Below are positions 1 through 64,000 of a DNA stretch of 64,000 nt, in pieces (positions within the stretch are counted from its first letter, which is position 1; each line of letters opens with the position of its first letter). The notes below the pieces were generated by a model that was not told where the DNA came from, ran no database searches, and was given only the letters and a program-made list of their open reading frames with translations. Location of the stretch: the IMG/VR virus record IMGVR_UViG_3300009194_000007, positions 1 to 64,000 of that record. The stretch is one strand, 5' to 3'. The position numbers and the translations under genes are program-made. The stretch is from a virus.

Positions 1-464
1 CCTAATTCTTTGAAGCTTAATTCGGTTGATTGTCTAATGGAGCGTAACTCGTCTGCCTTGGCCGCTGTGAGTTTCTTGGCTCTTTTGCTGTTTTTCGTAC
101 CACTAAATACACCAGAGTTAGCCGCGTGTTGTTGGTTGCCTCGGCGGTCTGTTATTTCCAGATTGTCTACTCGGTTATCCGATTTGACGAGGTTTTTGTG
201 GTTCACTTCTTTTTCATCTGCAAACCCAGTCAAGAAATGTGCCGCTACGAGCCGGTGAACTTTCGCCGTTTTGCTCTTCCCGTCTCGGCATAGACTGACA
301 ATGCTGTAACCGTCCTTATCCTGTCGACATTTAAGCTCCTTGCCTCTCTTCGTCGCTGTGCCACCCCATCTGTGACCAACCTCCCGGTCACAACTCCGAA
401 CACGCCCGTCGTCACTCACCTTGTAAAGCCCTTCGTACCCTGCTATGTCCTTCCAAGTCGTCAT
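1..464 (-). CDS. NUMOD4-HNH homing endonuclease, 3' end outside window
   Basis: An open frame of 154 codons reads leftward off the window edge. It begins ATG at 464 with a GGAGT ribosome site at about 471-475. Residues 4-22 read WKDIAGYEGLYKVSDDGRV, the signature of the NUMOD4 DNA-binding module. Residues 69-104 carry an HNH_3 pattern: VHRLVAAHFL, then VNHKN (88-91), D96 N97 and NLEI. The visible end (about 132-154, AKKLTAAKADELRSI) looks like the start of a helix-turn-helix module. Such free-standing endonucleases cut DNA at a specific site and copy their own gene into it; they are frequent in T4-like phages. The gene starts 22 bases after the stop of a tnpB remnant, so it occupies the place where the rest of tnpB would be. 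Family assignment is secure; target and completeness are unknown. Confidence 0.85.
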   Translation of the reverse strand, partial: MTTWKDIAGYEGLYKVSDDGRVRSCDREVGHRWGGTATKRGKELKCRQDKDGYSIVSLCRDGKSKTAKVHRLVAAHFLTGFADEKEVNHKNLVKSDNRVDNLEITDRRGNQQHAANSGVFSGTKNSKRAKKLTAAKADELRSIRQSTELSFKEL

Positions 465-486
465 AATCAACTCCGTTTAGCTTTCG

Positions 487-585
487 TTAATTATACCAGA
501 CGAAGTTCACGCTGCGTGCCATGCGGTTAAGCTGGGCAGCGTGCTTGTCTCTTACGCGAACTTTTAATGTCTTGGTCTGCTTCAT
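487..585 (-). pseudogene. tnpB: tnpB N-terminal remnant, 32 codons
   Basis: The 32-residue frame begins MKQTK and contains KTLKVRVRDKHAAQL, then NRMARSVNFVW. This resembles the N-terminus of IS605-family TnpB, where a VWNYCN-like sequence follows. Here the frame ends in a TAA two codons after the Trp, so the whole RuvC nuclease core is missing. It lies divergent to tnpA, as expected for tnpB. The break point lies between 487 and the HNH start at 464. I read it as a fossil left when the downstream part of tnpB was lost or replaced. Confidence 0.7.
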
Positions 586-606
586 GGCTTTGAGTATACT
601 GGGTCT

Positions 607-1023
607 ATGGACAAAATCAACTCAATCAGAACTGGCAGGCACTGCGTTTTTGAGATGCACGCCCACTTGGTCTTTGTGACTAAATATCGTGGCAAGGTAT
701 TCAATGATGCGCATCTCCATTCCCTTGAAAGCCTGTTCAAGCGGGTATGCCAGGACTTCGAGGCCGAACTAAAGCAATTCAATGGCGAAACCGATCATGT
801 TCACTTGCTGGTCAATTTCCCACCCAAGGTGGCGGTTTCCCGGCTAGTCAACAGCCTAAAAGGCGTTTCGAGTAGGCGGATGAAACTACTTCACCCTGAG
901 TTGGTGCAGCCTGCCTATAGGAAAAATGCGTTATGGAGCCCCAGCTATTTTGCGGGGAGCGTCGGCGGAGCACCGCTGAGTGTCGTCAAGCAATATATCG
1001 AGCAGCAAACAAGGCCGGAATAG
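607..1023 (+). CDS. tnpA: IS200/IS605 family Y1 (HUH) transposase TnpA
   Basis: The 138-residue protein is the usual length for Y1 transposases (about 130-155). The N-terminal stretch HLVFVTKYRGKVF is family-typical. The metal-binding HUH motif is in DHVHLLV (about residues 62-68), and the catalytic tyrosine is in SVVKQYIEQQ near the C-terminus. It catalyses single-strand excision and insertion by recognising hairpins at the element ends. No motif is damaged, so the enzyme may be active. It is one of the few plus-strand genes in the window, as expected for a recent insertion into a minus-strand transcription unit. Confidence 0.92.
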   Translation: MDKINSIRTGRHCVFEMHAHLVFVTKYRGKVFNDAHLHSLESLFKRVCQDFEAELKQFNGETDHVHLLVNFPPKVAVSRLVNSLKGVSSRRMKLLHPELVQPAYRKNALWSPSYFAGSVGGAPLSVVKQYIEQQTRPE

Positions 1024-1040
1024 GGGCGCTGACGCGCCCC
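1023..1040 (+). terminator. Hairpin immediately after tnpA
   Basis: GGGGCGC (1023-1029), loop TGAC, GCGCCCC (1034-1040) form a perfect 7-bp stem starting two bases after the start of the tnpA stop codon. There is no T-run, so it may act as an element-end structure rather than as a terminator. Confidence 0.5.
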
Positions 1041-1051
1041 ACGCTATCCAT

Positions 1052-1072
1052 CCTCGCACTAGAAGTACGAGG
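1052..1072. repeat. Imperfect palindrome, putative right-end hairpin of the IS
   Basis: CCTCG-C-ACT, loop AGA, AGT-A-CGAGG: two stem segments of 5 and 3 bp around one mismatch. Subterminal imperfect hairpins of this size at the tnpA 3' side are the substrate of TnpA in this family. Confidence 0.55.
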
Positions 1073-1391
1073 TTTTTCGCGTTAATTGATAACTCGCACT
1101 CTGTGCTTTCCCGTATCGGTGTAATTGAAAGTTAAAATTAGCTTCAATGCGCTTGATAATGTAATTGTAAACATCGCACCCTATATCACGAGTGGTATAG
1201 ATATCCACAACGATGTGGACGGGGAACTTAGGTGTACTCCACGTTGGATCATCCTTGATCGCAAGGTATCGCTCATAGGTATCGATGAATTGCGTCCTAA
1301 GTCGTTCAAATCCAAACACACGCACATCACCATCATCGCCATGAATGCTTTTGGTTCCAAAGAATTTGATGAATCGTTCAACGCCGTTCAT
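1059..1391 (-). CDS. Hypothetical protein, C-terminus probably replaced by IS sequence
   Basis: This 110-residue protein starts three bases after the end of the upstream DnaE-like gene and is probably co-transcribed with it. I do not recognise a family; the region FPVHIVVDIYTTRD looks like a beta-strand core. The last eight or so residues (LTRKTSYF) and the stop codon are encoded by the IS right-end hairpin, so the original protein probably continued further. Whether the truncated form still works cannot be told. Confidence 0.6.
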   Translation of the reverse strand: MNGVERFIKFFGTKSIHGDDGDVRVFGFERLRTQFIDTYERYLAIKDDPTWSTPKFPVHIVVDIYTTRDIGCDVYNYIIKRIEANFNFQLHRYGKAQSASYQLTRKTSYF

Positions 1392-1394
1392 AAG

Positions 1395-2006
1395 TCACCA
1401 CACAAAGGCTGTTCGGTTAGATAGTTTGTTCATCACACAGACAATCATAGCAGCATAGCTGATGCTGTGCGACTTCTTGAAGTACATCTGCTCGTTGGTA
1501 GATCGCTTGTAAAGATTCCTGCGAACCGATTTGGGGTTCTTCAGATAAGCATCCAAAAGGTGCTTCTTGCCCGGTCGGATCAGAGCCAATACATCTGCCA
1601 GTTCTTCGATTGAACGCGGTTGCACCTTACTCACCACATCAAAGTGTTTGGCGATGTGGGGCAATTTGGCAACAAACTCAGGGTCACCCAGTTTCGACCA
1701 TGGTGGTTCACTGGTCAGGGCATTGATCACTTCCTGTTTGGACGAGAACCCATTGTACGAACTATTGGTCAACAGGTCAATCTTGTGGAATCCCTTCTCG
1801 TCACCGTACTCATAATCAAACGCACAACACCCGGTTTCTGGATCGACAGGAACCGATTCAAGGTAATAGCCCGATGGATGTGATGTGATGGTTTCGGATT
1901 CCTGATTGTAAAGCATGGCTCGCGTGCCGTACTGGTCCTTGTCACAATCCTTGTTGACATCGATATCAACATCATAGACTCGGCGGACGTAATTGTGTTT
2001 TGCCAT
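1395..2006 (-). CDS. DnaE-like (C-family) DNA polymerase palm, C-terminal half of a split protein
   Basis: I chose the ATG at 2006 because GGAGG lies 5 bases upstream; the ATG at 2018 has no such site. The 203-residue protein follows the order of landmarks in bacterial DnaE downstream of its active-site loop. YDVDID (11-16) corresponds to the catalytic PDFDIDF. HPSG (43-46) corresponds to HAGG. KID at 75-77, in FHKIDLL, corresponds to the third catalytic aspartate in KFDFLG. RPGKK (134-138) corresponds to ALFRPGP, and KKSHSISYA (167-175) to NKSHSAAYA. The landmarks sit in about 165 residues rather than about 350, so it is drastically shortened. The matching N-terminal half is at 12801-13322. 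All three catalytic aspartates appear present, but I cannot show polymerase activity; a host-replisome decoy is an alternative. Confidence 0.65.
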   Translation of the reverse strand: MAKHNYVRRVYDVDIDVNKDCDKDQYGTRAMLYNQESETITSHPSGYYLESVPVDPETGCCAFDYEYGDEKGFHKIDLLTNSSYNGFSSKQEVINALTSEPPWSKLGDPEFVAKLPHIAKHFDVVSKVQPRSIEELADVLALIRPGKKHLLDAYLKNPKSVRRNLYKRSTNEQMYFKKSHSISYAAMIVCVMNKLSNRTAFVW

Positions 2007-2027
2007 AGCACCTCCCATACAAATAGA

Positions 2028-2047
2028 AACCGCCCCGAAGGGCGGTT
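2028..2047 (-). terminator. Rho-independent terminator after the kinase-phosphatase gene
   Basis: On the minus strand AACCGCCC, loop TTCG, GGGCGGTT is followed by TCTATTTG. It is an 8-bp stem with a stable tetraloop, 8 bases past the stop codon at 2056. Confidence 0.75.
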
Positions 2048-2055
2048 GGCGTTAC

Positions 2056-3225
2056 TCAGCCCCGAATGACATATCCATCCGAGGTTACCACAATCGTCTG
2101 GGATGGGTCAAACGGATTGTAAGCCGTCAACTCCTTCCCATGCCCACACCCGGAATCGATGTTCTTCACGGCTCCATCAAGGTTACCATTGTATTCCCAA
2201 CTCATGTGTCCATGAATCTGGATATCAAACCAATCCGAAGGAACCTCTGAAACAGGATTGACCTTATCAGTAATGGTCTGATCATACGTCACCCGAATCG
2301 GATCATAATGACCCAGCCCTGCATGAGTGAGAAGACAGCGCTTTCCAGTGATGGATCGCTCAAGGACGATATGCGTCTTCCCTTGCTTCAGGAACTCGAC
2401 AATCTCCTTTCGCTGTGTCACTTTGAGGCGTTTGAACTCCTGATGGGTCACCTGACGAGCATTAGAAACCGATTTGCCTCCGTTTTCCAGTTCGTTAAGA
2501 AACGCCTTCTCGTGATTGCCCATGGTGAACCCCACAAAACGCGGGTCGTTCATGAGCATCTGGATCGTCCCCATCGAATCTTCACCTCGGTCAATCATAT
2601 CACCGAGACTGAAAATCAATGACTCCTTGGGAAGATTGTCCAGCATGGTTTTCAGTTTTGATTTCATGCCATGAATGTCGCCAATCACAAAGACGTTGTC
2701 CGTCTCGGCAATGTAATTGTTACGACGATGGGCCAGATAGTTCAACCGAGTCTCAACCGAATTGTAATCTCCTGAGTAGAAGATATCCGAGTGGGATTCA
2801 ATGACTTTGGGCGTTTCGCGCTGATACTTCTCGTGTTGACAAAGGAGAGCAGCATCCGGCATCAAAACACCCTCAGCAGCGCCCACACGGCGGCGCGAGA
2901 GGCGATTCATGGCAAGGTTGATGTCAGGCACGATGTTGAGGATGCGCGTCTCCTGACCGTGATTCTCGGCGATACGCTTCATCCCATTGATACCTTTCAA
3001 TGAGATGTTAGTGGCATCTACAATCGTAAAGCGCCCATGGCGCATCCGAAGATCGATGCGATGGGCCATTTCCTTCCAAACGTGTTGAGACTTGGCAGGA
3101 TCGATATTGTAGGTGCCATACAGTTCCACCCGTAGATCATCGGATGAAACGTAGTCTGATTTGTCGAATGCCTTGAGCAACGTGGATTTCCCCATACAGG
3201 AAATCGAGCGCAACAGGATTAGCAT
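2056..3225 (-). CDS. Polynucleotide kinase - calcineurin-like phosphatase (Pnkp-type RNA end healing)
   Basis: The protein is 389 residues from the preferred ATG at 3225 (AGAGG upstream; the P-loop then begins at residue 7). Residues 1-150 form a P-loop kinase with SISCMGKST as Walker A; the usual first glycine is Ser. The rest is a metallophosphatase with GDIHG, GDMIDRG, GNHE, a THAG histidine and HGH. This kinase plus calcineurin-phosphatase pairing is that of bacterial Pnkp, not of T4 Pnkp, whose phosphatase is of the HAD type. It would convert 2',3'-phosphate/5'-OH breaks into 3'-OH/5'-phosphate ends. The ligase domain of bacterial Pnkp is missing, but an RNA ligase gene lies directly upstream. 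Together they look like a tRNA-repair pair against host anticodon nucleases; that role is inference. Confidence 0.85.
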   Translation of the reverse strand: MLILLRSISCMGKSTLLKAFDKSDYVSSDDLRVELYGTYNIDPAKSQHVWKEMAHRIDLRMRHGRFTIVDATNISLKGINGMKRIAENHGQETRILNIVPDINLAMNRLSRRRVGAAEGVLMPDAALLCQHEKYQRETPKVIESHSDIFYSGDYNSVETRLNYLAHRRNNYIAETDNVFVIGDIHGMKSKLKTMLDNLPKESLIFSLGDMIDRGEDSMGTIQMLMNDPRFVGFTMGNHEKAFLNELENGGKSVSNARQVTHQEFKRLKVTQRKEIVEFLKQGKTHIVLERSITGKRCLLTHAGLGHYDPIRVTYDQTITDKVNPVSEVPSDWFDIQIHGHMSWEYNGNLDGAVKNIDSGCGHGKELTAYNPFDPSQTIVVTSDGYVIRG

Positions 3226-3238
3226 GATAGATGTCCTC

Positions 3239-4399
3239 TTAGGTATCACTCATCATATATTGATCGATAAGCGAAAAGTTTTCAATGTTCTCAGCGAAGA
3301 TGTTACGCATCAGACGGTCAGAATCTGAATCTCCATTGAGATAGCTTTTAATGACCTCCCGTTCCGCTTCTGTTTTGATTTCCGTTGTTGTGTCAATAAA
3401 GTGATTCATCAGATCACGGGTCTTGAACGCTTCCACGATACGCTTTCCCGTGTCCATGATGGTGTTCTTGTAGCTGGATTCGAACGTTCGGTATTGACCG
3501 ATGAAGGTTTCATAGGCTTCATGCAGTTCCTCGGGAATCTTGGTGAATGCCTTCTCTGAATCAAAGAGGTTCACGAAGAGTTCCTTCGTCTTCGCATGAT
3601 CGAACTGACGCATATACCGATGCTTGATGAACCAATCAGTTTTGATTTTGACCCTATAGTCAATAGACGGGACATGAAGGATAACCCCTTCCATATCTTC
3701 CCACTTTTTCATCTCGTCCAAGAAGTCACCGATAGCTTCCTTGGTGTTAACAGGAACCAGATCGCGGAAGTTGTGCTTCTTGGCGAACAACGGATATGTG
3801 TTGCACCCCAGTTCAGACCAGATAGAAAGTATGGTGTTCTCGTAGTTATCAACCGGTTGACGAGTGGTTGAATCGTAAACGCCTAATAGCACGGCTGCGC
3901 TATCACGTCCCAACTCCTGTTGATGAATAGGTGTCATCACATGGGGATCGTGTTCACCGATGATTTCAAAGATCAGCGTCCATGAAGACGGAAGACGATC
4001 TAATAGTTCAGGCGTGAATCCATTCTCGTCGATGATGTTACGATCCGGCTTAATGAAATCGTGTTCGAATGACCCAGACGTGGTGTTAATCCACTCGCCC
4101 TGATAGTTGAATAGAATCCCAAGGTGACCATTGTATTTGATATGAACTTCGGCTTCGTGATAATGAGAACTGATCAGGTCAACCACATGATCCTTTCGCG
4201 TACCCATTGTCTCATTCAGATTGAAAAACTTGGTGAACGGGCAGGATACCAGATTCCCATTTGTATCATGCACATGACCTCGTGAATTGATGACTTCCTC
4301 AGTCCACTTGCGTTTATGAAACGCCGTCTTGGTGTACTTGGAAATGGTAAGCGGAAGTGTCGGATGATCAATCTTACGGACGAGTTTCTTCTGGGTCAT
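3239..4399 (-). CDS. RNA ligase (covalent nucleotidyltransferase, Rnl1-like)
   Basis: This 386-residue protein has the motif order of ATP-dependent RNA ligases. FTKFFNLNE at about 55-63 matches the FNLGE-type element before the active site. Motif I is KYNG with the nucleophile at K88; the usual Asp is Asn. Motif IIIa is FEIIGEHD (about 144-151), motif IV is EGV (237-239) and motif V is VKIKTDW (250-256). The C-terminal 120 residues are helical and probably specific for the RNA substrate. It is the partner of the downstream kinase-phosphatase, whose preferred start lies 13 bases past this stop. The expected reaction is joining 3'-OH to 5'-phosphate RNA ends, as in T4 tRNA repair. The D-to-N change in motif I deserves testing. 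Confidence 0.85.
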   Translation of the reverse strand: MTQKKLVRKIDHPTLPLTISKYTKTAFHKRKWTEEVINSRGHVHDTNGNLVSCPFTKFFNLNETMGTRKDHVVDLISSHYHEAEVHIKYNGHLGILFNYQGEWINTTSGSFEHDFIKPDRNIIDENGFTPELLDRLPSSWTLIFEIIGEHDPHVMTPIHQQELGRDSAAVLLGVYDSTTRQPVDNYENTILSIWSELGCNTYPLFAKKHNFRDLVPVNTKEAIGDFLDEMKKWEDMEGVILHVPSIDYRVKIKTDWFIKHRYMRQFDHAKTKELFVNLFDSEKAFTKIPEELHEAYETFIGQYRTFESSYKNTIMDTGKRIVEAFKTRDLMNHFIDTTTEIKTEAEREVIKSYLNGDSDSDRLMRNIFAENIENFSLIDQYMMSDT

Positions 4400-4411
4400 A
4401 ATCTAATTTCC

Positions 4412-4843
4412 TTAAAGGTTCAGCAACATGTCAGACAAATGCTTATCGTGTATGGAGGATATCACGTCTTCAGAGGTGATGGAAACCTTAAATGTGTTGT
4501 TAGCCCGCCGTTTACAGTGCCATTTGAGATACCGTTGGAGATCGTTGGAAAACGGCTTTATCCAACTCACTGTCTTTTCTTCAGATCGCGCAAAGACTAT
4601 TCTACTAATCAAGTCAATCTCGATCTCTGAAAACACAGGAAGATTCGTGTTCAACGATGGATCGTCATAACGAACATCACACCCGAGGGTGAAATTGTTG
4701 TGTGAATGATAGAATAACGTCAGACGTATGGAAGTCGGTTTATGATCGACATACAGTTGTTCTCGGCTAACATTCTGCCAGAATACATCTACCACAATGA
4801 TCTCTCTAACGAACCGTTCAACAGCATAGGACGATATGTTCAT
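4412..4843 (-). CDS. Hypothetical protein, 143 aa, small-gene cluster
   Basis: The start ATGA overlaps the stop of the preceding gene by four bases, so the two are translationally coupled. I recognise no family. The protein is mixed alpha/beta with many charged residues and ends in a helix closing with DMLLNL. It is the last member of the small-gene cluster before the RNA ligase. Confidence 0.7.
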   Translation of the reverse strand: MNISSYAVERFVREIIVVDVFWQNVSREQLYVDHKPTSIRLTLFYHSHNNFTLGCDVRYDDPSLNTNLPVFSEIEIDLISRIVFARSEEKTVSWIKPFSNDLQRYLKWHCKRRANNTFKVSITSEDVISSIHDKHLSDMLLNL

Positions 4844-5184
4844 AGCAGATTCTCAACAAAGTATCGGTCGCACAACCCCTTAAAGATGTCGTGTATTCGA
4901 GGGTCAGAGATGACAGCTTCTTTTCGTTGTTTAACCCACCTGTAAAGATAGATTTCGTTCGATCTATGGTCTATTTCTTCTGATTGTACCAAAAATTTAC
5001 AAAACCATATTCTTAGGCAACCGGTTCCACCCCTCCTGTCATATACACCCATAAGCAACTTCTTAAACTTACCCCTTCCATGAAATGTTCTTACGCGAAC
5101 TGATATACCAGAACATCGATCCATGAAATCGTCATAGATGAATCCATTTTTAATACCCCGTTTGATAGACCGTTCAATTATCAT
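4840..5184 (-). CDS. Hypothetical protein, 114 aa, paralogue of the gene at 5284-5730
   Basis: Two starts are possible: 5205, or 5184 in an ATGA overlap with the micro-gene at 5181-5273. I prefer 5184 because the micro-gene has a strong ribosome site and this start couples to its stop. The C-terminal part (YLYRWV, then LCDRYFVENLL) matches YRWV and LCDQYFFSQL of the protein at 5284-5730, so the two are diverged duplicates. Function unknown. Confidence 0.65.
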   Translation of the reverse strand: MIIERSIKRGIKNGFIYDDFMDRCSGISVRVRTFHGRGKFKKLLMGVYDRRGGTGCLRIWFCKFLVQSEEIDHRSNEIYLYRWVKQRKEAVISDPRIHDIFKGLCDRYFVENLL

Positions 5185-5273
5185 ACAGCCTCTTTCTTGT
5201 TCCATTTGTTTTCCAACGAACGCACAATCAGTTCTACCATCTTATCATTCAATTCTGATTTGCTAAACTCCAT
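5181..5273 (-). CDS. Micro-ORF, 30 aa
   Basis: MEFSKSELNDKMVELIVRS continues to a total of 30 residues and a TGA that overlaps the next ATG. AGGAGG lies 6 bases upstream of its ATG and directly follows the stop of the preceding gene, a much better site than those of several longer neighbours. It would be a short charged helix. It may be a leader that couples translation rather than a functional peptide. Confidence 0.5.
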   Translation of the reverse strand: MEFSKSELNDKMVELIVRSLENKWNKKEAV

Positions 5274-5283
5274 ATATTCCTCC

Positions 5284-5730
5284 TTACAGTTGCGAGAAGA
5301 AGTATTGATCACACAAAGACATAACCATCGTCTGAACCGAATCAGAAGTTACCGTAACATACCCACTATCAGATACCCAACGATAAACACATTCACGATC
5401 AGTCCTCCTTTTTATAGGGTCGGAACGAACAGAAGTTAGAACCACCTCACCGCCGTAGTTACCGTAAATCCCAACTACCTTTAAGCGGTATGTAATCCGT
5501 TTTTCATTTCCGTAACATCGTGCTTGGTTCGCATCAACAACTACATTCCCATCAATAGCTGCCATCATGTTGTTATAGGAGGGATTTACCACACATTCAG
5601 AAAGTCGTCTAAATGCAAAACAAATTGAAAATGGAAGCCTCCCTTCCATCACGTCTTTATACATTGCACCTAAAGACTTCTCTGCGTCCTCCCTCAGCAA
5701 CCTCATAAGTTCTGATCGTGCCAAATACAT
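5284..5730 (-). CDS. Hypothetical protein, 148 aa, small-gene cluster
   Basis: Helical N-terminus (about 1-50) then a beta-rich part with YRLKVVGIYGNYGGEVVL and YRWV, ending LCDQYFFSQL. The C-terminal half resembles the protein at 4840-5184. The stop codon is followed at once by GGAGG, the ribosome site of the micro-ORF. Function unknown. Confidence 0.7.
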   Translation of the reverse strand: MYLARSELMRLLREDAEKSLGAMYKDVMEGRLPFSICFAFRRLSECVVNPSYNNMMAAIDGNVVVDANQARCYGNEKRITYRLKVVGIYGNYGGEVVLTSVRSDPIKRRTDRECVYRWVSDSGYVTVTSDSVQTMVMSLCDQYFFSQL

Positions 5731-5737
5731 AAAGTCC

Positions 5738-6190
5738 TCACAGCATCATCATCTTAATCATATTAACCACATCTTCCGCTATATCTTCAAGGTGATGCTT
5801 ATGAAAGGGAATGTTTGGTGTCACTTGAAATGGAAGGTCTGTGTGGATAACAGGAATGTTTCGTTTGAAGCGATGGAAATACTCAAACACTCTCTCATGT
5901 TCAGAGAATCTGGTTATAGGAACATGTGTTACTTGTGTCCTCCTTGAGATTCCCATTTCAATGAGAATATCACGGGATAGGAACTTTGCTACGGGAACGT
6001 CATAAGAACGAGTCGGACCCATAATGTAGACATCTATAAGATGATTTCGTATGGTCGATTCATCGATGGACCTGATAACTTTGGTTACCAAAGATGATTC
6101 CAACGGTTCCAACGCAGTTACAATGTTGGTTGTTACCACTTCGGGAAGCAAAGGTAACAGTATCTCACGAACCTCACTTGCGGGACTCAT
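5738..6190 (-). CDS. Hypothetical protein, 150 aa, small-gene cluster
   Basis: I start at the ATG at 6190 (MSPASEVRE), which overlaps the upstream stop and follows GGAGAAGG. The N-terminal 60 residues are helical and hydrophobic; the rest is mixed, ending in a helix with VVNMIKMMML. No family recognised. It belongs to the same polycistronic run as its neighbours. Confidence 0.65.
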   Translation of the reverse strand: MSPASEVREILLPLLPEVVTTNIVTALEPLESSLVTKVIRSIDESTIRNHLIDVYIMGPTRSYDVPVAKFLSRDILIEMGISRRTQVTHVPITRFSEHERVFEYFHRFKRNIPVIHTDLPFQVTPNIPFHKHHLEDIAEDVVNMIKMMML

Positions 6191-6849
6191 CACACCTTCT
6201 CCACTAATGTCTGTAGTCTCATATAATACCCCGGATCAAGGGCATCGACAACCCCATCAAAGTCGAAGCCGTGGGCTGACATGAGATAGCGAATGCCGAT
6301 ATGAGACTTCTCTAGGGAACGTATCAGGAATTGTTGATCATTTTGCAGTGCCTCTGCATGGCGTTCAAAAAAAGTCTGGCTGTCGATGTACTGGGGATGA
6401 CGCTGTAGCCAAAGACGATACTCACGAAGACGCCCCTCATTGGTACCTTCGGATAGAATCTTGTTGGTGTAACGAAACCCAACGATCTCGTTCAACCACG
6501 AGTAGTACAGCCCCTTATCGCTCACCTGATGGTAGCTGGTGAAGATGATGAACTTGAGGAACGGGCCATACGACTTGGCCTTGCGGAATACCCGGATACC
6601 GGTCCTCGCCATGGGGTTCTCATTAGTTATTACCGATATATAGAGTTCGTGAGCCATGGCTTCGTATTCGGTGTCCATAAAGACATCCTGCATCTTATAG
6701 CAGTCCATCTTATCGACATGCTTTTCGCCTGCCACTTTCGATTTGTATTCCTTGTGACAGACGGGGCATTCGAATGTCGAGTCGTCCTTCTGTATTAACC
6801 CTCGATCATACAACCTGCCGACTTCATTGAATGTCTTGATGATTTCCAC
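6190..6849 (-). CDS. Zinc-finger protein, 219 aa, unknown role
   Basis: Near the N-terminus CPVCHKEYKSKVAGEKH followed by C gives a C2H2-type zinc-binding pattern (CxxC-x12-H-x6-C, about residues 28-50). The rest is helical with many aromatic residues (FLKFIIFTSYH, YSWLNEIVGFRY). Unlike its small neighbours it does not end in Leu. The zinc finger suggests nucleic-acid or protein binding. I do not recognise the family. Confidence 0.65.
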   Translation of the reverse strand: MEIIKTFNEVGRLYDRGLIQKDDSTFECPVCHKEYKSKVAGEKHVDKMDCYKMQDVFMDTEYEAMAHELYISVITNENPMARTGIRVFRKAKSYGPFLKFIIFTSYHQVSDKGLYYSWLNEIVGFRYTNKILSEGTNEGRLREYRLWLQRHPQYIDSQTFFERHAEALQNDQQFLIRSLEKSHIGIRYLMSAHGFDFDGVVDALDPGYYMRLQTLVEKV

Positions 6850-6867
6850 GTTTCGTCTATCTCCTGT

Positions 6868-7284
6868 TTACAGATCGAGAAGTTTAATGGCGTCCGTCAT
6901 GGTATGGAGAAGGTTAAACACCTCTTTCCTAGAGAACTCACCGATGATGCACTCTTCGGGCACTTCCTCAATGTTTTTAAAATCGAATAAACGCAACAGA
7001 TTCTCATTTTTGAAGAAGAAGGTGATGTAATCGTACTCGTTTAAGTCATTAGTGCTCACCCGAACATCGGCTACACATTCAGAATTATGTTTAACTGAAA
7101 AGGAAACGCTTATTGTATAACTCTCTTCATTCGGACATTCATTAGTCACAAAGCCTATCACGTCATCAATGTCACAGTAAGTAGTGTTTATATAATCTTC
7201 ATTCGTCAACCCGAGAATGTTGTCGTAACATAACGTTGAAATCTGTTCCAGTGTTACCGATTGATTTGCGTTTTCAGAGTTCAT
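6868..7284 (-). CDS. Hypothetical protein, 138 aa, small-gene cluster
   Basis: The start is either 7302 or, more likely, the ATG at 7284 that overlaps the upstream stop (ATGAACTCTGA). It is an acidic alpha/beta protein ending in a terminal helix with IKLLDL. No family recognised. Translation is probably coupled to the gene at 7274-7819. Confidence 0.6.
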   Translation of the reverse strand: MNSENANQSVTLEQISTLCYDNILGLTNEDYINTTYCDIDDVIGFVTNECPNEESYTISVSFSVKHNSECVADVRVSTNDLNEYDYITFFFKNENLLRLFDFKNIEEVPEECIIGEFSRKEVFNLLHTMTDAIKLLDL

Positions 7285-7819
7285 GACAGAATGTAACCTC
7301 ATCGCTGCGTTCTTTGAGCGGATTCAGGAGATTGATCTTCAATCTTTCACTGTTGGCACGCGAATATGTCCCCAACATGTCATAGTGTATCAAAGACGGG
7401 TCATCGGTTCCAACCTCTAACCAATACGTGTGACCGCCAGACATCATATCATTCTGAAAAACAAAAGCAAGTTTGAAATAGTAACACCGAACGCCGTATC
7501 CAAACTTATTCGAAAGGCCGATGCCTGAGTGGATAACCACACTAGGATAGCGTTGTGCAAGAAACAACAAATCTTCTATCTTCCTTTTGTTATTGTTATG
7601 CAACTCAATTATGCGTGACGTTGGTTGCTCCTGATGCTTATCCAGTATGGCTCTAATGGATTTGAAGAGTCCGTCACGATTAAACGGGAAGTCCAAGTGT
7701 TCCGTAGGAAGTCGGGTCAACCTCTCATGAGAAAGGTATTCAGAATGTTCGGATACCACACAAATGTAATTCGTTGCGGCGTTATGGACAAATGTTTTAG
7801 CATAGTCTTTCCTTTTCAT
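7274..7819 (-). CDS. Hypothetical protein, 181 aa, small-gene cluster
   Basis: Lys-rich N-terminus, a helical middle (IIELHNNNKRKIEDLLFLAQ) and a beta-rich C-terminal half with YYFKLAFVF and YWLEVGTDDPSLIHY. The latter echoes MGWLLYEPSLVPMVL in the next gene upstream, suggesting an old duplication. Its start overlaps that gene's stop by four bases. Function unknown. Confidence 0.65.
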   Translation of the reverse strand: MKRKDYAKTFVHNAATNYICVVSEHSEYLSHERLTRLPTEHLDFPFNRDGLFKSIRAILDKHQEQPTSRIIELHNNNKRKIEDLLFLAQRYPSVVIHSGIGLSNKFGYGVRCYYFKLAFVFQNDMMSGGHTYWLEVGTDDPSLIHYDMLGTYSRANSERLKINLLNPLKERSDEVTFCHEL

Positions 7820-8331
7820 AATGCATCCTTAAACAGAATAGATTCGTAAGTAGAATACATAATATCAATGAAATCCGATCTAAACTTCTTCATATCACAG
7901 TGGAACATTTTACCCATCAACACCATCGGCACCAATGAAGGCTCATACAATAACCACCCCATTTCAATATGATATGAACCTTTACACCCCGTCTTTGTGA
8001 AAATGATAGCTGTTACAGTTTCTAATGATCTGTGATTAGAACGAAATTTCGCCTCATAACAAGGATGAATAGCAGCGATGTTAAAGTCTTTCGTCATTCG
8101 TTCCCATCGCTCACACTCTTCCTTCAATCTTTCAGCATAAGGCAATCTACGGGCTTGAGGCATGGTATCGAGATTTCCAACCAACAGAGTCTCGAACGCC
8201 CTAAAGAACTCAGAAATGACCTGATTATCCATAGTCGGTGTTGTGGGAATGTTACCTTTCCATGACGGGGGTTTATATTCAACCCGGTCAGGGAACATCA
8301 TTCTCGCTGTTGGCGTGTATATAAAGGTCAC
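7816..8331 (-). CDS. Hypothetical protein, 171 aa, small-gene cluster, GTG start
   Basis: The start is GTG at 8331 with AGGAG 8 bases upstream; that site lies inside the end of the previous gene. The protein carries helical segments and a beta hairpin (SYHIEMGWLLYEPSLVPM), ending ILFKDAL. It probably shares an ancestor with the gene at 7274-7819. No known family. Confidence 0.65.
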   Translation of the reverse strand: MTFIYTPTARMMFPDRVEYKPPSWKGNIPTTPTMDNQVISEFFRAFETLLVGNLDTMPQARRLPYAERLKEECERWERMTKDFNIAAIHPCYEAKFRSNHRSLETVTAIIFTKTGCKGSYHIEMGWLLYEPSLVPMVLMGKMFHCDMKKFRSDFIDIMYSTYESILFKDAL

Positions 8332-8333
8332 GA

Positions 8334-8798
8334 TTACAACTCCTGTAAGCGATTGATCTCATAAACACGGTCAATTATACCAATGACCTCAGCGATTGAA
8401 AAGGCTTCCATCTCATAAAGCGGAGTGCCCATGATGACCCGGTGATGACCCTGCACTGCTTCGACTCTCATCTCTTCTTCCAACTCACCGAAGACTTCCT
8501 TGACTCTCAAACCTACCTTTTCGGTCAGATTCCGTTGTAGGACACCTTCAACATCAAAAACGAACGGATTAAAATTGCAATGCTCTGGGATTGCGGGTGT
8601 AGGATCAAATACAATGCCAGCAGACCCCATATCACAATCGTAAATGGTGAGTCTAAACGAATCGACTTCCCCATTCCTCGTGCATTCACCGAGGTAATCC
8701 GCCAGACCAGAAAACGTCTTGCTAGCTTTTTCTAATCGGAAATCAAACATTAACCTGCTTATAAAATGAACAATGTCATCCACTGAAGGTCGTTTCAA
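8334..8798 (-). CDS. Hypothetical protein, 154 aa, small-gene cluster
   Basis: Alpha/beta protein with a long charged helix in the middle and a terminal amphipathic helix (AEVIGIIDRVYEINRLQEL). Overlaps its upstream neighbour by four bases. No family recognised. Confidence 0.65.
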   Translation of the reverse strand: MKRPSVDDIVHFISRLMFDFRLEKASKTFSGLADYLGECTRNGEVDSFRLTIYDCDMGSAGIVFDPTPAIPEHCNFNPFVFDVEGVLQRNLTEKVGLRVKEVFGELEEEMRVEAVQGHHRVIMGTPLYEMEAFSIAEVIGIIDRVYEINRLQEL

Positions 8799-9151
8799 AG
8801 CCGTTTCATCCTATACAAGTTTTCGAGATCATCGAGGACTTCATGAAGGTAAACACCAGAGCATCCATCCTCGTTGAAAGAATACTTAGCCTTCGATAGC
8901 GGTATTTCGAAAGTGAAGCAGATCACACCATTAGAACAATCAACGAAAGAAATGGTAGTCATCCATCCCTTATCACTGACTATCACCGCATACGTTTCGG
9001 TTTTGTCTATCGCACGGCGCGCTTCATCGAGGTAATCAAGGAAAGTATGGATGTATCGAATAACGCTAAGCGCAGCATTAATACCTTTATCGTAATTGTA
9101 AAAGCATTCATTGGTGAGATCGATAAACATGTCACGAACACGATCTTCCAT
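8795..9151 (-). CDS. Hypothetical protein, 118 aa, first gene of the small-gene cluster
   Basis: Follows the terminator after the clamp-loader gene, with GGGAG ahead of its ATG. The N-terminal half is helical, the middle has strands (VICFTFEIPL), and it closes with a helix ending NLYRMKRL, the pattern shared by its neighbours. Function unknown. Confidence 0.65.
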   Translation of the reverse strand: MEDRVRDMFIDLTNECFYNYDKGINAALSVIRYIHTFLDYLDEARRAIDKTETYAVIVSDKGWMTTISFVDCSNGVICFTFEIPLSKAKYSFNEDGCSGVYLHEVLDDLENLYRMKRL

Positions 9152-9163
9152 CTCAATACTCCC

Positions 9164-9189
9164 AAGAAAAGGCGGCCTAACAGACCGCC
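9164..9189 (-). terminator. Terminator after clamp-loader gp62 gene
   Basis: On the minus strand GGCGG, a 9-base loop and CCGCC are followed by TTTTCTT. It lies 6 bases beyond the gp62-like stop and separates the clamp-loader unit from the small-gene cluster. Read-through must be considered because I see no promoter in the 43-base gap. Confidence 0.65.
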
Positions 9190-9194
9190 TGTAG

Positions 9195-9626
9195 TCATTC
9201 TTTGAAATCGAAGATATCGACTATCTCTTCAATCTCATCAGCGTTAAGAATCTCATGATACTGTTTGGCCTCGTGCATTCCACACTGATATAACCGAGAG
9301 ATGGCATAGAGTTCCTTGGTATGGTTCTTGATGCCATTCTTCTTGAATGCATACCGGGTATTTCCCATGCCACTGTTTGCGGCAACCAGCAACTTGAGAA
9401 GCAGACGAGGATGGCGACTCAAACTGAACACATACGGATTACAATACATGTCGGTCAGTAGGACATGATACGGGGCATTGCTGCCCTCTGCCCCGTTAAC
9501 CCACATCAGCACCACGAAGGCCGAAAGCCCCTTAACCTCATCCTCGGTCAACGAATCGACATAATCGTAATCCCCTCGATTCATGTGATCGAAGAACTTA
9601 AACAGATCAGTTTTCTGTTTCGCCAT
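9195..9626 (-). CDS. 62: Clamp loader small subunit (T4 gp62-like)
   Basis: This 143-residue protein starts MAKQKTDLFKFFDHMNRGD and overlaps the stop of the gp44-like gene by one base (TAATG). The adjacency, the FFDH..N.GD opening and the AFKKNGIKNHTKELY segment match the T4-type clamp loader small subunit, somewhat shorter than the 187 residues of T4 gp62. It would join four gp44-like ATPase subunits to load the sliding clamp onto primer-template junctions. Confidence 0.75.
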   Translation of the reverse strand: MAKQKTDLFKFFDHMNRGDYDYVDSLTEDEVKGLSAFVVLMWVNGAEGSNAPYHVLLTDMYCNPYVFSLSRHPRLLLKLLVAANSGMGNTRYAFKKNGIKNHTKELYAISRLYQCGMHEAKQYHEILNADEIEEIVDIFDFKE

Positions 9627-10552
9627 TACTCTCCCCCTACCACGAAGGCATGATACAGAAATGCGTCGAGGTGGAGGCGAAGGTTAGCCGATGTCTGAGA
9701 GCGATCAAGATATTGGGACAGGAGAACCAATGCCGCGCCTTTGTCTTCGAACTGATGAAGATTGGAATACATGACCTCATAGAACCAATCGTAATTGGTG
9801 GGGTCGATGAGTTCGGTCAGTTCCAGTGCCGCTTCAAGATTGAAATCCTCACCCTTCCAAAGCGATTCCCACTGATCGAGATCGGTTCCTTTGGAAGTGA
9901 TCTTCTGGGGAGGATGGAGTTTCCCTTCAGAATCGGTCGCGGCTTCGATACTGTTGAGAATCTTGCGGATGTCAGGCTTGTAAGCATCAATGTGGTCGAA
10001 GAACACATTTTCATCCTCAACGATGATCTGTTCTTGTTCGATCACATCCACCATGTATTCGATGATCCCTTCATCATCCATGGCATTGATGTCATAATCC
10101 TCGAAACGCGAATACATTTCGGGGATGATGCCTTTGGCATAGTTGGCAGTGCCGATGAACCGTGTGCCAGAGGCGGAACTGTCCTCGATGATGGCCCTGA
10201 GAGCCTTCTGGGCGTCTTGCCCAAGGCGATCCATCTCTTCTAGCTGAACGACCTTGAAACGTCCATACGGGGCTTTCTTGAGCCACGGTTCGAGGATTTC
10301 CCGAATGAACTCCATGCCCTTGACCGCCGAACAGTTCACTTGCTTGACATCCCCTTGGGGGATATCCAGTTCTTTGATAAGGATGCGAGAAAGCGTGGTC
10401 TTGCCGCATCCTGCGGACCCCACCATGAGGATATTGGGGATGTCTTGCTTCTCGATCCACTTTTCCACGCTACGTTTTAGATTGGGGTCAAGAAACACAT
10501 AGCCGTCAATCGTGGAAGGGCGATACTTTTCTGCGAGAAGTTGTCGTGTCAT
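9626..10552 (-). CDS. 44: Clamp loader large subunit, AAA+ ATPase (T4 gp44-like)
   Basis: 308 residues, close to T4 gp44 (319). LAEKYRPSTIDGYVF is the family N-terminus. Walker A is GSAGCGKTT (about 45-53), Walker B is VVQLEEMDRL with LEE in place of the usual DE(AV)D, and the SRC-type motif appears as MYSRFEDYDI. The C-terminal 100 residues form the collar. It loads the sliding clamp with ATP hydrolysis, supporting replication and late transcription in T4-like phages. It heads a two-gene unit with the small subunit; ribosome site GGAG precedes the ATG. Confidence 0.93.
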   Translation of the reverse strand: MTRQLLAEKYRPSTIDGYVFLDPNLKRSVEKWIEKQDIPNILMVGSAGCGKTTLSRILIKELDIPQGDVKQVNCSAVKGMEFIREILEPWLKKAPYGRFKVVQLEEMDRLGQDAQKALRAIIEDSSASGTRFIGTANYAKGIIPEMYSRFEDYDINAMDDEGIIEYMVDVIEQEQIIVEDENVFFDHIDAYKPDIRKILNSIEAATDSEGKLHPPQKITSKGTDLDQWESLWKGEDFNLEAALELTELIDPTNYDWFYEVMYSNLHQFEDKGAALVLLSQYLDRSQTSANLRLHLDAFLYHAFVVGGE

Positions 10553-10573
10553 TCATTGTCTCCTTTGGTGACA

Positions 10574-11176
10574 TTACAGTCGGTGAAACTTATACTCAGT
10601 GTCGAGGTCGTTTCTAATTCGGTTTAGATCATTACCATAGGCATAGAAGAAACCGTTCCGGTAGATGATTTCGAGGTGGTATTCTACCTCACTCCCATCG
10701 AGACTTGCAAGGTGGAGATAGCCGCGAGCATTATGATTGGCCTTGAGGGTCTCGTACGTTTCCTTGTCTGAATGAACCAGACCGTCATCCAAATGAATTG
10801 CAGTTATATTTTCATCTGCCCATATGCATTCCAATTCTATCGGGTCGTTGTATGCATTTCCGTAGGCGGTTGTCTTAAAGAAGTCACGCTGTTCAACGTT
10901 GTCCAATGGGTGAGGCTTAAACCACTCCCTTGATTTTGGAACGTGGACCTTATTCGCTTTCGGGAACAAAGGGTTCACGAAACACGGTTTCCACATAGGG
11001 TGACGTTTCAAGGACACCGATACGAGTGGAACATCGAAGCTAGTAAAGGCGTCAACTGGCATTTTGTATTCGAACCTCCCAAAAGAGGATTGTGGTAGTA
11101 TGGGGATAGAAACATGTGTCGGTTTGATCTGTCTTCCATCTACTTCAACAACGACATTATCAACAGTCAATTTCAT
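10574..11176 (-). CDS. Hypothetical protein, 200 aa, clamp-loader neighbourhood
   Basis: Position just upstream of the clamp loader is where T4 has the sliding clamp gp45, but this protein does not show the clamp's repeated fold signature to my eye. It is beta-rich (LTVDNVVVEVDGRQIKPTHV; ELECIWADENITAIHLDD) and ends YKFHRL, like the small-gene cluster proteins. A very diverged clamp cannot be excluded. Confidence 0.6.
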   Translation of the reverse strand: MKLTVDNVVVEVDGRQIKPTHVSIPILPQSSFGRFEYKMPVDAFTSFDVPLVSVSLKRHPMWKPCFVNPLFPKANKVHVPKSREWFKPHPLDNVEQRDFFKTTAYGNAYNDPIELECIWADENITAIHLDDGLVHSDKETYETLKANHNARGYLHLASLDGSEVEYHLEIIYRNGFFYAYGNDLNRIRNDLDTEYKFHRL

Positions 11177-11306
11177 CTTGTTCTATCCCCATCAGAGTTC
11201 GCGAAAGGCGATCAGGTCTTTCAACCACTAGAACGCATTTCTTCCCATGCCGACTCAAATGGGATTCGCTGAAATGTCAAACGTATCATGCTGGCTCCAA
11301 AATCAG

Positions 11307-11328
11307 AAGGGGGCTTTCGCCCCCTTTT
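11307..11328 (-). terminator. Hairpin after the basic-protein gene
   Basis: AAGGGGGC, loop TTTC, GCCCCCTT forms an 8-bp stem 5 bases past the stop at 11333. T-rich sequence flanks both sides, so it could act on either strand. The remaining 130 bases to 11177 hold only a possible 22-codon frame (11221-11289), which I do not call. Confidence 0.7.
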
Positions 11329-11332
11329 GGAT

Positions 11333-11755
11333 TCAAACTGTCTTGTGGACTGCTTTGGCCTTAGCCTTGGTCTTACGGGCTTCAGCCTTGTCCTCTTCTT
11401 CCCAACGCTTCTTTTGCCAACGGTCGTACTTCGCATCACCATAGTAACGCTTATGTTCTTCGTCGCCAACCTTCTCAGACGCTTTTCCGCCCAGTGCATG
11501 GTTGCCGTTGATGCCCACCTTGGAGAACATCTGAGCCACTTCGATCTGATTCTTAGACCAGAGTTTGTCGTGGCTACCGGTACGGCGCGGGGTTTCGCTC
11601 ACGTTCTTCAGTGCGGCGGCAGCCTGTGCGTCGTCAGGATACTTTTTCAGATGACGTTCCAGCTTTGCTACACGATTCTTCTTGTAAGAACCGTTGGTCT
11701 TGTAGGCTGCGTACTGGTTCTTGCGAGAAACGCTCTTGTTACCTTTCTTAGCCAT
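11333..11755 (-). CDS. Small basic protein, 140 aa
   Basis: Very rich in Lys and Arg, with little hydrophobic core: MAKKGNKSVSRKNQYAAYKT at the start and a Lys/Ala-rich tail (EARKTKAKAKAVHKTV). The middle has KLERHLKKYPDDAQAAAAL, a charged helix. It probably binds nucleic acid or is abundant in the infected cell; composition is the only support. A good GGAG site and a terminator of its own suggest strong expression. Confidence 0.65.
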   Translation of the reverse strand: MAKKGNKSVSRKNQYAAYKTNGSYKKNRVAKLERHLKKYPDDAQAAAALKNVSETPRRTGSHDKLWSKNQIEVAQMFSKVGINGNHALGGKASEKVGDEEHKRYYGDAKYDRWQKKRWEEEDKAEARKTKAKAKAVHKTV

Positions 11756-11767
11756 GCTAACTTCTCC

Positions 11768-12064
11768 TTACAGATCGATGATAAGATTCAGTTCTTTCAG
11801 TGATGCCAACTCGAATGAGCCAGTGAGAGCATCATACGATAATGCACTATCGTCTGTCAACGGTTTATCGAAAACTTCTTGTTGACTTATCCATTGGGCC
11901 ACCGAGTCGGATATGGAATAAACACAATCTGATTCAACATGACAGCCTTCAGCCGTCAATGTTCCTTGTTCCGTCTTCTTCAGATTGAGAAATGCAATGG
12001 TACGTTTCAGGCCATTGTCGGTTAGATCAATCTTTGTCAATACACAGGGGCGTTCATTCTGCAT
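11768..12064 (-). CDS. Hypothetical protein, 98 aa
   Basis: I start at 12064 (MQNERPCVL), which overlaps the end of the GroES-like gene by 11 bases; starting further upstream would read through most of that gene's C-terminus in another frame. It is beta-rich in its first half and ends with a helix (SLKELNLIIDL) like the small-gene cluster members. Function unknown. Confidence 0.6.
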   Translation of the reverse strand: MQNERPCVLTKIDLTDNGLKRTIAFLNLKKTEQGTLTAEGCHVESDCVYSISDSVAQWISQQEVFDKPLTDDSALSYDALTGSFELASLKELNLIIDL

Positions 12065-12362
12065 CGATAACCCCCAGCACTTCTGTTTCAGCGGTGATAC
12101 CCACCCGGAGTTCCTTCCCATCATAATCGACCACGAATGGGGGCGTGATACGTCGCCAAGGAATCACGATCAGATCACCTTCACTCACCATGGTCACATC
12201 ACGACCGATTCGATGGACACGATAGAATTGGGTTGTATCTGAATCTGAATTTTCCTTAACCTGAATGAGTGACCCATTGACTTCATTCATGTCCACATGC
12301 GACACGATGATATCCTTGGGGAGCGGATTCAAAGAATTGAGCGATACGTTTTGATCTGTCAT
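12054..12362 (-). CDS. GroES-like co-chaperonin (T4 gp31-type), putative
   Basis: 102 residues, near GroES (97) and gp31 (111). NPLPKDIIVSHVD resembles the RPLGDRVLVKRV opening strand. A variable loop follows (about 27-45). RIGRDVTMVSEGDLIVIP matches the V..VGD.V.. strand, and DGKELRVGITAETEVLGVID matches the closing strand with the typical ending. In T4, gp31 replaces GroES so that the large capsid protein fits the GroEL cage. Here it sits amid unknown genes, overlapping both neighbours. The call rests on this pattern match. Confidence 0.55.
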   Translation of the reverse strand: MTDQNVSLNSLNPLPKDIIVSHVDMNEVNGSLIQVKENSDSDTTQFYRVHRIGRDVTMVSEGDLIVIPWRRITPPFVVDYDGKELRVGITAETEVLGVIDAE

Positions 12363-12811
12363 TACAACCTCTTGATGTCATTGAGTTCGGTGAGAAGTCC
12401 ATCATCAACCTTGATGAAGAACTCTACCGTAGTTCTGGGGTCTTCGTCAATAGCATCACCATAATGATCTCTGACGAACTCACGATAAATCGTCAAAAAC
12501 AGATTGATGTCCTCATCGGCCATGCCCAACTGATCCAAAGCGACAATATTGGCCCCTCGTGGGTGTGGTGATCTCGATGAATTGAATCCGATATAAGCCG
12601 CCCCGACGATCAGCCAATACTTCCGCATCAAGAACATAGAATTACTAAACGTGACAGCGATTCCATTGCTGATCACATCGTTAACCAGATCATCATACCC
12701 TTTCCCTCGATCACGGGCGAACTCAATGAAATGGTGAATCGATTTGAAGGTTAACCCCGATGTTGCCTTCCCCGTAAACCGGTGTTTCGCTCGCAACGCT
12801 TTATCCATCAT
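12362..12811 (-). CDS. Hypothetical protein, 149 aa
   Basis: Starts at ATGATG behind AGGAGG that lies inside the end of the DnaE-like N-half gene; 12808 is the alternative start with better spacing. Mostly helical; FKSIHHFIEFARDRGKGYDDL and a C-terminal NDIKRL ending. I recognise no family. Tightly coupled to the DnaE-like N-half. Confidence 0.65.
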   Translation of the reverse strand: MMDKALRAKHRFTGKATSGLTFKSIHHFIEFARDRGKGYDDLVNDVISNGIAVTFSNSMFLMRKYWLIVGAAYIGFNSSRSPHPRGANIVALDQLGMADEDINLFLTIYREFVRDHYGDAIDEDPRTTVEFFIKVDDGLLTELNDIKRL

Positions 12812-13322
12812 CTACCTCCTTTGATAGTTCATTGAATGGAATGTCATACTTAATAGAATCGATATCGTGAATCTCTAACAGAAACAGAATATAGGACGCA
12901 CAGCTACTCCCACGTCCTACTCCCCATATCACCCCGTCCTTCTTGAACCGAGATACCAGTTCAAAGCATTTCAAAAGAAAGGTGACGTTGTTGGTTTTCT
13001 CGTACCATGCCATTTCCTCTTCAATTCGTTCCAATGCTTCTGGTGTATCTTCAAATCGTGTTGAATTTGATATGATCCGGTACAGTGTGTTCAAGTCTTC
13101 TTCAGAATGAATATGGTCTTCTGGTTCTGGTTCTGAATCGTTAATGTCCGTGGATGTGTTTGCTTGATAAAGCAAATCGTATTGCTGGCTGTCATAGGTA
13201 TCTATCACAGCCACATTGTCCATCTCTTTCCCTGACAGACGACGCCTAGCGAATGCAAAGGGTGTGATGATGCTGGTGCCGTCTTTCAAAAGAACTCGTT
13301 CTTTCTTATGATCGTAATACAT
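12801..13322 (-). CDS. DnaE-like (C-family) DNA polymerase palm, N-terminal half of a split protein
   Basis: The last 75 of 173 residues follow bacterial DnaE just ahead of its active site. RIEEEMAWYEKTNNVTFLL matches the R..EL.VI..MGF..YFLIV helix. WGVGRGSSCASY (about 133-144) matches the VGPGRGSGAGS phosphate-binding loop. IHDIDSIKYDIPFNE (151-165) matches ITDIDPLKYDLLFER. The protein stops 8 residues later, where DnaE has its short linker before PDFDIDF. The C-terminal half at 1395-2006 begins with 10 residues and then that active-site motif. The N-terminal 80 residues replace the PHP domain with an unrelated acidic region. It is encoded about 10.8 kb upstream of its partner on the same strand. 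Confidence 0.7.
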   Translation of the reverse strand: MYYDHKKERVLLKDGTSIITPFAFARRRLSGKEMDNVAVIDTYDSQQYDLLYQANTSTDINDSEPEPEDHIHSEEDLNTLYRIISNSTRFEDTPEALERIEEEMAWYEKTNNVTFLLKCFELVSRFKKDGVIWGVGRGSSCASYILFLLEIHDIDSIKYDIPFNELSKEVDDG

Positions 13323-13328
13323 GATTGG

Positions 13329-13811
13329 TTAATGGTTGCCTAGAAACAGATCGACCCCACAATCCTTGATTTTGTGGTAATGATCCCGCTCGGATACCAT
13401 GATGACACGGTTGTTGTTGATGATAGGAACAGCATGTGCCGTGGTGGGCCAATAGTATTGGCCTTCGAAGTAATCCAAAAGGACAGCAGGTTTCACGTCC
13501 CAGTGACCCAATTCGGCACCAAACCGCACACATTCGATTTCACGACCCACCATCTCATCGACAGTGATCCAATCCATGTCGCCATTCTCATCACCAATCA
13601 TGACGAAATGACCAGACGGAATCGAATGTACACAGTCTCCAATCTGAAACTTGTAGATACCAGCGGTAAGAATCTGCCAGTTGATCTTGTGAACGAGAAA
13701 GTAATCGGACTTTTCAATCTCATTGTGGAAACGGAACTCGAAGATCATCTTGTTGATGGTACTTTGCACCGACGCATCGAGTGGGGTCATGTTCTCTGAA
13801 AGGTAGTTCAT
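13329..13811 (-). CDS. Hypothetical protein, 160 aa, between uvsW and the split polymerase
   Basis: Has GGAG ahead of the ATG and lies 6 bases from the next gene. The centre is beta-rich with IPSGHFVMIGDENGDMDWI; the C-terminus has RVIMVSERDHYHKIKD. No family recognised. Being sandwiched between a helicase and a polymerase half suggests a role in DNA metabolism, but only by position. Confidence 0.6.
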   Translation of the reverse strand: MNYLSENMTPLDASVQSTINKMIFEFRFHNEIEKSDYFLVHKINWQILTAGIYKFQIGDCVHSIPSGHFVMIGDENGDMDWITVDEMVGREIECVRFGAELGHWDVKPAVLLDYFEGQYYWPTTAHAVPIINNNRVIMVSERDHYHKIKDCGVDLFLGNH

Positions 13812-13834
13812 TGGCTCTCCTGAATCTGAATGAA

Positions 13835-13854
13835 ATGCCGGGGTATCCCGGCAT
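13835..13854 (-). terminator. Hairpin after uvsW
   Basis: ATGCCGGG, 4-base loop, CCCGGCAT, followed on the minus strand by TTCATTC. It is a perfect 8-bp stem directly downstream of the uvsW stop at 13859. The weak T-run suggests partial termination. Confidence 0.65.
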
Positions 13855-13858
13855 CGTT

Positions 13859-15319
13859 TTAATCGTGTTTGACAAGAATTGCATCATCGCTTTTGACGTA
13901 TTGAAACTTCTCACGCTTGTAAATCTTGATGCGTTCTTTCCGGTGACGCTTAGAATACTTGGTATCGGCACTGATGTCAATCACATCACAGTGATTAATA
14001 TCGCCATCAAGACGCAGACCACGACCGATGCCTTGCCGGATGTATACCTCGTTCTTCCCCACATCGATCAGGAAAAGACGAAAGATTCGATTGATCGAGA
14101 TACCTGTTCCTGACGTGCCATAGGACGCACACAACACGAAGTCATCGCTATCATCGAATCCTTTGAACCATCCTTCCCGCGTCTCTAAGGGTGTGTCATC
14201 GGCGATCATTCTCCCCTCGAAATGACTAGCCAACTGCTTACCCAACTGGGGATGACACAATACCAAGGTGTTCTTCGGGTCCAGTGATTTGATGTACTGG
14301 GCAATCGATTCAATCCTGTCCTTATTGAGATTGAGATAATCGAACTCACGATCCCACGTCCACGTATCAGCTTCCTCGGAGAACGCTTCCATCTCCTGAT
14401 CCAGCGTGGATATCATCTCAATGCCGATTGAAGAAACATAGTTCTTCGACATGAGGTGATCGGTCGAAACGATGTCCAGAACAGGGCCACCGATATGACA
14501 CTCGATGGTGTGACGCTTCAACCGATCCCGTGGCACCGTCCCGGTCAATCCAATTCTAACTGGACTATCGGCGAGTTCAGTCCTGACGAAGTGACAGAAC
14601 TCATCACCCATGATTTGATGAACCTCATCGAGAATGATGACGTAATCCTTGGAATCAAACATTCCCGCACAATTCATCAGTAGTTTAGGGGTCAGAACGA
14701 TGTGTCTGTGATTCTCAAACACCGCCTTACGTTTCTTTTCTGTCTTGATCGAGGGTGTCAACGCTTTCACGTCCAGCCCCAGTTCCTCATACTGGGCAGC
14801 AGTCTGTTTGACGAGGGATGCTGAAGGTGTTGCGGTGATGGTCTTCAACTTGGATTCGAAAACTCGACAGATACCTGCCCCGAGAACCGTCTTACCGCTC
14901 GATGTGCCGTATTCGAGGATGCCCTTGGTATCAGCTATTGCCCGATTGATTCCGTTCGTCTGGTGGGCTCTCAGGGGCCATGGAAGCAGATCACCGAAGT
15001 AATGATCATCCACGAACTCTAGGTCATCGAACTTCAGTTCACGGTTGGTGCGCTCATCCACGATGTTAATTGAGTCCAGATCATATCCCCGGTATTCGAG
15101 TACGTCTGTCACGGTATCCAACATGTGTTGAAAGAAGATACACGTTTCAGCATCAAACATACTGATCTTCCCATTCCAGTTACCGGTTTGGAATGCAGCA
15201 GTCATGAATGCACTCTTATCGGGGAGTTCGGTTGCACCCACGATCTCTTCAATGTCTTGGCGGGTCAGACCCTCAATATGACAGTTTACCTCATCGAGAA
15301 TGGTTAGTGTCAGGCTCAT
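13859..15319 (-). CDS. uvsW: UvsW-like SF2 recombination helicase
   Basis: 486 residues, close to T4 UvsW (about 500). Walker A is GTSSGKT (about 137-143), motif Ia surrounds SLVKQT, motif II is DEVH in VIILDEVHQ, motif III is GLTGT, and motif VI is IRQGIGRGLR. The N-terminal 120 residues match the DNA-binding domain ahead of the helicase core. UvsW branch-migrates and regresses forks and unwinds R-loops, switching T4 from origin-dependent to recombination-dependent replication. Its start overlaps the stop of the small gene just upstream. Near uvsY and uvsX, it forms a recombination cluster. Confidence 0.9.
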   Translation of the reverse strand: MSLTLTILDEVNCHIEGLTRQDIEEIVGATELPDKSAFMTAAFQTGNWNGKISMFDAETCIFFQHMLDTVTDVLEYRGYDLDSINIVDERTNRELKFDDLEFVDDHYFGDLLPWPLRAHQTNGINRAIADTKGILEYGTSSGKTVLGAGICRVFESKLKTITATPSASLVKQTAAQYEELGLDVKALTPSIKTEKKRKAVFENHRHIVLTPKLLMNCAGMFDSKDYVIILDEVHQIMGDEFCHFVRTELADSPVRIGLTGTVPRDRLKRHTIECHIGGPVLDIVSTDHLMSKNYVSSIGIEMISTLDQEMEAFSEEADTWTWDREFDYLNLNKDRIESIAQYIKSLDPKNTLVLCHPQLGKQLASHFEGRMIADDTPLETREGWFKGFDDSDDFVLCASYGTSGTGISINRIFRLFLIDVGKNEVYIRQGIGRGLRLDGDINHCDVIDISADTKYSKRHRKERIKIYKREKFQYVKSDDAILVKHD

Positions 15320-15576
15320 ACGATGACCAACCCTCCCTTCGGCGCGTTCTTATTGATCTGATGTTTCTGATACATGGCTTGCACCGTCTTGATAATCGCT
15401 TGGTGTCGCTTACGCCATTCGATGTTGGTTTTAGGAATCAGTTCATACTCACGATTCAGACGTTCCAGTTGTTCAAGAATCTCATCCTCGGTCTTCTGGT
15501 AGAGGGCTTCGATTAGAAATGGATCAGCCGTATCGAGAATCAATTGAACTTGGCGGATTTCTTCAGGGGTGTACAT
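15316..15576 (-). CDS. Small hypothetical protein, 86 aa
   Basis: Almost entirely helical (EEIRQVQLILDTADPFLIEAL, then charged helices) with no recognised family. It lies between uvsY and uvsW and overlaps uvsW by four bases, the place where T4 has small uvsW-associated genes. Similarity in sequence to those is not evident to me. Confidence 0.6.
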   Translation of the reverse strand: MYTPEEIRQVQLILDTADPFLIEALYQKTEDEILEQLERLNREYELIPKTNIEWRKRHQAIIKTVQAMYQKHQINKNAPKGGLVIV

Positions 15577-15584
15577 GGGTTACC

Positions 15585-16031
15585 TCACAGGATATCGTTG
15601 TCCACGCTTGCCACTTTGGCATTGGTGATGTTATTCAGAATGTATTTGCGCGATGTGATTGTTTCTAGGACGCCACGCGCTTCATCACGAAGATGTCGAG
15701 CCTTGTTGAACAGGGCACGCGCCTCCCGATAGTCTTGATCGGCTTTGGCGTATTCCTTGGCTTCATTCACCGAGACATCGACGTATGTATCTTTCATTTC
15801 CTTTCGAAAAGCACTGGAATGAGCATTGTCAACCAGTTCCTCACACGTCGAGTAGAAGAAATTGACCTTGTTGACAAACCGTTCCCAATTGAGTTGCAGT
15901 TTAAGTTGATTCTTCAGGGCATCATTGAGACGCACGTTTTCAATCAGAATCAGGTCTTCCGCTGACTCAAATAGATCATCAAACTCAGTGTTGAGGTCAG
16001 AAAGTCGCTGGTATTCGCTAGTGAGATTCAT
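15585..16031 (-). CDS. uvsY: UvsY-like recombination mediator, putative
   Basis: 148 residues (T4 UvsY: 137). The first 90 residues are helical. The C-terminal part EAKEYAKADQDYREARALFN then SRKYILNNI resembles the T4 block with the LSADKDVLK and SRGFAIKHI elements. The position between uvsX and uvsW supports the call. UvsY loads UvsX recombinase on ssDNA by displacing the single-strand binding protein. Confidence 0.62.
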   Translation of the reverse strand: MNLTSEYQRLSDLNTEFDDLFESAEDLILIENVRLNDALKNQLKLQLNWERFVNKVNFFYSTCEELVDNAHSSAFRKEMKDTYVDVSVNEAKEYAKADQDYREARALFNKARHLRDEARGVLETITSRKYILNNITNAKVASVDNDIL

Positions 16032-16062
16032 CGTGAATCCTCTCGTGATAGACAGAATGAAA

Positions 16063-16086
16063 GGATAGGGGACTAATCCCCTATCC
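16063..16086 (-). terminator. Terminator after uvsX
   Basis: On the minus strand GGATAGGGGA, loop TTAG, TCCCCTATCC, then TTTCATTC. It is a 10-bp perfect stem 9 bases beyond the uvsX stop. Confidence 0.78.
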
Positions 16087-16095
16087 CATTAGGTA

Positions 16096-18069
16096 TTACT
16101 CTTCAGTTTCGGTCTTGTCGTATTCGTACTCTTCGTCCTGATTCTCACGAAGGGTTTCCGGCTCATACTTTTCGATCAGATACGGTGCATGGGTCGCAGT
16201 TTCCTTCTTCTGGAACTTGACCGTTTCGCCATCGTCATTGACGTAGCTATACCATGCTCCATTGCGACTGACACCCCCTTCCGATTCAAGGATATCTAGG
16301 ACGCCATCATACTGATCAAGACCCGTGCGATAGGGTACCTCAACCTCGGTCTTCATGCCCACCTGAGTGAATCGCGTTTTAGTGGTCTGTGCCTTGATAC
16401 GAACCCCAACCACTTCGCTACCTTCCTTCAGATTGAGTTTCTTCAGGAACAGACTGATTGACGGAATGTAAATCTGGGCTTCACCACCAGACGGCACATG
16501 GGTACCACGACCATCGGTTACATTTTGGTTTGCGTAACAGTGCTGGTTTGCCACGAAGAAACAATCGTATTCGCCAACCTTAGACGTGATGTTCTTCAGG
16601 TACTTCTTCAGCTTCTTGGCAAACAGGCCCATGTCGTTCTTCATTTCGCCTTTCTTCTCGAAGGCATCCACATGGTCTTCGGTTTCCAGCATTCCCAAAG
16701 AATCGACCAGAATACAAATCTTGTCGGTTTTATCGAAGGTCTGGAAGATTTCAGCCGTGGCCTCAGACAGTTCCTCGATGGTAGACAGACGAATCGGAAG
16801 GAACATGGATTCATCATCAATCTCCACGCCGATACGGGTCAGGTATTCGGGATCGATAGCATCCTCGGTATCAATGTAGATAACCAGATACCCGAGGCTC
16901 TGAGCGCTTTTGGCAAGGTTCCCCATAAGGAAACTCTTCCCACTGTTGCCCGTCACAAACACACAACCGTTACGGCGCAGTACCAAGAACGTATCTGGAA
17001 CCGTGAAACAATATTTGAATCCGTCACCAGATTCAACCACATCCACCTTGTTGCGAGTTTTACCACCAATGCCAACAGTGTTTCGCGGGGTGATATTTAC
17101 CTCATAACAGGTCGTCCGCCCTTCACGCACATCCTCAAGGATGCGAGCGCGTTGACCAAGCCCACTGAAGACATACTGAATGAAATCAGCACTGCCCTTG
17201 TCGGTTGAGAAGAAAGACTTACGTCCATTTGTGGTGCTTCCATCCCAGTGAAGACACTCATCCGCAATCAGTTCGAGTTGATGCTTAGAGCAAGCATAGA
17301 ACTCAGGACCATATACTTTGGTTTTGATAGGAGCACCAAACTCAAAGACAGAGAATCCATCATTCCGTTCAGAACGCTTATATTCACGACCGCTCGCTTC
17401 AAGAAGAGAAACCAGACGTTCCTTCTTCCGATCCTTTTTAATGTTGATGCGAACGATGTTTGGCCATGTGGTGCGATTCTCCATGAAGAATCCATCTGCC
17501 ATCACAGCAATCTGAAGTCGCAGGTCGGCATCAGAGATGTCCATTCCTTCCTGTTCGGGATGAATAAACGTGGTCAGAAAACGCCCACCGAATCCAGTCC
17601 CATAGTCGCGGTTCTGCATGGCGACGACTTCTTCTGCCGTGCGAACCTTCAGATTGCCGCGTGTAGTCCGATACAGAACGCGATGTTCCGGGGTAAGCAT
17701 TTGGTCAGCGCCATACTTACTCTTGATGTGATAGAACTCAGAACACGGTTCCTTGATGTAATCGGTCGGATGGACGAAAGACATCTGATGGGTGTCAGCA
17801 TTGAACTGAGCCACCTGATCGCCTTCCTCATAATCCGCAATGCGTTTCCATCCAGTCGGTGTCAGGAACTCGGTGTCAGCATCGACGCATCCTGAAATTC
17901 CATACAGCATGGATAGGCGACGATTGGGGATCGCCCTTTTAAAAGAACCCGTACAAACGTAATTCAATGCGTGATTGCCAAAACTAAGCCAATTGTCTGG
18001 CTCGTTCAGGGTCATATTGAAATTGCGCTTGCCCAGTGCCTTGCGGAGATTTTTCAGCTTATCGCTCAT
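16096..18069 (-). CDS. uvsX: UvsX recombinase (RecA family) with an in-frame intein
   Basis: The 657-codon frame encodes a 342-residue recombinase interrupted by a 315-residue intein between G60 and S376. Spliced, the P-loop reads GISGSGKSF. After the intein come YLVIYIDTEDAIDPEYL (Walker A-proximal catalytic region), CILVDSLGMLE (Walker B) and YDCFFVANQHCY with GGEAQIY (L2-like region). The acidic C-terminal tail (ENQDEEYEYDKTETEE) is like that of T4 UvsX. UvsX pairs homologous strands for recombination-dependent replication and repair. It precedes the uvsY-like and uvsW genes, with a terminator between. Confidence 0.93.
   Translation of the reverse strand: MSDKLKNLRKALGKRNFNMTLNEPDNWLSFGNHALNYVCTGSFKRAIPNRRLSMLYGISGCVDADTEFLTPTGWKRIADYEEGDQVAQFNADTHQMSFVHPTDYIKEPCSEFYHIKSKYGADQMLTPEHRVLYRTTRGNLKVRTAEEVVAMQNRDYGTGFGGRFLTTFIHPEQEGMDISDADLRLQIAVMADGFFMENRTTWPNIVRINIKKDRKKERLVSLLEASGREYKRSERNDGFSVFEFGAPIKTKVYGPEFYACSKHQLELIADECLHWDGSTTNGRKSFFSTDKGSADFIQYVFSGLGQRARILEDVREGRTTCYEVNITPRNTVGIGGKTRNKVDVVESGDGFKYCFTVPDTFLVLRRNGCVFVTGNSGKSFLMGNLAKSAQSLGYLVIYIDTEDAIDPEYLTRIGVEIDDESMFLPIRLSTIEELSEATAEIFQTFDKTDKICILVDSLGMLETEDHVDAFEKKGEMKNDMGLFAKKLKKYLKNITSKVGEYDCFFVANQHCYANQNVTDGRGTHVPSGGEAQIYIPSISLFLKKLNLKEGSEVVGVRIKAQTTKTRFTQVGMKTEVEVPYRTGLDQYDGVLDILESEGGVSRNGAWYSYVNDDGETVKFQKKETATHAPYLIEKYEPETLRENQDEEYEYDKTETEE
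16945..17889 (-). mobile_element. Intein with LAGLIDADG-type insert in UvsX, at the Walker A
   Basis: Residues 61-375. The first residue is Cys (CVDADTEFLTPTGWKRI, block A) and block B is LTPEHRVLYRT. A DOD/LAGLIDADG-like endonuclease segment follows: LRLQIAVMADGFF, then a second copy around SADFIQYVFSGLG. The end is FVTGN followed by Ser+1. The penultimate residue is Gly, not the usual His; such inteins are known but less common. The two endonuclease motifs are degenerate, with ADG in the first and no clear acidic residue in the second, so cutting may be lost. Confidence 0.88.
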
Positions 18070-18084
18070 TCGGTTTCCTTTTGG

Positions 18085-18648
18085 TCAAAGAATCTGATCG
18101 TTCATGAGGGTTTTGAGTTCTCGATAGAACTCATCTTTCGTGCCATTGTTGGAGATCGTATGATACCTGTTTCCGAGACGATTGTCACCCCAAAGACTAC
18201 GCGAATCATTAGAAAAATCACATCCATCGCGTTCAATGGTGACATGAAAGCAGTTCTCAGCCCCCACAAAGTCCATTACCGGGACTGCTTCAGAATGGAA
18301 TCCTGAATCGGAAGCAATCACAATCGCATCATCGCTGATATTGCGTAGCCGGTTTACCATGGCATGTCCGAAGAAATCAGAACCGAATTTAGGCTTGATG
18401 ACATCCTCGGACATCCAGATCATCGCTTGACGTGGTGACATGCCACGTAACTGTTCAAGACAATCCTCTTTGTGGTGATTGTAAAGAAGATTCCATTCGT
18501 CTTTGGTGAGTCCGAACACTTCCCTTACGCTGTTGTAGAGTGGCGAAGCGAACTTCACCGGGAAGGTTCGGATCATGAAATGCGACAGGTAATCAGCCGC
18601 CGTGTCTTTCCCCGACCGAGGTGGGGCGTTGAGAAAAATGAACTTCAT
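18085..18648 (-). CDS. Deoxynucleoside monophosphate kinase (T4 gp1-like)
   Basis: 187 residues with the P-loop at the N-terminus: FLNAPPRSGKDTAADYL. An aspartate-serine strand (VIASDSGFHSEAVP) follows in the middle and an arginine-rich lid after it. T4 gp1 (241 residues) phosphorylates dTMP, dGMP and hydroxymethyl-dCMP and has the same RSGKDT sequence. The start overlaps the preceding stop by four bases. Substrate range cannot be read from the sequence. Confidence 0.72.
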   Translation of the reverse strand: MKFIFLNAPPRSGKDTAADYLSHFMIRTFPVKFASPLYNSVREVFGLTKDEWNLLYNHHKEDCLEQLRGMSPRQAMIWMSEDVIKPKFGSDFFGHAMVNRLRNISDDAIVIASDSGFHSEAVPVMDFVGAENCFHVTIERDGCDFSNDSRSLWGDNRLGNRYHTISNNGTKDEFYRELKTLMNDQIL

Positions 18649-19190
18649 GCCTGCTCCTTTCGTTTTGATGGTTCAACATAGGTATAGATATCGAGTGAGT
18701 CTTCGTTGATGCGCGTGTAATCATACCCGTATCCCACATAGGGACAACAGGAAGATGATGCTGCAATCGCTTTCTGGATAGGAACGCCCGCCCGGATCGC
18801 ACCCAATGCATAGGTACCACCGCTACCAGAAACCCAATGGCCAGTAGATTGGTTGAATACTTCCTGTTCCCATACGCATCGTCCAAGCCAATTCTTTTTG
18901 GATCGATACACGGTAGCAGTCAAACCGGTTTCACACCATTGAAGAAGGATGATATTGGTTCCGGGCACTGCTTTGGGGAATCGTATATTCCCATCACTGT
19001 GCAGAGACACAAAGGCACTATCTATCGTGTCCTTACAGCCGGTCCCCGTCACGACGGCATTTCGAGATTCGATTGCCCTCAACTTACTGGTTTTGATTGA
19101 AGGTAGAGTCAATCGGCTGTAAGTAGTTCGTGAGGTCTTACGGTCTGCGTAAACAGTGCGATTCTCGAAATCAACGATCACCACGCTCAT
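18645..19190 (-). CDS. HslV/proteasome-like Ntn-hydrolase fold protein
   Basis: The 181-residue protein follows the order of HslV: VYADRKTSRT near the N-terminus (HslV: AGDGQAT), RAIESRNAVVTGTGCKDTID (HslV: RRL.N.KVIAGFAGGTAD) and WVSGSGGTYALGAIRAG (HslV: IGSGGNYALAAARAL). It then has a helix and a strand with a Cys pair. The catalytic N-terminal Thr of HslV is absent; the protein starts MSVVIVD. It may be an inactive or cysteine/serine variant. Known T4-like phages carry proteins of this fold whose role is not settled. The start overlaps the small gene upstream. Confidence 0.55.
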   Translation of the reverse strand: MSVVIVDFENRTVYADRKTSRTTYSRLTLPSIKTSKLRAIESRNAVVTGTGCKDTIDSAFVSLHSDGNIRFPKAVPGTNIILLQWCETGLTATVYRSKKNWLGRCVWEQEVFNQSTGHWVSGSGGTYALGAIRAGVPIQKAIAASSSCCPYVGYGYDYTRINEDSLDIYTYVEPSKRKEQA

Positions 19191-19302
19191 CTTTCTTTTC
19201 CTTCTTCTTATTCCCGAAGATTCGATCCCAATTGTCTCGATACTTCTTGGAATTGGTTTTGGTTTTGATGCTATCGCCGGTTACATCATTCTTGGTTGCC
19301 AT
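19171..19302 (-). CDS. Small conserved-type phage protein, 43 aa
   Basis: The frame starts MATKNDVTGDSIKTK at 19302 and contains KYRDNWDRIFGNKKK near its Lys-rich end. The YRDNWDRIFG pattern recurs in short uncharacterised phage proteins. It overlaps the neighbours on both sides (17 and 20 bases), the coupling seen throughout this run. GGAGTAG lies 7 bases upstream of the ATG. Confidence 0.75.
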   Translation of the reverse strand: MATKNDVTGDSIKTKTNSKKYRDNWDRIFGNKKKEKKDERGDR

Positions 19303-19687
19303 CGCTACTCCTATTACGTTTCACTTTCATAATGAACTCAGAAAGCAGTCTCGCGTCCCATTGTGTCAGATACACGGCATCACTGAGGCGTGCCATCGAT
19401 TGAATCTCTTCCGCATCACAGAGATCATCGCACCGATGATGAAACGGGTTCGATACATCCTCATAAATCATGTCCAAGAATGCAGATTTGATGCTTCCCG
19501 ATTTTCGAGTAAGCATATCGATTGCTTCACTGTGTGACTTGGCACGGAAGAATCGACGGTTCATTAGACGATGAACCTCATCTTCTACCATACGATCACG
19601 TTCCTGATCAATCTCATCGATCAGCATTTGGCAGGCATCGATGATGATATCAGATTCGATCTTAATGTAATTCGTTTCAGACAACAC
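19286..19687 (-). CDS. Hypothetical protein, 133 aa
   Basis: Wholly helical and rich in charge (DACQMLIDEIDQERDRMVED; EIQSMARLSDAV). No family recognised. It overlaps the upstream gene by 11 bases and the downstream small gene by 17. Confidence 0.65.
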   Translation of the reverse strand: MLSETNYIKIESDIIIDACQMLIDEIDQERDRMVEDEVHRLMNRRFFRAKSHSEAIDMLTRKSGSIKSAFLDMIYEDVSNPFHHRCDDLCDAEEIQSMARLSDAVYLTQWDARLLSEFIMKVKRNRSSDGNQE

Positions 19688-19910
19688 GAGCGGCTTCCTT
19701 CTTGATTCGATTCTGAAGACGACCCGCTTGCTTGAAGGTGTCCTTGAGAACCTTGATGTATGTGTTCAACCCGTAGGTCTGTGGTGCTTCGGATGATAGC
19801 ACAACAAACTCATCTTCGTTCACCTGAATTGAGACGACACACAGATCATCTCCATCCTCATCCATCATGTAGCCAGAGACTACGTTCTCTTCGATCTTAA
19901 CGGTCCACAT
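19677..19910 (-). CDS. Small hypothetical protein, 77 aa
   Basis: First gene after a strong sigma70-type promoter 70 bases upstream. Beta-rich N-terminal half (VKIEENVVSGYMMDEDGDDL), helical C-terminus (LKDTFKQAGRLQNRIKKEA). Function unknown. Confidence 0.65.
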   Translation of the reverse strand: MWTVKIEENVVSGYMMDEDGDDLCVVSIQVNEDEFVVLSSEAPQTYGLNTYIKVLKDTFKQAGRLQNRIKKEAARVV

Positions 19911-19979
19911 TGGTTTCCTCCCCTGTATTCATCCCGTCTCATGACCCTCCCAAGCCACTCAACGCGATTTGACGATGCA

Positions 19980-20008
19980 ATCTTACCTAACGATAGAAGG
20001 CGTGTCAA
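19980..20008 (-). promoter_or_regulatory. Sigma70-type promoter for the 19.9-to-uvsX operon
   Basis: On the minus strand TTGACA (20003-20008), a spacer of exactly 17 bases and TAAGAT (19980-19985). The -35 is perfect and the -10 matches 4 of 6. It directly follows the phoH terminator and reads into the gene at 19677, so it starts a new unit, probably early or middle. It is the best host-type promoter I found in the window. Confidence 0.7.
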
Positions 20009-20011
20009 CAC

Positions 20012-20038
20012 AAAAATGCCCCTGATCTCTCAGAGGCA
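20012..20038 (-). terminator. Rho-independent terminator after phoH
   Basis: On the minus strand TGCCTCTGA, loop GAGA, TCAGGGGCA, then TTTTTG. A 9-bp stem with one G-T pair and a T-run: a textbook terminator. Confidence 0.85.
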
Positions 20039-20068
20039 TCGTCATTTTGCGATTGAATACAGGGGAGG

Positions 20069-20821
20069 TCAGGCGGTGCCGTAGTCCGCAATCAGGAACT
20101 CTTTCACCAGACCGCTACGGGTGATGTCATCCAGCGTGTACTCGATCTTACCGACCATAGAGGCAGGCATCTTCTCCATCACCGTGTAGAGACGGTCGAA
20201 CCCGGACTTCTCGCGCTTGCGCTGAAGGTCACACTGCTTACGGTCGCCAAGGAGGATGATGCGACTGTGGTCCCCGATACGGGTGATGATGGTTGCCAGT
20301 TCGTCATAATCGCAGTTCTGCATCTCATCACAGATTACAATGCACCGGTCAAAGGTCTGCCCGCGCAGGAAACCGGTGGTAGCGAACTCAAGGTAACCCA
20401 GTGCCTTTAGATGCTCGTATCCATCGTTGAATGCCGGAAGAATCTTCTTCACGGATTGAATATAGGGGGTTTCGTAAGGGGCATTCTTCTCATTCAGATC
20501 ACCCTTGATGAAGCCTTGGGCGCGTGACTCAACCGCAGAACGAATCAGGATGATCTTGTCGAACTCGGTACTTTCGTCCAGCACGAGGCTCAGGGCGGCG
20601 TACAGGGCCACCATCGTCTTCCCGGTGCCTGACGGGCCTGTGGCAGTGATCAGCGGGGTATCATCATAGAAGAGTCGGAGGAAATTGGATTGGTTGAGAG
20701 AGGAAGGGGTCAGGGAGCATAGGTCATGGGGTGTAAACTTCTTACGCTTGCCAATGTCATGAACGACTGAATCCGGTTCACGCTTGGTGTTGAACTTGTT
20801 GCGCTGTTTTGCCTTTGCCAT
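20069..20821 (-). CDS. phoH: PhoH-like P-loop ATPase
   Basis: 250 residues. Walker A is ATGPSGTGKT (about 59-68), the IRSAVESRAQGFIKGDL block matches the PhoH hallmark (RP.VE.GE.LGFLPGDL type), and Walker B lies in CIVICDEMQNCDYDEL. RGQTFDRC is also typical. PhoH-like proteins are common in T4-like phages; the domain is fused to helicases or RNases in bacteria, but the phage role is not known. A CTAAATAC late-promoter motif lies 39 bases upstream, and a strong terminator follows. Confidence 0.9.
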   Translation of the reverse strand: MAKAKQRNKFNTKREPDSVVHDIGKRKKFTPHDLCSLTPSSLNQSNFLRLFYDDTPLITATGPSGTGKTMVALYAALSLVLDESTEFDKIILIRSAVESRAQGFIKGDLNEKNAPYETPYIQSVKKILPAFNDGYEHLKALGYLEFATTGFLRGQTFDRCIVICDEMQNCDYDELATIITRIGDHSRIILLGDRKQCDLQRKREKSGFDRLYTVMEKMPASMVGKIEYTLDDITRSGLVKEFLIADYGTA

Positions 20822-20859
20822 GGATGTGGTTCCTTCTGTTGAGCCATAGGTGGCTATCC

Positions 20860-20867
20860 GTATTTAG
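20860..20867 (-). promoter_or_regulatory. Late-promoter motif CTAAATAC upstream of phoH
   Basis: Minus-strand CTAAATAC about 39 bases ahead of the phoH ATG, matching the TATAAATA-type late box of T4-like phages in its TAAATA core. A facing copy lies at 20925 on the other strand. Confidence 0.55.
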
Positions 20868-20924
20868 GCTCCCTGAAGACCGTCCATAGGGGATTTGACA
20901 TCAAGATATATCTATATTCATACA

Positions 20925-20932
20925 CTAAATAC
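20925..20932 (+). promoter_or_regulatory. Late-promoter motif CTAAATAC upstream of the plus-strand pair
   Basis: Plus-strand CTAAATAC 40 bases ahead of the ATG at 20972. Same octamer and nearly the same distance as the divergent copy for phoH. TTGACA occurs at 20895 but no good -10 is spaced to it. Confidence 0.55.
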
Positions 20933-20971
20933 AGACACCCCCAAAACCATAGCTTATCAGATTAAAGGAGA

Positions 20972-21469
20972 ATGGAATTGAATCCGAATACAATTAGACG
21001 CTTAATCCGAGATACATTGAATGAGATTGATTATCATGGGCAAATCACAGACTCTATGATCGATCTGATCCAGTTCACCTTCTATTTCGAATCATATTGT
21101 GACGATGTGTACAGTCCTGAACGCCAGTTCCCTATCAAACATGGCTTCATGCAAATGACTCGCAATCGTGTTGAGGATGTGATTCGGGATGTGATTCGTC
21201 CCCGTGACAAGTACAGCAAGAATGTGGCTGACGTGGTTCTGATTGATCCTCGATCCGATTCTATCGATGATATGTTCGAGGCGGCTGCCTATAACATCGG
21301 TTTCCAGATTCTATTGACCTTCTACTGGTACCTGAGTCGTTTGGATGACATGCCGATGGGACTGGACGAGGTAGCAAGTGCTTATATGACCCACTATCGC
21401 ATGAGCAACACTACGGCAGACACTCATCACAAACTCATCGAAGAGTTCATTGAGTTTCAGGAAAGCTAA
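20972..21469 (+). CDS. Hypothetical protein, 165 aa, plus strand
   Basis: Two starts are possible: ATG at 20972, or TTG at 20978, which is better spaced (7 bases) from AGGAG. The protein is helical and acidic (DTLNEIDYHG; QFTFYFESYCDDVY; RVEDVIRDVIRPRDKYSKN). I recognise no family. It is 10 bases upstream of the next gene and clearly in one unit with it. Confidence 0.7.
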   Translation: MELNPNTIRRLIRDTLNEIDYHGQITDSMIDLIQFTFYFESYCDDVYSPERQFPIKHGFMQMTRNRVEDVIRDVIRPRDKYSKNVADVVLIDPRSDSIDDMFEAAAYNIGFQILLTFYWYLSRLDDMPMGLDEVASAYMTHYRMSNTTADTHHKLIEEFIEFQES

Positions 21470-21478
21470 GGAGTTTTC

Positions 21479-21868
21479 ATGGCCAAACACCCACTTGACG
21501 ATACGTTCGAGATTTCCCCTGACATGATCGGGGACGAAGAAGAGATCGTGATTCCCCCGGAAGAGGAACGCGATCTGGATGTCATCATTGATTTTGCACT
21601 CAGGAACTACAAGGAACTGTTGGATGACAGTGCCCTGATGGAGCCGAAGAGTCGATTGAAAGCCAAGGAACTGGCACGGGACTTCCTACGTGAAGCCAAG
21701 GACGCGATGGATAAGAAAGAGAAGCTACAGATTGCCCGTGAGCGGGTTCAGAAACAGGGTACCAAGGCTAAGGCCGCCCCTAGTCCTGAAAGCGATCAGG
21801 GCGGCTCAGAGGGCGATTCTGGTGGCCTCACAAGGAAAGAACTCGCCAACCTTCGACGTGTGAAATAA
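21479..21868 (+). CDS. Hypothetical acidic coiled-coil protein, possibly a small terminase subunit
   Basis: 129 residues: an acidic N-terminus (GDEEEIVIPPEEERDLD), a long central helix (about 45-90), then a Gly/Ser-rich linker and a basic tail (TRKELANLRRVK). Size, helix and DLDVIIDFALRNYKELLDD arrangement are compatible with gp16-like small terminase subunits, but I have no decisive motif and the large subunit lies 20 kb away. AAGGAG precedes the ATG. Confidence 0.6.
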   Translation: MAKHPLDDTFEISPDMIGDEEEIVIPPEEERDLDVIIDFALRNYKELLDDSALMEPKSRLKAKELARDFLREAKDAMDKKEKLQIARERVQKQGTKAKAAPSPESDQGGSEGDSGGLTRKELANLRRVK

Positions 21869-21891
21869 AAATGCCCCTCTAATTGAGGGGC
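21867..21891 (-). terminator. Terminator at the end of the adhesion island
   Basis: On the minus strand GCCCCTC, 5-base loop, GAGGGGC, then ATTTTTATTT. It ends transcripts of the tail-fibre run; the T-run coincides with the stop codon of the converging plus-strand gene. The 60 bases between it and 21955 hold nothing else I can call. Confidence 0.8.
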
Positions 21892-21954
21892 TAATAATGT
21901 GGAACGCAAAGGAGGCAAAATCATTCCACTGATTGTATTTAGTCTAATTGAAAA

Positions 21955-23154
21955 TTATGCGGTTGGTGCTACTAGATTATTCTGGATATAGTAGCGTCCG
22001 GGGTCTACTTCAAAACCACCACTGGCGGAAAAATATTGTCCAGAAAAAGTGTATGTTCCGAGGTCAGCCATCGTTGAATCAAACTTTCTATACCTATAAT
22101 TGGAGTCTTGAATATATACATTCGAATCATTGTCTACTGCTACACCACTTGCCCCAGCATAACCTGATGTAAAGGCTGATACATCATTTCCCTGAAAGTC
22201 ATACGCTTTAAGGTTACTATTAGTACCACAGTATACTCTTTGCATTTTAGGATCAACTGCTATAGAATACGAAAGATAGTAATTTGTTCCGCCCAGATCA
22301 ACACGCCATAGTTCAGTCATGGTTGGATCGAATTTTATCAGTGTGCATTGTCTGCTTGTGGTTGAATAGTCATAAGCATACAAAATATAACAATTCATGG
22401 AATCATCGACTGCTATATGCGGTAGTTTTGAATAACCACTATGATCGATTGTTATGTTGTTTTGTAACACGCCGTTTGGATCAACTCTAAACAAATGTAC
22501 GCCTACGTCGGTGGAGCCAGTACCAGCGCACCAAATGAATCCTTGTGCATCTACTGCAAAAGATACGAAATAGTTGTAGGAATTTGAAGGATTGACACTC
22601 CACACCAAAGCACCAGAAGCATCTAGTTTTGTTAGTGTTCTATCATCTCCACCAGCATACACATTACCGGCATTATCAATAGCTACATCTTTCACCGCTG
22701 CTGTAAATGAGTAAGACCACAGAACGTTACCATACGCATCTAATTTATAAACATCATTTCCTGTATCATTAACTACATAGACGTTTCCATTCACATCAGC
22801 AGTTATACTTTTTATATTTCCTGATACATACTTACTGAAACCGACTTCAGTAGAACCCCATGATGCTTTTTGCAATGAACTACTATAAGAACCATATACA
22901 CTCTGCTTGACGGTCGCAACGATTTCATCACTGAATGACTCATTCGTATCAGTGTAAGCTGACACCCTGTAATAATAGGTATTTCCAAATACAACCGTGG
23001 TGTCCTCGTACTCGAAAATATCCCGTGTGAGAGTCGCCAGAGGAGCGGGTAGAGTTCCATTAGGATCGATTGGAGTGTCCGACCGATAAACCTTGAAACC
23101 GATGGGAACCGTAGAGGCGTTTATGTCATCCCATTTGATAACTGCGCTAGTCAT
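21955..23154 (-). CDS. FN3 + beta-propeller adhesin, cassette 6
   Basis: 399 residues. Residues 1-85 form a fibronectin type III-like domain (FKVYRSDTPID; YYYRVSAYTDTNESFSDEI) shared as N-terminal module by five neighbours. From about 95 to 390 there is a propeller of NHL/PQQ-like blades: NVYVVNDTGNDVYKLDAYGN, NVYAGGDDRTLTKLDASGA and later copies. The blades are well diverged, unlike the fibres at 27876 and 33247. Such proteins are probably distal receptor binders or surface decorations; the ligand is unknown. It is the last gene of the island, just before a terminator. Confidence 0.75.
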   Translation of the reverse strand: MTSAVIKWDDINASTVPIGFKVYRSDTPIDPNGTLPAPLATLTRDIFEYEDTTVVFGNTYYYRVSAYTDTNESFSDEIVATVKQSVYGSYSSSLQKASWGSTEVGFSKYVSGNIKSITADVNGNVYVVNDTGNDVYKLDAYGNVLWSYSFTAAVKDVAIDNAGNVYAGGDDRTLTKLDASGALVWSVNPSNSYNYFVSFAVDAQGFIWCAGTGSTDVGVHLFRVDPNGVLQNNITIDHSGYSKLPHIAVDDSMNCYILYAYDYSTTSRQCTLIKFDPTMTELWRVDLGGTNYYLSYSIAVDPKMQRVYCGTNSNLKAYDFQGNDVSAFTSGYAGASGVAVDNDSNVYIQDSNYRYRKFDSTMADLGTYTFSGQYFSASGGFEVDPGRYYIQNNLVAPTA

Positions 23155-23179
23155 GTTTGATCTCCGTAATTTTCAATTC

Positions 23180-24493
23180 TTAGTAACTATGTATAACGTT
23201 AGTGGATGTTGATATAGGCTTAACCACTACTTGAGCCAGAGGGATTGCTGTATAACTATTAACGTCAAAATGTGTTTCACCGACAGGTTTCACTACCACA
23301 GAAGAAACGTCTATTGCTTTGGCAGTGTAGGTGTTCACCACATTCTCACTTCCATCAAATGGACTAAAAATGTAAGTCACTTCCTGAACCACATCGTTGA
23401 TGACTGTTTCAATTGAACCGGAAAAATACTTTACATTCCAAACTTCGGTACCATCATCCTTTAACCGGATGGTCGATCCGTCCGAACAACCAACATAGAC
23501 TTCACCCGATTCATCTACATCAACAGCGACCACATTAATGGTTGCTGGAGTAACCGCTTTGTCCCAGATCAGATTCAATGAAGTGTCGTATTTCTTCAGA
23601 GTTGCTCCGGCTGCCACATAAATCGAAGTATCATAGACTGCAAGTTGATAAACGGCTGTTCCAATATTTATTCCAGCGTTGACAATAGTCCCATCAACCG
23701 AAATAGCACCCATGTAATTGGCGTTTGTGATATAAAAGATGGTCGATCCTTGAATCGCCATGTACTTAGCAAAACCACCATTGGTAGTCACTGACCACAA
23801 TTCATTAAGTGATTCATCGAGTTTCTTAATGACTGCGGTAGAATACCTACTGTAGTAGATATTACGGTCTTTATCAGTGACCACCGATTTCAGAGCAGAT
23901 GTGTCCCTGATATAATTAACCTGATTGCCATCAAAGTCGTACACCCGCAAATACCAATCATCGTCAACCACATAAATTTTCGGCGGGAGATGATCATTAG
24001 GGAATGTGTCTATATACAGGCTCTTACTTTCACTGCCCGTATTAAAAGACCATCTTTGATTGATTGACACTCCATCCGTGGTATTGTACGCCTTTCGATA
24101 ACCATTATTGTAAACCGTATAAATGTTACCTAAGTGATCCAATTTGGTTTGTCTGGGGATGTAAGTATAAGGTCTGATTTTCCACACTTGGTTACCAGAT
24201 GGGTCTATCTTTGTGACAAAGCCATTCGAATCCGTAGCATACAAGTATGAAACGGTTTGTGCCGTAATGACGATCTCACCACTGAAAGCCGAATCAGTAG
24301 TCGTATACGATTCAATAACGTAGTGATAAGTGGTTCCTATCACCACATTCTTGTCCAGCAACTCCATCGTGTCAGCCGGAAGATCGGCTAATGGGGCTGG
24401 GAGGTTTTGAAGATCGATAGGGGACTCGGATCGATAGACCCGATATCCCCCTTCGATTGCGTTTGTGTCATACCATGTGAGTTTTATAGACAT
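23180..24493 (-). CDS. FN3 + beta-propeller adhesin, cassette 5
   Basis: 437 residues. N-terminal FN3 module (LTWYDTNAIEGGYRVYRSES) nearly identical in its first 20 residues to cassette 2 at 25636. The propeller (about 85-360) has blades such as LYATDSNGFVTKIDPSGNQV and VYVGCSDGSTIRLKDDGTEV. The tail contains short repeats ending in VVVKPVG / VVVKPIS (about 395-437). The tail may be a trimerisation or attachment element. Start has GATAG-type weak ribosome site; ATG at 24493. Confidence 0.75.
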   Translation of the reverse strand: MSIKLTWYDTNAIEGGYRVYRSESPIDLQNLPAPLADLPADTMELLDKNVVIGTTYHYVIESYTTTDSAFSGEIVITAQTVSYLYATDSNGFVTKIDPSGNQVWKIRPYTYIPRQTKLDHLGNIYTVYNNGYRKAYNTTDGVSINQRWSFNTGSESKSLYIDTFPNDHLPPKIYVVDDDWYLRVYDFDGNQVNYIRDTSALKSVVTDKDRNIYYSRYSTAVIKKLDESLNELWSVTTNGGFAKYMAIQGSTIFYITNANYMGAISVDGTIVNAGINIGTAVYQLAVYDTSIYVAAGATLKKYDTSLNLIWDKAVTPATINVVAVDVDESGEVYVGCSDGSTIRLKDDGTEVWNVKYFSGSIETVINDVVQEVTYIFSPFDGSENVVNTYTAKAIDVSSVVVKPVGETHFDVNSYTAIPLAQVVVKPISTSTNVIHSY

Positions 24494-24496
24494 CTA

Positions 24497-25363
24497 TCAC
24501 GACTCCCTTTTATATAATGTATCTATGTCTTGCGCTGTAAGTTTTCTATTGTAAATTCTAAGCAAATCGATTCCGTATTGTGGTGCATTGGCTATACCTC
24601 CCTTAGTGCGGGAGGATAATACCATTTGGCCTATGGCGGTATTGGTGTAAAAAGCTGTTCTACCAATTTCTGACACTTGCACATTGTCTATAAACATATC
24701 ACCGTCAGAATCCGCATAAACGTGATAAAAAGTTCCTACTGTTAAATTCTTTCTAATAGACAGTTCACTAGAATTGGTACCATTGGTAATGACGCCTATA
24801 GATTGAGAATTTGTCGAAATAGTAAACGTCTTCCCAGCGTCATACTCGATCTCCAATACAGAATTAAGCCCTGTTGATGCAGTATTCAATCTAACCCACA
24901 TTGACACCGCTATGAAGGCTCCCGGTACGGTTACGGGAGCGGTTACGTAATTTGTTCCATCAGTAGATATGCATTGACCATTTTGCCCAACGTCATAAGA
25001 TGGTGATCCTACTGCCCACACTCCATTATTTCCGTTGGTGATTTCAGATAAATCACCATCAAAAAGGTAGGTAGCCACAGTAGAGCCATCACCAAACACA
25101 TCTGGCGCAGCAATTGGTGTTGCGACGACTTTTATGCTATCACTAATCGAGGTTTTCCCCAGCTTTGTCGCTTCAATCCTATAGTAATAAGTTACTCCTT
25201 CAGTGACACCATAATCTTTGTATTCAGTCACAGTGCCTACTACAGTATCCAGAGCAGCAGGGAGCGCAGCAGGATCAATTGCTGATGTGCTACGATAGAT
25301 GTTAAATGTTTCTACGTTAGGGTCTTGGGTAGACCATCTAAGAACAACACCGCCATTTGCCAT
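24497..25363 (-). CDS. FN3 + LamG-like lectin adhesin, cassette 4
   Basis: 288 residues. FN3 module at 1-85 (FNIYRSTSAIDPAALPAALD; YYYRIEATKLG). Residues 95-288 look like a concanavalin/LamG jelly-roll: ATYLFDGDLSEITNGNNGVW, VSMWVRLNT, DNVQVSEIGR, IDLLRIYNRKLTAQDI. The last segment (LLRIYNRKLT..DI..LY) is a hallmark of LamG_3. These domains bind carbohydrate. The gene sits in the same array as the propeller cassettes and exchanges only the distal domain. Confidence 0.78.
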   Translation of the reverse strand: MANGGVVLRWSTQDPNVETFNIYRSTSAIDPAALPAALDTVVGTVTEYKDYGVTEGVTYYYRIEATKLGKTSISDSIKVVATPIAAPDVFGDGSTVATYLFDGDLSEITNGNNGVWAVGSPSYDVGQNGQCISTDGTNYVTAPVTVPGAFIAVSMWVRLNTASTGLNSVLEIEYDAGKTFTISTNSQSIGVITNGTNSSELSIRKNLTVGTFYHVYADSDGDMFIDNVQVSEIGRTAFYTNTAIGQMVLSSRTKGGIANAPQYGIDLLRIYNRKLTAQDIDTLYKRES

Positions 25364-25377
25364 TGTCTATTTCTCCT

Positions 25378-25623
25378 TTAGGCTGCCGTGAACAAAGCTG
25401 CGTCACTGAATACTTCTACGCTATTAGGAAATACCGCACTCACTCGGTACCAATACTGTTGTCCCGTAGTTACCGCAGTATCGGTATAGGTGACTGTGTT
25501 TTCTGTCAGTTCGGCGATGAAAGCCGGTAGAGACGCCGTATCGAAATATGCATCCCCACGGTATACTCGGTATTTAACTTCGAGTTCGTTAGTATCTGTC
25601 CAATTGATCGTTACTGTACCCAT
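25378..25623 (-). CDS. Stand-alone FN3 domain, cassette 3
   Basis: 81 residues containing nothing but the FN3 module (YRVYRGDAYFDTASLPAFIA; YWYRVSAVFPNSVEVFSD), ending where other members continue into a binding domain. It may be a short decoration protein or a cassette that lost its distal domain. Ribosome site is weak; ATG at 25623. Confidence 0.7.
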   Translation of the reverse strand: MGTVTINWTDTNELEVKYRVYRGDAYFDTASLPAFIAELTENTVTYTDTAVTTGQQYWYRVSAVFPNSVEVFSDAALFTAA

Positions 25624-25635
25624 ATTAAAACTCCG

Positions 25636-26700
25636 TTATGCTTGTGTCTGCTCTGCATTAGTGATGATTGGCTTGTTGTAAGAGTAATACCCGGTCGAAC
25701 TACTCTTAACAGGTTGTATATCTGAAGCGAATTGCTGTTCACTGGTACCGTTGGTTATAACCGGTTGGTTGTAACCAAAGTAGACGCCAGTCGTATTAGT
25801 AACCGGGAACACATAATCTTTCGGTAAGAGTTCGAGAACGGGACGCCAGCCGTATGCTGCCGCAAAAGCGTTTGAACCCGTGCTATTGAACATACTCATG
25901 CCGTTGTAACCCCTAAAAACCGCATAATTACTAGCATAAGTATGATGTTCTTGACACCACGTTGCGGTGCCGGATGAGGTACCACCTACATCCAAATCGG
26001 TGTTCGTGTAATTGACCCAATTAGCCCCTGATTGGGAAGACGGAACATCGACATGGACTTTGTAAATCAACTTATTCCATTCTGAAACTTCTGAACCCGC
26101 TGGATCAGCCGTGTTTCTTGTAAGCGATGAAGGATCACTTTCAGCACCGGTAAGGAGACGAAGTTTGAAAGCATAGCCACCTATGGTGATTATTTTGTCT
26201 CCATACACCGCGTTCGCCGCGTTGATAGCATCCCAAGTCACGGAGTATCGATATGTCTTCTTGGCAACGAAAAGAATCTTTCCATCAATAGCAAACTTCA
26301 ACCACGGTTCAGTTGGGTTTTTACTCGTCCCTTCAGTCAAACCAATATCGCTTGCGAGGGTATCCCCATCAATCAGAGTCGTCGTATCGACTTCACCCAA
26401 GAATCCAGTTGTACCGTAATCGCCACCAACGAAAGTAGTAGACCCCGGACCTAAGTATAAATCTTCTGCCAGAATCGTAATCTCATCACCAACGACTTCA
26501 TCTGATCCTTTGTAGGCAGAAACCCGATAGTAATAGGTGGTTCCTACTACTGCCGTGCTATCCGTGAACTCTCGAACATCCGCCGCAACATCACCGATGG
26601 GAGTCGGCAGGGCAGCAGGGTCCATGGGAGATACCGAGCGATACACCCGGTAGCCTCCTTCAATCGCATTGGTATCGTACCATGTTAATTTGATTGCCAT
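25636..26700 (-). CDS. FN3 + lectin-like receptor-binding protein, cassette 2
   Basis: 354 residues. FN3 module at 1-80 starts MAIKLTWYDTNAIEGGYRVY. From about 100 a domain with KIITIGGYAFKLRLLTGAE, WNKLIYKVHVDVP, WCQEHHTYASNYAVFRGY and YGWRPVLELLP resembles phage tail receptor-binding domains of C-type-lectin-like appearance. The tail has two copies of a Y-N-P-I-T-N unit (YNQPVITN; YNKPIITN). The fold call is by pattern only. Confidence 0.68.
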   Translation of the reverse strand: MAIKLTWYDTNAIEGGYRVYRSVSPMDPAALPTPIGDVAADVREFTDSTAVVGTTYYYRVSAYKGSDEVVGDEITILAEDLYLGPGSTTFVGGDYGTTGFLGEVDTTTLIDGDTLASDIGLTEGTSKNPTEPWLKFAIDGKILFVAKKTYRYSVTWDAINAANAVYGDKIITIGGYAFKLRLLTGAESDPSSLTRNTADPAGSEVSEWNKLIYKVHVDVPSSQSGANWVNYTNTDLDVGGTSSGTATWCQEHHTYASNYAVFRGYNGMSMFNSTGSNAFAAAYGWRPVLELLPKDYVFPVTNTTGVYFGYNQPVITNGTSEQQFASDIQPVKSSSTGYYSYNKPIITNAEQTQA

Positions 26701-26709
26701 GGAATCCCC

Positions 26710-27555
26710 TTAGACGTTAGCGCCAGACACATAAGACGGTTCATTGAGATTAAACTGAATGCTTTCCACGGAAGACTGTAATGGAATAACCGTTCCATAA
26801 GCTACTTCCCATTGCTTGGTGTAGTTTTCATCCAATTTGATCAGGCGATTGCCATCTTCCGTACAAACGAACAAATTGTCCTTATAATCAGTGCGGGCGT
26901 CGTGAACAGCAGCCGCAAAGGTGATTCTGTCGAGTTCATTCCCATTAGTGTCCAGATAGCACACCACACCTTCCTTACCGCCAACGACAATATTCCCGGT
27001 GCGTGTGAAAGAAATGGAATTGGGTTCGTCGGTCAGTCCTACATATATCCATTCATAACTACTTCCACTTCCATCCACTTTAGATAATGATGTGACAGCA
27101 AAGTTAGCATCCCCGACGACCAGCATGGTGTCATTTACGTCGATTGAGGTGACAGACGGACCCGATGACAAGGAACCTTTCGATACGTTCCACAATTCGA
27201 CACCATCGGTAGATACAGATTTAATCCTTCCATCCGCAAACCCAATAAAGGATTGACCGGTTGCATAATCGACCGCCATTGCACCAATGATCACTGTTCC
27301 ATCCCCGTATGACCATAGCTGGTTTCCATTCGGGTCCAATTTGAACAGGGTACCGGCTGTCGAAGTGACATATACACTTCCTTGATCGTCAATTGCAACA
27401 CAATTCAATGATGAAGCGGAAGGGTTGACGCTCCAGACTTCTACACCGGAAGGATCGACCTTTCTAACTTTGTTGTCGTCTGATGCCAAATATGAATATC
27501 CATTAACATCATTGACAACACTATTTACGATTCCACTGGGTGGAGTAACTGCCAT
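26710..27555 (-). CDS. Beta-propeller part of a frame-split FN3-propeller adhesin, cassette 1b
   Basis: 281 residues, all propeller blades (SYLASDDNKVRKVDPSGVEV, SVYVTSTAGTLFKLDPNGNQ, QSFIGFADGRIKSVSTDGVE). It begins at ATG 27555, inside the end of the FN3 gene at 27525-27863, in the -1 frame relative to it. In cassettes 5 and 6 the two parts are one protein. There is no good ribosome site before the ATG, so it is made either by re-initiation or by frameshifting, or the gene is broken. Confidence 0.7.
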   Translation of the reverse strand: MAVTPPSGIVNSVVNDVNGYSYLASDDNKVRKVDPSGVEVWSVNPSASSLNCVAIDDQGSVYVTSTAGTLFKLDPNGNQLWSYGDGTVIIGAMAVDYATGQSFIGFADGRIKSVSTDGVELWNVSKGSLSSGPSVTSIDVNDTMLVVGDANFAVTSLSKVDGSGSSYEWIYVGLTDEPNSISFTRTGNIVVGGKEGVVCYLDTNGNELDRITFAAAVHDARTDYKDNLFVCTEDGNRLIKLDENYTKQWEVAYGTVIPLQSSVESIQFNLNEPSYVSGANV

Positions 27556-27863
27556 AGCTGGTTTCCATCCACGTCAATGCTTTCTATTCTTTGGGTAACC
27601 GCCACATACACATTCTGATCAGGGACCGCAAAAGCGTGAATCTGATCCCCATAAACGGAATCAGCCCCCTTATAGGCTTCAATTAGATAGTAATACTCCG
27701 CACCGAAGGTGACCGAAGTATCACTGTACAGCATCGTATCCGCTGGGAGGTCAGCGACATGAGCAGGTAGGTTGTTGAGATCAACCGGGGCACCATCGCC
27801 CCGGTAAACCCGGTATCCATCTTCGATCCCATTTGGATCGTACCATGTGACATCAATCTTCAT
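27525..27863 (-). CDS. FN3 part of a frame-split FN3-propeller adhesin, cassette 1a
   Basis: 112 residues. FN3 module at 1-80, then the start of a first propeller blade (NVYVAVTQRIESIDVDGNQL) that breaks off after 10 off-frame residues. The blade continues in the overlapping gene at 26710-27555. GGAGAG lies 7 bases upstream of its ATG and a late-promoter motif a further 15 bases up. First gene of the cassette array after the big fibres. Confidence 0.72.
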   Translation of the reverse strand: MKIDVTWYDPNGIEDGYRVYRGDGAPVDLNNLPAHVADLPADTMLYSDTSVTFGAEYYYLIEAYKGADSVYGDQIHAFAVPDQNVYVAVTQRIESIDVDGNQLWQLLHPVES

Positions 27864-27875
27864 GTATCTCTCCGT

Positions 27876-30800
27876 TTATGCGGTGTATTTAGATTTGATC
27901 AGGACTGGTTTAACGAGTTCTGTTTGTATTTTGGTGCATGCGACCGAGTTAACATAACTCGTATGTCCACTGAACGTCCAAACTTCATTTCCGTCAGGAT
28001 CAATCTTTTTAACGGTGTTGTCCGCAGAACCACTGTAGACATTACCAGAGGAATCAACGGCTACACCCCGAACATAACCAGTGTGACCACTGAACGTCCA
28101 AACTTCACTTCCGTTAGGATCAATCTTCTTAACGGTGTTATCGTAAGAACCACTGTAGACATTGCCTGAAGAGTCAACGGCTACTCCCATAACAATATTC
28201 GTATGCCCACTGAACGTCCAAACCTCACTTCCGTTAGGATCAATCTTTTTAACGGTGTTGTCCGCAGAACCACTACCACTGTAGACATTGCCAGAAGAGT
28301 CAACGGCTACGCTATAAACAGCATTCGTATGTCCACTGAACGTCCAAACTTCACTTCCGTCAGGATCAATCTTCTTAACAGTCTGGTCATAAGACCCACT
28401 GTAGACATTACCTGACGAATCAACGGCCACTGATCGAACAACATTCGTATGTCCATTGAACGTCCAAACTTCACTTCCGTTAGGATCAATCTTTTTAACG
28501 GTGTTGTCCGCAGAACCACTGTAGACATTACCTGAAGAGTCAACGGCTACTCCCATAACATTATTCGTATGACCACTGAACGTCCAAACTTCAGCCCCAT
28601 CAGGATCGATTTTCTTAACGGCGTAGTCGTTAGAACCACTATAAACATTACCAGAGTAATCAACGGTTACGCCGTTAACAGTTTTCGTGTGACCACTGAA
28701 TGTCCAAACTTCACTTCCGTCAGGATCAATCTTCTTAACAGTCTGGTCAGTAGAACCACTGTAAACATAGATAGGAACATATTCAGCGAATGTGAAACTC
28801 ATCTCCGCCCACGGCGTTGTATAATACTGACCGTGGAAACGAACACGAACCTTGGCATCGGTCAATCCGTAGGTTTTTCCATCTACCTCAAATTTGAATG
28901 TGGTCGGTTTATCAAAATTGATATAATCACCCACCAAAACCTCACCAGTATCGATTGACACAACTTCCCAATCCACACTGACAATCTTTTCATTGGTGAC
29001 GGAGAAAGGTGCTACCGAGAATGAACCACCCGCATAAGGGAATGCGTTGACATCGTAACTCGTGGACAGAACCGGATCAGCAATGCTGTAGCTGGGCGTG
29101 AATTGAACCGGATCACTCCAATCACTCGGCCCCGCATAATTGCCGCCTGAGTAACGAACATGAATCTCGTACTGGACGCCAGAAGTCAGAGACTCAGACA
29201 CAATCATGTCTTCAATCTCAACAAAACGAGATTGAGTTTCCCACACTACACTCCCGTCAGAAACCTTAGTCACCTGCCACTGGGCAGTCGCACGCGGTTC
29301 TCCATAGAGATCATCCTTGATGAACTCATAGTCATTGAAGGTCGCCCGGAAACGCGGTTCAGCCGGAGTTGCGTTACGATCAGACCCCAGATAGGTCAGC
29401 AGCGGTTTGATAGCAAACGTGAACTTATCCTTGGTCTGGAAAGCCAGCCAGCTTGACCATGATGAACTATGACCATCATCCCCATGATAACGAAGGCGAA
29501 CTTCATAATTGCGAGAGACCTGAAGGATTCCGAAAGGAATAGAAATCTTAGTCAGATTGGTGGTATCATTCAGGCTCTCATAGATCACTTCCTGAGTATC
29601 TGCATCGCGGATAACCCAATCAGACGCGATATGGGAATTGCTGACTCCATTACGAGTGTAAGGTGAACCGATGAAGCCAACCACACTATCAATCTGAGTG
29701 GTGTCCGCAACCATAGATGCGACACTCGGAGTCTGAATGTAAGCACTGGGGACCGTGAAGGTTCCTGTCTTACTCCAAATACTAACATACCCAGTGGACG
29801 CATTCACATCACGGGCGTGCCAGATGTAGGTTTTGGTCGGATCGAGGGCCATGGTAACTTGATGCCCATCGAAGTTCTCGTTAGCAGTGTAAATCGGATT
29901 CGAGAAATCCCCGCCTTCAACATCGATTTCAAACTGACGATACAGGCGTTCATCGACGGAGAAGAACTTACCGAACTTGGTTCCCAGCAGATACGGCTTT
30001 TCACCTTCGGCTACATTCCCATTGATCGGAGAAATCAACAGGGGCGCACGCTGATCATAGGCATCGCCCGGCGCACGAACCTTCATCCAATCTTCACCCG
30101 GAGGTTCCTGAGACGTTTGACGAATAGCCATGTACGCATCACCCATATGGGTAACCGTCTGACCTTCATCGTAAGGAGCATCCAGTGCGTCCCACGGGTT
30201 GAAACCGAAGTCTGCGTCCACAAAACCGGCATTGATTTGTGTGGTGTCTGCCATGGTAAAGATCAGTTCGCCATTGACGATAGAAGAACTAGAAACGCTC
30301 AGTCCATCATCACCTTTGATAATTCCGGGGCGAATGATTTCACTGTCAGACATGGTGATGACCAGTGTGCCATCGATATCGATATAGGCATCAACCACAT
30401 CACGACCATCAGCACCAAGCACCGCTTTGGGAGGCGTTTCTGTTCCATCGGAAAGCTGAACAACCAGTTCACGATTGGCGGTGAGATAAGCACCACTCAC
30501 ATAGGTACGTTTCAGAGGTCCAAGATCGTCAATCGTTCCATCGGTACGTTCCAGTTTGAGACGATCACTGGCAACATACATACTGTCGATACGAACCGCA
30601 TCCGTACCGGGAGGAATGTTACCCGCAATGATCGGAGTGGGTTGATTCGCCACATCGATGAAAAGATCATCATTGGCATCGATACCGGCACTGTTGATAG
30701 TCCGATCCAATGACACCGTGGACGTTACGGTATTGCCATCAGAGGTATCAGCCGCAATCTTCAGATCAGGGGTCAGATAGACGTTAGTCACGTCCACACC

Positions 30801-33164
30801 CTGCGTAGGACCGAGATTGAACTGGGTAGTACCATCGGTCAGGGTAGCAATCAAATCGCCGTTAGAATCGACAGTGAGCGTGTCTAGCCACACATTCGGT
30901 TTACCGTCGATGAGTCCGATGATCTGATCACCCGCAAGATCAAGAGACGCCACCAGTTCACGATCTGCATTGATCGAAAACGCAGTAATGTAATCGGCAT
31001 CAGCACCATCAATGACGCCGGGACGATACTCGGTTCCATCTGCCATGGTCATGACAAATTCACGAGTGCCGCTTTCAATGGTGATAGTATCAATCAGTTG
31101 TGCATTATCGCCATTTACGCCGGGGACAATAAACTGACTACCATCAGACATATCGATGGTGTATTGGTCATTGGCGAACGTTATTGTTGTCGGATAAGGC
31201 GCATCGGTACCATCAATCGGACCCACGGTAAGGTCTTTGGAAGACCCGTCCGGTTGACGCATTTCGGCAATCAGAGTCTTAACCTTATTGACGGTATCAA
31301 CACGAAAAGCGGTCGGGTATGCGCCATCGACGCCGGTATAACCTTCGATATCCTTGAAGGTCAGAGTAGTACCATCAGACATATTGAACTGAAGGCTACG
31401 ATCACTTTGAATGCCAGCCCCATCGAGCGGGAAATAGCCATCCAGACCGTCCTTTCCATCAACCCCATCGGTGCCTCGAACCGGACCAAAGGTTGCAGTA
31501 GTGCCGTCAGACAGTGTGACATTGAGGTTGCCGGTGGCATCATCGACCAGAGCATCATTAACACCATTGATCGTCACATCAAAACTGCCTGTATCGAAGG
31601 TGAAGGTCAACGTGGTTCCATTGATAGCGATATCTGTCAGAAGTCCACCGTTAACCCCATCGATGCCATGGATATCACCGAGATTGGCAGTCGAACCATC
31701 GGCAAAAGTAAAAATCAGTTCAGAATTGACCATATCGACTTGAACTTGCGTCGGTTCCCTAACAACACCGACATCATAGGTTGCACCAAGAACAGATTGG
31801 AGAACCATGTGATTGGTGTCGCTGTCGATTGACATGGAAATGATGACATCACCAACCTGACCATTCAGACCATCGGTTTGCCCGGCTTCAATATCCGGCA
31901 GGGTAGGATCGGTGAGCGAGAACGTCAGAACACCTTTCGGGGAGATAGATGCCTTATCGATTTTGACTGCATCGACATGAATCAAGGCTTGGTCGCCATT
32001 CATGTCATCTACCACATGAAGGACACCTTGATCGATATAGGCATCCGTAACAGACCCACCATCGACCGCATCTTTTCCATCCTTACCAACGATCTTACCA
32101 CACGGGAGTGTATAGGCATTGCCATTGATGGTGAGATCAAGAAGCAGTGCGCCCGTGGAACCGGTATAGGCATTGGTCACCGTGGCATCACCAGCCACGT
32201 TTTCGATGCTGAAATTACCCGCAGACAGAGTGGTGCCATCGGTCAGCGTGAATGACAGTGCGAGATTGGTATCGTCATAATGGATAGTCTTGACGTAAGT
32301 GGAATCGGTACCATCAACACCATCCGTTCCATCTGACCCATCGATGTTACCCAGATCATTGATGTTCTGATTAGAATCCGTGAACATCAGATGACGCTCA
32401 CCATTCACATCAGTGATTTCAGTGCTGGCAACTTCATAATCAGCGGCAGGTTTGTTGATTACCGGAACGTTCTTGACAGTCAGTGTGGTGCCATCGGTCA
32501 AATCCATTCCAATGGTTTCTGAAGTCAAATCCAGATCAGCAGTGGTAATATAGACGCCATCCTCGCCCGGTTCACCAGTGATATCTTTATTGATCGTGGT
32601 GCTGGTTCCATCCGTGAATCCAATCGTTAGATAGCCATTCGAATCCAGCCCCGCTGATGCAATCTTTTGGCCCCCCGCCAGATCAGAAATGTTACCAACG
32701 ATGGTGGAAGCACCGGTACCATCGATAAATTCCACGTCCCCATTGGGGTGGATGGTAATCGTGGAAGTCGTTTCACCATCAGTTCCGACAATACCGGTAA
32801 AGGTATTGGACGTGCCATCATCCTCGCTTACCGTAAGATCGCCGTTGGTCATGGTGATGTTATCGACACCAATGGCATCGTGACCCACCACGGAGCCCGC
32901 GATGAAAGAAGAACCATCGGACAGGGTAACTTCAAGGTCTTCTCCCGTGATTACCATGGTATCGATACCAATGGCATCTTTACCGTGATACGAGGAATAG
33001 TCCATCGCGTTAAGGTGGTCTTTGACGACCTTGGCGAGTGACGGGATGGTTTTGTGTTCTAGGTTAATTACAGCCGTGTCGTCCTTGCTGATTACATCTC
33101 GATACAGTTCAGATGCTTGGACGCACCGGGCAATAGCTAGGCGGTAGTCATTGATCGTTGCCAT
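27876..33164 (-). CDS. Giant tail fibre with C-terminal seven-blade propeller (fibre B)
   Basis: 1,762 residues from the ATG at 33164, which has GGAG 6 bases upstream (33179 is the in-frame alternative). Residues 1-60 are a helical attachment region (YRLAIARCVQASELYRDV). From about 65 to 1030 runs a repeat of about 40-45 residues of the form (D/N)GxL..TLSDGTTxxxGxVxGxDG, beta-structured with GxDGxxG turns. About 1080-1480 holds FN3-like domains. The last 290 residues are seven WD-like blades, GHTxxVxxVAVDSSGNVYSGS.D.TVKKIDP.GSEVWTFS. Fibre A upstream is a full-length paralogue. The propeller is expected at the distal tip as the receptor binder. Confidence 0.85.
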   Translation of the reverse strand: MATINDYRLAIARCVQASELYRDVISKDDTAVINLEHKTIPSLAKVVKDHLNAMDYSSYHGKDAIGIDTMVITGEDLEVTLSDGSSFIAGSVVGHDAIGVDNITMTNGDLTVSEDDGTSNTFTGIVGTDGETTSTITIHPNGDVEFIDGTGASTIVGNISDLAGGQKIASAGLDSNGYLTIGFTDGTSTTINKDITGEPGEDGVYITTADLDLTSETIGMDLTDGTTLTVKNVPVINKPAADYEVASTEITDVNGERHLMFTDSNQNINDLGNIDGSDGTDGVDGTDSTYVKTIHYDDTNLALSFTLTDGTTLSAGNFSIENVAGDATVTNAYTGSTGALLLDLTINGNAYTLPCGKIVGKDGKDAVDGGSVTDAYIDQGVLHVVDDMNGDQALIHVDAVKIDKASISPKGVLTFSLTDPTLPDIEAGQTDGLNGQVGDVIISMSIDSDTNHMVLQSVLGATYDVGVVREPTQVQVDMVNSELIFTFADGSTANLGDIHGIDGVNGGLLTDIAINGTTLTFTFDTGSFDVTINGVNDALVDDATGNLNVTLSDGTTATFGPVRGTDGVDGKDGLDGYFPLDGAGIQSDRSLQFNMSDGTTLTFKDIEGYTGVDGAYPTAFRVDTVNKVKTLIAEMRQPDGSSKDLTVGPIDGTDAPYPTTITFANDQYTIDMSDGSQFIVPGVNGDNAQLIDTITIESGTREFVMTMADGTEYRPGVIDGADADYITAFSINADRELVASLDLAGDQIIGLIDGKPNVWLDTLTVDSNGDLIATLTDGTTQFNLGPTQGVDVTNVYLTPDLKIAADTSDGNTVTSTVSLDRTINSAGIDANDDLFIDVANQPTPIIAGNIPPGTDAVRIDSMYVASDRLKLERTDGTIDDLGPLKRTYVSGAYLTANRELVVQLSDGTETPPKAVLGADGRDVVDAYIDIDGTLVITMSDSEIIRPGIIKGDDGLSVSSSSIVNGELIFTMADTTQINAGFVDADFGFNPWDALDAPYDEGQTVTHMGDAYMAIRQTSQEPPGEDWMKVRAPGDAYDQRAPLLISPINGNVAEGEKPYLLGTKFGKFFSVDERLYRQFEIDVEGGDFSNPIYTANENFDGHQVTMALDPTKTYIWHARDVNASTGYVSIWSKTGTFTVPSAYIQTPSVASMVADTTQIDSVVGFIGSPYTRNGVSNSHIASDWVIRDADTQEVIYESLNDTTNLTKISIPFGILQVSRNYEVRLRYHGDDGHSSSWSSWLAFQTKDKFTFAIKPLLTYLGSDRNATPAEPRFRATFNDYEFIKDDLYGEPRATAQWQVTKVSDGSVVWETQSRFVEIEDMIVSESLTSGVQYEIHVRYSGGNYAGPSDWSDPVQFTPSYSIADPVLSTSYDVNAFPYAGGSFSVAPFSVTNEKIVSVDWEVVSIDTGEVLVGDYINFDKPTTFKFEVDGKTYGLTDAKVRVRFHGQYYTTPWAEMSFTFAEYVPIYVYSGSTDQTVKKIDPDGSEVWTFSGHTKTVNGVTVDYSGNVYSGSNDYAVKKIDPDGAEVWTFSGHTNNVMGVAVDSSGNVYSGSADNTVKKIDPNGSEVWTFNGHTNVVRSVAVDSSGNVYSGSYDQTVKKIDPDGSEVWTFSGHTNAVYSVAVDSSGNVYSGSGSADNTVKKIDPNGSEVWTFSGHTNIVMGVAVDSSGNVYSGSYDNTVKKIDPNGSEVWTFSGHTGYVRGVAVDSSGNVYSGSADNTVKKIDPDGNEVWTFSGHTSYVNSVACTKIQTELVKPVLIKSKYTA
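27885..27892 (-). promoter_or_regulatory. Late-promoter motif CTAAATAC before the FN3 cassette array
   Basis: Minus-strand CTAAATAC inside the last codons of the upstream fibre gene, 22 bases before the ATG at 27863. The octamer encodes residues SKY, so coding and promoter constraints coincide. Confidence 0.5.
27935..28769 (-). repeat. Seven near-identical 120-bp propeller blade repeats, fibre B
   Basis: Tandem units of 40 codons (one unit has 42 through an extra GS in GSGSADN near 28265-28280). Copies differ mainly at the residues after GS, after D in SxD, after GHT and three to four residues later. Nucleotide identity between copies is very high, including silent positions, and they match those of fibre A at 33255-34090. 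Confidence 0.9.
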
Positions 33165-33194
33165 CGATATCTCCATCATTAAGATTTTTCAATG

Positions 33195-33202
33195 GTATTT
33201 AT
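33195..33202 (-). promoter_or_regulatory. Late-promoter motif ATAAATAC before fibre B
   Basis: Minus-strand GATAAATAC, 31-38 bases ahead of the preferred ATG at 33164 and directly after the terminator of fibre A. This gives fibre B its own late transcript. Confidence 0.6.
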
Positions 33203-33210
33203 CGATGGGT

Positions 33211-33241
33211 AGGAAAAAGAAAACCCCTCCGAAGAGGGGTT
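33211..33241 (-). terminator. Terminator between fibre A and fibre B
   Basis: On the minus strand AACCCCTC, loop TTCG, GAGGGGTT followed by TTCTTTTTCC. It is an 8-bp stem with a UUCG-type loop, 6 bases after the fibre A stop. Confidence 0.85.
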
Positions 33242-33246
33242 AAAGT

Positions 33247-36200
33247 TTAGTGCTGGTCAACGGCTACTCCCATGACATAATTCGTATGTCCACTGAACGT
33301 CCAAACTTCAGCCCCATCAGGATCAATCTTTTTGACAGTGTTATCATAAGCACCACTGTAGACATTACCAGAGGAATCAACGGCCACTGATCGAACAACA
33401 TTCGTATGTCCACTGAATGTCCAAATTTCAGTTCCGTTAGGATCAATCTTCTTAACAGTCTGGTCATAAGACCCACTGTAGACATTACCAGAGGAATCAA
33501 CGGCCACTGATCGAACAACATTCGTATGTCCACTGAATGTCCAAATTTCAGTTCCGTTAGGATCAATCTTCTTAACAGTCTGGTCAGAAGAACCACTGTA
33601 GACATTGCCAGAAGAGTCAACGGCTACGCCGTTAACAGCATTCGTATGCCCACTGAATGTCCAAATTTCAGTTCCGTTAGGATCAATCTTCTTAACAGTC
33701 TGGTCAGAAGAACCACTGTAGACATTGCCTGACGAATCAACGGCCACACCCCAAACATTACTCGTATGTCCACTGAACGTCCAAACTTCATTTCCGTTAG
33801 GATCAATCTTCTTAACAGTCTGGTCATAAGACCCACTGTAGACATTGCCTGACGAATCAACGGCTACGCTATAAACATTATTCGTATGCCCACTGAATGT
33901 CCAAACTTCACTTCCGTTAGGATCAATCTTCTTAACGGTGTCGTCCTGAGAACCACTGTAGACATTACCAGAAGAGTCAACGGCCACACCCCAAACATTA
34001 TTCGTATGCCCACTGAATGTCCAAACTTCACTTCCGTTAGGATCAATCTTCTTAACGGTGTCGTCGTAAGAACCACTGTAAGAATTGATAGGGACGATGC
34101 TTATGGTGAACACGCTCAGATCAGTAGACCAATCACTTGTCACTGAACTTCCATTGAATCGAACCCGAATCAAAAGATCACTGGAAATGTAATCAGCAGG
34201 AATATTTACATTCACTGACTCCAAGTTGGTAGTGTCACCAAGAGATTCCCATACCACAGTCTGAGTTACAGGTTGAACCACCTGCCAATCAGTGCTGACG
34301 TGAGTATCGTTAACACCATAGAAAGCAGAAGCAGACACCAAACCATCAAGCGGGAACGCATTCACATCTTCGGTAGTTGAAATCACCGGAGTGTCAATGT
34401 AAGCCGCTGTCGTAACATCCTGCCAGTTACTCCACGCTGTCCAACCGAAACGCTCTGCCTGATATCGCACACGCGCCTGATAGGTTTCATTCAGTGCCAG
34501 TGCCGGAGATACGGTGATGTCTTGAAGGTTCGTGGTATCTCCATAGGAACTGAACATCATAACACCGTCAGACTTGCGAACGACTTCCCAATCACTTGCC
34601 ACATGCGTATCCGTGTATCCACCCAAAACGCTCAGGGGCGTTGACAGGAAACGCGGGGTGGTTGAGGCTTGGGTTGCATCCCTACCACTATAAGCAACAC
34701 TAGGCGCACCCAGATAGTCGAAAGACGCTTCGGTTGTAAAGGTCACCGCCGCACTCCAAGCGGAAACCAGTGCGCTAGAGTTATAACGTACCTGAACCTG
34801 ATACTCGGTAGACGGAGACAGATCGCCCATCGGAACGTACCAAGAAGTCAGGTTGATCGTATCCGCCAGTGAGGAAGACACCACGGTACCACCAGCCGTT
34901 TCGATAACTTGCCAATCGGTGCTGACATGAGTTTCAGAACCAGTACCAGCCGTAACAGCAAACGGACTAGAAGTAAACGCCGTGGCACCAGAAGCCGCAG
35001 CCGGGTCTTCATTCGAATCAAGAGACACAACAGGCTGATCGATATACGCAGTGGGCGTAGTGAACGAACCAGAATCACTCCAATCACTGATATACCCAGT
35101 CAATGCACTCACATCACGGCAGCGCCAGATATAAGCAGACCCGGAAGTTAGGGCAGTTGCCACTTCATGACTGTCAGAGTTTTCTTGAGCCGTATAAATC
35201 GGTGCACTGAAATCCCCAGTGGAAACGTCTACCTGAAACTCACGGTAGTCACGCGGATCACCAGATACAATCGGAGCAAACGGAGAGCCGACCAAATCAG
35301 GATTCAGGTTCTCAGCCGTTCCAGACGGAGATACAATGGTCGGTTTGCGGATTTCGGTAATCTCATCACCAAACGCAAACGCACGCCATTCGGTAGACGG
35401 CGGTTCGGTCGTTGCCCCATCCACCAGTGCGATATACATGCCACCGTTGTGAACAACAACACGATCCTGTTGATAACTGTTGCCCGTTTCCCAGAGGGTC
35501 AGACCGGCACCAGAACCCACGTTACCCGCACGCTCGGTAGACCCATCGGTATAGGTAATAACCAGATCACCATTCAGGAACACTTCAGCCTTGTCGATAG
35601 CAAGACCCGCAGACCCCATGACATTACCAACCAGAATGTCACCATCACGTCTCATTTGGAATGTCAGGTCTTCATTGGCATCGATGGTCGCCCCAGTCAC
35701 ATAACGACCGTCCAGACCATTCACACGGCCCGCGTTGATGGTAGACGAATCAGACAGGGTGATGATCAGATCGCCAGTCGAAAGATCAATGCTGGATACT
35801 TCGATGCGGCTGATATTACCAACCGGGATCACCGTCCCATCGGTGAGCGTTACACTCACATCATCGTTGGCATCAATAGAAGCAGATGCCATGGACGTGC
35901 CATCGGTCGCCTTAACCACACCCGGAACCAGAACCGTGCCATCGGTCAACATCAGTTCCAATTCGCCATCGGTGTTGACGTTAGCAGAATCAATACCACG
36001 ACCCAGTTGACCTGCATCGATAGTCGTTCCGTCCGTCATGTCGAAGACCAGACGATCAGACAAATCGATTGTGGCATCCACGATACCCACGCCGTCCACG
36101 GCTTGGCTATACGGGATGCTAGTGGTTGTCCCATCGGTCAGAGTGGTGGTGACATCGGTATCAGTTGACACCATGGTATCGATACCAACCGCATCAACAC

Positions 36201-38445
36201 CTTTCACGGAAGGAATTGAAACGCTGGTAGAATCCGAAAGATCAATGTTCAGATTCGTTCCATCGAATGCCATGTTAGTAATGGTTCGACCGTCTTCACC
36301 CTTAACCATAGGCACACTGGTAGAAGTGCCATCGGTCAGAGCGATATTCAGATTGGTTCCATCGTAACTCAGGGTATCAATCGAAATGCCATCCTGACCC
36401 GCAAGCCCAGAGAACTGAGTAATGGTACCGTCTGACATGGTGAACACGAGATTGTCATTGGCATCGATAGTAACACTGTCCATCGATACACCATCAACCC
36501 CTTTGATAGCCGGAACAGTGACAGTCGATGAATCAGACAGACTAATCAGAAGATCAGTGCCGTCAAAATTGATCGTCGTTACCCCAACGCCATCGGTACC
36601 ATCCGCACCAACGATGTCAGATACGATCTTTTGTGATCCGTCTTCGAGGGTGATGATGAGTGATTCACTTTGAACCTCGATAGAACTGACGGAAGCACCA
36701 TCCTTGCCATCGGCACCATCAGTCCCAACCACATTTCCGCAAGGGAAGATAGTTCCATCGTACAGTTCGATGTTGAGATCACCCGCGCTGTCAATCGAGG
36801 CATCCTTGATGTTTCGAGAAACAGGACCAGTGGTGAAATCGCCAGACTGCGACGCGGTGAAAGTGAACGTGCCCGTGGTATTATCGAATGACACACCAGT
36901 GATAGTGTCACCATCAGTACCATCAGTCCCCACAATGCCCGTAAACGTCTTCTGAGAGCCGTCAGACAGGGTGATGACCAGATCATTGCCACTCAGTGCG
37001 GCGTTCGTCTCAGTGGGTGCAAAGACGCTTCCAGAGGTGGTTACGGTATTGCCATCAGAGAAAGTGAAGGTGAGTAGTCCCGACGCATCCATGGTCACAT
37101 TGGAAACAGAGACACCATCGACACCATCGACACCGCGCACAACGCCCACATTCTTGTCGAAGGTAGTTGCATCGCTACGGGTATAGGTAAGAATGAGTTC
37201 GCCAGTGGTTTGATCCACATTGGCAGAGGTCAGAACACTCCGATCCACATCACCGGCTGTCATGGTCGAACCATCAGACATGGTGAAGGTCAGGGTGTCC
37301 CCATTGAAGGTGGCAGCAGTGATACCAACACCATCAACACCATCAACCCCATCCTTACCATCGATAACGCCCAGATCGTAAGTTTTAAGATTGCTGCCAT
37401 CCCAAACGGTCAGCGTCAGAACTCCAGTGTTCGGGTCTTTGGTGGCATCCGCAATGCTGACGTTGGAGGCATCGATAACCGTCTTCTTGACCATCCCGAC
37501 CGGCAGAGTAGAACCGTCAGAGAAATCGAAGACCAGTTCGCCCGTTGTATTGATAGATGCATTGGTAATATCTTTACCGTCAGCACCATCAATACCATTG
37601 GTCCCATCAAGACCGGTTACGCGACCCGTATCAATGGTGGTACCATCAGACAGGGTAATGATGAGGTGCCCTTCGGTAGCCGGATCGGTGCTGATAGTGG
37701 CACTCTGGACTGACTTGGTAGTTCCATCGATCACCGTCTTGCTGACCTTACCGGCGATAATAGTATCACCATTGGACATCAGAAGGTTAAGCTGACCCTT
37801 GCCATCCACATAGGCGGTAACCACGTTAAGACCGTTAGCACCTTTGGCACCAACAACGCGACCCACATTTTCAACCGTGCCATCGGTATAGACAACAACC
37901 AGATCACCTTCGTTGGTAATGTCTGCATCCTGAGCAGCAACCCCACCAAACTGAGTCACATCGCCAGCGTCGATAGTGCTACCATCCGACAGATCAACCT
38001 TGAGTCGTCCGGTGTCGATATAGGCTTTGGTAACATTCACCCCATCCGCACCAACGACTCGACCCACGTTGAAGTTCGTGCCATCGTCCAGAGTAATTAC
38101 CAGATCAGTACCAACGATAGCGGCATTGCTAACCGACTTACCATCTTTCCCTTCGACCCGACCAAGATTCAGAGAAATGCCATTGGTGAGATCGATAATC
38201 AGGTTGCCACTTGCATCGATTTTAGCGGTGCTGAGGCCAATCGCATCTTCACCATCCAGAGCGCCGCTGGCAACCAGCGACGACAGGTAGAGATGAACAC
38301 GACGAGCCAGAGAAGGAACAGTTTCACCATTCGCATTCAGAATGACTTCTTCTGTCTTACTCTTTGAAAGGATTTCATTGATAAGACGATTGACTTCCTG
38401 CGCCTGTTGCGCGGAGTCATACAGCATTTGTTCAAGTGAGTTCAT
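33247..38445 (-). CDS. Giant tail fibre with C-terminal seven-blade propeller (fibre A)
   Basis: 1,732 residues, the same plan as fibre B. A helical head (MNSLEQMLYDSAQQAQEVNRL) is followed by about 1,000 residues of collagen-like/beta repeat (NASINTTGELVFDFSDGS; GADGKDG turns), four FN3-like domains (for example YIWRCRDVSALTGYISDW) and seven nearly identical propeller blades. The protein ends in the seventh blade, so the last strand probably closes with the N-terminal edge of blade 1. FN3 domains and repeat rods diverge from fibre B far more than the blades do. It precedes fibre B with a terminator and promoter between. A chaperone-like gene lies just upstream. Confidence 0.85.
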   Translation of the reverse strand: MNSLEQMLYDSAQQAQEVNRLINEILSKSKTEEVILNANGETVPSLARRVHLYLSSLVASGALDGEDAIGLSTAKIDASGNLIIDLTNGISLNLGRVEGKDGKSVSNAAIVGTDLVITLDDGTNFNVGRVVGADGVNVTKAYIDTGRLKVDLSDGSTIDAGDVTQFGGVAAQDADITNEGDLVVVYTDGTVENVGRVVGAKGANGLNVVTAYVDGKGQLNLLMSNGDTIIAGKVSKTVIDGTTKSVQSATISTDPATEGHLIITLSDGTTIDTGRVTGLDGTNGIDGADGKDITNASINTTGELVFDFSDGSTLPVGMVKKTVIDASNVSIADATKDPNTGVLTLTVWDGSNLKTYDLGVIDGKDGVDGVDGVGITAATFNGDTLTFTMSDGSTMTAGDVDRSVLTSANVDQTTGELILTYTRSDATTFDKNVGVVRGVDGVDGVSVSNVTMDASGLLTFTFSDGNTVTTSGSVFAPTETNAALSGNDLVITLSDGSQKTFTGIVGTDGTDGDTITGVSFDNTTGTFTFTASQSGDFTTGPVSRNIKDASIDSAGDLNIELYDGTIFPCGNVVGTDGADGKDGASVSSIEVQSESLIITLEDGSQKIVSDIVGADGTDGVGVTTINFDGTDLLISLSDSSTVTVPAIKGVDGVSMDSVTIDANDNLVFTMSDGTITQFSGLAGQDGISIDTLSYDGTNLNIALTDGTSTSVPMVKGEDGRTITNMAFDGTNLNIDLSDSTSVSIPSVKGVDAVGIDTMVSTDTDVTTTLTDGTTTSIPYSQAVDGVGIVDATIDLSDRLVFDMTDGTTIDAGQLGRGIDSANVNTDGELELMLTDGTVLVPGVVKATDGTSMASASIDANDDVSVTLTDGTVIPVGNISRIEVSSIDLSTGDLIITLSDSSTINAGRVNGLDGRYVTGATIDANEDLTFQMRRDGDILVGNVMGSAGLAIDKAEVFLNGDLVITYTDGSTERAGNVGSGAGLTLWETGNSYQQDRVVVHNGGMYIALVDGATTEPPSTEWRAFAFGDEITEIRKPTIVSPSGTAENLNPDLVGSPFAPIVSGDPRDYREFQVDVSTGDFSAPIYTAQENSDSHEVATALTSGSAYIWRCRDVSALTGYISDWSDSGSFTTPTAYIDQPVVSLDSNEDPAAASGATAFTSSPFAVTAGTGSETHVSTDWQVIETAGGTVVSSSLADTINLTSWYVPMGDLSPSTEYQVQVRYNSSALVSAWSAAVTFTTEASFDYLGAPSVAYSGRDATQASTTPRFLSTPLSVLGGYTDTHVASDWEVVRKSDGVMMFSSYGDTTNLQDITVSPALALNETYQARVRYQAERFGWTAWSNWQDVTTAAYIDTPVISTTEDVNAFPLDGLVSASAFYGVNDTHVSTDWQVVQPVTQTVVWESLGDTTNLESVNVNIPADYISSDLLIRVRFNGSSVTSDWSTDLSVFTISIVPINSYSGSYDDTVKKIDPNGSEVWTFSGHTNNVWGVAVDSSGNVYSGSQDDTVKKIDPNGSEVWTFSGHTNNVYSVAVDSSGNVYSGSYDQTVKKIDPNGNEVWTFSGHTSNVWGVAVDSSGNVYSGSSDQTVKKIDPNGTEIWTFSGHTNAVNGVAVDSSGNVYSGSSDQTVKKIDPNGTEIWTFSGHTNVVRSVAVDSSGNVYSGSYDQTVKKIDPNGTEIWTFSGHTNVVRSVAVDSSGNVYSGAYDNTVKKIDPDGAEVWTFSGHTNYVMGVAVDQH
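33255..34090 (-). repeat. Seven near-identical 120-bp propeller blade repeats, fibre A
   Basis: Seven tandem 40-codon units. Units 4, 5 and 6 share the variant GTEIWTFS and differ at only a few codons; units 5 and 6 share GHTNVVRSV exactly. This suggests recent unit duplication or conversion within the array. Confidence 0.9.
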
Positions 38446-38457
38446 TTATGGTCCCTA

Positions 38458-38874
38458 TCATTTGAAAATCTTGACGCCGAAATTCTGTTCAATATGCTCG
38501 ACGCCCTCTAAGAAATCTGTGTCGGCTGTATTTACTTCCTCAGCTAAAATCAACATCTCCCACCAGTCTTCTAGGAGTTCATCGTGTTCCATACGAATGG
38601 CTCTACGGAGTTTGATACGATCACTCCGAGGAATCATGGACAGGACTTCGACAGGTTTCAGTGTCGGTTTGGTTTCAACTTCCCACCAGATTTCTTGGGT
38701 TTCAATATTCCCATAGAGGCGAGCGATCTGATACACTTCCACATGCGGACGTTCAGGTTGATCTTCAATTTCAAACGTATTGGCAAGTTGACCTTTCGGA
38801 ACAGTTTCGAGTTTGGCATGAATGAAGGTGACCGGTGAGCGAGTAGTAGCGGATTCCAGAATAACAGCAGGCAT
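38458..38874 (-). CDS. Fibre-associated protein, 138 aa (possible assembly factor)
   Basis: Lies 12 bases ahead of fibre A with its own late-promoter motif and behind a terminator. N-terminal half beta-rich (EVYQIARLYGNIETQEIWWE), C-terminal half helical (RAIRMEHDELLEDWWEMLIL). No family recognised; position suggests a fibre chaperone or connector. Confidence 0.65.
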   Translation of the reverse strand: MPAVILESATTRSPVTFIHAKLETVPKGQLANTFEIEDQPERPHVEVYQIARLYGNIETQEIWWEVETKPTLKPVEVLSMIPRSDRIKLRRAIRMEHDELLEDWWEMLILAEEVNTADTDFLEGVEHIEQNFGVKIFK

Positions 38875-38893
38875 TATAGTTTCTCCTTTGAGA

Positions 38894-38921
38894 TTGAAAA
38901 GGGCTTCGATTGAAGCCCTTG
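38894..38921 (-). terminator. Terminator after the DUF4376-like gene
   Basis: On the minus strand AAGGGCTTC, loop AATC, GAAGCCCTT then TTCAATC. It is a 9-bp stem 6 bases past the stop at 38927. Confidence 0.75.
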
Positions 38922-38922
38922 T

Positions 38923-38930
38923 GTATTTAC
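38923..38930 (-). promoter_or_regulatory. Late-promoter motif GTAAATAC before the fibre A unit
   Basis: Minus-strand GTAAATAC about 50 bases ahead of the ATG at 38874. It overlaps the last codons of the upstream gene and abuts its terminator stem. Confidence 0.5.
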
Positions 38931-39541
38931 TGGATATCGGTTGAGAGGAAATGCGGCGAAGGCCAACCGTTTAGATAGTCAATCGATTCTGGACTATCCG
39001 AAGCCAACATCTCATCCTTGATACGCCGGGCATAGTTAATGACCCGCGATTCGAAAATGGCTTGAGCCTTGCCCAACTTGACCACTTCCCCTGCCGTGAG
39101 AATGACTGACCCATTGTTGGCAGTGACCCATTCCACCTGATAGGTCGAATCGGTAATCGCCATCACGGTCGCCCCGGCAATACGCATCATCGATTTCTCA
39201 TCTCGATCATACAGATTGCCATCCAGACTGATAGCCTGATTCAAATACTGTGCCCGGTAGTCATTGACCTTATCGACCATGTACTGGCGACGCATTTCTA
39301 CCGGCTTCAGATCATAGCGATAGACGAACTTGACCCGTGTACCATCCACATACCAGTCATCCCTTACGGGCTGGTACAGGTTCATGTTCTTGGCTTCGGT
39401 CGGGTAGACTTCTTCAACCACGAACCAGTCGTGGTAATGAATCACATCATCGGAAAGACGTTTAATCTGACGCGGCTTCTGCGAATACAGGGCCGAACGC
39501 AATTCCTTGTGATCGTTAGACAGCTTAATATACTTGCTCAT
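38927..39541 (-). CDS. Tail fibre assembly-type protein (DUF4376-like C-terminus)
   Basis: 204 residues. N-terminal 90 residues are specific (SNDHKELRSALYSQKPRQ). From about 100 the order VNDYRAQYLNQAISLDGNLY, DRDEKSMMRIAGA, then VTANNGSVILTAGEVVKLGKA follows the DUF4376 pattern found at the ends of phage tail-fibre and tail-assembly proteins. It heads the fibre region with a terminator behind it. Confidence 0.65.
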   Translation of the reverse strand: MSKYIKLSNDHKELRSALYSQKPRQIKRLSDDVIHYHDWFVVEEVYPTEAKNMNLYQPVRDDWYVDGTRVKFVYRYDLKPVEMRRQYMVDKVNDYRAQYLNQAISLDGNLYDRDEKSMMRIAGATVMAITDSTYQVEWVTANNGSVILTAGEVVKLGKAQAIFESRVINYARRIKDEMLASDSPESIDYLNGWPSPHFLSTDIQ

Positions 39542-39560
39542 TGATTACTCCAAAGTTGTG

Positions 39561-39773
39561 TTAGAGGGTGTCAGGATTTTCTATGGTAACGGAATACGGA
39601 TCAGTGAAGTCCATTGCATCGAACATGACATCAGCCCAGTTCAACGTGAACTGATAATTGATGTCGGGAGGCGGCAATGTATTCCTGAGTTCTGGACCTT
39701 TCCAGCGTCCTGCTTTGCCGTTACCAAACAGGGTATTCCTGAACCGAACATCAGGGGATTCCCATACAGCCAT
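39561..39773 (-). CDS. Small hypothetical protein, 70 aa
   Basis: MAVWESPDVRFRNTLFGNGK, proline and aromatic rich with no clear helix; late-promoter motif 34 bases ahead of its ATG and GGAG upstream. Probably a minor virion or assembly component. No family recognised. Confidence 0.6.
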   Translation of the reverse strand: MAVWESPDVRFRNTLFGNGKAGRWKGPELRNTLPPPDINYQFTLNWADVMFDAMDFTDPYSVTIENPDTL

Positions 39774-39806
39774 AGTGATCTCCTATAAACAGATAGTGTG
39801 CCGAGA

Positions 39807-39814
39807 TATTTATC
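39807..39814 (-). promoter_or_regulatory. Late-promoter motif GATAAATA
   Basis: Minus-strand GATAAATA, 34-41 bases ahead of the ATG at 39773 and overlapping the last codons of the DUF1353-type gene. Confidence 0.5.
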
Positions 39815-40223
39815 AGTAAGATGCGTTATCCCACCCACCCTTTCCAAACCAACGAACCCCACAATAGGCGATATAGGCTTTCCAGTTGGGCATCCCCATG
39901 GCTTTCAATCCTTCATAGAACAATCGATCCGCATAGGACTTGGAGTATTCATGATACAGTCGGCTGTAAATGTAATCATGAATCACCGAGGGCTTGCGAC
40001 CATACGAGGAAGCGGGCGGATACCAGAACCAAAACAGCTTAGGGACACTGGACAGGTCAGTAATGTAACCTGCCTCTACCACAATAGTGTCGCCTTCAAA
40101 CCAGACTTCGAAATTCTTGTCTACCCTGAACTTGTCTGCATCCTTATCCAACCACGGAACGAATGTATTCCTATCAATGTCCTGAAGATATAATCCAGTC
40201 AGGAATTTAATTTTTTGAGACAT
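39813..40223 (-). CDS. DUF1353-family protein
   Basis: 136 residues from the ATG at 40223 (MSQKIKFLTG; GGAG 10 bases upstream). Family hallmarks: VEAGYITDLSSVPKLFWFW, then PSVIHDYIYSRLY, ADRLFYEGLKAMG and the Trp-rich end VRWFGKGGWDN. DUF1353 proteins are frequent in phage tail and lysis neighbourhoods. The TDLSSVP and HDY elements recall an enzyme site, but no activity is established that I know of. It follows terL by 21 bases. Confidence 0.82.
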   Translation of the reverse strand: MSQKIKFLTGLYLQDIDRNTFVPWLDKDADKFRVDKNFEVWFEGDTIVVEAGYITDLSSVPKLFWFWYPPASSYGRKPSVIHDYIYSRLYHEYSKSYADRLFYEGLKAMGMPNWKAYIAYCGVRWFGKGGWDNASY

Positions 40224-40244
40224 GGCGTTGAAACTCCAAAGCAA

Positions 40245-41897
40245 TTAGAAAATGATCCCCCAGTCGGAATCATCCAAGGCATCACCCAGCGACACCTCGT
40301 TGAGTGTGTCGTAAACAAAATCCTCATAGTTGGACAATTGCTTCATCACCAACATGAGTAGTACCATGGCCATCACCCGATCATCCTTGGCTCCTGCTTC
40401 CGCCTTGAAGGTTGCACCATGTTTAGTGAACATCCTGAGTTCATTGAGTAGCTTGGCACTACGCAGGGTGAGTTTTCCTTCCTCAACCAAATCTTTCAAT
40501 TGGGTACATCCTTCCAACTTCTTTTTGTTGGTGGTATATAAACCCATCTTTCCAGTCGGGATACCGTGATCATTCACGTCATTGATCATCACCGCTTGGT
40601 TTAGAATGGGATCATCACTGTTTTCGATCAGACGAAGAATGCCATTCCCCAATCCATTGTTCTCGACCGTGTAATAGACTTCTCTTGCGCCTTCATTGAA
40701 CAGCAGATGCATGATGCGCAGGATGGTCTTGAAATAGTTGGTCTGGTTAATCGTGTTATTGGCGAACTCGGCTACCTGTTCAAAGGTATGCACATCGATG
40801 AACTGGATCGCATGGTTATCCTTCCCGACTCCTTCAGACACATCACACGCGAACGCAATGGTTCGGCCTTGAAAGGAATCCACATAGATTTCCATGTCCC
40901 CGTACTGGCGAATCGGATCAAGGGGCTTGATGGACTCGATCACTTGGGAGTTGATCAGTGAACTGTTATCGGAGAGCCATGCCCCTTCAAATTCCTGACG
41001 GTATTTGTTGATGCCCAGCTTGCGAATCATCATTTCTCGCCATTCTTCGGTGCGACCGGGGATTTTTGAATGGTCTACTTGGTGATACTTGAAACCATTC
41101 ATGCCCTCCATGGCACCAAACGACAATTCCGCGTATTTCCCAGTGGATGAGTTAGGGGTTGAGATGATGACGACCTTAGCCGAACTCTCTTCCCCCGCCG
41201 CTTCCAAGGACGGCATGAACCCCGTGTAAAATTCCTCAGCCACTTGGGGTTTGACGAACGCAAATTCGTCAATGATCGCCATGCCAGTGATGGTTCGTCC
41301 GCGAAAGGTTTGTTCGGATGTTACCTGAACGAAAATAGAAGACCCGTTGGTGAACTTGACTTCCCCCTTGTTGTACACGGTACAGGGAGGCTTCAGGAAA
41401 TCTTCGAGGGATTCATAGGAATATTTGATTCGATCCATGAAATCCTTGCAGTTGACGGACTTGTAGGAGGTGATGCCTACGGTCTTGTCATCTTCGAACA
41501 CCGCCATGTGAAGAGCGTATAACCCCATTACCGTGGTATTGTGAGACAGAACACCATCGCAGTAATACAAGTTATCGCCAGACACCGATAGATCGTACAT
41601 ATTTTCACGAACACCGGTTGCTTCAACTTTAACGACACGGGACGGGCCATCAATCGTATTGATGATGACCCCGACAGAATCCTTGGCGTATACCTCTTGG
41701 AAATCTTCGGTGATGAGAATGTGAGTGTCGGCACACTCAAGGGTCAATCCATTTTCCAATTCAACCCTATGGAGTTCATAGGGAACGGTTTTATTCGATG
41801 AATTGACATCTCTCCAACCATCGTGGGAAAGCACTTCCCACGATGACGTTTCCATTACCTCTTCAAACTTACGTGTTGTATTTTCGGACGGCTTCAT
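40245..41897 (-). CDS. 17: Terminase large subunit, C-terminal part, with N-terminal split-intein half (IntC-TerL)
   Basis: 550 residues starting at the ATG at 41897 (AGAGG 6 bases upstream). Residues 1-120 are the C-terminal intein half, residues 121-550 the C-extein (430 aa). The extein begins TTVMGLYALH, completing the Walker A left unfinished at the end of the other gene (RQCGK). MAIIDEFAF is Walker B, IISTPNSSTGK the coupling motif, and FACDVSEGVGKD with YYTVENNGLG and DRVMAMVLL the RNaseH-type nuclease. Spliced TerL would be 513 residues. It packages DNA through the portal. Until splicing, neither half can be an ATPase. Confidence 0.92.
   Translation of the reverse strand: MKPSENTTRKFEEVMETSSWEVLSHDGWRDVNSSNKTVPYELHRVELENGLTLECADTHILITEDFQEVYAKDSVGVIINTIDGPSRVVKVEATGVRENMYDLSVSGDNLYYCDGVLSHNTTVMGLYALHMAVFEDDKTVGITSYKSVNCKDFMDRIKYSYESLEDFLKPPCTVYNKGEVKFTNGSSIFVQVTSEQTFRGRTITGMAIIDEFAFVKPQVAEEFYTGFMPSLEAAGEESSAKVVIISTPNSSTGKYAELSFGAMEGMNGFKYHQVDHSKIPGRTEEWREMMIRKLGINKYRQEFEGAWLSDNSSLINSQVIESIKPLDPIRQYGDMEIYVDSFQGRTIAFACDVSEGVGKDNHAIQFIDVHTFEQVAEFANNTINQTNYFKTILRIMHLLFNEGAREVYYTVENNGLGNGILRLIENSDDPILNQAVMINDVNDHGIPTGKMGLYTTNKKKLEGCTQLKDLVEEGKLTLRSAKLLNELRMFTKHGATFKAEAGAKDDRVMAMVLLMLVMKQLSNYEDFVYDTLNEVSLGDALDDSDWGIIF
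41538..41897 (-). mobile_element. Split intein, C-terminal half (IntC, 120 aa)
   Basis: Contains the block B element LECADTHILIT with its T..H pair, block F NMYDLSVSGDNLYYCDG and block G VLSHN followed by Thr+1. Because it includes block B, the split lies between blocks A and B. That is the atypical arrangement, with a short N-half and a long C-half, known from the AceL-TerL intein. Confidence 0.9.
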
Positions 41898-43026
41898 TGA
41901 CAACCTCTAGTAGTTCGTCTTTGTGTTCTATTTCTACACATTCGGTCCATCCATCGAATTTCTTATCTTCTGATTCGATCAGAATGGATAGTTGATTTCC
42001 GAGTATGTATTTCTTGATCTCACATTCCCTGTTAAAATTCGTAAACCGGTCTGCATGATAGACTTTGATTACGTCTTTGATCGTAACAGAAGGAAATCGT
42101 TGTGACAGATACTTGGAAGTCACACCAATCTTGATAAAGGATTTATCATAACCGAGCGGCTGATATTCAATCACATACAGCTTGGTATCGATCTGATTGA
42201 ACGGATCATCGGGGTCCATCAATTGGGTTTTTGGTTCGCTGTGCTTCCAGAAGCCTTTCTTGGCATTAATTTCGATCTTCTTTTCCTCGGGCAGTGCTTC
42301 GAGTGACGCAAGCCATTTCTCTTGGCGCTCGTTCCAGCGACGAATGCCCTCTTCCTCGCCATACTTAGCAATTAGCTTTTCACGATTGAACGTGTTTTGA
42401 CGATCATAGTAAAGGCGCTGACCCTCTTCCTCACCGTAGCGTTCGGTCCAATAAGAAAGACGAGCGGTAACGCTGTTGTTGGCGTCTCGTGAAGCCACCG
42501 CTTTCTTCTTGGTTTCTTCCGATATATCGCCAGCGACGAATTTCTTGCTGAAAGGAGAAAATTTCCCTCCATGCTGGTAGCCCGGATTGTTTTCTCCTTT
42601 GACCCGTGACGCTTTCTTGTTCAATTTTTCCTTGGCATGTTCCTCGCCGTAGAGCAGCGTGTAAAACTCCATGTTCTCGGTCTTTTTAGGGTATTGCTGG
42701 CAAAGCAATACCTGTTGCCAGTAATCCGTCACTTCCTTGTTGTACTTGACGATCTTTGCAAGGTAGCTTTGCATCAGCTTGATCTTGTTGTTTCTATTCT
42801 CATTTGACATCGCTTTACCAAACATGTCACTGACCTCATCGGTGGTGAGATTGGCAAGGCGATTGAAAACGGTGACGAACTGATCAACGTCACCGATTTC
42901 TTCAACCGAAAGATCGACACCCATCCGTCTCGGGAATTTGGCTACCTTTGTAAGCATCTCATCGATTGTGAAGGTTTTGATTTTCTTCTTGTACCGCTTC
43001 GTGGAATTGCTCTGCCGTGAGTTCAT
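41869..43026 (-). CDS. Free-standing homing endonuclease between the terminase halves (GIY-YIG-like)
   Basis: 385 residues, ATG at 43026 with AGGAG 7 bases upstream. It overlaps the IntN gene by 68 bases and the IntC gene by 29. The N-terminal third is helical and basic (NSTKRYKKKIKTFTIDEM). The middle has repeats of the type YWTERYGEEEGQRLYYDRQ and LIAKYGEEEGIRRWNERQ, seen in phage homing nucleases, probably for DNA binding. The C-terminal 100 residues have LYVIEYQPLG, FIKIGVTSKYLSQRF and RECEIKKYIL, compatible with a GIY-YIG-type nuclease. It is predicted to cut intein-less terL alleles and spread the whole cassette. A late-promoter motif lies 32 bases upstream, within IntN. Confidence 0.75.
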   Translation of the reverse strand: MNSRQSNSTKRYKKKIKTFTIDEMLTKVAKFPRRMGVDLSVEEIGDVDQFVTVFNRLANLTTDEVSDMFGKAMSNENRNNKIKLMQSYLAKIVKYNKEVTDYWQQVLLCQQYPKKTENMEFYTLLYGEEHAKEKLNKKASRVKGENNPGYQHGGKFSPFSKKFVAGDISEETKKKAVASRDANNSVTARLSYWTERYGEEEGQRLYYDRQNTFNREKLIAKYGEEEGIRRWNERQEKWLASLEALPEEKKIEINAKKGFWKHSEPKTQLMDPDDPFNQIDTKLYVIEYQPLGYDKSFIKIGVTSKYLSQRFPSVTIKDVIKVYHADRFTNFNRECEIKKYILGNQLSILIESEDKKFDGWTECVEIEHKDELLEVVNEAVRKYNT

Positions 43027-43330
43027 AGATTTCTCCTGTGTGTTTGTTTCTCACGGTGTATTTAGTCATTTTGCCCGAGCACTTTCCACACTGTCTTGGC
43101 GCGTTTGAAATCAAATACCTTTCATTCTGAATGTCATCAAGCAATTCCTCTTGATACTCACGAGGATCAAACAATTGTTTTCCACGAGGACCAACCACAT
43201 AACAGTAATTGGTAAAGAAATACATCGGATCATCAGCACATTTCAGCCATTCATCGACTTCTTCCGATGTAAGGGGACGATCCTGCCCCGGCTTCTTGAC
43301 AACGCTGTGATCTACATTATATTCTGACAT
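42959..43330 (-). CDS. 17: Terminase large subunit, N-terminal part, with split-intein half (TerL-IntN)
   Basis: 123 residues. Residues 1-83 are N-extein: CADDPMYFFTNYCYVVGPRG and DPREYQEELLDDI match the gp17 N-terminal (adenine-binding Q) region, ending NAPRQCGK in the middle of the Walker A. Residue 84 is the intein Cys1. The frame ends 40 residues later. The remainder of the ATPase lies in a separate gene 1.1 kb downstream on the same strand. A late-promoter motif GTAAATAG lies 32-39 bases upstream. Confidence 0.9.
   Translation of the reverse strand: MSEYNVDHSVVKKPGQDRPLTSEEVDEWLKCADDPMYFFTNYCYVVGPRGKQLFDPREYQEELLDDIQNERYLISNAPRQCGKCSGKMTKYTVRNKHTGEIYELTAEQFHEAVQEENQNLHNR
42962..43081 (-). 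mobile_element. Split intein, N-terminal half (IntN, 40 aa)
   Basis: CSGKMTKYTVRNKHTGEIYE at residues 84-103, then a helix (ELTAEQFHEAVQEENQNLH). Cys1 is present. The half is only 40 residues, against about 90-100 for ordinary split inteins. It does not show the usual D-T strand pair of block A clearly, so catalysis should be tested. Confidence 0.8.
43058..43065 (-). promoter_or_regulatory. Late-promoter motif CTAAATAC inside IntN, before the homing endonuclease
   Basis: Minus-strand ACTAAATAC encodes TKY of IntN (residues 89-91) and lies 32-39 bases ahead of the endonuclease ATG. This is the same distance as for other late-box genes here, so I regard it as the nuclease's own promoter. In T4, I-TevI is also restricted to late expression. 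Confidence 0.55.
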
Positions 43331-43361
43331 GGCCTGTATACCTCTTTGTCTGGTTACAAAC

Positions 43362-43369
43362 CTATTTAC
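43362..43369 (-). promoter_or_regulatory. Late-promoter motif GTAAATAG before TerL-IntN
   Basis: Minus-strand CAGTAAATAGG 32-39 bases ahead of the ATG at 43330. Confidence 0.5.
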
Positions 43370-43388
43370 TGAAAAGAAAGGAATTGTG

Positions 43389-43529
43389 ATGAAAATGATA
43401 GAAACGGATCAATTGAAATCCGATCTGAAGAAACTGGTTTCAGTGAAGGCATGGCTGAAGGTCATTCACTACCTCCGGTGGGTACCGTATGTGAAGCAGT
43501 GTGTTCGGATGGTGAGTGGCATAAAGTGA
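43389..43529 (+). CDS. Short plus-strand frame, likely 5' part of a frame-split gene
   Basis: 47 codons, MKMIETDQLKSDLKK onward, with AAGGA 7 bases before the ATG, the only good ribosome site here. It overlaps the 109-codon frame at 43451 in the -1 direction. Either it is the true start of that protein with one base lost or gained, or it is a leader peptide. Confidence 0.4.
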   Translation: MKMIETDQLKSDLKKLVSVKAWLKVIHYLRWVPYVKQCVRMVSGIK

Positions 43530-43777
43530 CCATCGTACATACCGATGAATCCATCCACAAGAAAGGGATTTCCATTTATCCGGGGATTGCGGTCTTCAAA
43601 TGCCCCATCAGTTCGGATTTGAAGTATTATTGGCAGACACCGAATCGTTTCCGTCCGATTCGTTCAGAAAAAGAAAAGACCATTGATGCCATGATGGAAC
43701 TGTGGAACAAATCACCCCATGAATGCCCTGAAGAAAAACTAAAGGAGATTTACGAAACCTTCATCGAATCACAATAA
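43451..43777 (+). CDS. Small phage protein with VGTVCE...FRPIRSE core
   Basis: 108 residues. PPVGTVCEAVCSDGEWHKVT, then IAVFKCPISSDLKYYW and FRPIRSEKEKTIDAMM form a pattern frequent in small phage proteins of unknown role. Its own ATG has GAAGG only one base upstream, too close for good initiation. The sequence just upstream in the same frame (FSEGMAEGHS) reads like protein, so translation probably begins earlier, at 43389 plus a frame change. It is transcribed opposite to all neighbours. Confidence 0.65.
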   Translation: MAEGHSLPPVGTVCEAVCSDGEWHKVTIVHTDESIHKKGISIYPGIAVFKCPISSDLKYYWQTPNRFRPIRSEKEKTIDAMMELWNKSPHECPEEKLKEIYETFIESQ

Positions 43778-43784
43778 ACAAAAA

Positions 43785-43810
43785 GGGAGCCAAATGGCTC
43801 CCTTATCTTT
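43785..43810. terminator. Bidirectional terminator between converging genes
   Basis: GGGAGCC, loop AAAT, GGCTCCC, followed by TTATCTTTT on the plus strand and TTTTTG on the minus strand. It sits between stop codons at 43777 (plus) and 43834 (minus). Confidence 0.8.
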
Positions 43811-43833
43811 TCCTACCTAGTTAAATCCTTATA

Positions 43834-44391
43834 TCAAGACACGTAATCCCGTTCCTGAGTGACCAGTGTCATGTGGGTATCGATACCAGAAAGGGTATTA
43901 GGAACAATGCGAACCTGAGTACACAGGGTCGGTGCCACGGTCAGGGCTTCCGGGGTAGCCGCATTGACGGTACCAATGGATTTCTCATAGCCTGACATGT
44001 AGGTAATGAAAACCTCAACGGTACCAGACCCCGTGTTAATCGGATTACCAGAGGCATCAAGGAATACCGGATACACTTCGGTAATGGCTCCACGGTGCGG
44101 ATCGAAGGTCATGGTGATTTCATTCGCCGGAGCAATATGATCAGAACCGACGATACGCTGGGTAACCGGTGCATTCAGAGAATACACGTATTCATTCGGA
44201 TCAACAATCAGATCACCATACTGATCAATCGCAGCCATGCCGTTGGGCAGGGTATCGGTGTCGATATCGGTTACTGCGCCCAGCAGGGTATGATCGATAG
44301 CTTCCAGTGATGCACTCGGAATAAAACGGGTGCTATCGATTTCATAGCCATCTGCGCTACCGATGATATTAGTAAAAGTCGTTACGTTCAT
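43834..44391 (-). CDS. Virion structural protein, putative, 185 aa
   Basis: Beta-rich throughout, with few charges: MNVTTFTNIIGSADGYEIDS, ITMTFDPHRGAITEVYPVFL, GTVEVFITYMSGYEKS. No Cys-rich or enzymatic motif. A late-promoter motif is 35-42 bases upstream. It lies between the terminase and the CBM2-like and lysis genes. I do not know the family. Confidence 0.6.
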   Translation of the reverse strand: MNVTTFTNIIGSADGYEIDSTRFIPSASLEAIDHTLLGAVTDIDTDTLPNGMAAIDQYGDLIVDPNEYVYSLNAPVTQRIVGSDHIAPANEITMTFDPHRGAITEVYPVFLDASGNPINTGSGTVEVFITYMSGYEKSIGTVNAATPEALTVAPTLCTQVRIVPNTLSGIDTHMTLVTQERDYVS

Positions 44392-44409
44392 CTAATTCAA
44401 TCTCCTGTG

Positions 44410-44754
44410 TTATTGAGTCTGGTCCGTATTTACGCCAAGGATCAACAGTTGACCATCGACCTCCCCTTGGACATCCGTCACGGTCGGCAAGGTGTGATCA
44501 TCCCCATCCACCTTGAACGAGAACCGCCATTGCTCGTTAGGTTCCAATACCGACCCGGCGTTGATTCCTTCCACATCATAACCGTCACTGGTTTGAATCT
44601 TATTCCCGTTCCATAGATCAGAAATGTTTTCAGGTATTTCCATGTGAACAACTGGGGAATCAATAGTTTCACTTGTGGTATCGGTCACAAACACTTCTAA
44701 CACAAAACCGTCATTCCAATCACTTGAAATGACGTAATCAATTTTTGCTGACAT
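44410..44754 (-). CDS. CBM2-like carbohydrate-binding domain protein
   Basis: 114 residues made of one domain. SSDWNDGFVLEVFVTDTTSE matches the W..GF...V.V.N opening of family 2 carbohydrate-binding modules. ISDLWNGNKIQTSDGYDVEG matches the central WNG element, and LEPNEQWRFSFKVDG the closing G...FGF strand. In bacteria this module binds cellulose or chitin. In a virion it could be a capsid or tail decoration for surface adhesion. No signal peptide. Ligand is unknown. Confidence 0.58.
   Translation of the reverse strand: MSAKIDYVISSDWNDGFVLEVFVTDTTSETIDSPVVHMEIPENISDLWNGNKIQTSDGYDVEGINAGSVLEPNEQWRFSFKVDGDDHTLPTVTDVQGEVDGQLLILGVNTDQTQ
44426..44433 (-). promoter_or_regulatory. Late-promoter motif GTAAATAC
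   Basis: Minus-strand GTAAATAC inside the end of the CBM2-like gene, 35-42 bases before the ATG at 44391. Confidence 0.55.
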
Positions 44755-44757
44755 GGT

Positions 44758-45069
44758 TCACTCACTCGTCGTTGACTGTTGAGACGCCTTCCATTGTCGA
44801 AGACTGCTCAACTGATCATTACATTGCCTGACCGTTCTATCTAGGAGAACCAAGATATCCTTCAGGGTGACAAGATCATTGTTATCGATTTTGGCATACA
44901 GTAGTTTCATTGCCTCTTTCGATGGGTAACACGGTTGCAATAAGACATCACTCGGATACACAGGTTGTTCAATCGTGATTGCCGGTATGGTCGTTTGTGG
45001 GGTAGTTGAACACCCGGTCAAGAAACTCAGCATCAACGCCAGTGCCCATGCACGCATCCAGTTTTTCAT
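44758..45069 (-). CDS. Rz1: Outer-membrane spanin subunit (Rz1-like lipoprotein)
   Basis: 103 residues with a lipoprotein signal: MKNWMRAWALALMLSFLTGC, lipobox LTGC with Cys20. The rest is a Pro-containing spacer (TTPQTTIPAITIEQP) and a helix with Cys residues. It begins inside the i-spanin gene (112-base overlap in another frame), the classic Rz/Rz1 nested layout. It would connect with the i-spanin to fuse inner and outer membranes at lysis, which implies a Gram-negative host. Confidence 0.85.
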   Translation of the reverse strand: MKNWMRAWALALMLSFLTGCSTTPQTTIPAITIEQPVYPSDVLLQPCYPSKEAMKLLYAKIDNNDLVTLKDILVLLDRTVRQCNDQLSSLRQWKASQQSTTSE

Positions 45070-45373
45070 TGTTTAGATTCTCCAATTGATATTTGAGTTT
45101 GTTATTTGTTTCGGAGGAATCAGCAACAGCATTCACATAGTGGCGCATGGCCGCATCATAGCTTTTCATCACTTCCTTGTGACGTTCCTCCTGTGCTTTA
45201 AGTTTATTGGCATTTTGTTGGTTGGTGTATTGCAAAGCAGTGACTTGGGTTTGCAAGGCATCCCGTTCCTTGATAACGCCATTGACATACCAGCCACCAC
45301 CAAATAAAGCCCCGATAAAAATCAGGGCCAAAATGGTTTTTCGATTCACAAATAACCTCATGAGAAAATTCAT
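44969..45373 (-). CDS. Rz: Inner-membrane spanin subunit (Rz-like)
   Basis: 134 residues. Residues 13-31 are a transmembrane segment (TILALIFIGALFGGGWYVN), followed by a long periplasmic coiled coil (ERDALQTQVTALQYTNQQNA to about 112). The start overlaps the stop of the holin-like gene by four bases. No endolysin is visible in the window; it must be elsewhere. Confidence 0.85.
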   Translation of the reverse strand: MNFLMRLFVNRKTILALIFIGALFGGGWYVNGVIKERDALQTQVTALQYTNQQNANKLKAQEERHKEVMKSYDAAMRHYVNAVADSSETNNKLKYQLENLNNEKLDACMGTGVDAEFLDRVFNYPTNDHTGNHD

Positions 45374-45621
45374 GACGGATTCCTTTTGTGTTTAACCGCT
45401 TCCTCAACGGCGGTGTTACTGTAATACCCCACTATAATCGTCGCAGGGACGCCGTAGGACCATCCAATGACCACCCCAAGGCTACCTATGGCGGCAGGGA
45501 TAAAAGCCGCCAGAATGGCCCACAGGAACGTCTGAAGGATGACCCATACGATTGCGATGTAAGCCATCCGACGACGATTCTTCCACCAGATATTCGGATT
45601 AGGATGATTGGTATCAGACAT
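45370..45621 (-). CDS. Small two-helix membrane protein, holin candidate
   Basis: 83 residues with two hydrophobic segments (AYIAIVWVILQTFLWAILAA, about 19-38; then SLGVVIGWSYGVPATIIVGYY). Its start overlaps the preceding gene by eight bases and its stop overlaps the i-spanin start. Position in the lysis cassette suggests a holin, but small membrane proteins of other roles occur here too. Confidence 0.6.
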   Translation of the reverse strand: MSDTNHPNPNIWWKNRRRMAYIAIVWVILQTFLWAILAAFIPAAIGSLGVVIGWSYGVPATIIVGYYSNTAVEEAVKHKRNPS

Positions 45622-47272
45622 TCTCGTAGCTATCCAGCTTGCCGATCAACTTGTCACCCATCCAAACGAATTTAAACAGGTTCCATGTGTTGCCAATTGA
45701 TGTCGGTGCTGATCCTTGGTACCACTGGATGGTATTGCTTCCACTCCATGAGACCAGTGATCCATCCCCTTCCAAGTACAAATAGAATTCCTTACCAGCG
45801 TTTGCCCCGGGAAGGTTAGTAAATTCAATCGTGACGTTGGACGTATCCAGCGTGTAGGAGAAGAATTCACCCTGAGAGACATCAATGGTGGTGTCTGCCA
45901 GATCGGTATGCACCCGTGGCGGCTCGATATAATAGCTGTCCTGTGTGGCAAACAATTCGAACGTCGACCAATTGGATTCGTGACCCTGATCACCAATATA
46001 ACGAACCGCAATTTTATAGCTTTCGTCCGGGCGCAACGTATTGATGGGGATAGTCCATGATTCGGTATCACTATTACTCTCATGGAATTCCACGAGGGCA
46101 TTAGTGTCTGCCAAGATAATTGCCCACTGGGAGACAGCATGGGTTTCTGAGGTATCAGTCGAATCAAATGCATCTGATGTCACTTCAAATGACAGACTGG
46201 TGTCAGTTGCATTTGCTAGGGTAACCGTCGGGGTAGACACATCGAATCCATTGGTCGAATCAATGGTGAATTCTTCCCACGGAGACCATTCGAGGGTTGT
46301 GACGACCGCTTGGGCGTCTTCCTCGATGATGTATTTGTCCCGCACGCGCCACGCATAGGTCACAGTACCATCATGAGTATACGGACCCGAGGTATCATTG
46401 GTCACCGTACTTGTCCCACCCGAACCGTCGGAAACAACCGAAGTTGTTATCATCTCACCGAACGAATAGGAAAAACTCGACTGGGTAGTATTTGAATCCA
46501 CTGTTGTATAGGTAGCAGGGCTAACTGAATTATCCACCTCGGCAATTTCAAATTCACGCTCATACCACAATGCACGCCCATTAAAAGGCATGGGTACGCT
46601 GGCCACGAAAAACAAACTATTGCCCATAACTGTCCCGCCCCTAGGATACATTTGGATCGCTTTGCCCATTTCCACTGAAGGCAAGTTGATCATATTCTGA
46701 ACCGTCGAAGCGGCGGCTTGGGCATCGTCCGCAGAATTCCTTGCATCCATACTATAATTCATAGCATTAAGAACGGCTGGTTGGACTTGGTTAGTATAAA
46801 GATCGTTGGTCTGGGAGTAGGTACTATTGACATTCGTTTCAATGGTCTGAATGTTGCTATAAGTCGTATCGATATTCGATTTGGTGGTATCGATATCCGT
46901 CTTGATCGTATCAATTGCGGCTTTGGTATTCGAAACATCAGTCGCCAACCCATCCGTTTGATTATATAGGTTGGTAACATCCGTTTCCATGGTAGAAACA
47001 TTCGTCTCTACCGTATTAATGCGGGTTTCGGCAGCCGCCACATTATTTTCGGAAGTCTCAGCATTGGTTGCTGCGGTTTCAGACCGAGTGATGGCATCGT
47101 TCAACGATACGGTCAGAGTATCCAAACGATATTGAACCATATTCGCAATCGACCGTTCGGTACGGTTTTCAAGAACGACCGTATCGGTATCTGTGCCATT
47201 AACCAGTTTCTTCAGCCGGTCACGATCAAGTTCCATCTGTGTGATGATTGGGGTGATAGTCGTGGTCGCCAT
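45614..47272 (-). CDS. Tail fibre protein with N-terminal coiled coil
   Basis: 552 residues. Residues 60-190 are a heptad-like coiled coil (TVETNVSTMETDVTNLYNQT; DTIKTDIDTTKSNIDTTYSN). From about 200 to 450 there are FN3-like domains similar to those in the giant fibres (YAWRVRDKYIIEEDAQA; VSQWAIILADT). The C-terminal 90 residues form a jelly-roll-like tip (YLEGDGSLVSWSGSNTIQWY). It begins on a helical head similar to the giant fibre heads (MELDRDRLKKLVNGT), so it is a third member of that fibre family. Confidence 0.72.
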   Translation of the reverse strand: MATTTITPIITQMELDRDRLKKLVNGTDTDTVVLENRTERSIANMVQYRLDTLTVSLNDAITRSETAATNAETSENNVAAAETRINTVETNVSTMETDVTNLYNQTDGLATDVSNTKAAIDTIKTDIDTTKSNIDTTYSNIQTIETNVNSTYSQTNDLYTNQVQPAVLNAMNYSMDARNSADDAQAAASTVQNMINLPSVEMGKAIQMYPRGGTVMGNSLFFVASVPMPFNGRALWYEREFEIAEVDNSVSPATYTTVDSNTTQSSFSYSFGEMITTSVVSDGSGGTSTVTNDTSGPYTHDGTVTYAWRVRDKYIIEEDAQAVVTTLEWSPWEEFTIDSTNGFDVSTPTVTLANATDTSLSFEVTSDAFDSTDTSETHAVSQWAIILADTNALVEFHESNSDTESWTIPINTLRPDESYKIAVRYIGDQGHESNWSTFELFATQDSYYIEPPRVHTDLADTTIDVSQGEFFSYTLDTSNVTIEFTNLPGANAGKEFYLYLEGDGSLVSWSGSNTIQWYQGSAPTSIGNTWNLFKFVWMGDKLIGKLDSYENV

Positions 47273-47275
47273 TCA

Positions 47276-47785
47276 TTAACTCCAAGGTTGATTCATAAAT
47301 TGGTTAAACTCTTCCATCATGGCCCGCTCATCAGCCGGGATGGTGATATTGTCATTGTAATATTTAGCCATAAGGAAGTAAGATTGACCCGTTACGGTAT
47401 CCGCGTTCGGGAAAATCAGCATGTCTTTATCGAGGGTTTGGACTTCACTGGGCGTCAATTCGAAAATATGCAGCTTGAGGGCATTTACGCCTTCAATCTC
47501 AATATTCCCACACTTGAACCATGTCACTCCTTCCGGTGCAGACCCAATCACAAATAGAGTTCCACCGCCATTGCCCATCCATTGCTTATTGGTGAGACGC
47601 GGAATACGCATGGTATCCCCATCCCCGAACTTGATGCCCATCAGATACCCTTGATCATTATACTCAAGACGAATTCGGTTAGGGGCAGCCATTATCGTAT
47701 GTCCAAACTCATCTTGGTATTCGTTGGGCGTTGGGCGAGAATAGGAAATCATCTCACCCAGTTTCTTCTTGTTAAACTGCGCCAT
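47276..47785 (-). CDS. Virion-associated hypothetical protein, 169 aa
   Basis: Beta-rich with a helical C-terminus (PADERAMMEEFNQFMNQPWS). It overlaps the upstream fibre-tip gene by 14 bases and precedes the coiled-coil fibre by four. The segment FVIGSAPEGVTWFKCGNIEI looks like a beta sandwich. Probably a fibre hinge or cap protein; family unknown. Confidence 0.6.
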   Translation of the reverse strand: MAQFNKKKLGEMISYSRPTPNEYQDEFGHTIMAAPNRIRLEYNDQGYLMGIKFGDGDTMRIPRLTNKQWMGNGGGTLFVIGSAPEGVTWFKCGNIEIEGVNALKLHIFELTPSEVQTLDKDMLIFPNADTVTGQSYFLMAKYYNDNITIPADERAMMEEFNQFMNQPWS

Positions 47786-48899
47786 TTGACATCTCCGTAT
47801 CTACATAAGCCCGTGCGTAGCAACGAAACAGTTTGATTAACCCGGTGAAATACGAACTTTCCGTGCTTTCTCCGATGGTAATCATATTCGGGGTATTCAA
47901 TTCAAACATATTGAAATCTTTGTATTCCCGTAATTCAGTGCCTTGATTGATGTCCATCCTCACTCCATAGGGACTATAGGTAAAACGAATGAACGATTCT
48001 CCTTGGAGAAGATTGGAATTATCTTCAAATCCAAACAATGCGTTTTCAGAATCAATTTTGATATTATTCGGTTGATCCAATCTGCCAATCTGGATATGTT
48101 CTTTGAGATCAGCCGTATGGAGTCGGAACGCAGTTCCTTTAGAACCGGGGTGAGGTTCGTACATGAAATCGATAGTACCTTGTTGCTTATTCATGGTACG
48201 ACCGTATTCCAATGCACCCGTGATATAATCGGGAAGACGCTCTTCGATTGCCCCATTGGTAGGAATCAATGACGAATACAGGTTTTCCTCGATCTGCATA
48301 GTGGAAATCCAAATATCCTTCTTAAGATTTTCGTGTGACGTAGCAAAGGCAAAATCCACAATAGGCGTCTCGGGTGAACGAATCCTTGAGCGGACCCAGA
48401 ACGACCCATCCTTGAGCGGACCACGAATATCATAGGTGCTATCCGCATCCATGACATCCTGCCCATTGATCAGTAGGTGCATCTCTGCCCAACGACTATA
48501 TGACCTACCGATGATCGGGTAACTGTTATCGGATGTCCTGACGAAATAAGAGACTCCGATGTATTCACAATCAAGGGGAGTGTCAAAGACAACCTTGGCA
48601 GTCTTATCAACGACCGAACTATCCATATGTAGGGCATTGCTTGCACCCATGAGCGTATTGGATGAAGTCAGTGACATGCCGCTGCTAAGAACAAAATCAT
48701 CGAGAGTATCACTGTGCTTGAATAGGTTGCGGGAGTAACCCTCTATCTGAATCCCTTCTAGTGTTTTCAATCGAGGGTCATAGGCATAAGGAATAGCAGA
48801 AACGGGGATTTTTACCAAATCCCCGTTAACATCAAACAACCACTTATCAGAATTTCTATGGATGGTAAATAAATCACCAAAGGGAACTGTAGTTAACAA
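47772..48899 (-). CDS. Fibre protein with carbohydrate-binding (LamG/jelly-roll) domain, TTG start
   Basis: 375 residues. I place the start at TTG 48899 because GGGAGG, which overlaps the stop of the upstream gene, is 5 bases before it and no ATG is available. Residues 60-190 look like a carbohydrate-binding fold (YIGVSYFVRTSDNSYPIIGR; FWVRSRIRSPETPIVDFAF). Residues 210-370 look like a second LamG-type domain (QGTIDFMYEPHPG; LFGFEDNSNLLQGESFIRFT; GLIKLFRCYARAY). Probably binds surface glycans. Confidence 0.65.
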   Translation of the reverse strand: MLTTVPFGDLFTIHRNSDKWLFDVNGDLVKIPVSAIPYAYDPRLKTLEGIQIEGYSRNLFKHSDTLDDFVLSSGMSLTSSNTLMGASNALHMDSSVVDKTAKVVFDTPLDCEYIGVSYFVRTSDNSYPIIGRSYSRWAEMHLLINGQDVMDADSTYDIRGPLKDGSFWVRSRIRSPETPIVDFAFATSHENLKKDIWISTMQIEENLYSSLIPTNGAIEERLPDYITGALEYGRTMNKQQGTIDFMYEPHPGSKGTAFRLHTADLKEHIQIGRLDQPNNIKIDSENALFGFEDNSNLLQGESFIRFTYSPYGVRMDINQGTELREYKDFNMFELNTPNMITIGESTESSYFTGLIKLFRCYARAYVDTEMSNGAV

Positions 48900-48901
48900 T
48901 T

Positions 48902-49771
48902 TTACCTCCCAATTGCCAGCCAATAATGACCTTGGCCGAACCCTGTGTCATTTAAGTTGGTCGCTACAAAAGAAAATCTATCCTTTACATCAAACCCGTA
49001 CATTCCAGAACTTTCTTTATCGAAATAAGCACCCTTGCTACCAATGACTATGAATGCCCTGTTTTGGAAAGGCTTTGGAAAGTTTATAGACTTTTGTTCA
49101 ACCGGTGATTCAAGAACGATCCACCCGTACTGAACAATCAACCCGCCCGGCAAATTAAACCACCCACTGTTTTGACCCGGGGACGGGTCATCATGTTCGT
49201 TGATGAAAATATCCCACAATGATTGTGCGTTTTCATAAGCCAAACGAACAGCATTGGCACTACCCGCGTCGTCTGTGTCATTGCTGTCGACTGCATCAAT
49301 GACATCGGGAATGGCGGCGCGTGCTGAGTTAGCCGCAGACATGGCACTGGATGCGTGATCATATGCCTTCTTGACTGCATACGGTGTAGCGGCCTGATCC
49401 TGAATGGTGCTATTGGTGGAATTATTCAATTGAACAATGCCACGATCAGACAACGATGCCCATGGGAGACGACTACGTTTGACATTTTGTGTTGTCTGGT
49501 TGATGAGATCTTTGACATACTCATCAAGCACACGAAATTCGGCGACCCGGATAACGTGCTGCTCATCGGTCGGCGTGCCAAACTTAGACTGACCTGCCGC
49601 ATCTCGGCGCACCAGTGAAAAGGGAACCGCTTCACTGGTAGCATTCAAAACATCTTCAATGTTCGTGATGGCTTGTTCGAGATTGACTTGAATATCATGC
49701 AATGCACGGTTCAGTGTAATCTCATCAAGCGGTTCACCATTGCTGTATAGAACAATCGGTGTATAAAGCAT
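48902..49771 (-). CDS. Short tail fibre / receptor-binding protein
   Basis: 289 residues. LNRALHDIQVNLEQAITNIE is an N-terminal helix region; LSDRGIVQLNNSTNS with QAATPYAVKKAYDHA is the tail-fibre repeat (Phage_fiber_2 type); the C-terminal 90 residues (GGLIVQYGWIVLESPVEQ; NFPKPFQNRAFIVIG; GFGQGHYWLAIGR) match receptor-binding fibre tips. A late-promoter motif lies about 60 bases upstream. Confidence 0.78.
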   Translation of the reverse strand: MLYTPIVLYSNGEPLDEITLNRALHDIQVNLEQAITNIEDVLNATSEAVPFSLVRRDAAGQSKFGTPTDEQHVIRVAEFRVLDEYVKDLINQTTQNVKRSRLPWASLSDRGIVQLNNSTNSTIQDQAATPYAVKKAYDHASSAMSAANSARAAIPDVIDAVDSNDTDDAGSANAVRLAYENAQSLWDIFINEHDDPSPGQNSGWFNLPGGLIVQYGWIVLESPVEQKSINFPKPFQNRAFIVIGSKGAYFDKESSGMYGFDVKDRFSFVATNLNDTGFGQGHYWLAIGR

Positions 49772-49782
49772 TCAAATACCCC

Positions 49783-50655
49783 TTAGAATCCGATGACTAG
49801 GTATCGAACACCTAGTTTCTCTGCATTGGTATTTACCCCGCCGATGCGGGTAGCCCGAAGTTTTGCACCACCTGTATTTTGCTCGATAGCCCGAATGAAG
49901 AAATCTGTCCCTTCATGGTAATTGGCGGGATCAACTTCATACCCCACGGGGATAACCATCAATGTCTTGTTGGGCATCGCTTGGGGGAATGTCACATTCA
50001 GATCGAAATAAGAATGAATGTGATTGAAACTGCTAGACGGGTCAGCAGTATTATAAACCGATGCAGCTTGAACCTCAGCATACTGAATGATGATCTCGCG
50101 CTTCTTGTCATCACTGGAATCCTTAACAGGAAACTTGAAGACGAAGGTATCATTGCCGAACAGACTTGCTCCAAGAATCCCTTCGAAAAGAGACAGGGGC
50201 GTAACCGCCTTAGAATCGTCTGTACCGGTCGATGTTTCTAACCCGGTAGCCAAGGCTACCAAGCCCGCGAAAGCATGTGTGGAGTCCATAGCAGCGAAAT
50301 TTGAGGCAGTGATAACCGCTGTGGTACTTGCCTTATCCGTTGCTTGAATATCTGTCGCCAATTCCACCACCCCAACAGACGAGGTAGTGGCATATTGGGT
50401 GACATTCTCTAGGAAACGAATCTTATTGTTCCATTGGTCAATCCATTTGGTCAGCGTTTTGACATCAGACGGATCGCCAGACGGTCGAACCGGTGCTTGT
50501 TCAAGGAAGTTTTGCACCGTAACCTTGACATCGGTGCCCTCCGGGGAAGAGGACACGTCCGATTTATCGACAATCACAACTTCATCATTGGCACCAATCG
50601 TGGTGACCTCTGTGAGTTCTGTAAAACGAATATACTTACCGAGTGTTGAAGCCAT
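49783..50655 (-). CDS. Tail fibre protein, 290 aa
   Basis: The start ATG at 50655 overlaps the stop of the upstream propeller gene (TAATG); starting at 50703 would add residues out of character. Contains TTSSVGVVELATDIQATDKA, the fibre repeat, then TPLSLFEGILGASLFGNDTF, and a C-terminal tip (FPQAMPNKTLMVIPVGYEVD; YLVIGF) related to that at 48902. Together they look like two subunits of short fibres. Confidence 0.72.
   Translation of the reverse strand: MASTLGKYIRFTELTEVTTIGANDEVVIVDKSDVSSSPEGTDVKVTVQNFLEQAPVRPSGDPSDVKTLTKWIDQWNNKIRFLENVTQYATTSSVGVVELATDIQATDKASTTAVITASNFAAMDSTHAFAGLVALATGLETSTGTDDSKAVTPLSLFEGILGASLFGNDTFVFKFPVKDSSDDKKREIIIQYAEVQAASVYNTADPSSSFNHIHSYFDLNVTFPQAMPNKTLMVIPVGYEVDPANYHEGTDFFIRAIEQNTGGAKLRATRIGGVNTNAEKLGVRYLVIGF
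49829..49836 (-). promoter_or_regulatory. Late-promoter motif GTAAATAC
   Basis: Minus-strand GGTAAATACC, 58-65 bases ahead of the ATG at 49771, inside the end of the upstream fibre gene. Confidence 0.45.
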
Positions 50656-52130
50656 TAGGGTGTTCCTGTAACTGGTTTCAATCCAGCCGCAATAGCAGCG
50701 CAAGCGTTCTCATTACCAACAAAGACCCAAACCTGATTACCGTTCGGGGTAATCTTCCTTACGGTCTGATCGATGCTGCCTGAGTACACATATCCCAAAT
50801 AGTCCACGTCCAATCCACGAACAATGTCCGTGTGACGCTCAAACTTCCAAATTTCTGAGCCGGTCGGATCGATTTTCCTTACTGTGTTATCGTCAGACCC
50901 GACATAAAGCACATCGTTAGCATCAACGACTAAGCAATGGCTGAAGTCGGTGAAATCGGATTTCTCCCAATCGCGCCCACGACTGGTGTTGAACTTCTTG
51001 ACCTTGAAGATGGTGTCGAACACCGACGCATAACAATTGCCCACAGAATCAGTTGCAATCGCTACCAGTTCTGAAGACTTGGTATCAAAGGCACCTGCGG
51101 TAACCAGTGTTCCGGTGGCATCATCTATTTCATAGACGTTACCGTTTCGATACCCGACCAGAATGTTGCCACTAGGCATGAACGCGAGGTCCATGGCATC
51201 CGCCGTATCGCCACTGATGATCCAGATCATATTACCCTGACGATCCATCTTCATGACGGTGCTATCGTTACCACACGAGTAGATATATTCGTTGTGATAT
51301 TTGATTGAACGAATCACGTCCGTATGAATCTGGCGTGACCACTCTTCGGTACCATCGGATTGGCGAAGTTTCTTGATTGAGAAATCACGCGATGCGCTGT
51401 AAACAAATACGTCATCAAGCGTTAGATCAGTCACCCAGTTAATATGACCCGTATATGACCATACTTCCTGATTGACCGAATTTATCTTGCGAACACTATT
51501 GTCTCCCCAATAGCCTGCATAGACCGGAATCCCATGATCATGATCCATCTGCGGAGGATCAACCGGGGGCGGTTCGATGGAGCAATCATACAAACTGGAA
51601 TCCATAAGGGTGAATGTCCAGATAACCTGAATATCAATCAGGCGTGAAATGGATCGCACACCGAATCGCTTGTAAGAGAACACAGTCCCATTACCAACTC
51701 GAAGCGTCGCCGAATTGTACTTGGCATTCACCTCGTTCGGGAACAAGGTGTCCATGATGTTCTTTCCATCCAGAAGCGTTGCCACTTCAAGAACATTTTC
51801 ATCAGGAAAACTGTAAACCATTTCAGTCGGATCAACCTGATAGATGACCTGTTGGTTCATGTCCGTAAAATTCTTCTTGGCGGGTCTTGGAAGAAAAATA
51901 GACCAGTCCCCGGTATCTTCACCGGCACCGTAGTCCTCACCCAAATAGAACGCACTGAACCGGTAGTCATCGTTCGTATCATCCAACGATAACCGTTTCC
52001 AAAGGGCATTCATACCCTTCTCGGTGATTACATTCTTATCAGAAAATTCAGACAGGGTTGCCCCTGTCGCCTTGTCAATCTCACGAATGGTAAGAATGCC
52101 CTGAATACCGGCAAGTTGTTTTGGTTTCAT
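50655..52130 (-). CDS. Baseplate-proximal protein with seven-blade propeller, copy 2
   Basis: 491 residues. Residues 1-200 form an N-terminal domain (NVITEKGMNALWKRLSLD; VGNGTVFSYKRFGVRSISR; IQVIWTFTL) shared with the gene at 52133. From about 208 there are diverged blades: VYAGYWGDNSVRKINS, VYSASRDFSIKKLRQSDG, VLYVGSDDNTVRKIDPTGSE, VYSGSIDQTVRKITPNGNQV. The last two are close to the fibre A and B blades, so this protein shares the ancestry. Attached through its N-domain to the tail, it may add another binding face. Confidence 0.75.
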   Translation of the reverse strand: MKPKQLAGIQGILTIREIDKATGATLSEFSDKNVITEKGMNALWKRLSLDDTNDDYRFSAFYLGEDYGAGEDTGDWSIFLPRPAKKNFTDMNQQVIYQVDPTEMVYSFPDENVLEVATLLDGKNIMDTLFPNEVNAKYNSATLRVGNGTVFSYKRFGVRSISRLIDIQVIWTFTLMDSSLYDCSIEPPPVDPPQMDHDHGIPVYAGYWGDNSVRKINSVNQEVWSYTGHINWVTDLTLDDVFVYSASRDFSIKKLRQSDGTEEWSRQIHTDVIRSIKYHNEYIYSCGNDSTVMKMDRQGNMIWIISGDTADAMDLAFMPSGNILVGYRNGNVYEIDDATGTLVTAGAFDTKSSELVAIATDSVGNCYASVFDTIFKVKKFNTSRGRDWEKSDFTDFSHCLVVDANDVLYVGSDDNTVRKIDPTGSEIWKFERHTDIVRGLDVDYLGYVYSGSIDQTVRKITPNGNQVWVFVGNENACAAIAAGLKPVTGTP

Positions 52131-52132
52131 AA

Positions 52133-53536
52133 TTAGTTCCTATTAACTGCCATGTCATTGACATTATCTTCTTCTTGGGCATACATCCAAATCTGATTGC
52201 CATCAGAGTTCAATTTGCGGATGTACCCATCAGTAGACAAAACGAAAATGGAGTTGCTGGCATCGACAATGACCTTTTGAATCCATTCTGTGCTATCCGT
52301 ATTCTTCCACACCTCGGTCTTTGCGGGTGACACTTTACGAACGGTTTTATCATTGGACCCAGCCACCACGTTGTTTAGAGAATCCCCGGATACCGATGTC
52401 ACAAAATCCGTGAACCCGTTATACTCCCATTCGAATGATCCATCAAAATCGAACTTACGAAGAAGATTATCACTAGACCCGGTATAAACTGAATCGTTGG
52501 CAGCAAATGCCACATCCAGAATCGTTGACGGATGATAGTTGCTCGTCCACACCAGCCCTCCATTCGAATTGAGTTTCGTCATGACATTGTTAGACGGGGT
52601 ATAAATGAGAATGCTTCCATTGCTCGCTACATCTCCCACCACTACCGGCATACCGGCATCATACGTCCACAGGGGCAAGCCATCCGAGTTCAACTTGACG
52701 ATGGTTCCATCATTCGAGGACGTGTACAGGTTGCCTCTGTCGTCTGTCTTGAGTCCGGTGATGGTGTCAGTATGTGCATCATAGCGCCATTGTTCCACGC
52801 CACTGCGATTCATTTTAATGATCACATGATCAATGGCACTAGCCGAATAGATGTTCTTGGTCAAATCCGATGCAACACAGATGACTTCATTATCATGGAG
52901 GCGTGAAGAAAAGGCCAATGACCCAGTAATATCCAATTCATTGACCTCATTCCTACCATCGGTGCAGTAATAGGCCAGAGTGATTCCATCATCGAAGATA
53001 CCCTCGTTACAGTATTCCGCCGCGTTCTTCAGGGTAATCGTCCAGACGATCTTGATATTCACATCACGGGTAATGGATCGAATTGGAAACCGCTTGTAGG
53101 CAAACGTCTCCCCGTTACCGAAACGCAAAGTCGCCGAACTGAAATCCGCTGAGAACTGATCCGAAAAACTCTGCGCCATGGTCATAGCACCATCAATGAT
53201 CGCCGTGACCTTGATAGTCGGGTCCAATGGATAGTCATAAAAGACCTGATCGACCTTGGCGAAATAAATTGCCGTCTGATCAGCACTGGTGAAATCCCGA
53301 GTCGCAGGTTCGGGATTAAAGACAGACCATGTAGCCGGATCACCAAAATCTGTACCAATGGCAATGGTTTCGAATTTAAAAATTCCACTGGAATCGGACA
53401 TGGAGATACGACGCCACATCTGCCCAATGCCTTTATCCGTGACAATATTATCAGAGGGACCGCAAATCTCGATTCGTTTTCCAGTTTTGCGGTCGTATGT
53501 TTCTATGGTGACTTCACCTTTTGCATATTCGTACAT
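52133..53536 (-). CDS. Baseplate-proximal protein with beta-propeller, copy 1
   Basis: 467 residues, paralogue of the neighbour at 50655. The N-domain shows NIVTDKGIGQMWRRISMSD, FGNGETFAYKRFPIRSITR and IKIVWTITL. From about 195 the blades read NIYSASAIDHVIIKMNRSGV, NLYTSSNDGTIVKLNSDGLP and VVAGSNDKTVRKVSPAKTEV. It follows the tail-protein I-like gene and has a late-promoter motif upstream. Function as receptor binding or tail decoration is inference. Confidence 0.75.
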   Translation of the reverse strand: MYEYAKGEVTIETYDRKTGKRIEICGPSDNIVTDKGIGQMWRRISMSDSSGIFKFETIAIGTDFGDPATWSVFNPEPATRDFTSADQTAIYFAKVDQVFYDYPLDPTIKVTAIIDGAMTMAQSFSDQFSADFSSATLRFGNGETFAYKRFPIRSITRDVNIKIVWTITLKNAAEYCNEGIFDDGITLAYYCTDGRNEVNELDITGSLAFSSRLHDNEVICVASDLTKNIYSASAIDHVIIKMNRSGVEQWRYDAHTDTITGLKTDDRGNLYTSSNDGTIVKLNSDGLPLWTYDAGMPVVVGDVASNGSILIYTPSNNVMTKLNSNGGLVWTSNYHPSTILDVAFAANDSVYTGSSDNLLRKFDFDGSFEWEYNGFTDFVTSVSGDSLNNVVAGSNDKTVRKVSPAKTEVWKNTDSTEWIQKVIVDASNSIFVLSTDGYIRKLNSDGNQIWMYAQEEDNVNDMAVNRN

Positions 53537-53539
53537 TTA

Positions 53540-55231
53540 TTACCCTCGATTGTCCCAATGGGGTTGCGCTTTGTATTTAATGTCGAACACAAAGTCGAAC
53601 CCGATAGGTCTATCCAACGAAAACCAAATATTATTGTATTCAGTAATGTTTGCCAGAGACGTATTATCCGGTGTAAAAGTGGTTGATTTCCAGTTGGGAT
53701 CAGGATTGTCTTCCTTACCGAAGATAGTCACCTCGAAAGAATAGGTGAACTGTTTAGGTGATGAATCCGCTTTTAGGTCACCTGTCACAAAATTGAAATC
53801 AACCAAGGTGTTATCCTCGAACCCAGACCCTTGCGGGACACCTACCATATATTCGTTGGTCACCGTATCCGGTCGGAAATTCTGAGAACGAATCTCAGTC
53901 GGGTTACGAATCAAAAAACCATCCAAGGATGCCAGTGTTTCAATGATGCCATACGAATCGGTAGTCAAATCAAAACACAAGGACAGCGCGGTTTCATCAT
54001 TTGAATAAGGGGGTGTTGTTCCAGACAACACACTCTCGACAACACCTCCATAATATACCAAACGATACGAAAAGGATTCTTCGTGAGGGGTAACAAAAAC
54101 AAACTCTTCTGTCCCGACCCGAGGTACCGGATACGCATTTGGATTATCGAACCGAAATCCATTTGAAGCATCTTGATCCGAATACTCATCCACGCCATCT
54201 GAATTTCGATAATCAACCTTCTGGACCGGTGAAATTACCATGTCCTTGGAAAACGGACTCGGTGGTGTTCCTGCTAAGAAATCCTTACTGACCTGCAATT
54301 CATAAGGCATCCTATCGAAGTCTTGGTGTATGAGAACACCTTCGTCTTCCATTTCCAGCGGCTTGGCAATATAGAAGTCACGATAATCTTCCTTGATCAC
54401 GCTCCTGTCGTAAATGGTGTGCGGAGTTACAATTACCACAACCCGAACATTCGTCGGGCGGAAGGCATTGAACAGGAAGAAATTGAAAATGTTTTCAACG
54501 ACCTTATAAAACTCAAGATCGGTGTAAGCATAAACCTCCCCGGTATCCTCATCAACGTAAGGCTCCATGAAGATGTTATATGTCTCTTCACTCACCCGAA
54601 TGAAAATATATGGGGTACTCATCACCTTGTCAGGAGTACGAACTTTAGTCGTCTCGTCATACTTCTCCCCCACGATCTCTAGCTGGGACAAAGTATCTGA
54701 CGTGTCAAAAAACTTTCTTCCTTTGAAATACGTGTTCCCGGCAGTATCGACATAGCTATCACCGATCAAAAACGATCTAAAGTCGGTTCTGAAAAAATCA
54801 GTGATAACCGTTTCCATTTGCTGTTGATCATAATCATCCAGAGAGAACACCTTACCGATCTCTGGATCATATTTCTCAGGGTTAGGAAGCCAAGCATATT
54901 CGACCTTGACATCCCAGCCGATCAGTCGGAATACCCAATTGACTACATCTACGGTACCGGACTTCTTATAGATAGCCTCTAGGTCACGAATGATCGTTCT
55001 TTGGAGTTCGGGGTTTAAATTGCGAGGGAACTCCATGGCAAACTGACTCGCCAGATGGGCTAGATGTTGTTCGGGCACCCTAGCGTAATCATGCAGGTTG
55101 TCCATATCCTCAATCGCAGCAGCGAACTCATCGAAGAGTTCGCCAGCGGTTTCAAGATATTCCTGAAGTTCATTGTCGCCTTGGAGATATTCTGGAATCC
55201 TCTTAGGCAATAGCTTCTTGTACGTTTCCAT
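53540..55231 (-). CDS. Baseplate wedge protein, tail protein I-like N-terminus
   Basis: 563 residues. LLPKRIPEYLQGDNELQEYL, LASQFAMEFPRNLNPELQ and IIRDLEAIYKKSGTVDVVNW match the phage tail protein I / TIGR02242 family of baseplate wedge proteins, linked to gp6-type proteins. The remaining 350 residues are beta-rich and carry fibre-attachment character. It lies directly downstream of the gp6-like gene, 8 bases apart, as in P2- and T4-type baseplates. Confidence 0.78.
   Translation of the reverse strand: METYKKLLPKRIPEYLQGDNELQEYLETAGELFDEFAAAIEDMDNLHDYARVPEQHLAHLASQFAMEFPRNLNPELQRTIIRDLEAIYKKSGTVDVVNWVFRLIGWDVKVEYAWLPNPEKYDPEIGKVFSLDDYDQQQMETVITDFFRTDFRSFLIGDSYVDTAGNTYFKGRKFFDTSDTLSQLEIVGEKYDETTKVRTPDKVMSTPYIFIRVSEETYNIFMEPYVDEDTGEVYAYTDLEFYKVVENIFNFFLFNAFRPTNVRVVVIVTPHTIYDRSVIKEDYRDFYIAKPLEMEDEGVLIHQDFDRMPYELQVSKDFLAGTPPSPFSKDMVISPVQKVDYRNSDGVDEYSDQDASNGFRFDNPNAYPVPRVGTEEFVFVTPHEESFSYRLVYYGGVVESVLSGTTPPYSNDETALSLCFDLTTDSYGIIETLASLDGFLIRNPTEIRSQNFRPDTVTNEYMVGVPQGSGFEDNTLVDFNFVTGDLKADSSPKQFTYSFEVTIFGKEDNPDPNWKSTTFTPDNTSLANITEYNNIWFSLDRPIGFDFVFDIKYKAQPHWDNRG
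53573..53580 (-). promoter_or_regulatory. Late-promoter motif TTAAATAC
   Basis: Minus-strand TTAAATAC 37-44 bases ahead of the ATG at 53536, inside the last codons of the upstream baseplate gene. Confidence 0.5.
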
Positions 55232-55239
55232 AAGGCTCC

Positions 55240-57327
55240 TTAGCGAATGATGTTGAGAACACTGTAATTACTGGTCTGGGTATTGGTCGGCTCATCCGCG
55301 AAAGGCATTTTGAAGACCGCACCATCCCGTGCCACATCGAAGTTCTGATATTCGTTCTGTTGGAATTTCACATAGTACATGCCATTCGGAACAGACGGGG
55401 CTTCGATCAACGACCGCTTGTAATCCACGAAGACTACCGGGAAGAAATACCCATCAGTTGGTTCGACATTACCATTACCATCGTCCTGCATGATGATGGT
55501 TTCCTGATCATCCACGATACGAACCGAATTAGGTTTGATTTGATCGCTGTTAGATGTAGCCACATTTTGTGACTTAGGCAATTGGATCAACTGACGGAAC
55601 CTAGTGAACTCAACCAAATCACCGGTACCGACTGAAAGGGTATAGGTTCCCGTCTCAGTAGGCTCTTTAATTCGAATCTGATTAGCCTTCGGTGTTGCTA
55701 ACATGAGGCTGGTATTCTGGAAAATCTTGTCCTTCATACGTGCCACCAAGGTTTCCACGGTATCCGTATCGTAAACAAGAATCGAATAGGTATTCCCATT
55801 GATGGTTACGTTCCAGATATCATCCTTGTTGATGACATAATCGTAACTCAATTCCACAATCCCATCGTAAGCCGGTTGCGGGATCGGCAGAGGAATCATT
55901 GCATCGATTTCCACCTTCACGAAGTCCGTCATCGGATAGGTGATGTTATTGAATACCGTGGTTAGGTTCTGAAGGTATTCGACAAATTCAGAATGCTGGA
56001 ATCCGGTACCGATGGCACCTTCCCGAATACCGAAATACTCGTTGATCCGATCCTTTAGAATCTTGACCAACTGGGCATCAGAAATCGGCAGCTTGGGATG
56101 TCGCTTGAAATCAATATCCAATTTCAAATAGGTTCGAACCGCTTCACTGATGACCAGATGGGTGGTGTTCACCTTGTATTTGCTCAGGTACTCACCGAGT
56201 TGGGTCTTCTGGACAGCGTTAAGAGGAATGCCTTGCTTGGTCAGATAGGCGATATAGACATTGTTCATGGTGAAGATGATCGTATCCGCCTCATGCTCCC
56301 CATAGGCAGTCACGTCAACGATATCACCGATGCCAGAACGACGAGTCCAAAACTCATAATCGAAGTTGGTGACAGCACGATCATTAGTCCTGACGTACTC
56401 AGCGACGTTACGACGCATCTCCACAATGCTTTCTTCATCATTACCACCCCGGATAGGAGTCGTATTGGTGAGTTCATAGTAATAGATGTTTCGCGGAGTG
56501 GTAGTGGTGTCGTCATAAAGGTATTCTGATGCGAAATTGAACTCAAGTCCGGTTTTGACCACATCGACTTCGGACCCAGAGGATTCCACCCAATTGACCA
56601 CGACTTCACCTTCCGGCTTCTTGCCGAAGATATCGTTACCGAAAATGATCCGCATCCCTGAGCGGTAATAGCGAATGTCATAGGCGCGGGTCTTGGAATC
56701 AGCAAACGAGAGTGCCCCGAGACGGATGCCATTGATCTCGTTGTCAACGTCATAGAACTCGCCCTTGGCATCCTGAATATAAAGGGAGAACTCTTCCTTA
56801 TTCACATAGTCGCTGAACTCAAGGAAGTTGTTTTCTCGGTAGGGAGAGGCTTCGAAGTTAAAAGTCTCCTGACGAATCGATCCTTCCTTCACCGACAGGG
56901 TGACTTCCGAATCCCCAGAAGCAATCGTGGCATCTTCCATGACAATGAAAGCATTGTCCTCGAAATAGACTTCGGTACCATAGGGAATGAAGATGTTTCC
57001 AATAGCCGGGACGCTGGCATCGGTTTGATTGTCCTTGAGGCGCAGTTTCAGTTGGCCCGTGGCACTGATCTTGCGACGCGGGCGATAGCCGATAGCCGAC
57101 ACCGCAGCACGGGCCGAAGAATCCAATCGGGAAGTAATCAGATAGCTTTCTTGGGTACGGCGTTCCAACATAAACTGAAGGTTATCGGTGATATCCGCCA
57201 GTAGTTGGATAAGCGTCTGTCCCATTGACGATTGATATCCTTGACCCCACCCCGGCTGATCGCTCAGTTTTTGTGTGGCCTCGTCAACGAGTGATTCATA
57301 GTCGTACTGGGTAAAATCTTTGCTCAT
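55240..57327 (-). CDS. 6: Baseplate wedge protein (T4 gp6 / P2 gpJ family)
   Basis: 695 residues (T4 gp6: 660). The N-terminal part QKLSDQPGWGQGYQSSMGQT, LIQLLADITDNLQFMLERRT and AAVSAIGYRPRRKISATGQL is family-typical. The middle has RIIFGNDIFGKKPEGEVVVN and GGNDEESIVEMRRNVAEYVR, with TNDRAVTNFDYEFWTRR; these are the baseplate J hallmarks. It forms the wedge around the hub. Next to gp25, as in T4-like phages. Confidence 0.9.
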   Translation of the reverse strand: MSKDFTQYDYESLVDEATQKLSDQPGWGQGYQSSMGQTLIQLLADITDNLQFMLERRTQESYLITSRLDSSARAAVSAIGYRPRRKISATGQLKLRLKDNQTDASVPAIGNIFIPYGTEVYFEDNAFIVMEDATIASGDSEVTLSVKEGSIRQETFNFEASPYRENNFLEFSDYVNKEEFSLYIQDAKGEFYDVDNEINGIRLGALSFADSKTRAYDIRYYRSGMRIIFGNDIFGKKPEGEVVVNWVESSGSEVDVVKTGLEFNFASEYLYDDTTTTPRNIYYYELTNTTPIRGGNDEESIVEMRRNVAEYVRTNDRAVTNFDYEFWTRRSGIGDIVDVTAYGEHEADTIIFTMNNVYIAYLTKQGIPLNAVQKTQLGEYLSKYKVNTTHLVISEAVRTYLKLDIDFKRHPKLPISDAQLVKILKDRINEYFGIREGAIGTGFQHSEFVEYLQNLTTVFNNITYPMTDFVKVEIDAMIPLPIPQPAYDGIVELSYDYVINKDDIWNVTINGNTYSILVYDTDTVETLVARMKDKIFQNTSLMLATPKANQIRIKEPTETGTYTLSVGTGDLVEFTRFRQLIQLPKSQNVATSNSDQIKPNSVRIVDDQETIIMQDDGNGNVEPTDGYFFPVVFVDYKRSLIEAPSVPNGMYYVKFQQNEYQNFDVARDGAVFKMPFADEPTNTQTSNYSVLNIIR

Positions 57328-57338
57328 GGTGATTCCTT

Positions 57339-57725
57339 TTATTCAGCCGCCAGTGAACGAAGACGGGTCTGGAAAGTCGTGGTCGTTCGCAGTGATTTAA
57401 TCGTCACACGAACAGAAACCTCATACCGGTTGTTATCAATATCCGGGTAGACGTTGATGACATCGATGGTCACACGGGGTTCGAACCGTTCGATTTGTTC
57501 ACGAAGTTCGTATCCGATGATCTCGGCGACATCCGGGGAAATGGGTTCGAAAAGATAGCGTACCAGTGATCCACCAAACGGACTCCTGACCCGCTCGCCA
57601 GCCACAACGGCAATGATCATACGGATTGATTCAACGATCACGTCTTCGTCGTAATTGATTTCAACTTGACCTTTAGAATCAATCGCTAATTCTTTATCGA
57701 AATCAGAATAGATGTGTTTGGGCAT
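57339..57725 (-). CDS. 25: Baseplate wedge protein gp25-like
   Basis: 128 residues (T4 gp25: 132). VIVESIRMIIAVVAGERVRS, PFGGSLVRYLFEPISPDVAE and the EPR motif in IERFEPRVTIDVINV are the signature of the gp25/W family, which connects baseplate to sheath. A perfect TATAAATAC late box lies 27 bases upstream. Confidence 0.92.
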   Translation of the reverse strand: MPKHIYSDFDKELAIDSKGQVEINYDEDVIVESIRMIIAVVAGERVRSPFGGSLVRYLFEPISPDVAEIIGYELREQIERFEPRVTIDVINVYPDIDNNRYEVSVRVTIKSLRTTTTFQTRLRSLAAE

Positions 57726-57751
57726 AGTTCTGAGCCTATATAGTTACAAGC

Positions 57752-57760
57752 GTATTTATA
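57752..57760 (-). promoter_or_regulatory. Late promoter TATAAATAC before the baseplate wedge operon
   Basis: Minus-strand TATAAATAC contains the exact T4 late box TATAAATA, 27 bases ahead of the gp25-like ATG, and follows a terminator hairpin. It is the best match in the window and supports the reading of the other NTAAATAC motifs. Confidence 0.72.
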
Positions 57761-57767
57761 GACCCAG

Positions 57768-57795
57768 AAACGAGAAAGGGGACCGGTTGGTCCCC
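57768..57795 (-). terminator. Hairpin after the PAAR gene
   Basis: GGGGACC, loop of 4, GGTCCCC, then TTTCTCGTTT on the minus strand. It is 10 bases past the stop at 57806. Confidence 0.65.
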
Positions 57796-57805
57796 TATTT
57801 ATTAT

Positions 57806-58090
57806 TCAGCCACCGGCATAAACATCGGGTGAGCCTTCTTCGACAGTATCCCCGCAACTAATTGGGTCACCTACTCGTCCCAATTGCTTGCCATTGACAA
57901 ATACCGTCGAACTCCCTGATGACAACACCCCATCGTGACAATCACCAGAGCAATGAACATCCCATTTATCACCCTGACGATGTGCTGCTTTTCCATTCAC
58001 AAAAACATCGGGTGAGCCTTCAATTGAGGGTCTAGGTGGATATGGCTTATGACCTTTACTCATATCCCCTTTCCGTGTTACTGCTGGCAT
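57806..58090 (-). CDS. PAAR-domain tail spike tip
   Basis: 94 residues from the ATG at 58090 (GGAGG 7 bases upstream; MPAVTRKGDM). The PAAR repeat is plain: GSPDVFVNGKAAHRQGDKWD, GSSTVFVNGKQLGRVGDPIS and the closing CGDTVEEGSPDVYAGG. His and Cys residues (H33, H47, C53) can hold the metal at the apex. PAAR proteins sharpen the tip of the gp5/VgrG spike that pierces the outer membrane. Stop follows after a Gly-rich end. Confidence 0.92.
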   Translation of the reverse strand: MPAVTRKGDMSKGHKPYPPRPSIEGSPDVFVNGKAAHRQGDKWDVHCSGDCHDGVLSSGSSTVFVNGKQLGRVGDPISCGDTVEEGSPDVYAGG

Positions 58091-58092
58091 AT

Positions 58093-59547
58093 TTACACCT
58101 CCCATCCGCTTGTGTATGCCGGACTGCGACCCGAAACATAAGTCAGACGTTCCTTACGTTGGGTAGTTTTGTCCTTGTCGAAACTTATATGAATCCAATA
58201 GGTCGATCCGTTACTGGTTTCAATGATGCATTGGTCATAGGGTACGTTCTTAGCAATGAAATCGAGAACTCGTTTGTAATCGTCTTTGGTTCCCCCTGAA
58301 GAGAATTGTAGATCAATTGCCATGCCCTTTAAATGTTGGCTGGCCCCGCCGCCCCGCCGGAATCCACTATTGATTCGTAGATCAGGGAAATTGCTTGAAA
58401 TCGGATCAAGGCAATTGAGAACCAGATTATGAAGGTTGCACACGATATCATCCACAGTAAGACCATTCTGGGCTTCCAGAGGATGCGAGAACACTGCGCC
58501 CAAGGACAGATCATTAACCGTGAAGGTTCCATTTCCAAGGGGGATACTGTACGGATCGTTTGGATCATTGACCACGGGGCATTCTCCTGATTGTTCGGTT
58601 ACCGTTTCATCGGTAGTAGTAATAGTTTCTGTCGGCAATGGTGCTGTCGGTTCTGTCGGATACTCACCATACGCCAATTCGGCTTCTTTCACATTCTGCT
58701 CATCAGGGGTATCAAAAGGTGCGTTCACACCAGCCTGTTCGACCAGAGGCTTCGCTGACCCGTAGGAGTAGGCATAGGGAGCCGTATAAACGAATCGTCC
58801 TGCCACCATTCGGATTGCCACACCACCGGGGTTAAGATCGATTCGGGAACCGGAGACGGTCACATTATTGGATGACAGATATTCGGTACCATTACCCGAC
58901 TGTTCCTTTCTGCGTCCGAAAATTGTGGTGGTGAAGTCCCCGTTGACAATCTCTTCAACGTCACCTTGAACCTGCCGCTTGACATTACCCTCTACCGTTT
59001 CGTCCACATTCCCTTTGACATAGATGGAAGCATCCTTTTCCACATAGATGCTCAGATTATTGGTGATCTCTTCAACAGCATCCCCGTTCTCATGATATGT
59101 CTTGTGGGTGCCTGACTTGTGAAGAACATGAATCCGCGTGTCACCGGGCGTGTCATCGATTTCAATCACATGCCCTGCCTTGGTCCTGAATACCTTGTTG
59201 CGCGGGTACTGGACACCATCTAGGGTCTTCTCGGGGGGTCCATGAGGTTTGGCGGGTGCCCCGGCGAAGAAGACGGGTTGCATGTGATCGCCTCCTTCGA
59301 AAAAGACCCACACATGAGAACCGACATCCGGGGTAATGAACCCACCGAGTCCGGGCTGACCTCCCATCAACGGATCAGCAAAGATCGCCCACGGAATATC
59401 ATCCTCTAGGAGTTCGTCATGCACCCCAAATACCCGAATCTTGACCCTGCCCGCTTCCATAGGATCAAGATCATTGATGACAACGCCGCGATAATTTCCC
59501 GTGAAAGACTTTTCATTCGTCTTCCTGTCGTATGACTTATGAATCAT
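58093..59547 (-). CDS. 5: Baseplate central spike (gp5/VgrG-like) with C-terminal M15 peptidase
   Basis: 484 residues. Residues 10-110 form the OB-fold (FTGNYRGVVINDLDPMEAGR; VKIRVFGVHD; MQPVFFAGAP). About 155-240 is the beta-helix needle (NVDETVEGNVKRQVQGDVEE). About 320-475 has SGFRRGGGASQHLKGMAIDL and YWIHISF, the H-x6-D and W-x-H of M15 (D-Ala-D-Ala/VanY-type) peptidases. In T4 gp5 the wall-cutting domain is a lysozyme; here it is a peptidase cutting stem peptides during penetration. It overlaps the hub gene by 11 bases and is followed by the PAAR tip. Confidence 0.9.
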   Translation of the reverse strand: MIHKSYDRKTNEKSFTGNYRGVVINDLDPMEAGRVKIRVFGVHDELLEDDIPWAIFADPLMGGQPGLGGFITPDVGSHVWVFFEGGDHMQPVFFAGAPAKPHGPPEKTLDGVQYPRNKVFRTKAGHVIEIDDTPGDTRIHVLHKSGTHKTYHENGDAVEEITNNLSIYVEKDASIYVKGNVDETVEGNVKRQVQGDVEEIVNGDFTTTIFGRRKEQSGNGTEYLSSNNVTVSGSRIDLNPGGVAIRMVAGRFVYTAPYAYSYGSAKPLVEQAGVNAPFDTPDEQNVKEAELAYGEYPTEPTAPLPTETITTTDETVTEQSGECPVVNDPNDPYSIPLGNGTFTVNDLSLGAVFSHPLEAQNGLTVDDIVCNLHNLVLNCLDPISSNFPDLRINSGFRRGGGASQHLKGMAIDLQFSSGGTKDDYKRVLDFIAKNVPYDQCIIETSNGSTYWIHISFDKDKTTQRKERLTYVSGRSPAYTSGWEV

Positions 59548-60835
59548 TGAATTGAACCTTACCTACCTTTGATTTCACCAGACCCTTAATCGATTTTCCA
59601 TCAATCCCCTGACGGCTCAAAGTCAAGGCAGTGGTGTAATTTGTCGATTGTGTTCTGGTGGTAATTAGATGTTCGACTTCGGACACCATGTAGTATCCAG
59701 AATACATTTCACTATAGGGTATTTTACTCGAATCCACAGGCGTCGGAATGATGACTTCGATGATATCCCCGATGGAAACGAAAGGCGTGCCATTGATCTC
59801 CACTTTCATCCGTTGCATCGACATGGTGGCTGAAGATACCCGGTTATTGCTGTTGTTCTCCGAAAGGGTATCCCGTCCATAGGCAATGTTGAGTCCTGCC
59901 AGTTCATTCTCAGGATGGATCAATGACCAATCTGACAATTGGGATGAGCGAGAATCGCCATACTTGTTATCTCGAACGACAAACTCCCCTCGTTCGAAAT
60001 CGTAATAGCGTGTCCTGACGCCTCCGGCTCCTTGCAATGTCATCTCGAAGAAATCTTCGGTGCATCCGAGTTTCGTGAAATTGATAGGAACATATTCGTT
60101 CGCTTTGGTGGCTTCCTTGCGACGATCATTCGACCCATAGTAACCACCCATCTTGATCGACGGAATGACATTCTTCATGGATTTGAATCGATCAACCAAG
60201 TCAGGAATAGAACCATAGAAGAAAGTTCCATCCATGGTGATTCCGAACTCGAAGTGACCATCATACTGGGAGTTAGTGTCAGATCGTTCAGCAAGCCACT
60301 TGAGGAAGGTCTGGTTTGTCCAATTGGGTTGAACCACGAACTCATGAACTGTTCTGGTCGGTGATACGTACTTGTCACGGAAATTGATATCCGACACGAT
60401 GCTATTCACCACCGAAGACAACTTGGTGTTGTTCCACCCTCGGTTATGTGACTTGTGCATCATGGCTTCCCATGTCGCATGAACAAAGTGAACCCGGAAG
60501 TTGACCTGTTCCGTCTTCCCGCCGATATGATTCTCGAAATCAATTCGTGAAATCTTCAGCGATACCACTTTGGTATGCTCAGGGGATTTGCCAATGTGCA
60601 AGTTGTATGTGGCATTCGTATCGAGACGATTGTGATTGACCAGATCGCCCGTAGCATCGATAAAATCGATGATTGCCACAGGGCTGCCCAATGACAACCC
60701 TTCCTTGACCACGATGCCACCTACCCGAAACATGAACATGCCAATATCGGCAGACGTAGACAACCGAACGAAGATAGCATCATCGTAATTCGGTTTGCCT
60801 AGCATCTGTTCAAAAATAATCGTCTCGTCTGCCAT
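59537..60835 (-). CDS. 27: Baseplate hub protein (gp27-like)
   Basis: 432 residues. ATWEAMMHKSHNRGWNNTKL, VQPNWTNQTFLKWLAERSDT and GYYMVSEVEHLITTRTQSTN are the pattern of gp27/gpD-type hub proteins, which trimerise and bind the spike. Precedes the spike gene, as in T4-like phages, and overlaps the gp53-like gene (TAATG). Confidence 0.82.
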   Translation of the reverse strand: MADETIIFEQMLGKPNYDDAIFVRLSTSADIGMFMFRVGGIVVKEGLSLGSPVAIIDFIDATGDLVNHNRLDTNATYNLHIGKSPEHTKVVSLKISRIDFENHIGGKTEQVNFRVHFVHATWEAMMHKSHNRGWNNTKLSSVVNSIVSDINFRDKYVSPTRTVHEFVVQPNWTNQTFLKWLAERSDTNSQYDGHFEFGITMDGTFFYGSIPDLVDRFKSMKNVIPSIKMGGYYGSNDRRKEATKANEYVPINFTKLGCTEDFFEMTLQGAGGVRTRYYDFERGEFVVRDNKYGDSRSSQLSDWSLIHPENELAGLNIAYGRDTLSENNSNNRVSSATMSMQRMKVEINGTPFVSIGDIIEVIIPTPVDSSKIPYSEMYSGYYMVSEVEHLITTRTQSTNYTTALTLSRQGIDGKSIKGLVKSKVGKVQFNDS

Positions 60836-61152
60836 TAGATCACCTTCGCATTGTTGTTATAGAATCGATAGTACGCATCCAGATCAGGGATATCGACCAA
60901 TCGACCCACATAGTAATCCCTGACCGGATCGAGGAAGTTGTTGTGGAGTGTGATCAGCCACCCCATGTGATAGTTGCCAAAGTATTTCTGAGACAACAGA
61001 TCAGGACGATATTCAAAGGCCACCGGCAGCCGAATGGTTTGTGTGGTTGGCAAATCCATCTTGTGGATATTGGTATCGATGTAATCCAGTTCCAAGGTGA
61101 GTTCATCCAGATCATGTTGACCATAGAACTCACGAGTGCTAATCATTGACAT
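60835..61152 (-). CDS. Baseplate wedge protein (gp53-like)
   Basis: 105 residues. YRPDLLSQKYFGNYHMGWLI and DPVRDYYVGRLVDIP correspond to the RPDLI..YYG....WWVI and IP...L.Y blocks of T4 gp53-type and LysM-like baseplate proteins. Lies between the tube cap and hub genes. Confidence 0.7.
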   Translation of the reverse strand: MSMISTREFYGQHDLDELTLELDYIDTNIHKMDLPTTQTIRLPVAFEYRPDLLSQKYFGNYHMGWLITLHNNFLDPVRDYYVGRLVDIPDLDAYYRFYNNNAKVI

Positions 61153-61157
61153 TCGTA

Positions 61158-61907
61158 TTACCTCCCAATATCACCACGAGACGAGACGCCACCACCGATG
61201 GCACCACTAAACCATTCATTCACATCCTCAACAATCGGTTCCTGTTCGAGTACGCAGGTGACAGATGCCGTTGCTGACATCGGGTACCCTTCTGCATCAA
61301 GAACATTACTGAATTGCGGAGACACACTAGAAATCCAAACAGAAGGCAATCTGAATGTGTTACCGAAGTTGATCCTCACTTTTCTCGGTCCCTGAATGAA
61401 CCCGATGAAGTTACTGATACGATCTGCCCAATGTTCGGTGTTTTGAGATGCCACATCGACAGAATCGTATGTGTTTTCAGACGATGTTCCAAGGAAGTTA
61501 TCGGCTTTACCGAGGAAACGTCGAGTTGAAGCATCGAGGTCTTCCATGGTCAAGTGAGTACCGAGGGCCATGGTCATCAGCAAGGCCACCGGAAGCAGAA
61601 CTTCTTCCTTAGCGGAATAGTATGCTTCAAATTCAAGTTCAAATGAAATCTCAGACGGTTCGGGGTTAGAATACATCTTGTTCCCCGACATCCCAGTCTT
61701 CTTAGCCATGCCCTGAAGTGCTGCCACCTTGGCGAGTGTCCCATTGACCAAGTTTCCATCAAACGGGGCCGAAAATTCCGACCCCACAGTTACACCAAAT
61801 GTCTCGGGCAGTGGCGCTTCGACCATTTCAATGCCTTTGTCACCGCCATAAGCAGTAATCTTGACTTTGAACTTAGAATCAACCTCCCGCATTCTATGCT
61901 GTGTCAT
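61158..61907 (-). CDS. Baseplate tail tube cap protein (gp48/gp54-like)
   Basis: 249 residues. Contains SEISFELEFEAYYSAKEEVL and, at the C-terminal end, GNTFRLPSVWISSVSPQFSN then AEGYPMSATASVTCVLEQEP, the pattern of gp48/54-type proteins that nucleate the tail tube. It is the first baseplate gene after the tape measure. Confidence 0.65.
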   Translation of the reverse strand: MTQHRMREVDSKFKVKITAYGGDKGIEMVEAPLPETFGVTVGSEFSAPFDGNLVNGTLAKVAALQGMAKKTGMSGNKMYSNPEPSEISFELEFEAYYSAKEEVLLPVALLMTMALGTHLTMEDLDASTRRFLGKADNFLGTSSENTYDSVDVASQNTEHWADRISNFIGFIQGPRKVRINFGNTFRLPSVWISSVSPQFSNVLDAEGYPMSATASVTCVLEQEPIVEDVNEWFSGAIGGGVSSRGDIGR

Positions 61908-61910
61908 TCA

Positions 61911-64000
61911 TCAATCTCCGTAAATGCTATGATTGGTGCCAGACGGAAAATGAACGATGGGGGATGAATCCGTACCACGTTTGTTATCATTTTCCACCAG
62001 CTTACGCAGGTGTTCTTCAACCTTCTTCAGTAGGTCTTCCGATTTCTTGGCACCGGAATCATAGGTAGACTTCATCTCGTCTTTGACCTGACTCAGAACC
62101 TTATCCAACTGAGGATAGGACGCATCATACTTAGCACTGATATCCTTAATTGCGTTTTTCACATTGTTGGTATCAATGCTGTTTGACGAGAAGAATTTCT
62201 TGAATTTCTGGTCATATAGGCTATCCAATTTATCACCAAGCGACTTCATGCTTTCTTTCAAGCCATCAACCGAGTCACCAATCCTCGGGGTCACATCCTT
62301 GGTGTTCTGGGAAGCGATATATTGTTCTTTCGCCGCTTTAGCATCCCTCACGAATTGCCCGCCATCATTGGGGAGTGCCAGTCCGTCAGCGGGACGAGAC
62401 ATATACTGATTCGAGTCAGGCGGCGCAACGTAACGCTTCTTCATCGCTTCGGGGGAAGCCAGATCAGGAGCCAGCATCTGACCGGCAAGGGATGCTCCGG
62501 TGGCTACTGTTGCCATGGTACCAAGACCCGGTACTGCACGAACCATGGAAACCCCTTTACGAACAACCGGCGCTGCTTTAGTAGCGTTCTTTTTAAGGAA
62601 ATCAAGCGCCCGTTTGATCATTCCACCTTTGGGATTCTTCCCTTTGGGCTTCGGTTTTCCGGTAGACGGATCAATGTCGGGAGTCGAGTTACCGAATCCA
62701 CCAAGACGGCGCAGTTTCAGAATAGCAGCCACCGTTCCAGCAATCCCCAACAGGGTATTCGAGATCGTTCCCAGAACCGTCCTGATACCGTTCAAGGCGA
62801 TACTGGCACCTTTCATGATGGTCTGCCAAATCTGCCCGTCACGAAGCCGCTTGAGCCATTTGACCTGATCTTTCTCATGCTCGGTAGATTTCTTCAGCGT
62901 ATCCCCGATGTCATTGAGCGATACAAACTCACGATCAATCGTACTGCCTGTTTTCTGCTGTTGATCGTAACTGCGTTTTTGCCAATTGCTGTTCTCTTCG
63001 GCCATAGCAACGATGACTTCTTTCATTCGTTCGTTGCCTTTGGTGATTTCCGCCATGTTGACCATTGAAACATTCAGCGGTGAACTACTCAGCATATCAC
63101 CAATGGACTGAGCGTTCTGGTGAGTAAGCAACTGCGTGTTCGATCCAATTACTGATAGGTGATTCAGAACACTTTGCTGATAAAGCAAGGTATGTTGTTG
63201 AACCTGACTATTGATGATCGCACTTGCAAAGGCACCACCGATATCAACCACATTACCAAACATACCCGAAACATCCTGTTTGAATCCTAACAAGATATCA
63301 CGGATTTCAGTCAAAAGACTCACTTTAGGGTCTTGATCCAAACCACCAGACGCGCCCGCGTTTGTTCCACGGAGATTGAGGCTTCGCAGATACATAAGGG
63401 TGGACATGCGGGCACCCCACCGGGAGTCACCCTGTTCTCCCCGCGCACGCGCATCCTCGCGGTTCTGGGCACGCGACCGACTGATGCCCGTAGTAGCTTC
63501 CAATAGCGATTCACCGATAGCCTTAACCGGCATACCCATGATCCCTTGACGCCACATGCGCACAAAGAACCCATTTGTGTTGTCGATGGCACCCGTTCTC
63601 AGGAACTCGGTCTGTTTGCTAATAGCTTCGACAATACGATCAGTATCACTCTTTCTCTTTTTGAACCCAAAAAGAATACCACTCACCGTGGTTCTAAGTG
63701 AATTGCCGATAAAACGAAGCGTATTCCATACCGGAAACCGCATGAAGTCTTGGAAACTCAAGTACAACGACCGGAGAGACGTTTCGCCTTTCGAAGTTAG
63801 GTGTTCCAACGCACGGATCATTTCACGACGCTGGCGCTTAGATTCCAGATGCAATTTGTTCGTATGCAACCGTTCATCGACTGAAATAAGTTGCATCCGC
63901 CTATACATCGGATCGACAATCTCGTTGAAGGCATTGGAAACACGAACCGTGAATACAGTCCCTTTCAGTTGTTCAACAAGAGGAACATATTCGTCTTCTT
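61911..64000 (-). CDS. Tape measure / tail length protein, 5' end outside window
   Basis: The frame is open to the right edge with no stop (EDEYVPLVEQLKGTVFTVRV precedes the first in-window ATG at 63908), so the true start lies beyond 64000. Visible: 696 codons. Long helical and Gln/Ser-rich stretches (VSMVNMAEITKGNERMKEV) flank hydrophobic segments (LNGIRTVLGTISNTLLGIAG, about 300 residues from the C-terminus; GLGTMATVATGASLAGQML). These features fit a tape measure protein that sets tail length and sits in the tube lumen. Its position ahead of the cap and hub genes agrees. Confidence 0.72.
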   Translation of the reverse strand, partial: EDEYVPLVEQLKGTVFTVRVSNAFNEIVDPMYRRMQLISVDERLHTNKLHLESKRQRREMIRALEHLTSKGETSLRSLYLSFQDFMRFPVWNTLRFIGNSLRTTVSGILFGFKKRKSDTDRIVEAISKQTEFLRTGAIDNTNGFFVRMWRQGIMGMPVKAIGESLLEATTGISRSRAQNREDARARGEQGDSRWGARMSTLMYLRSLNLRGTNAGASGGLDQDPKVSLLTEIRDILLGFKQDVSGMFGNVVDIGGAFASAIINSQVQQHTLLYQQSVLNHLSVIGSNTQLLTHQNAQSIGDMLSSSPLNVSMVNMAEITKGNERMKEVIVAMAEENSNWQKRSYDQQQKTGSTIDREFVSLNDIGDTLKKSTEHEKDQVKWLKRLRDGQIWQTIMKGASIALNGIRTVLGTISNTLLGIAGTVAAILKLRRLGGFGNSTPDIDPSTGKPKPKGKNPKGGMIKRALDFLKKNATKAAPVVRKGVSMVRAVPGLGTMATVATGASLAGQMLAPDLASPEAMKKRYVAPPDSNQYMSRPADGLALPNDGGQFVRDAKAAKEQYIASQNTKDVTPRIGDSVDGLKESMKSLGDKLDSLYDQKFKKFFSSNSIDTNNVKNAIKDISAKYDASYPQLDKVLSQVKDEMKSTYDSGAKKSEDLLKKVEEHLRKLVENDNKRGTDSSPIVHFPSGTNHSIYGD

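Follow-up and report, generated by a model that had tools for sequence, protein, structure and literature searches.

Which proteins are encoded by a row of phage genes that share one N-terminal module and differ in what follows it, and are their distal parts still being exchanged? The question is raised by six consecutive minus-strand genes (U1 to U6) that run from 27863 down to 21955 in a stretch of viral DNA of 64,000 nucleotides (the window), which belongs to a virus record of 101,610 bases. An earlier note on this DNA had described them, in order of rising coordinates, as units with a common FN3 module of 80 residues that continue as propeller, propeller, LamG, nothing, lectin-like and propeller, and had proposed that recombination at the FN3 end could swap the receptor specificity of these adhesins. 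The genes are separated by gaps of 3-25 nt, a GGAG-like ribosome site precedes each start (6/6), and all products open with the common FN3-like head of about 80 residues (Table 1). The DNA of the region had no match in 50,697 phage records. U1 is interrupted by a frame break between 27555 and 27525, where its two frames overlap. A programmed frameshift was considered unlikely, as no classical slippery heptamer was seen at the junction, and the split may have arisen in sequencing or assembly. The break lies near a repeated blade motif, and copies of a 16-nt repeat are found at 27568, just before it, and at 27329.

Table 1. Array genes and neighbouring features of the window.
Feature	Position	Strand	Evidence
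PhoH-like gene, conserved boundary of the variable interval opposite the terminase	20069..20821	-	45-61% identity in four relatives
Terminator-like hairpin downstream of U6, closing the inferred operon	21873..21891	-	Consensus scan only
U6, FN3-like head and propeller	21955..23154	-	PQQ_2 6.8e-8; fold match to propellers
U5, FN3-like head and propeller	23180..24493	-	phrog_8401 1e-19
U4, FN3-like head and LamG	24497..25363	-	PF13385 2.5e-7 (Pfam)
U3, bare FN3-like head, 81 aa	25378..25623	-	
U2, FN3-like head, U2-type distal domain (about residues 98-292) and low-confidence tail (306-354)	25636..26700	-	
U1b, remainder of the U1 propeller in a different frame	26710..27555	-	PQQ_2 5.5e-14; frames read
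U1a, FN3-like head and first propeller strands, first gene of the array	27525..27863	-	FN3 HMM 2e-37; frame end 27525
Fibre 2, 1767 aa, WD-type propeller tip	27876..33179	-	WD40 6.5e-32
Terminator-like hairpin between fibre 1 and fibre 2	33222..33241	-	Consensus scan only
Fibre 1, 1732 aa, fibre 2 paralogue, WD-type propeller tip	33247..38445	-	39% identity over 1770 columns
Terminase large subunit, conserved gene that bounds the variable interval	40245..41903	-	phrog_36964 4.5e-44; synteny

The shared head proved to be real and specific to the array. When each head was left out and compared with an HMM of the other five, E-values of 2e-18 to 5e-32 were obtained, against a best value of 0.002 for shuffled heads (200 shuffles per head). 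None of the other ORFs in the 64-kb window passed 1e-3, and exactly six heads were found in the whole 101.6-kb record, positions 64001-101610 included. A Pfam search of the head gave no FN3 match; its profile matched solved FN3 domains in a PDB profile search (3mpc, E = 1e-5). In an AlphaFold model of U2 with a mean pLDDT of 84, the best PDB matches of the head were also FN3 domains, with a probability of 1.0 and E-values of about 0.01-0.02, none being below 0.001. By profile and by structure prediction, the head is thus predicted to adopt the FN3 beta-sandwich fold.

Behind this head we found four kinds of ending: a propeller, LamG, a U2-type domain, or none. The distal parts of U6 and U1 are PQQ/WD-type propellers, and U5 carries a propeller with a weaker match, so that the proposed order stood for the propellers (that of U1 being split), the LamG and the bare unit. 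It did not stand for the lectin-like part of U2, as neither a Pfam family nor a PDB fold matched this domain, and its reading as a C-type lectin was unsupported in Pfam, in PDB sequences and in folds. The domain, present in one of the six window units (U2 only), corresponds to a domain of giant-phage virion proteins, that of phrog_1062 and phrog_16120, and it gave 39 matches below 1e-3 in a viral structure library, almost all of them giant-phage virion proteins. The array shows one feature of modular receptor-binding proteins with an N-terminal anchor, namely a conserved N-terminus with non-homologous C-termini. At L128:9776-10657 and L142:9845-10624 the U2-type domain stands behind an Mtd_N head, the N-terminus of the Bordetella tropism determinant, which indicates that the distal domain itself changes heads.

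The neighbourhood of the array points to the tail. Fibre 2 sits 12 nt upstream of U1 as the first gene of the inferred operon, and since terminator-like hairpins follow fibre 1 and U6, a common transcript of fibre 2 and the six units is probable, judging from these consensus matches. This probable co-transcription speaks for a position at the tail end. Both fibres and two further proteins at 50655-53536 also have propellers at their tips, which we count in favour of the explanation that we prefer, with a probability of roughly 0.55: U1 to U6 would be accessory virion proteins, with an FN3-like plug and distal ligand-binding tips, located by preference at the tail end. The two proteins at 50655-53536 are adjacent and have a common N-terminal part (phrog_5417) and C-terminal propellers.

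The opinion of the earlier note that the array can recombine at the FN3 end could be assessed from the age of the sharing. At the protein level the identity between the window heads is 29-54%. Of 222 comparisons at four-fold degenerate sites, 63 (28%) gave the same base, where base composition predicts 26.5%; no two heads have more than 12 nt in a row in common, and the sole repeat of at least 16 nt in the array lies within one propeller. With four-fold agreement at random level and short runs only, the heads are saturated, and recent copying or conversion has left no trace in them. If the cassettes were actively recombining, with distal domains swapped by crossovers at the FN3 head, recent DNA identity would be expected at that module, which was not seen in the six heads. 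The one head with four different endings, the bare one included, does speak for such recombination, as does a recent event at the same locus in a relative (see below); in view of the saturated heads we nevertheless consider it improbable, and as a live mechanism the proposal is not supported for the FN3 heads. Recent exchange seems to have taken place elsewhere in this phage, at the ends of the two fibres. Their propeller tips (27950-28768 and 33257-34080) each consist of about seven tandem 120-bp repeats and are 80-89% identical in DNA, far above the 39% protein identity of the fibres overall, and have probably been homogenised recently.

The other half of the proposal, a constant head whose distal parts have been replaced, was borne out by the head tree. 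In this tree, whose 76 columns are few for 100 rows, U1, U2, U3, U5 and U6 formed one group (100/77) with U4 unplaced, the heads of Bordetella phage MW2 were the sister of these five (98/87), and U2 was nested within the propeller-bearing heads. The grouping of the five heads, with U2 among the propeller-bearing ones, suggests at least two distal replacements, and the simplest reading would be an old duplication in this lineage followed by these replacements. The split U1 and the missing distal part of U3 could also be taken as decay, in which case the units would be neutral or decaying paralogues with no function in the virion. This we regard as very improbable, because the conservation of the protein together with saturated synonymous sites indicates long purifying selection on the heads, and because five units have an unbroken frame, good ribosome sites and close spacing, and the break in U1 may be no more than an error of sequencing or assembly.

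The nearest phages found were the Alishewanella phages Slicko01 and Slickus01 and the IMG/VR records G001 and G003. The terminase of the window is closest to that of the Alishewanella phages, and the window phage is not of the phiKZ type. As far as the contigs reach, the relatives have the order baseplate, terminase, variable interval, PhoH, recombinase and helicase. None of the four had heads or propellers related to those of the window. The comparison across relatives that the note had asked for thus indicated that the array is not invariant, being absent from the nearest of them; a close relative with a reshuffled FN3 array, which would have spoken for active recombination, was not found. 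At 16096-18069 the window encodes a 657-aa protein that matches a PhoH-like family (54-383) and a UvsX-like recombinase (374-636); it is full-length in G001 and, as Slicko01 has its second half only, it is probably a fusion. The Slicko01 terminase gene (L023:19588-22122) is annotated as HNH endonuclease domain protein and encodes about 845 aa, in comparison to about 507 aa for the Slickus01 terminase, and probably carries an insertion.

The same interval in the relatives carries other sets of proteins with a common head and different bodies. In G001 (L195:14359-19395) four consecutive proteins combine a collar-like start with a WD-type propeller. In Slicko01 (L023:14870-19059) and Slickus01 (L024:15329-18143) a 27-residue N-terminus, TVTNKDRxAPFFFGN, is placed on several unrelated bodies. 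One Slickus01 gene of this set, missing in Slicko01, is identical to its neighbour in 90 of 91 nt covering the ribosome site and the head, and then diverges completely. Judged from the sequence, this 91-bp copy is recent and gives direct evidence of the assembly of a head with a new body at this locus, though not with an FN3 head. Arrayed proteins with common MKIDxLYESLLEE N-termini were also found (L023:7889-13559 and L024:8665-15267, Slickus01 having one extra copy), and one of them is an ADP-ribosyltransferase (ART-PolyVal, 2e-11). This N-terminus presumably resembles a capsid-targeting sequence, and the proteins are possibly a set of injected head proteins. The interval between terminase and PhoH in this phage group is a place of exchange for gene sets with common heads.

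Outside this group the FN3-like head is found in many giant phages. A tblastn search with U2 returned 188 phage records, the majority from giant phages that infect Pseudomonas, Erwinia and Salmonella. With an iterated head HMM, tandem N-terminal heads were detected in Noxifer, phiEaH1, phiEaH2, Stratton, Parshik, SNUABM_8, SNUABM_11, SNUABM_43, ChrisDB, CR5, RVTF4 and SPN3US; among these SNUABM_8 and ChrisDB have eight heads each and Parshik six (all Machinavirus), and CR5 has two. We further identified 35 IMG/VR loci with 2-8 heads each, some of which are the same isolates. The U2-type distal domain was present in 63 of 63 FN3-headed proteins of named giant phages, including all FN3-headed units of Noxifer, and in 108 of 110 of those in the IMG/VR loci (the other two both in L187), counts that are biased because most loci were fetched through that very domain. 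A head-first scan with a mixed set of heads gave twelve viral loci and three genome loci, where the giant phages again had the U2 type only and three smaller phages or prophages (L200, L208 and L205, see below) departed from it. A scan with three close heads, and single-protein IMG/VR scans with U2, the terminase and fibre 1, returned nothing. In SCTP-2 and PhiPA3 the U2-type domain occurs mostly without the FN3-like head.

In SPN3US the head is carried by gp146, 147, 149, 150, 152 and 153 (E of 7e-24 to 9e-29 with the iterated, window-seeded HMM). These belong to Paralog family B, which comprises 20 members (gp83, 138-154, 161 and 237), was detected in virions by MS and assigned to the head of the particle, as it persists in a tailless mutant, and whose function was not known at its description (PMC5694885). 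The view that no such array had been described is therefore superseded, as the same head stands in tandem in that family (PMC5694885). Homologues of the array proteins are thus virion proteins, and since the SPN3US relatives are assigned to the head and not to the tail, the window proteins are at most putative adhesins. They could, like Paralog family B, be located on or in the head of the virion, either at the capsid surface as T4 Hoc or internally, with distal domains acting there and not in tail adsorption. Besides the six FN3-headed members of this family, which was found in tailless particles, this is supported by an unassigned Hoc-like outer protein at the hexamer centres of SPN3US and by PHROG, which places the FN3-like head under head and packaging. 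We hold this location to be unlikely on balance, though a serious contender, because the operon partner in the window is a fibre, the window phage with its Alishewanella-like terminase is not of the phiKZ type, and three siphophage-type loci place the same head after a tail-tip gene.

These loci are Bordetella phage MW2, with two FN3 and F5/8 genes (gp79-80), a Marinobacterium prophage (L200, identical to L211) with FN3, LamG and F5/8, and L208 with FN3 and two LamG; in each, the FN3-headed gene lies at most about 10 nt after, or overlaps, the homologous tail-tip gene phrog_1101. A further locus, L205, has an internal FN3. The tail position is thus favoured by the fibre operon and the siphophage gene order, and the head position by the SPN3US proteomics.

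On the preferred reading, that of accessory virion proteins at the tail end, we infer virion incorporation in this phage, the plug role, the tail position and the binding of ligands. The FN3-like N-terminus would be a common plug that fixes each protein to one kind of particle site, and the C-terminal propellers, the LamG and the U2-type domain would face outwards and bind ligands on the cell surface or in the environment. U3 would be a tipless plug, either a filler of the same site or a remnant. The head duplications would be old and have occurred in this lineage, with the distal parts replaced afterwards. A bolder version, speculative and in our opinion unlikely as it stands, is that one kind of docking site takes any of the six FN3-plugged proteins, so that mixed binding domains on equivalent sites, with the bare plug tuning their number, would form a multi-specific adhesion coat on one socket. 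The same head bears recognised ligand-binding domains (LamG, F5/8, propeller) in the window, in Bordetella phage MW2 and in the Marinobacterium prophage, which points to a general role of the head as virion plug and, by analogy, to surface binding by the FN3-headed members of family B in giant phages. A shared plug makes the search for its socket a concrete test.

Modular tailspikes and receptor-binding proteins with an N-terminal anchor usually occur as one or two per phage and not as six in a row. The Klebsiella Przondovirus receptor-binding proteins and tailspikes have the same design of a fixed anchor with an exchangeable distal part, with a different anchor (PMC12692247). The siphophage-type loci resemble the window in the head itself and in having LamG among the distal domains, the others being F5/8, but they comprise one or two genes only, lack propellers and belong to a different tail type. 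Closest in arrangement are SPN3US Paralog family B and its Erwinia, Cronobacter and Pseudomonas counterparts, where the same FN3 head is found on part of the family, in tandem genes of one direction that encode virion proteins, with 2-8 heads per array. In contrast to the window, the FN3-headed members examined there carry the U2-type distal domain in all but two cases, both from one phage, and the units form regular gene groups whose products were located in the head by MS. No other phage record had the head and a propeller in one protein at useful coverage. Propeller, LamG, U2-type and bare units are mixed, beside fibres, in the window and not in Paralog family B, and among the cases found only the window combines several distal families within an array. 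The FN3 head and the tandem arrangement are thus known from giant phages, whereas the presence of several distal tips in one array appears to be the unusual feature of this locus.

What the first reader, a model, noticed from the sequence alone, without database searches (positions are those of the whole stretch)
40245..43330. Terminase split by an atypical split intein with an endonuclease gene between the halves
TerL is two genes: TerL-N (83 aa) plus IntN (40 aa), and IntC (120 aa) plus TerL-C (430 aa). The IntN ends after block A; block B is in IntC. Cys1 and the H-N|T junction are present, and the extein joins exactly in the Walker A (RQCGK|TTV). Established: AceL-TerL is a known atypically split intein in a phage terminase, so the class is not new. 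Not known to me: this sequence with a GIY-YIG-like endonuclease overlapping both halves. DNA packaging would depend on trans-splicing.
Basis: partly seen in the sequence, partly recalled or inferred. Interest (0 to 1): 0.8.

Follow-up and report, generated by a model that had tools for sequence, protein, structure and literature searches.

The report
Phage terminase fractured by split intein
A virus that infects bacteria carries its DNA-packaging motor gene in two pieces, each tagged with half of a self-removing protein splint (a split intein), with a selfish DNA-cutting enzyme gene between them; the same arrangement turns out to be common in related phages, so this is a good new example of a known kind.

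Summary
On the minus strand, 43330→40245, TerL is two genes: TerL-N (83 aa) + IntN (40 aa), and IntC (120 aa from ATG 41897) + TerL-C (430 aa). An intact 385-aa endonuclease gene between them overlaps both (68 and 29 nt). Joined exteins align gaplessly across the RQCGK|TTV junction with an uninterrupted TerL (41.8% over full length). No other TerL is in the 101.6-kb record. IntC models confidently; its best PDB matches are Cat (consensus intein with atypical split site) and VidaL. No intron family is detected. The endonuclease has a shared recognition module plus a C-terminal GIY-YIG-like domain, the latter by sequence only.

It is not rare. Of 80 IMG/VR loci with the same module, 52 show TerN–HEG–IntC–TerC in order. 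Nearly all use an EDxHD-type nuclease; four of 52 non-redundant proteins, including this one, look GIY-YIG. Campylobacter phage F379 has the same GIY-YIG architecture; its relative CP20 has the intein contiguous (47 bp where F379 has 1159 bp). A fractured gene with a GIY-YIG endonuclease is published (AceL NrdHF). Verdict: new member of a known kind. The nuclease-domain exchange at one site is the most interesting part. Splicing and homing are untested.

The parts
43082..43330 (-). TerL N-extein (83 aa) ending ...RQCGK, the first half of Walker A
   Evidence: PHROG terminase large subunit profiles E=1.2e-20; aligns to Slickus01 TerL from residue 1
42959..43081 (-). IntN, 40 aa from Cys1 (CSGKMTKYTVRNKHTGEIYELTAEQFHEAVQEENQNLHNR), stop codon included in the coordinates; the last ~20 aa overlap the endonuclease gene
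   Evidence: Cys1; same pattern as IntN of L002, L034, L039 etc.; on its own no intein match in PDB sequences, expected for 40 aa
41869..43026 (-). free-standing putative homing endonuclease, 385 aa: recognition module about residues 139-250, GIY-YIG-like domain about residues 280-379
   Evidence: relatives in the same position in many phages; phrog_681 'endonuclease' E=1.8e-6 at 280-379; conserved Y, KIG.T, R, E with F379, L027, L056
41538..41897 (-). IntC, 120 aa (ATG 41897; longer TTG start 41903 possible), block B CADTH, ends SHN
   Evidence: Intein_splicing PF14890 E=7e-4, below its cut-off; CatC/gp41-1 matches; AF2 pLDDT 89, top PDB folds Cat and VidaL inteins
40245..41537 (-). TerL C-extein (430 aa), starts TTV, contains the rest of Walker A, Walker B and the RNase H-like nuclease
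   Evidence: Terminase_6N 1.9e-8, Terminase_6C 8.9e-6; T4 gp17 structure 3ezk E=2e-36

Best explanation
A fractured terminase gene: a selfish element made of an atypically (S2-type, after block A and helix 1) split class 1 intein plus a free-standing homing endonuclease gene, inserted at the GK|T codons of the Walker A motif of a T4-like phage TerL. Inferred working: the two TerL halves are translated separately (with the endonuclease from overlapping frames of one mRNA), IntN and IntC associate, Cys1, Asn120 (IntC) and Thr+1 carry out protein trans-splicing, and an intact TerL motor results. The endonuclease would cut an intein-less TerL in a co-infecting phage near these codons, so that repair copies IntN, endonuclease and IntC together. 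Shown here: the anatomy, homologies, intein fold, empty and filled sites in relatives. Inferred: splicing, cleavage, homing.
For: Joined exteins align end to end with an uninterrupted TerL, no gap at the junction. IntC fold matches Cat and VidaL inteins. Class 1 splicing residues present and conserved over 17 IntC. No other TerL in the record. 52 of 80 IMG/VR hits of the recognition module have the same four-part order. F379 versus CP20: about 95% identical flanks, 1159 bp with the endonuclease gene in F379 where CP20 has 47 bp and a contiguous intein. At the same TerL site Slicko01 carries a different contiguous intein and Slickus01 is empty, flanks 97% identical. Cr30 carries an endonuclease with the same module next to an uninterrupted TerL.
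Against: No splicing, expression or cleavage data. IntN alone gives no significant intein match. The window's GIY-YIG domain does not reach any Pfam model itself and its AF2 model was too poor to use (pLDDT 51). The genome record may be incomplete, so an unsplit TerL elsewhere is not fully excluded.
Confidence: 0.9

Rival explanations
1. An RNA intron (group I or II) carrying the endonuclease joins the halves at the RNA level, as for the terL intron of phage ICP1 with a neighbouring T5orf172 gene.
For: A terL intron with a neighbouring T5orf172 endonuclease exists (PMC10448857); the terL of Campylobacter phage IBB_35 was described as interrupted by an intein and an intron enclosing a homing endonuclease (PMC3322345).
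Against: No intron family match in 40200-43400 at E<=1, only two weak unrelated hits; the flanking coding sequence is intein, with a confident Hint-type fold and exact H-N|T and |C junctions; protein halves in the same position are conserved in dozens of phages.
Confidence: 0.03
2. The TerL gene is broken: a dead terminase in a defective phage, or an assembly artefact.
For: Gene in two pieces, short IntN; some relatives have a frameshifted endonuclease (L024, L045).
Against: All ORFs are intact, start contexts carry ribosome-binding-like sites, splicing motifs are kept, and the same arrangement is found in many contigs and in sequenced isolates.
Confidence: 0.03
3. The halves work as two subunits without splicing (genes in pieces, as for the T-even-type ribonucleotide reductase split by an endonuclease gene).
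For: Such a split enzyme that retains function is known (reference in PMC3322345).
Against: The break lies inside Walker A between K and T, where non-covalent reconstitution is unlikely; the conserved intein fold and splicing residues would be unexplained.
Confidence: 0.03

Closest known systems
AceL-TerL and GOS-TerL atypically split inteins, and the consensus design Cat (PDB 6DSL)
   Same: Intein in TerL, split after the first helix (S2 site, PMC13014065), short IntN, long IntC; IntC matches CatC by sequence (E=4e-4) and as best fold match
   Different: IntN is 40 aa against 15-37 aa published, the extra tail overlapping the endonuclease frame; only about 25% identical to CatC; here the gene between the halves is seen
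Fractured genes of Dassa et al. 2009 (not held; cited in PMC6892783 and PMC12350094), with EDxHD/Vsr-like endonucleases
   Same: Two gene halves with split intein halves and a free-standing homing endonuclease gene between them
   Different: Endonuclease here ends in a GIY-YIG-like domain instead of EDxHD, while keeping the recognition module found with EDxHD domains at the same site
Campylobacter phage F379 terminase locus (MT932329)
   Same: TerN-IntN / T5orf172-like endonuclease / IntC-TerC, homologous endonuclease with 26% identity over 63%
   Different: Junction RQ|SSKS, a few residues upstream of GK|TT; proteins only distantly similar; annotated as an intron-associated endonuclease
AceL NrdHF fractured gene (PMC7891396)
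   Different: Class 3 intein, canonical split site, different host gene

Membership tests
Class 1 (Cys1) split intein | Cys1, block B histidine, penultimate His and terminal Asn, Cys/Ser/Thr +1 | tested here: met
   CSG..., CADTH, SHN|T
Class 1 (Cys1) split intein | Hint (intein) fold | tested here: met
   IntC AF2 pLDDT 89; best PDB matches are inteins, E down to 1.9e-6; IntN not modelled
Class 1 (Cys1) split intein | Splices in trans | not testable with these tools
   needs expression of both halves
Atypically split (S2) TerL intein, AceL-TerL type | Host gene TerL, split after block A and first helix, short IntN | tested here: met
   Split position and host gene; S2 definition from PMC13014065; CatC match
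Atypically split (S2) TerL intein, AceL-TerL type | Direct sequence comparison with AceL-TerL itself | not tested
   AceL-TerL was not among the PDB search results; only the consensus Cat was compared
Fractured gene (split intein plus free-standing homing endonuclease) | Endonuclease gene between the two halves, same direction | tested here: met
GIY-YIG homing endonuclease | GIY-YIG domain with catalytic Tyr, Arg and Glu | tested here: inconclusive
   Motif residues Y, KIG.T, R, E conserved with three relatives that match MUG113/T5orf172 (E down to 7e-8); phrog_681 E=2e-7; hhalign to the relatives prob 82%; no own Pfam match, no usable structure
GIY-YIG homing endonuclease | Cuts the intein-less allele | not testable with these tools
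   needs purified protein
EDxHD/Vsr-like homing endonuclease | (I/V)IEF.G..WH-type motif in the C-terminal domain | tested here: not met
   absent in the window protein; seen by pattern in 42 and by eye in most of the other 6 of the 48 remaining non-redundant relatives not classed GIY-YIG

The most novel reading that the evidence does not exclude
One recognition module at one insertion site (the P-loop GK|T codons of TerL) is combined with two unrelated nuclease domains, GIY-YIG and EDxHD, in fractured genes; and the same module-plus-split-intein family also occupies the GK|T codons of other phage P-loop ATPase genes, so one selfish element family may have spread through different phage motors, exchanging nuclease domains on the way.
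Probability: 0.5. Interest if true: 0.55.

Novelty: new member of a known kind. Interest (0 to 1): 0.35.

Why it matters
It adds a clear, intact example of a fractured terminase and, through its relatives, a natural series (empty site, contiguous intein, split intein without endonuclease, split intein with endonuclease) for testing how inteins become split. The F379/CP20 pair links the split and contiguous states of one intein to the presence of an endonuclease gene. New short-IntN split inteins are also useful as protein ligation tools.

Tried and rejected
AF2 of the endonuclease with 11 relatives: pLDDT 51, so no fold search was made. PDB sequence search with the endonuclease and with the four-member GIY profile: nothing relevant. 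PDB search with IntN: nothing. Viral contig search with the single IntC-TerC sequence: no confirmed relative, so no close relative of this phage was found. RNA intron: none detected. Multiple independent origins of the GIY-YIG version: the tree needs 3 changes, but one clade is not rejected (p-AU 0.124), and F379 sits on a long branch. Dassa et al. 2009 is not held, so the exact genes and endonucleases they listed could not be checked. The intein profile PF14890 found only the TerL intein in the record but misses the RecA-like intein, so it is not a census. PF10544 (T5orf172) finds nothing in the record.

Full report
Observation. The window lies in a 101,610-bp IMG/VR virus record. On the minus strand three intact genes follow each other: 43330-42959 (123 aa), 43026-41869 (385 aa) and 41903-40245 (552 aa). 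The first is 83 aa of terminase large subunit ending RQCGK followed by a 40-aa segment from Cys; the third begins with 120 aa (from ATG 41897) ending SHN, then TTV and 430 aa of terminase. Profiles identify both outer parts as terminase large subunit. The overlaps are 68 and 29 nt. The endonuclease start has AGGAG upstream, inside the IntN coding sequence. Joined exteins align over their full length with the uninterrupted TerL of Alishewanella phage Slickus01 at 41.8% identity, with no gap at the junction. Only this TerL occurs in the record.

Intein. IntC matches gp41-1, CatC and VidaL by sequence, weakly matches intein profiles and, modelled with 16 relatives, has pLDDT 89; the two best PDB folds are Cat, the consensus intein with atypical split site, and VidaL. 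Invariant residues in 17 IntC include the block B His and the final HN. The split lies after block A and the first helix, the S2 position described for AceL TerL and GOS TerL (PMC13014065). At 40 aa, IntN is slightly longer than the 15-37 aa published there; its tail is shared with the endonuclease frame.

Endonuclease. Residues about 139-250 form a module conserved in many phage proteins. The C-terminal 100 residues match phrog_681 endonuclease and align with three relatives (F379, L027, L056); three of the four members match MUG113/T5orf172 of Pfam (GIY-YIG-type families, from general knowledge), and the motif Tyr, KIG.T, Arg and Glu are kept in all four. The window domain itself has no Pfam match and no usable structure model, so GIY-YIG is likely but not proven.

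Relatives. Searching viral contigs with the module gave 80 loci; in 52 the order is TerN, endonuclease, IntC, TerC, and the others are cut by contig ends, rearranged or lie in other genes. Among 52 non-redundant proteins (including the window, F379 and Cr30) four have the GIY-YIG-like end; the others show an EDxHD-type motif, 42 by pattern (some only on reading a neighbouring frame) and most of the last 6 by eye. Campylobacter phage F379 has the same GIY-YIG architecture, and CP20, about 95% identical in the flanks, has a contiguous intein, with 47 bp where F379 has 1159 bp. PhiW-14 and Atu_ph07 have split TerL inteins without the endonuclease. Slicko01 carries a contiguous intein at the same site (annotated HNH endonuclease domain protein) and Slickus01 is empty, flanks 97% identical. 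Cr30 has a module-bearing endonuclease beside an uninterrupted TerL. Together these are the states expected of a mobile element at this site.

Mechanism. Inferred: trans-splicing by Cys1, Asn and Thr+1 restores TerL, and the endonuclease drives transfer into intein-less TerL. An RNA intron is not detected. No step of activity was tested here.

Known or new. Fractured genes, AceL-TerL type inteins, and a fractured gene with a GIY-YIG endonuclease (AceL NrdHF, PMC7891396) are all described, and IBB_35 terL was reported interrupted by an intein and an endonuclease gene (PMC3322345). So this is a new member. The shared recognition module with two nuclease types at one site, and its spread to other P-loop genes, were not found described in the papers I could read, but Dassa et al. 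2009 could not be read.

Noticed in passing
16096-18069 (-), insert 16945-17889: A RecA/UvsX-like recombinase ORF with a second, contiguous 315-aa intein in Walker A (GISG|C...GN|SGKS); the insert matches the AceL NrdHF intein by sequence (E=2.9e-6).
   Followed up: partly
L075, L094, L097-L099, L085, L088, L090, L091, L087, L092, L096, L076: The same endonuclease module with a split intein sits at Walker A-like GK|T/S sites in other genes that look like Clp-type AAA+, SbcC/gp46-like, DnaB-like helicase and another P-loop protein; gene identities by eye only.
   Followed up: partly
L004/L005, L027: TerL broken twice: a second split intein with its own gene between halves at the DE|CAF region, giving five genes.
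   Followed up: partly
L016 versus L013: Campylobacter phages F379 and CP20 carry split and contiguous forms of one TerL intein with about 95% identical flanks, 1159 bp against 47 bp.
   Followed up: yes
27950-28768 and 33257-34080 (genes 27876-33179 and 33247-38445, -): Two neighbouring ~1750-aa fibre-like proteins end in similar WD40/propeller repeats encoded by 120-bp tandem DNA repeats; further propeller proteins at 50655-53536.
   Followed up: no
L054, L055: The module-bearing endonuclease gene lies between terminase halves but on the opposite strand.
   Followed up: no
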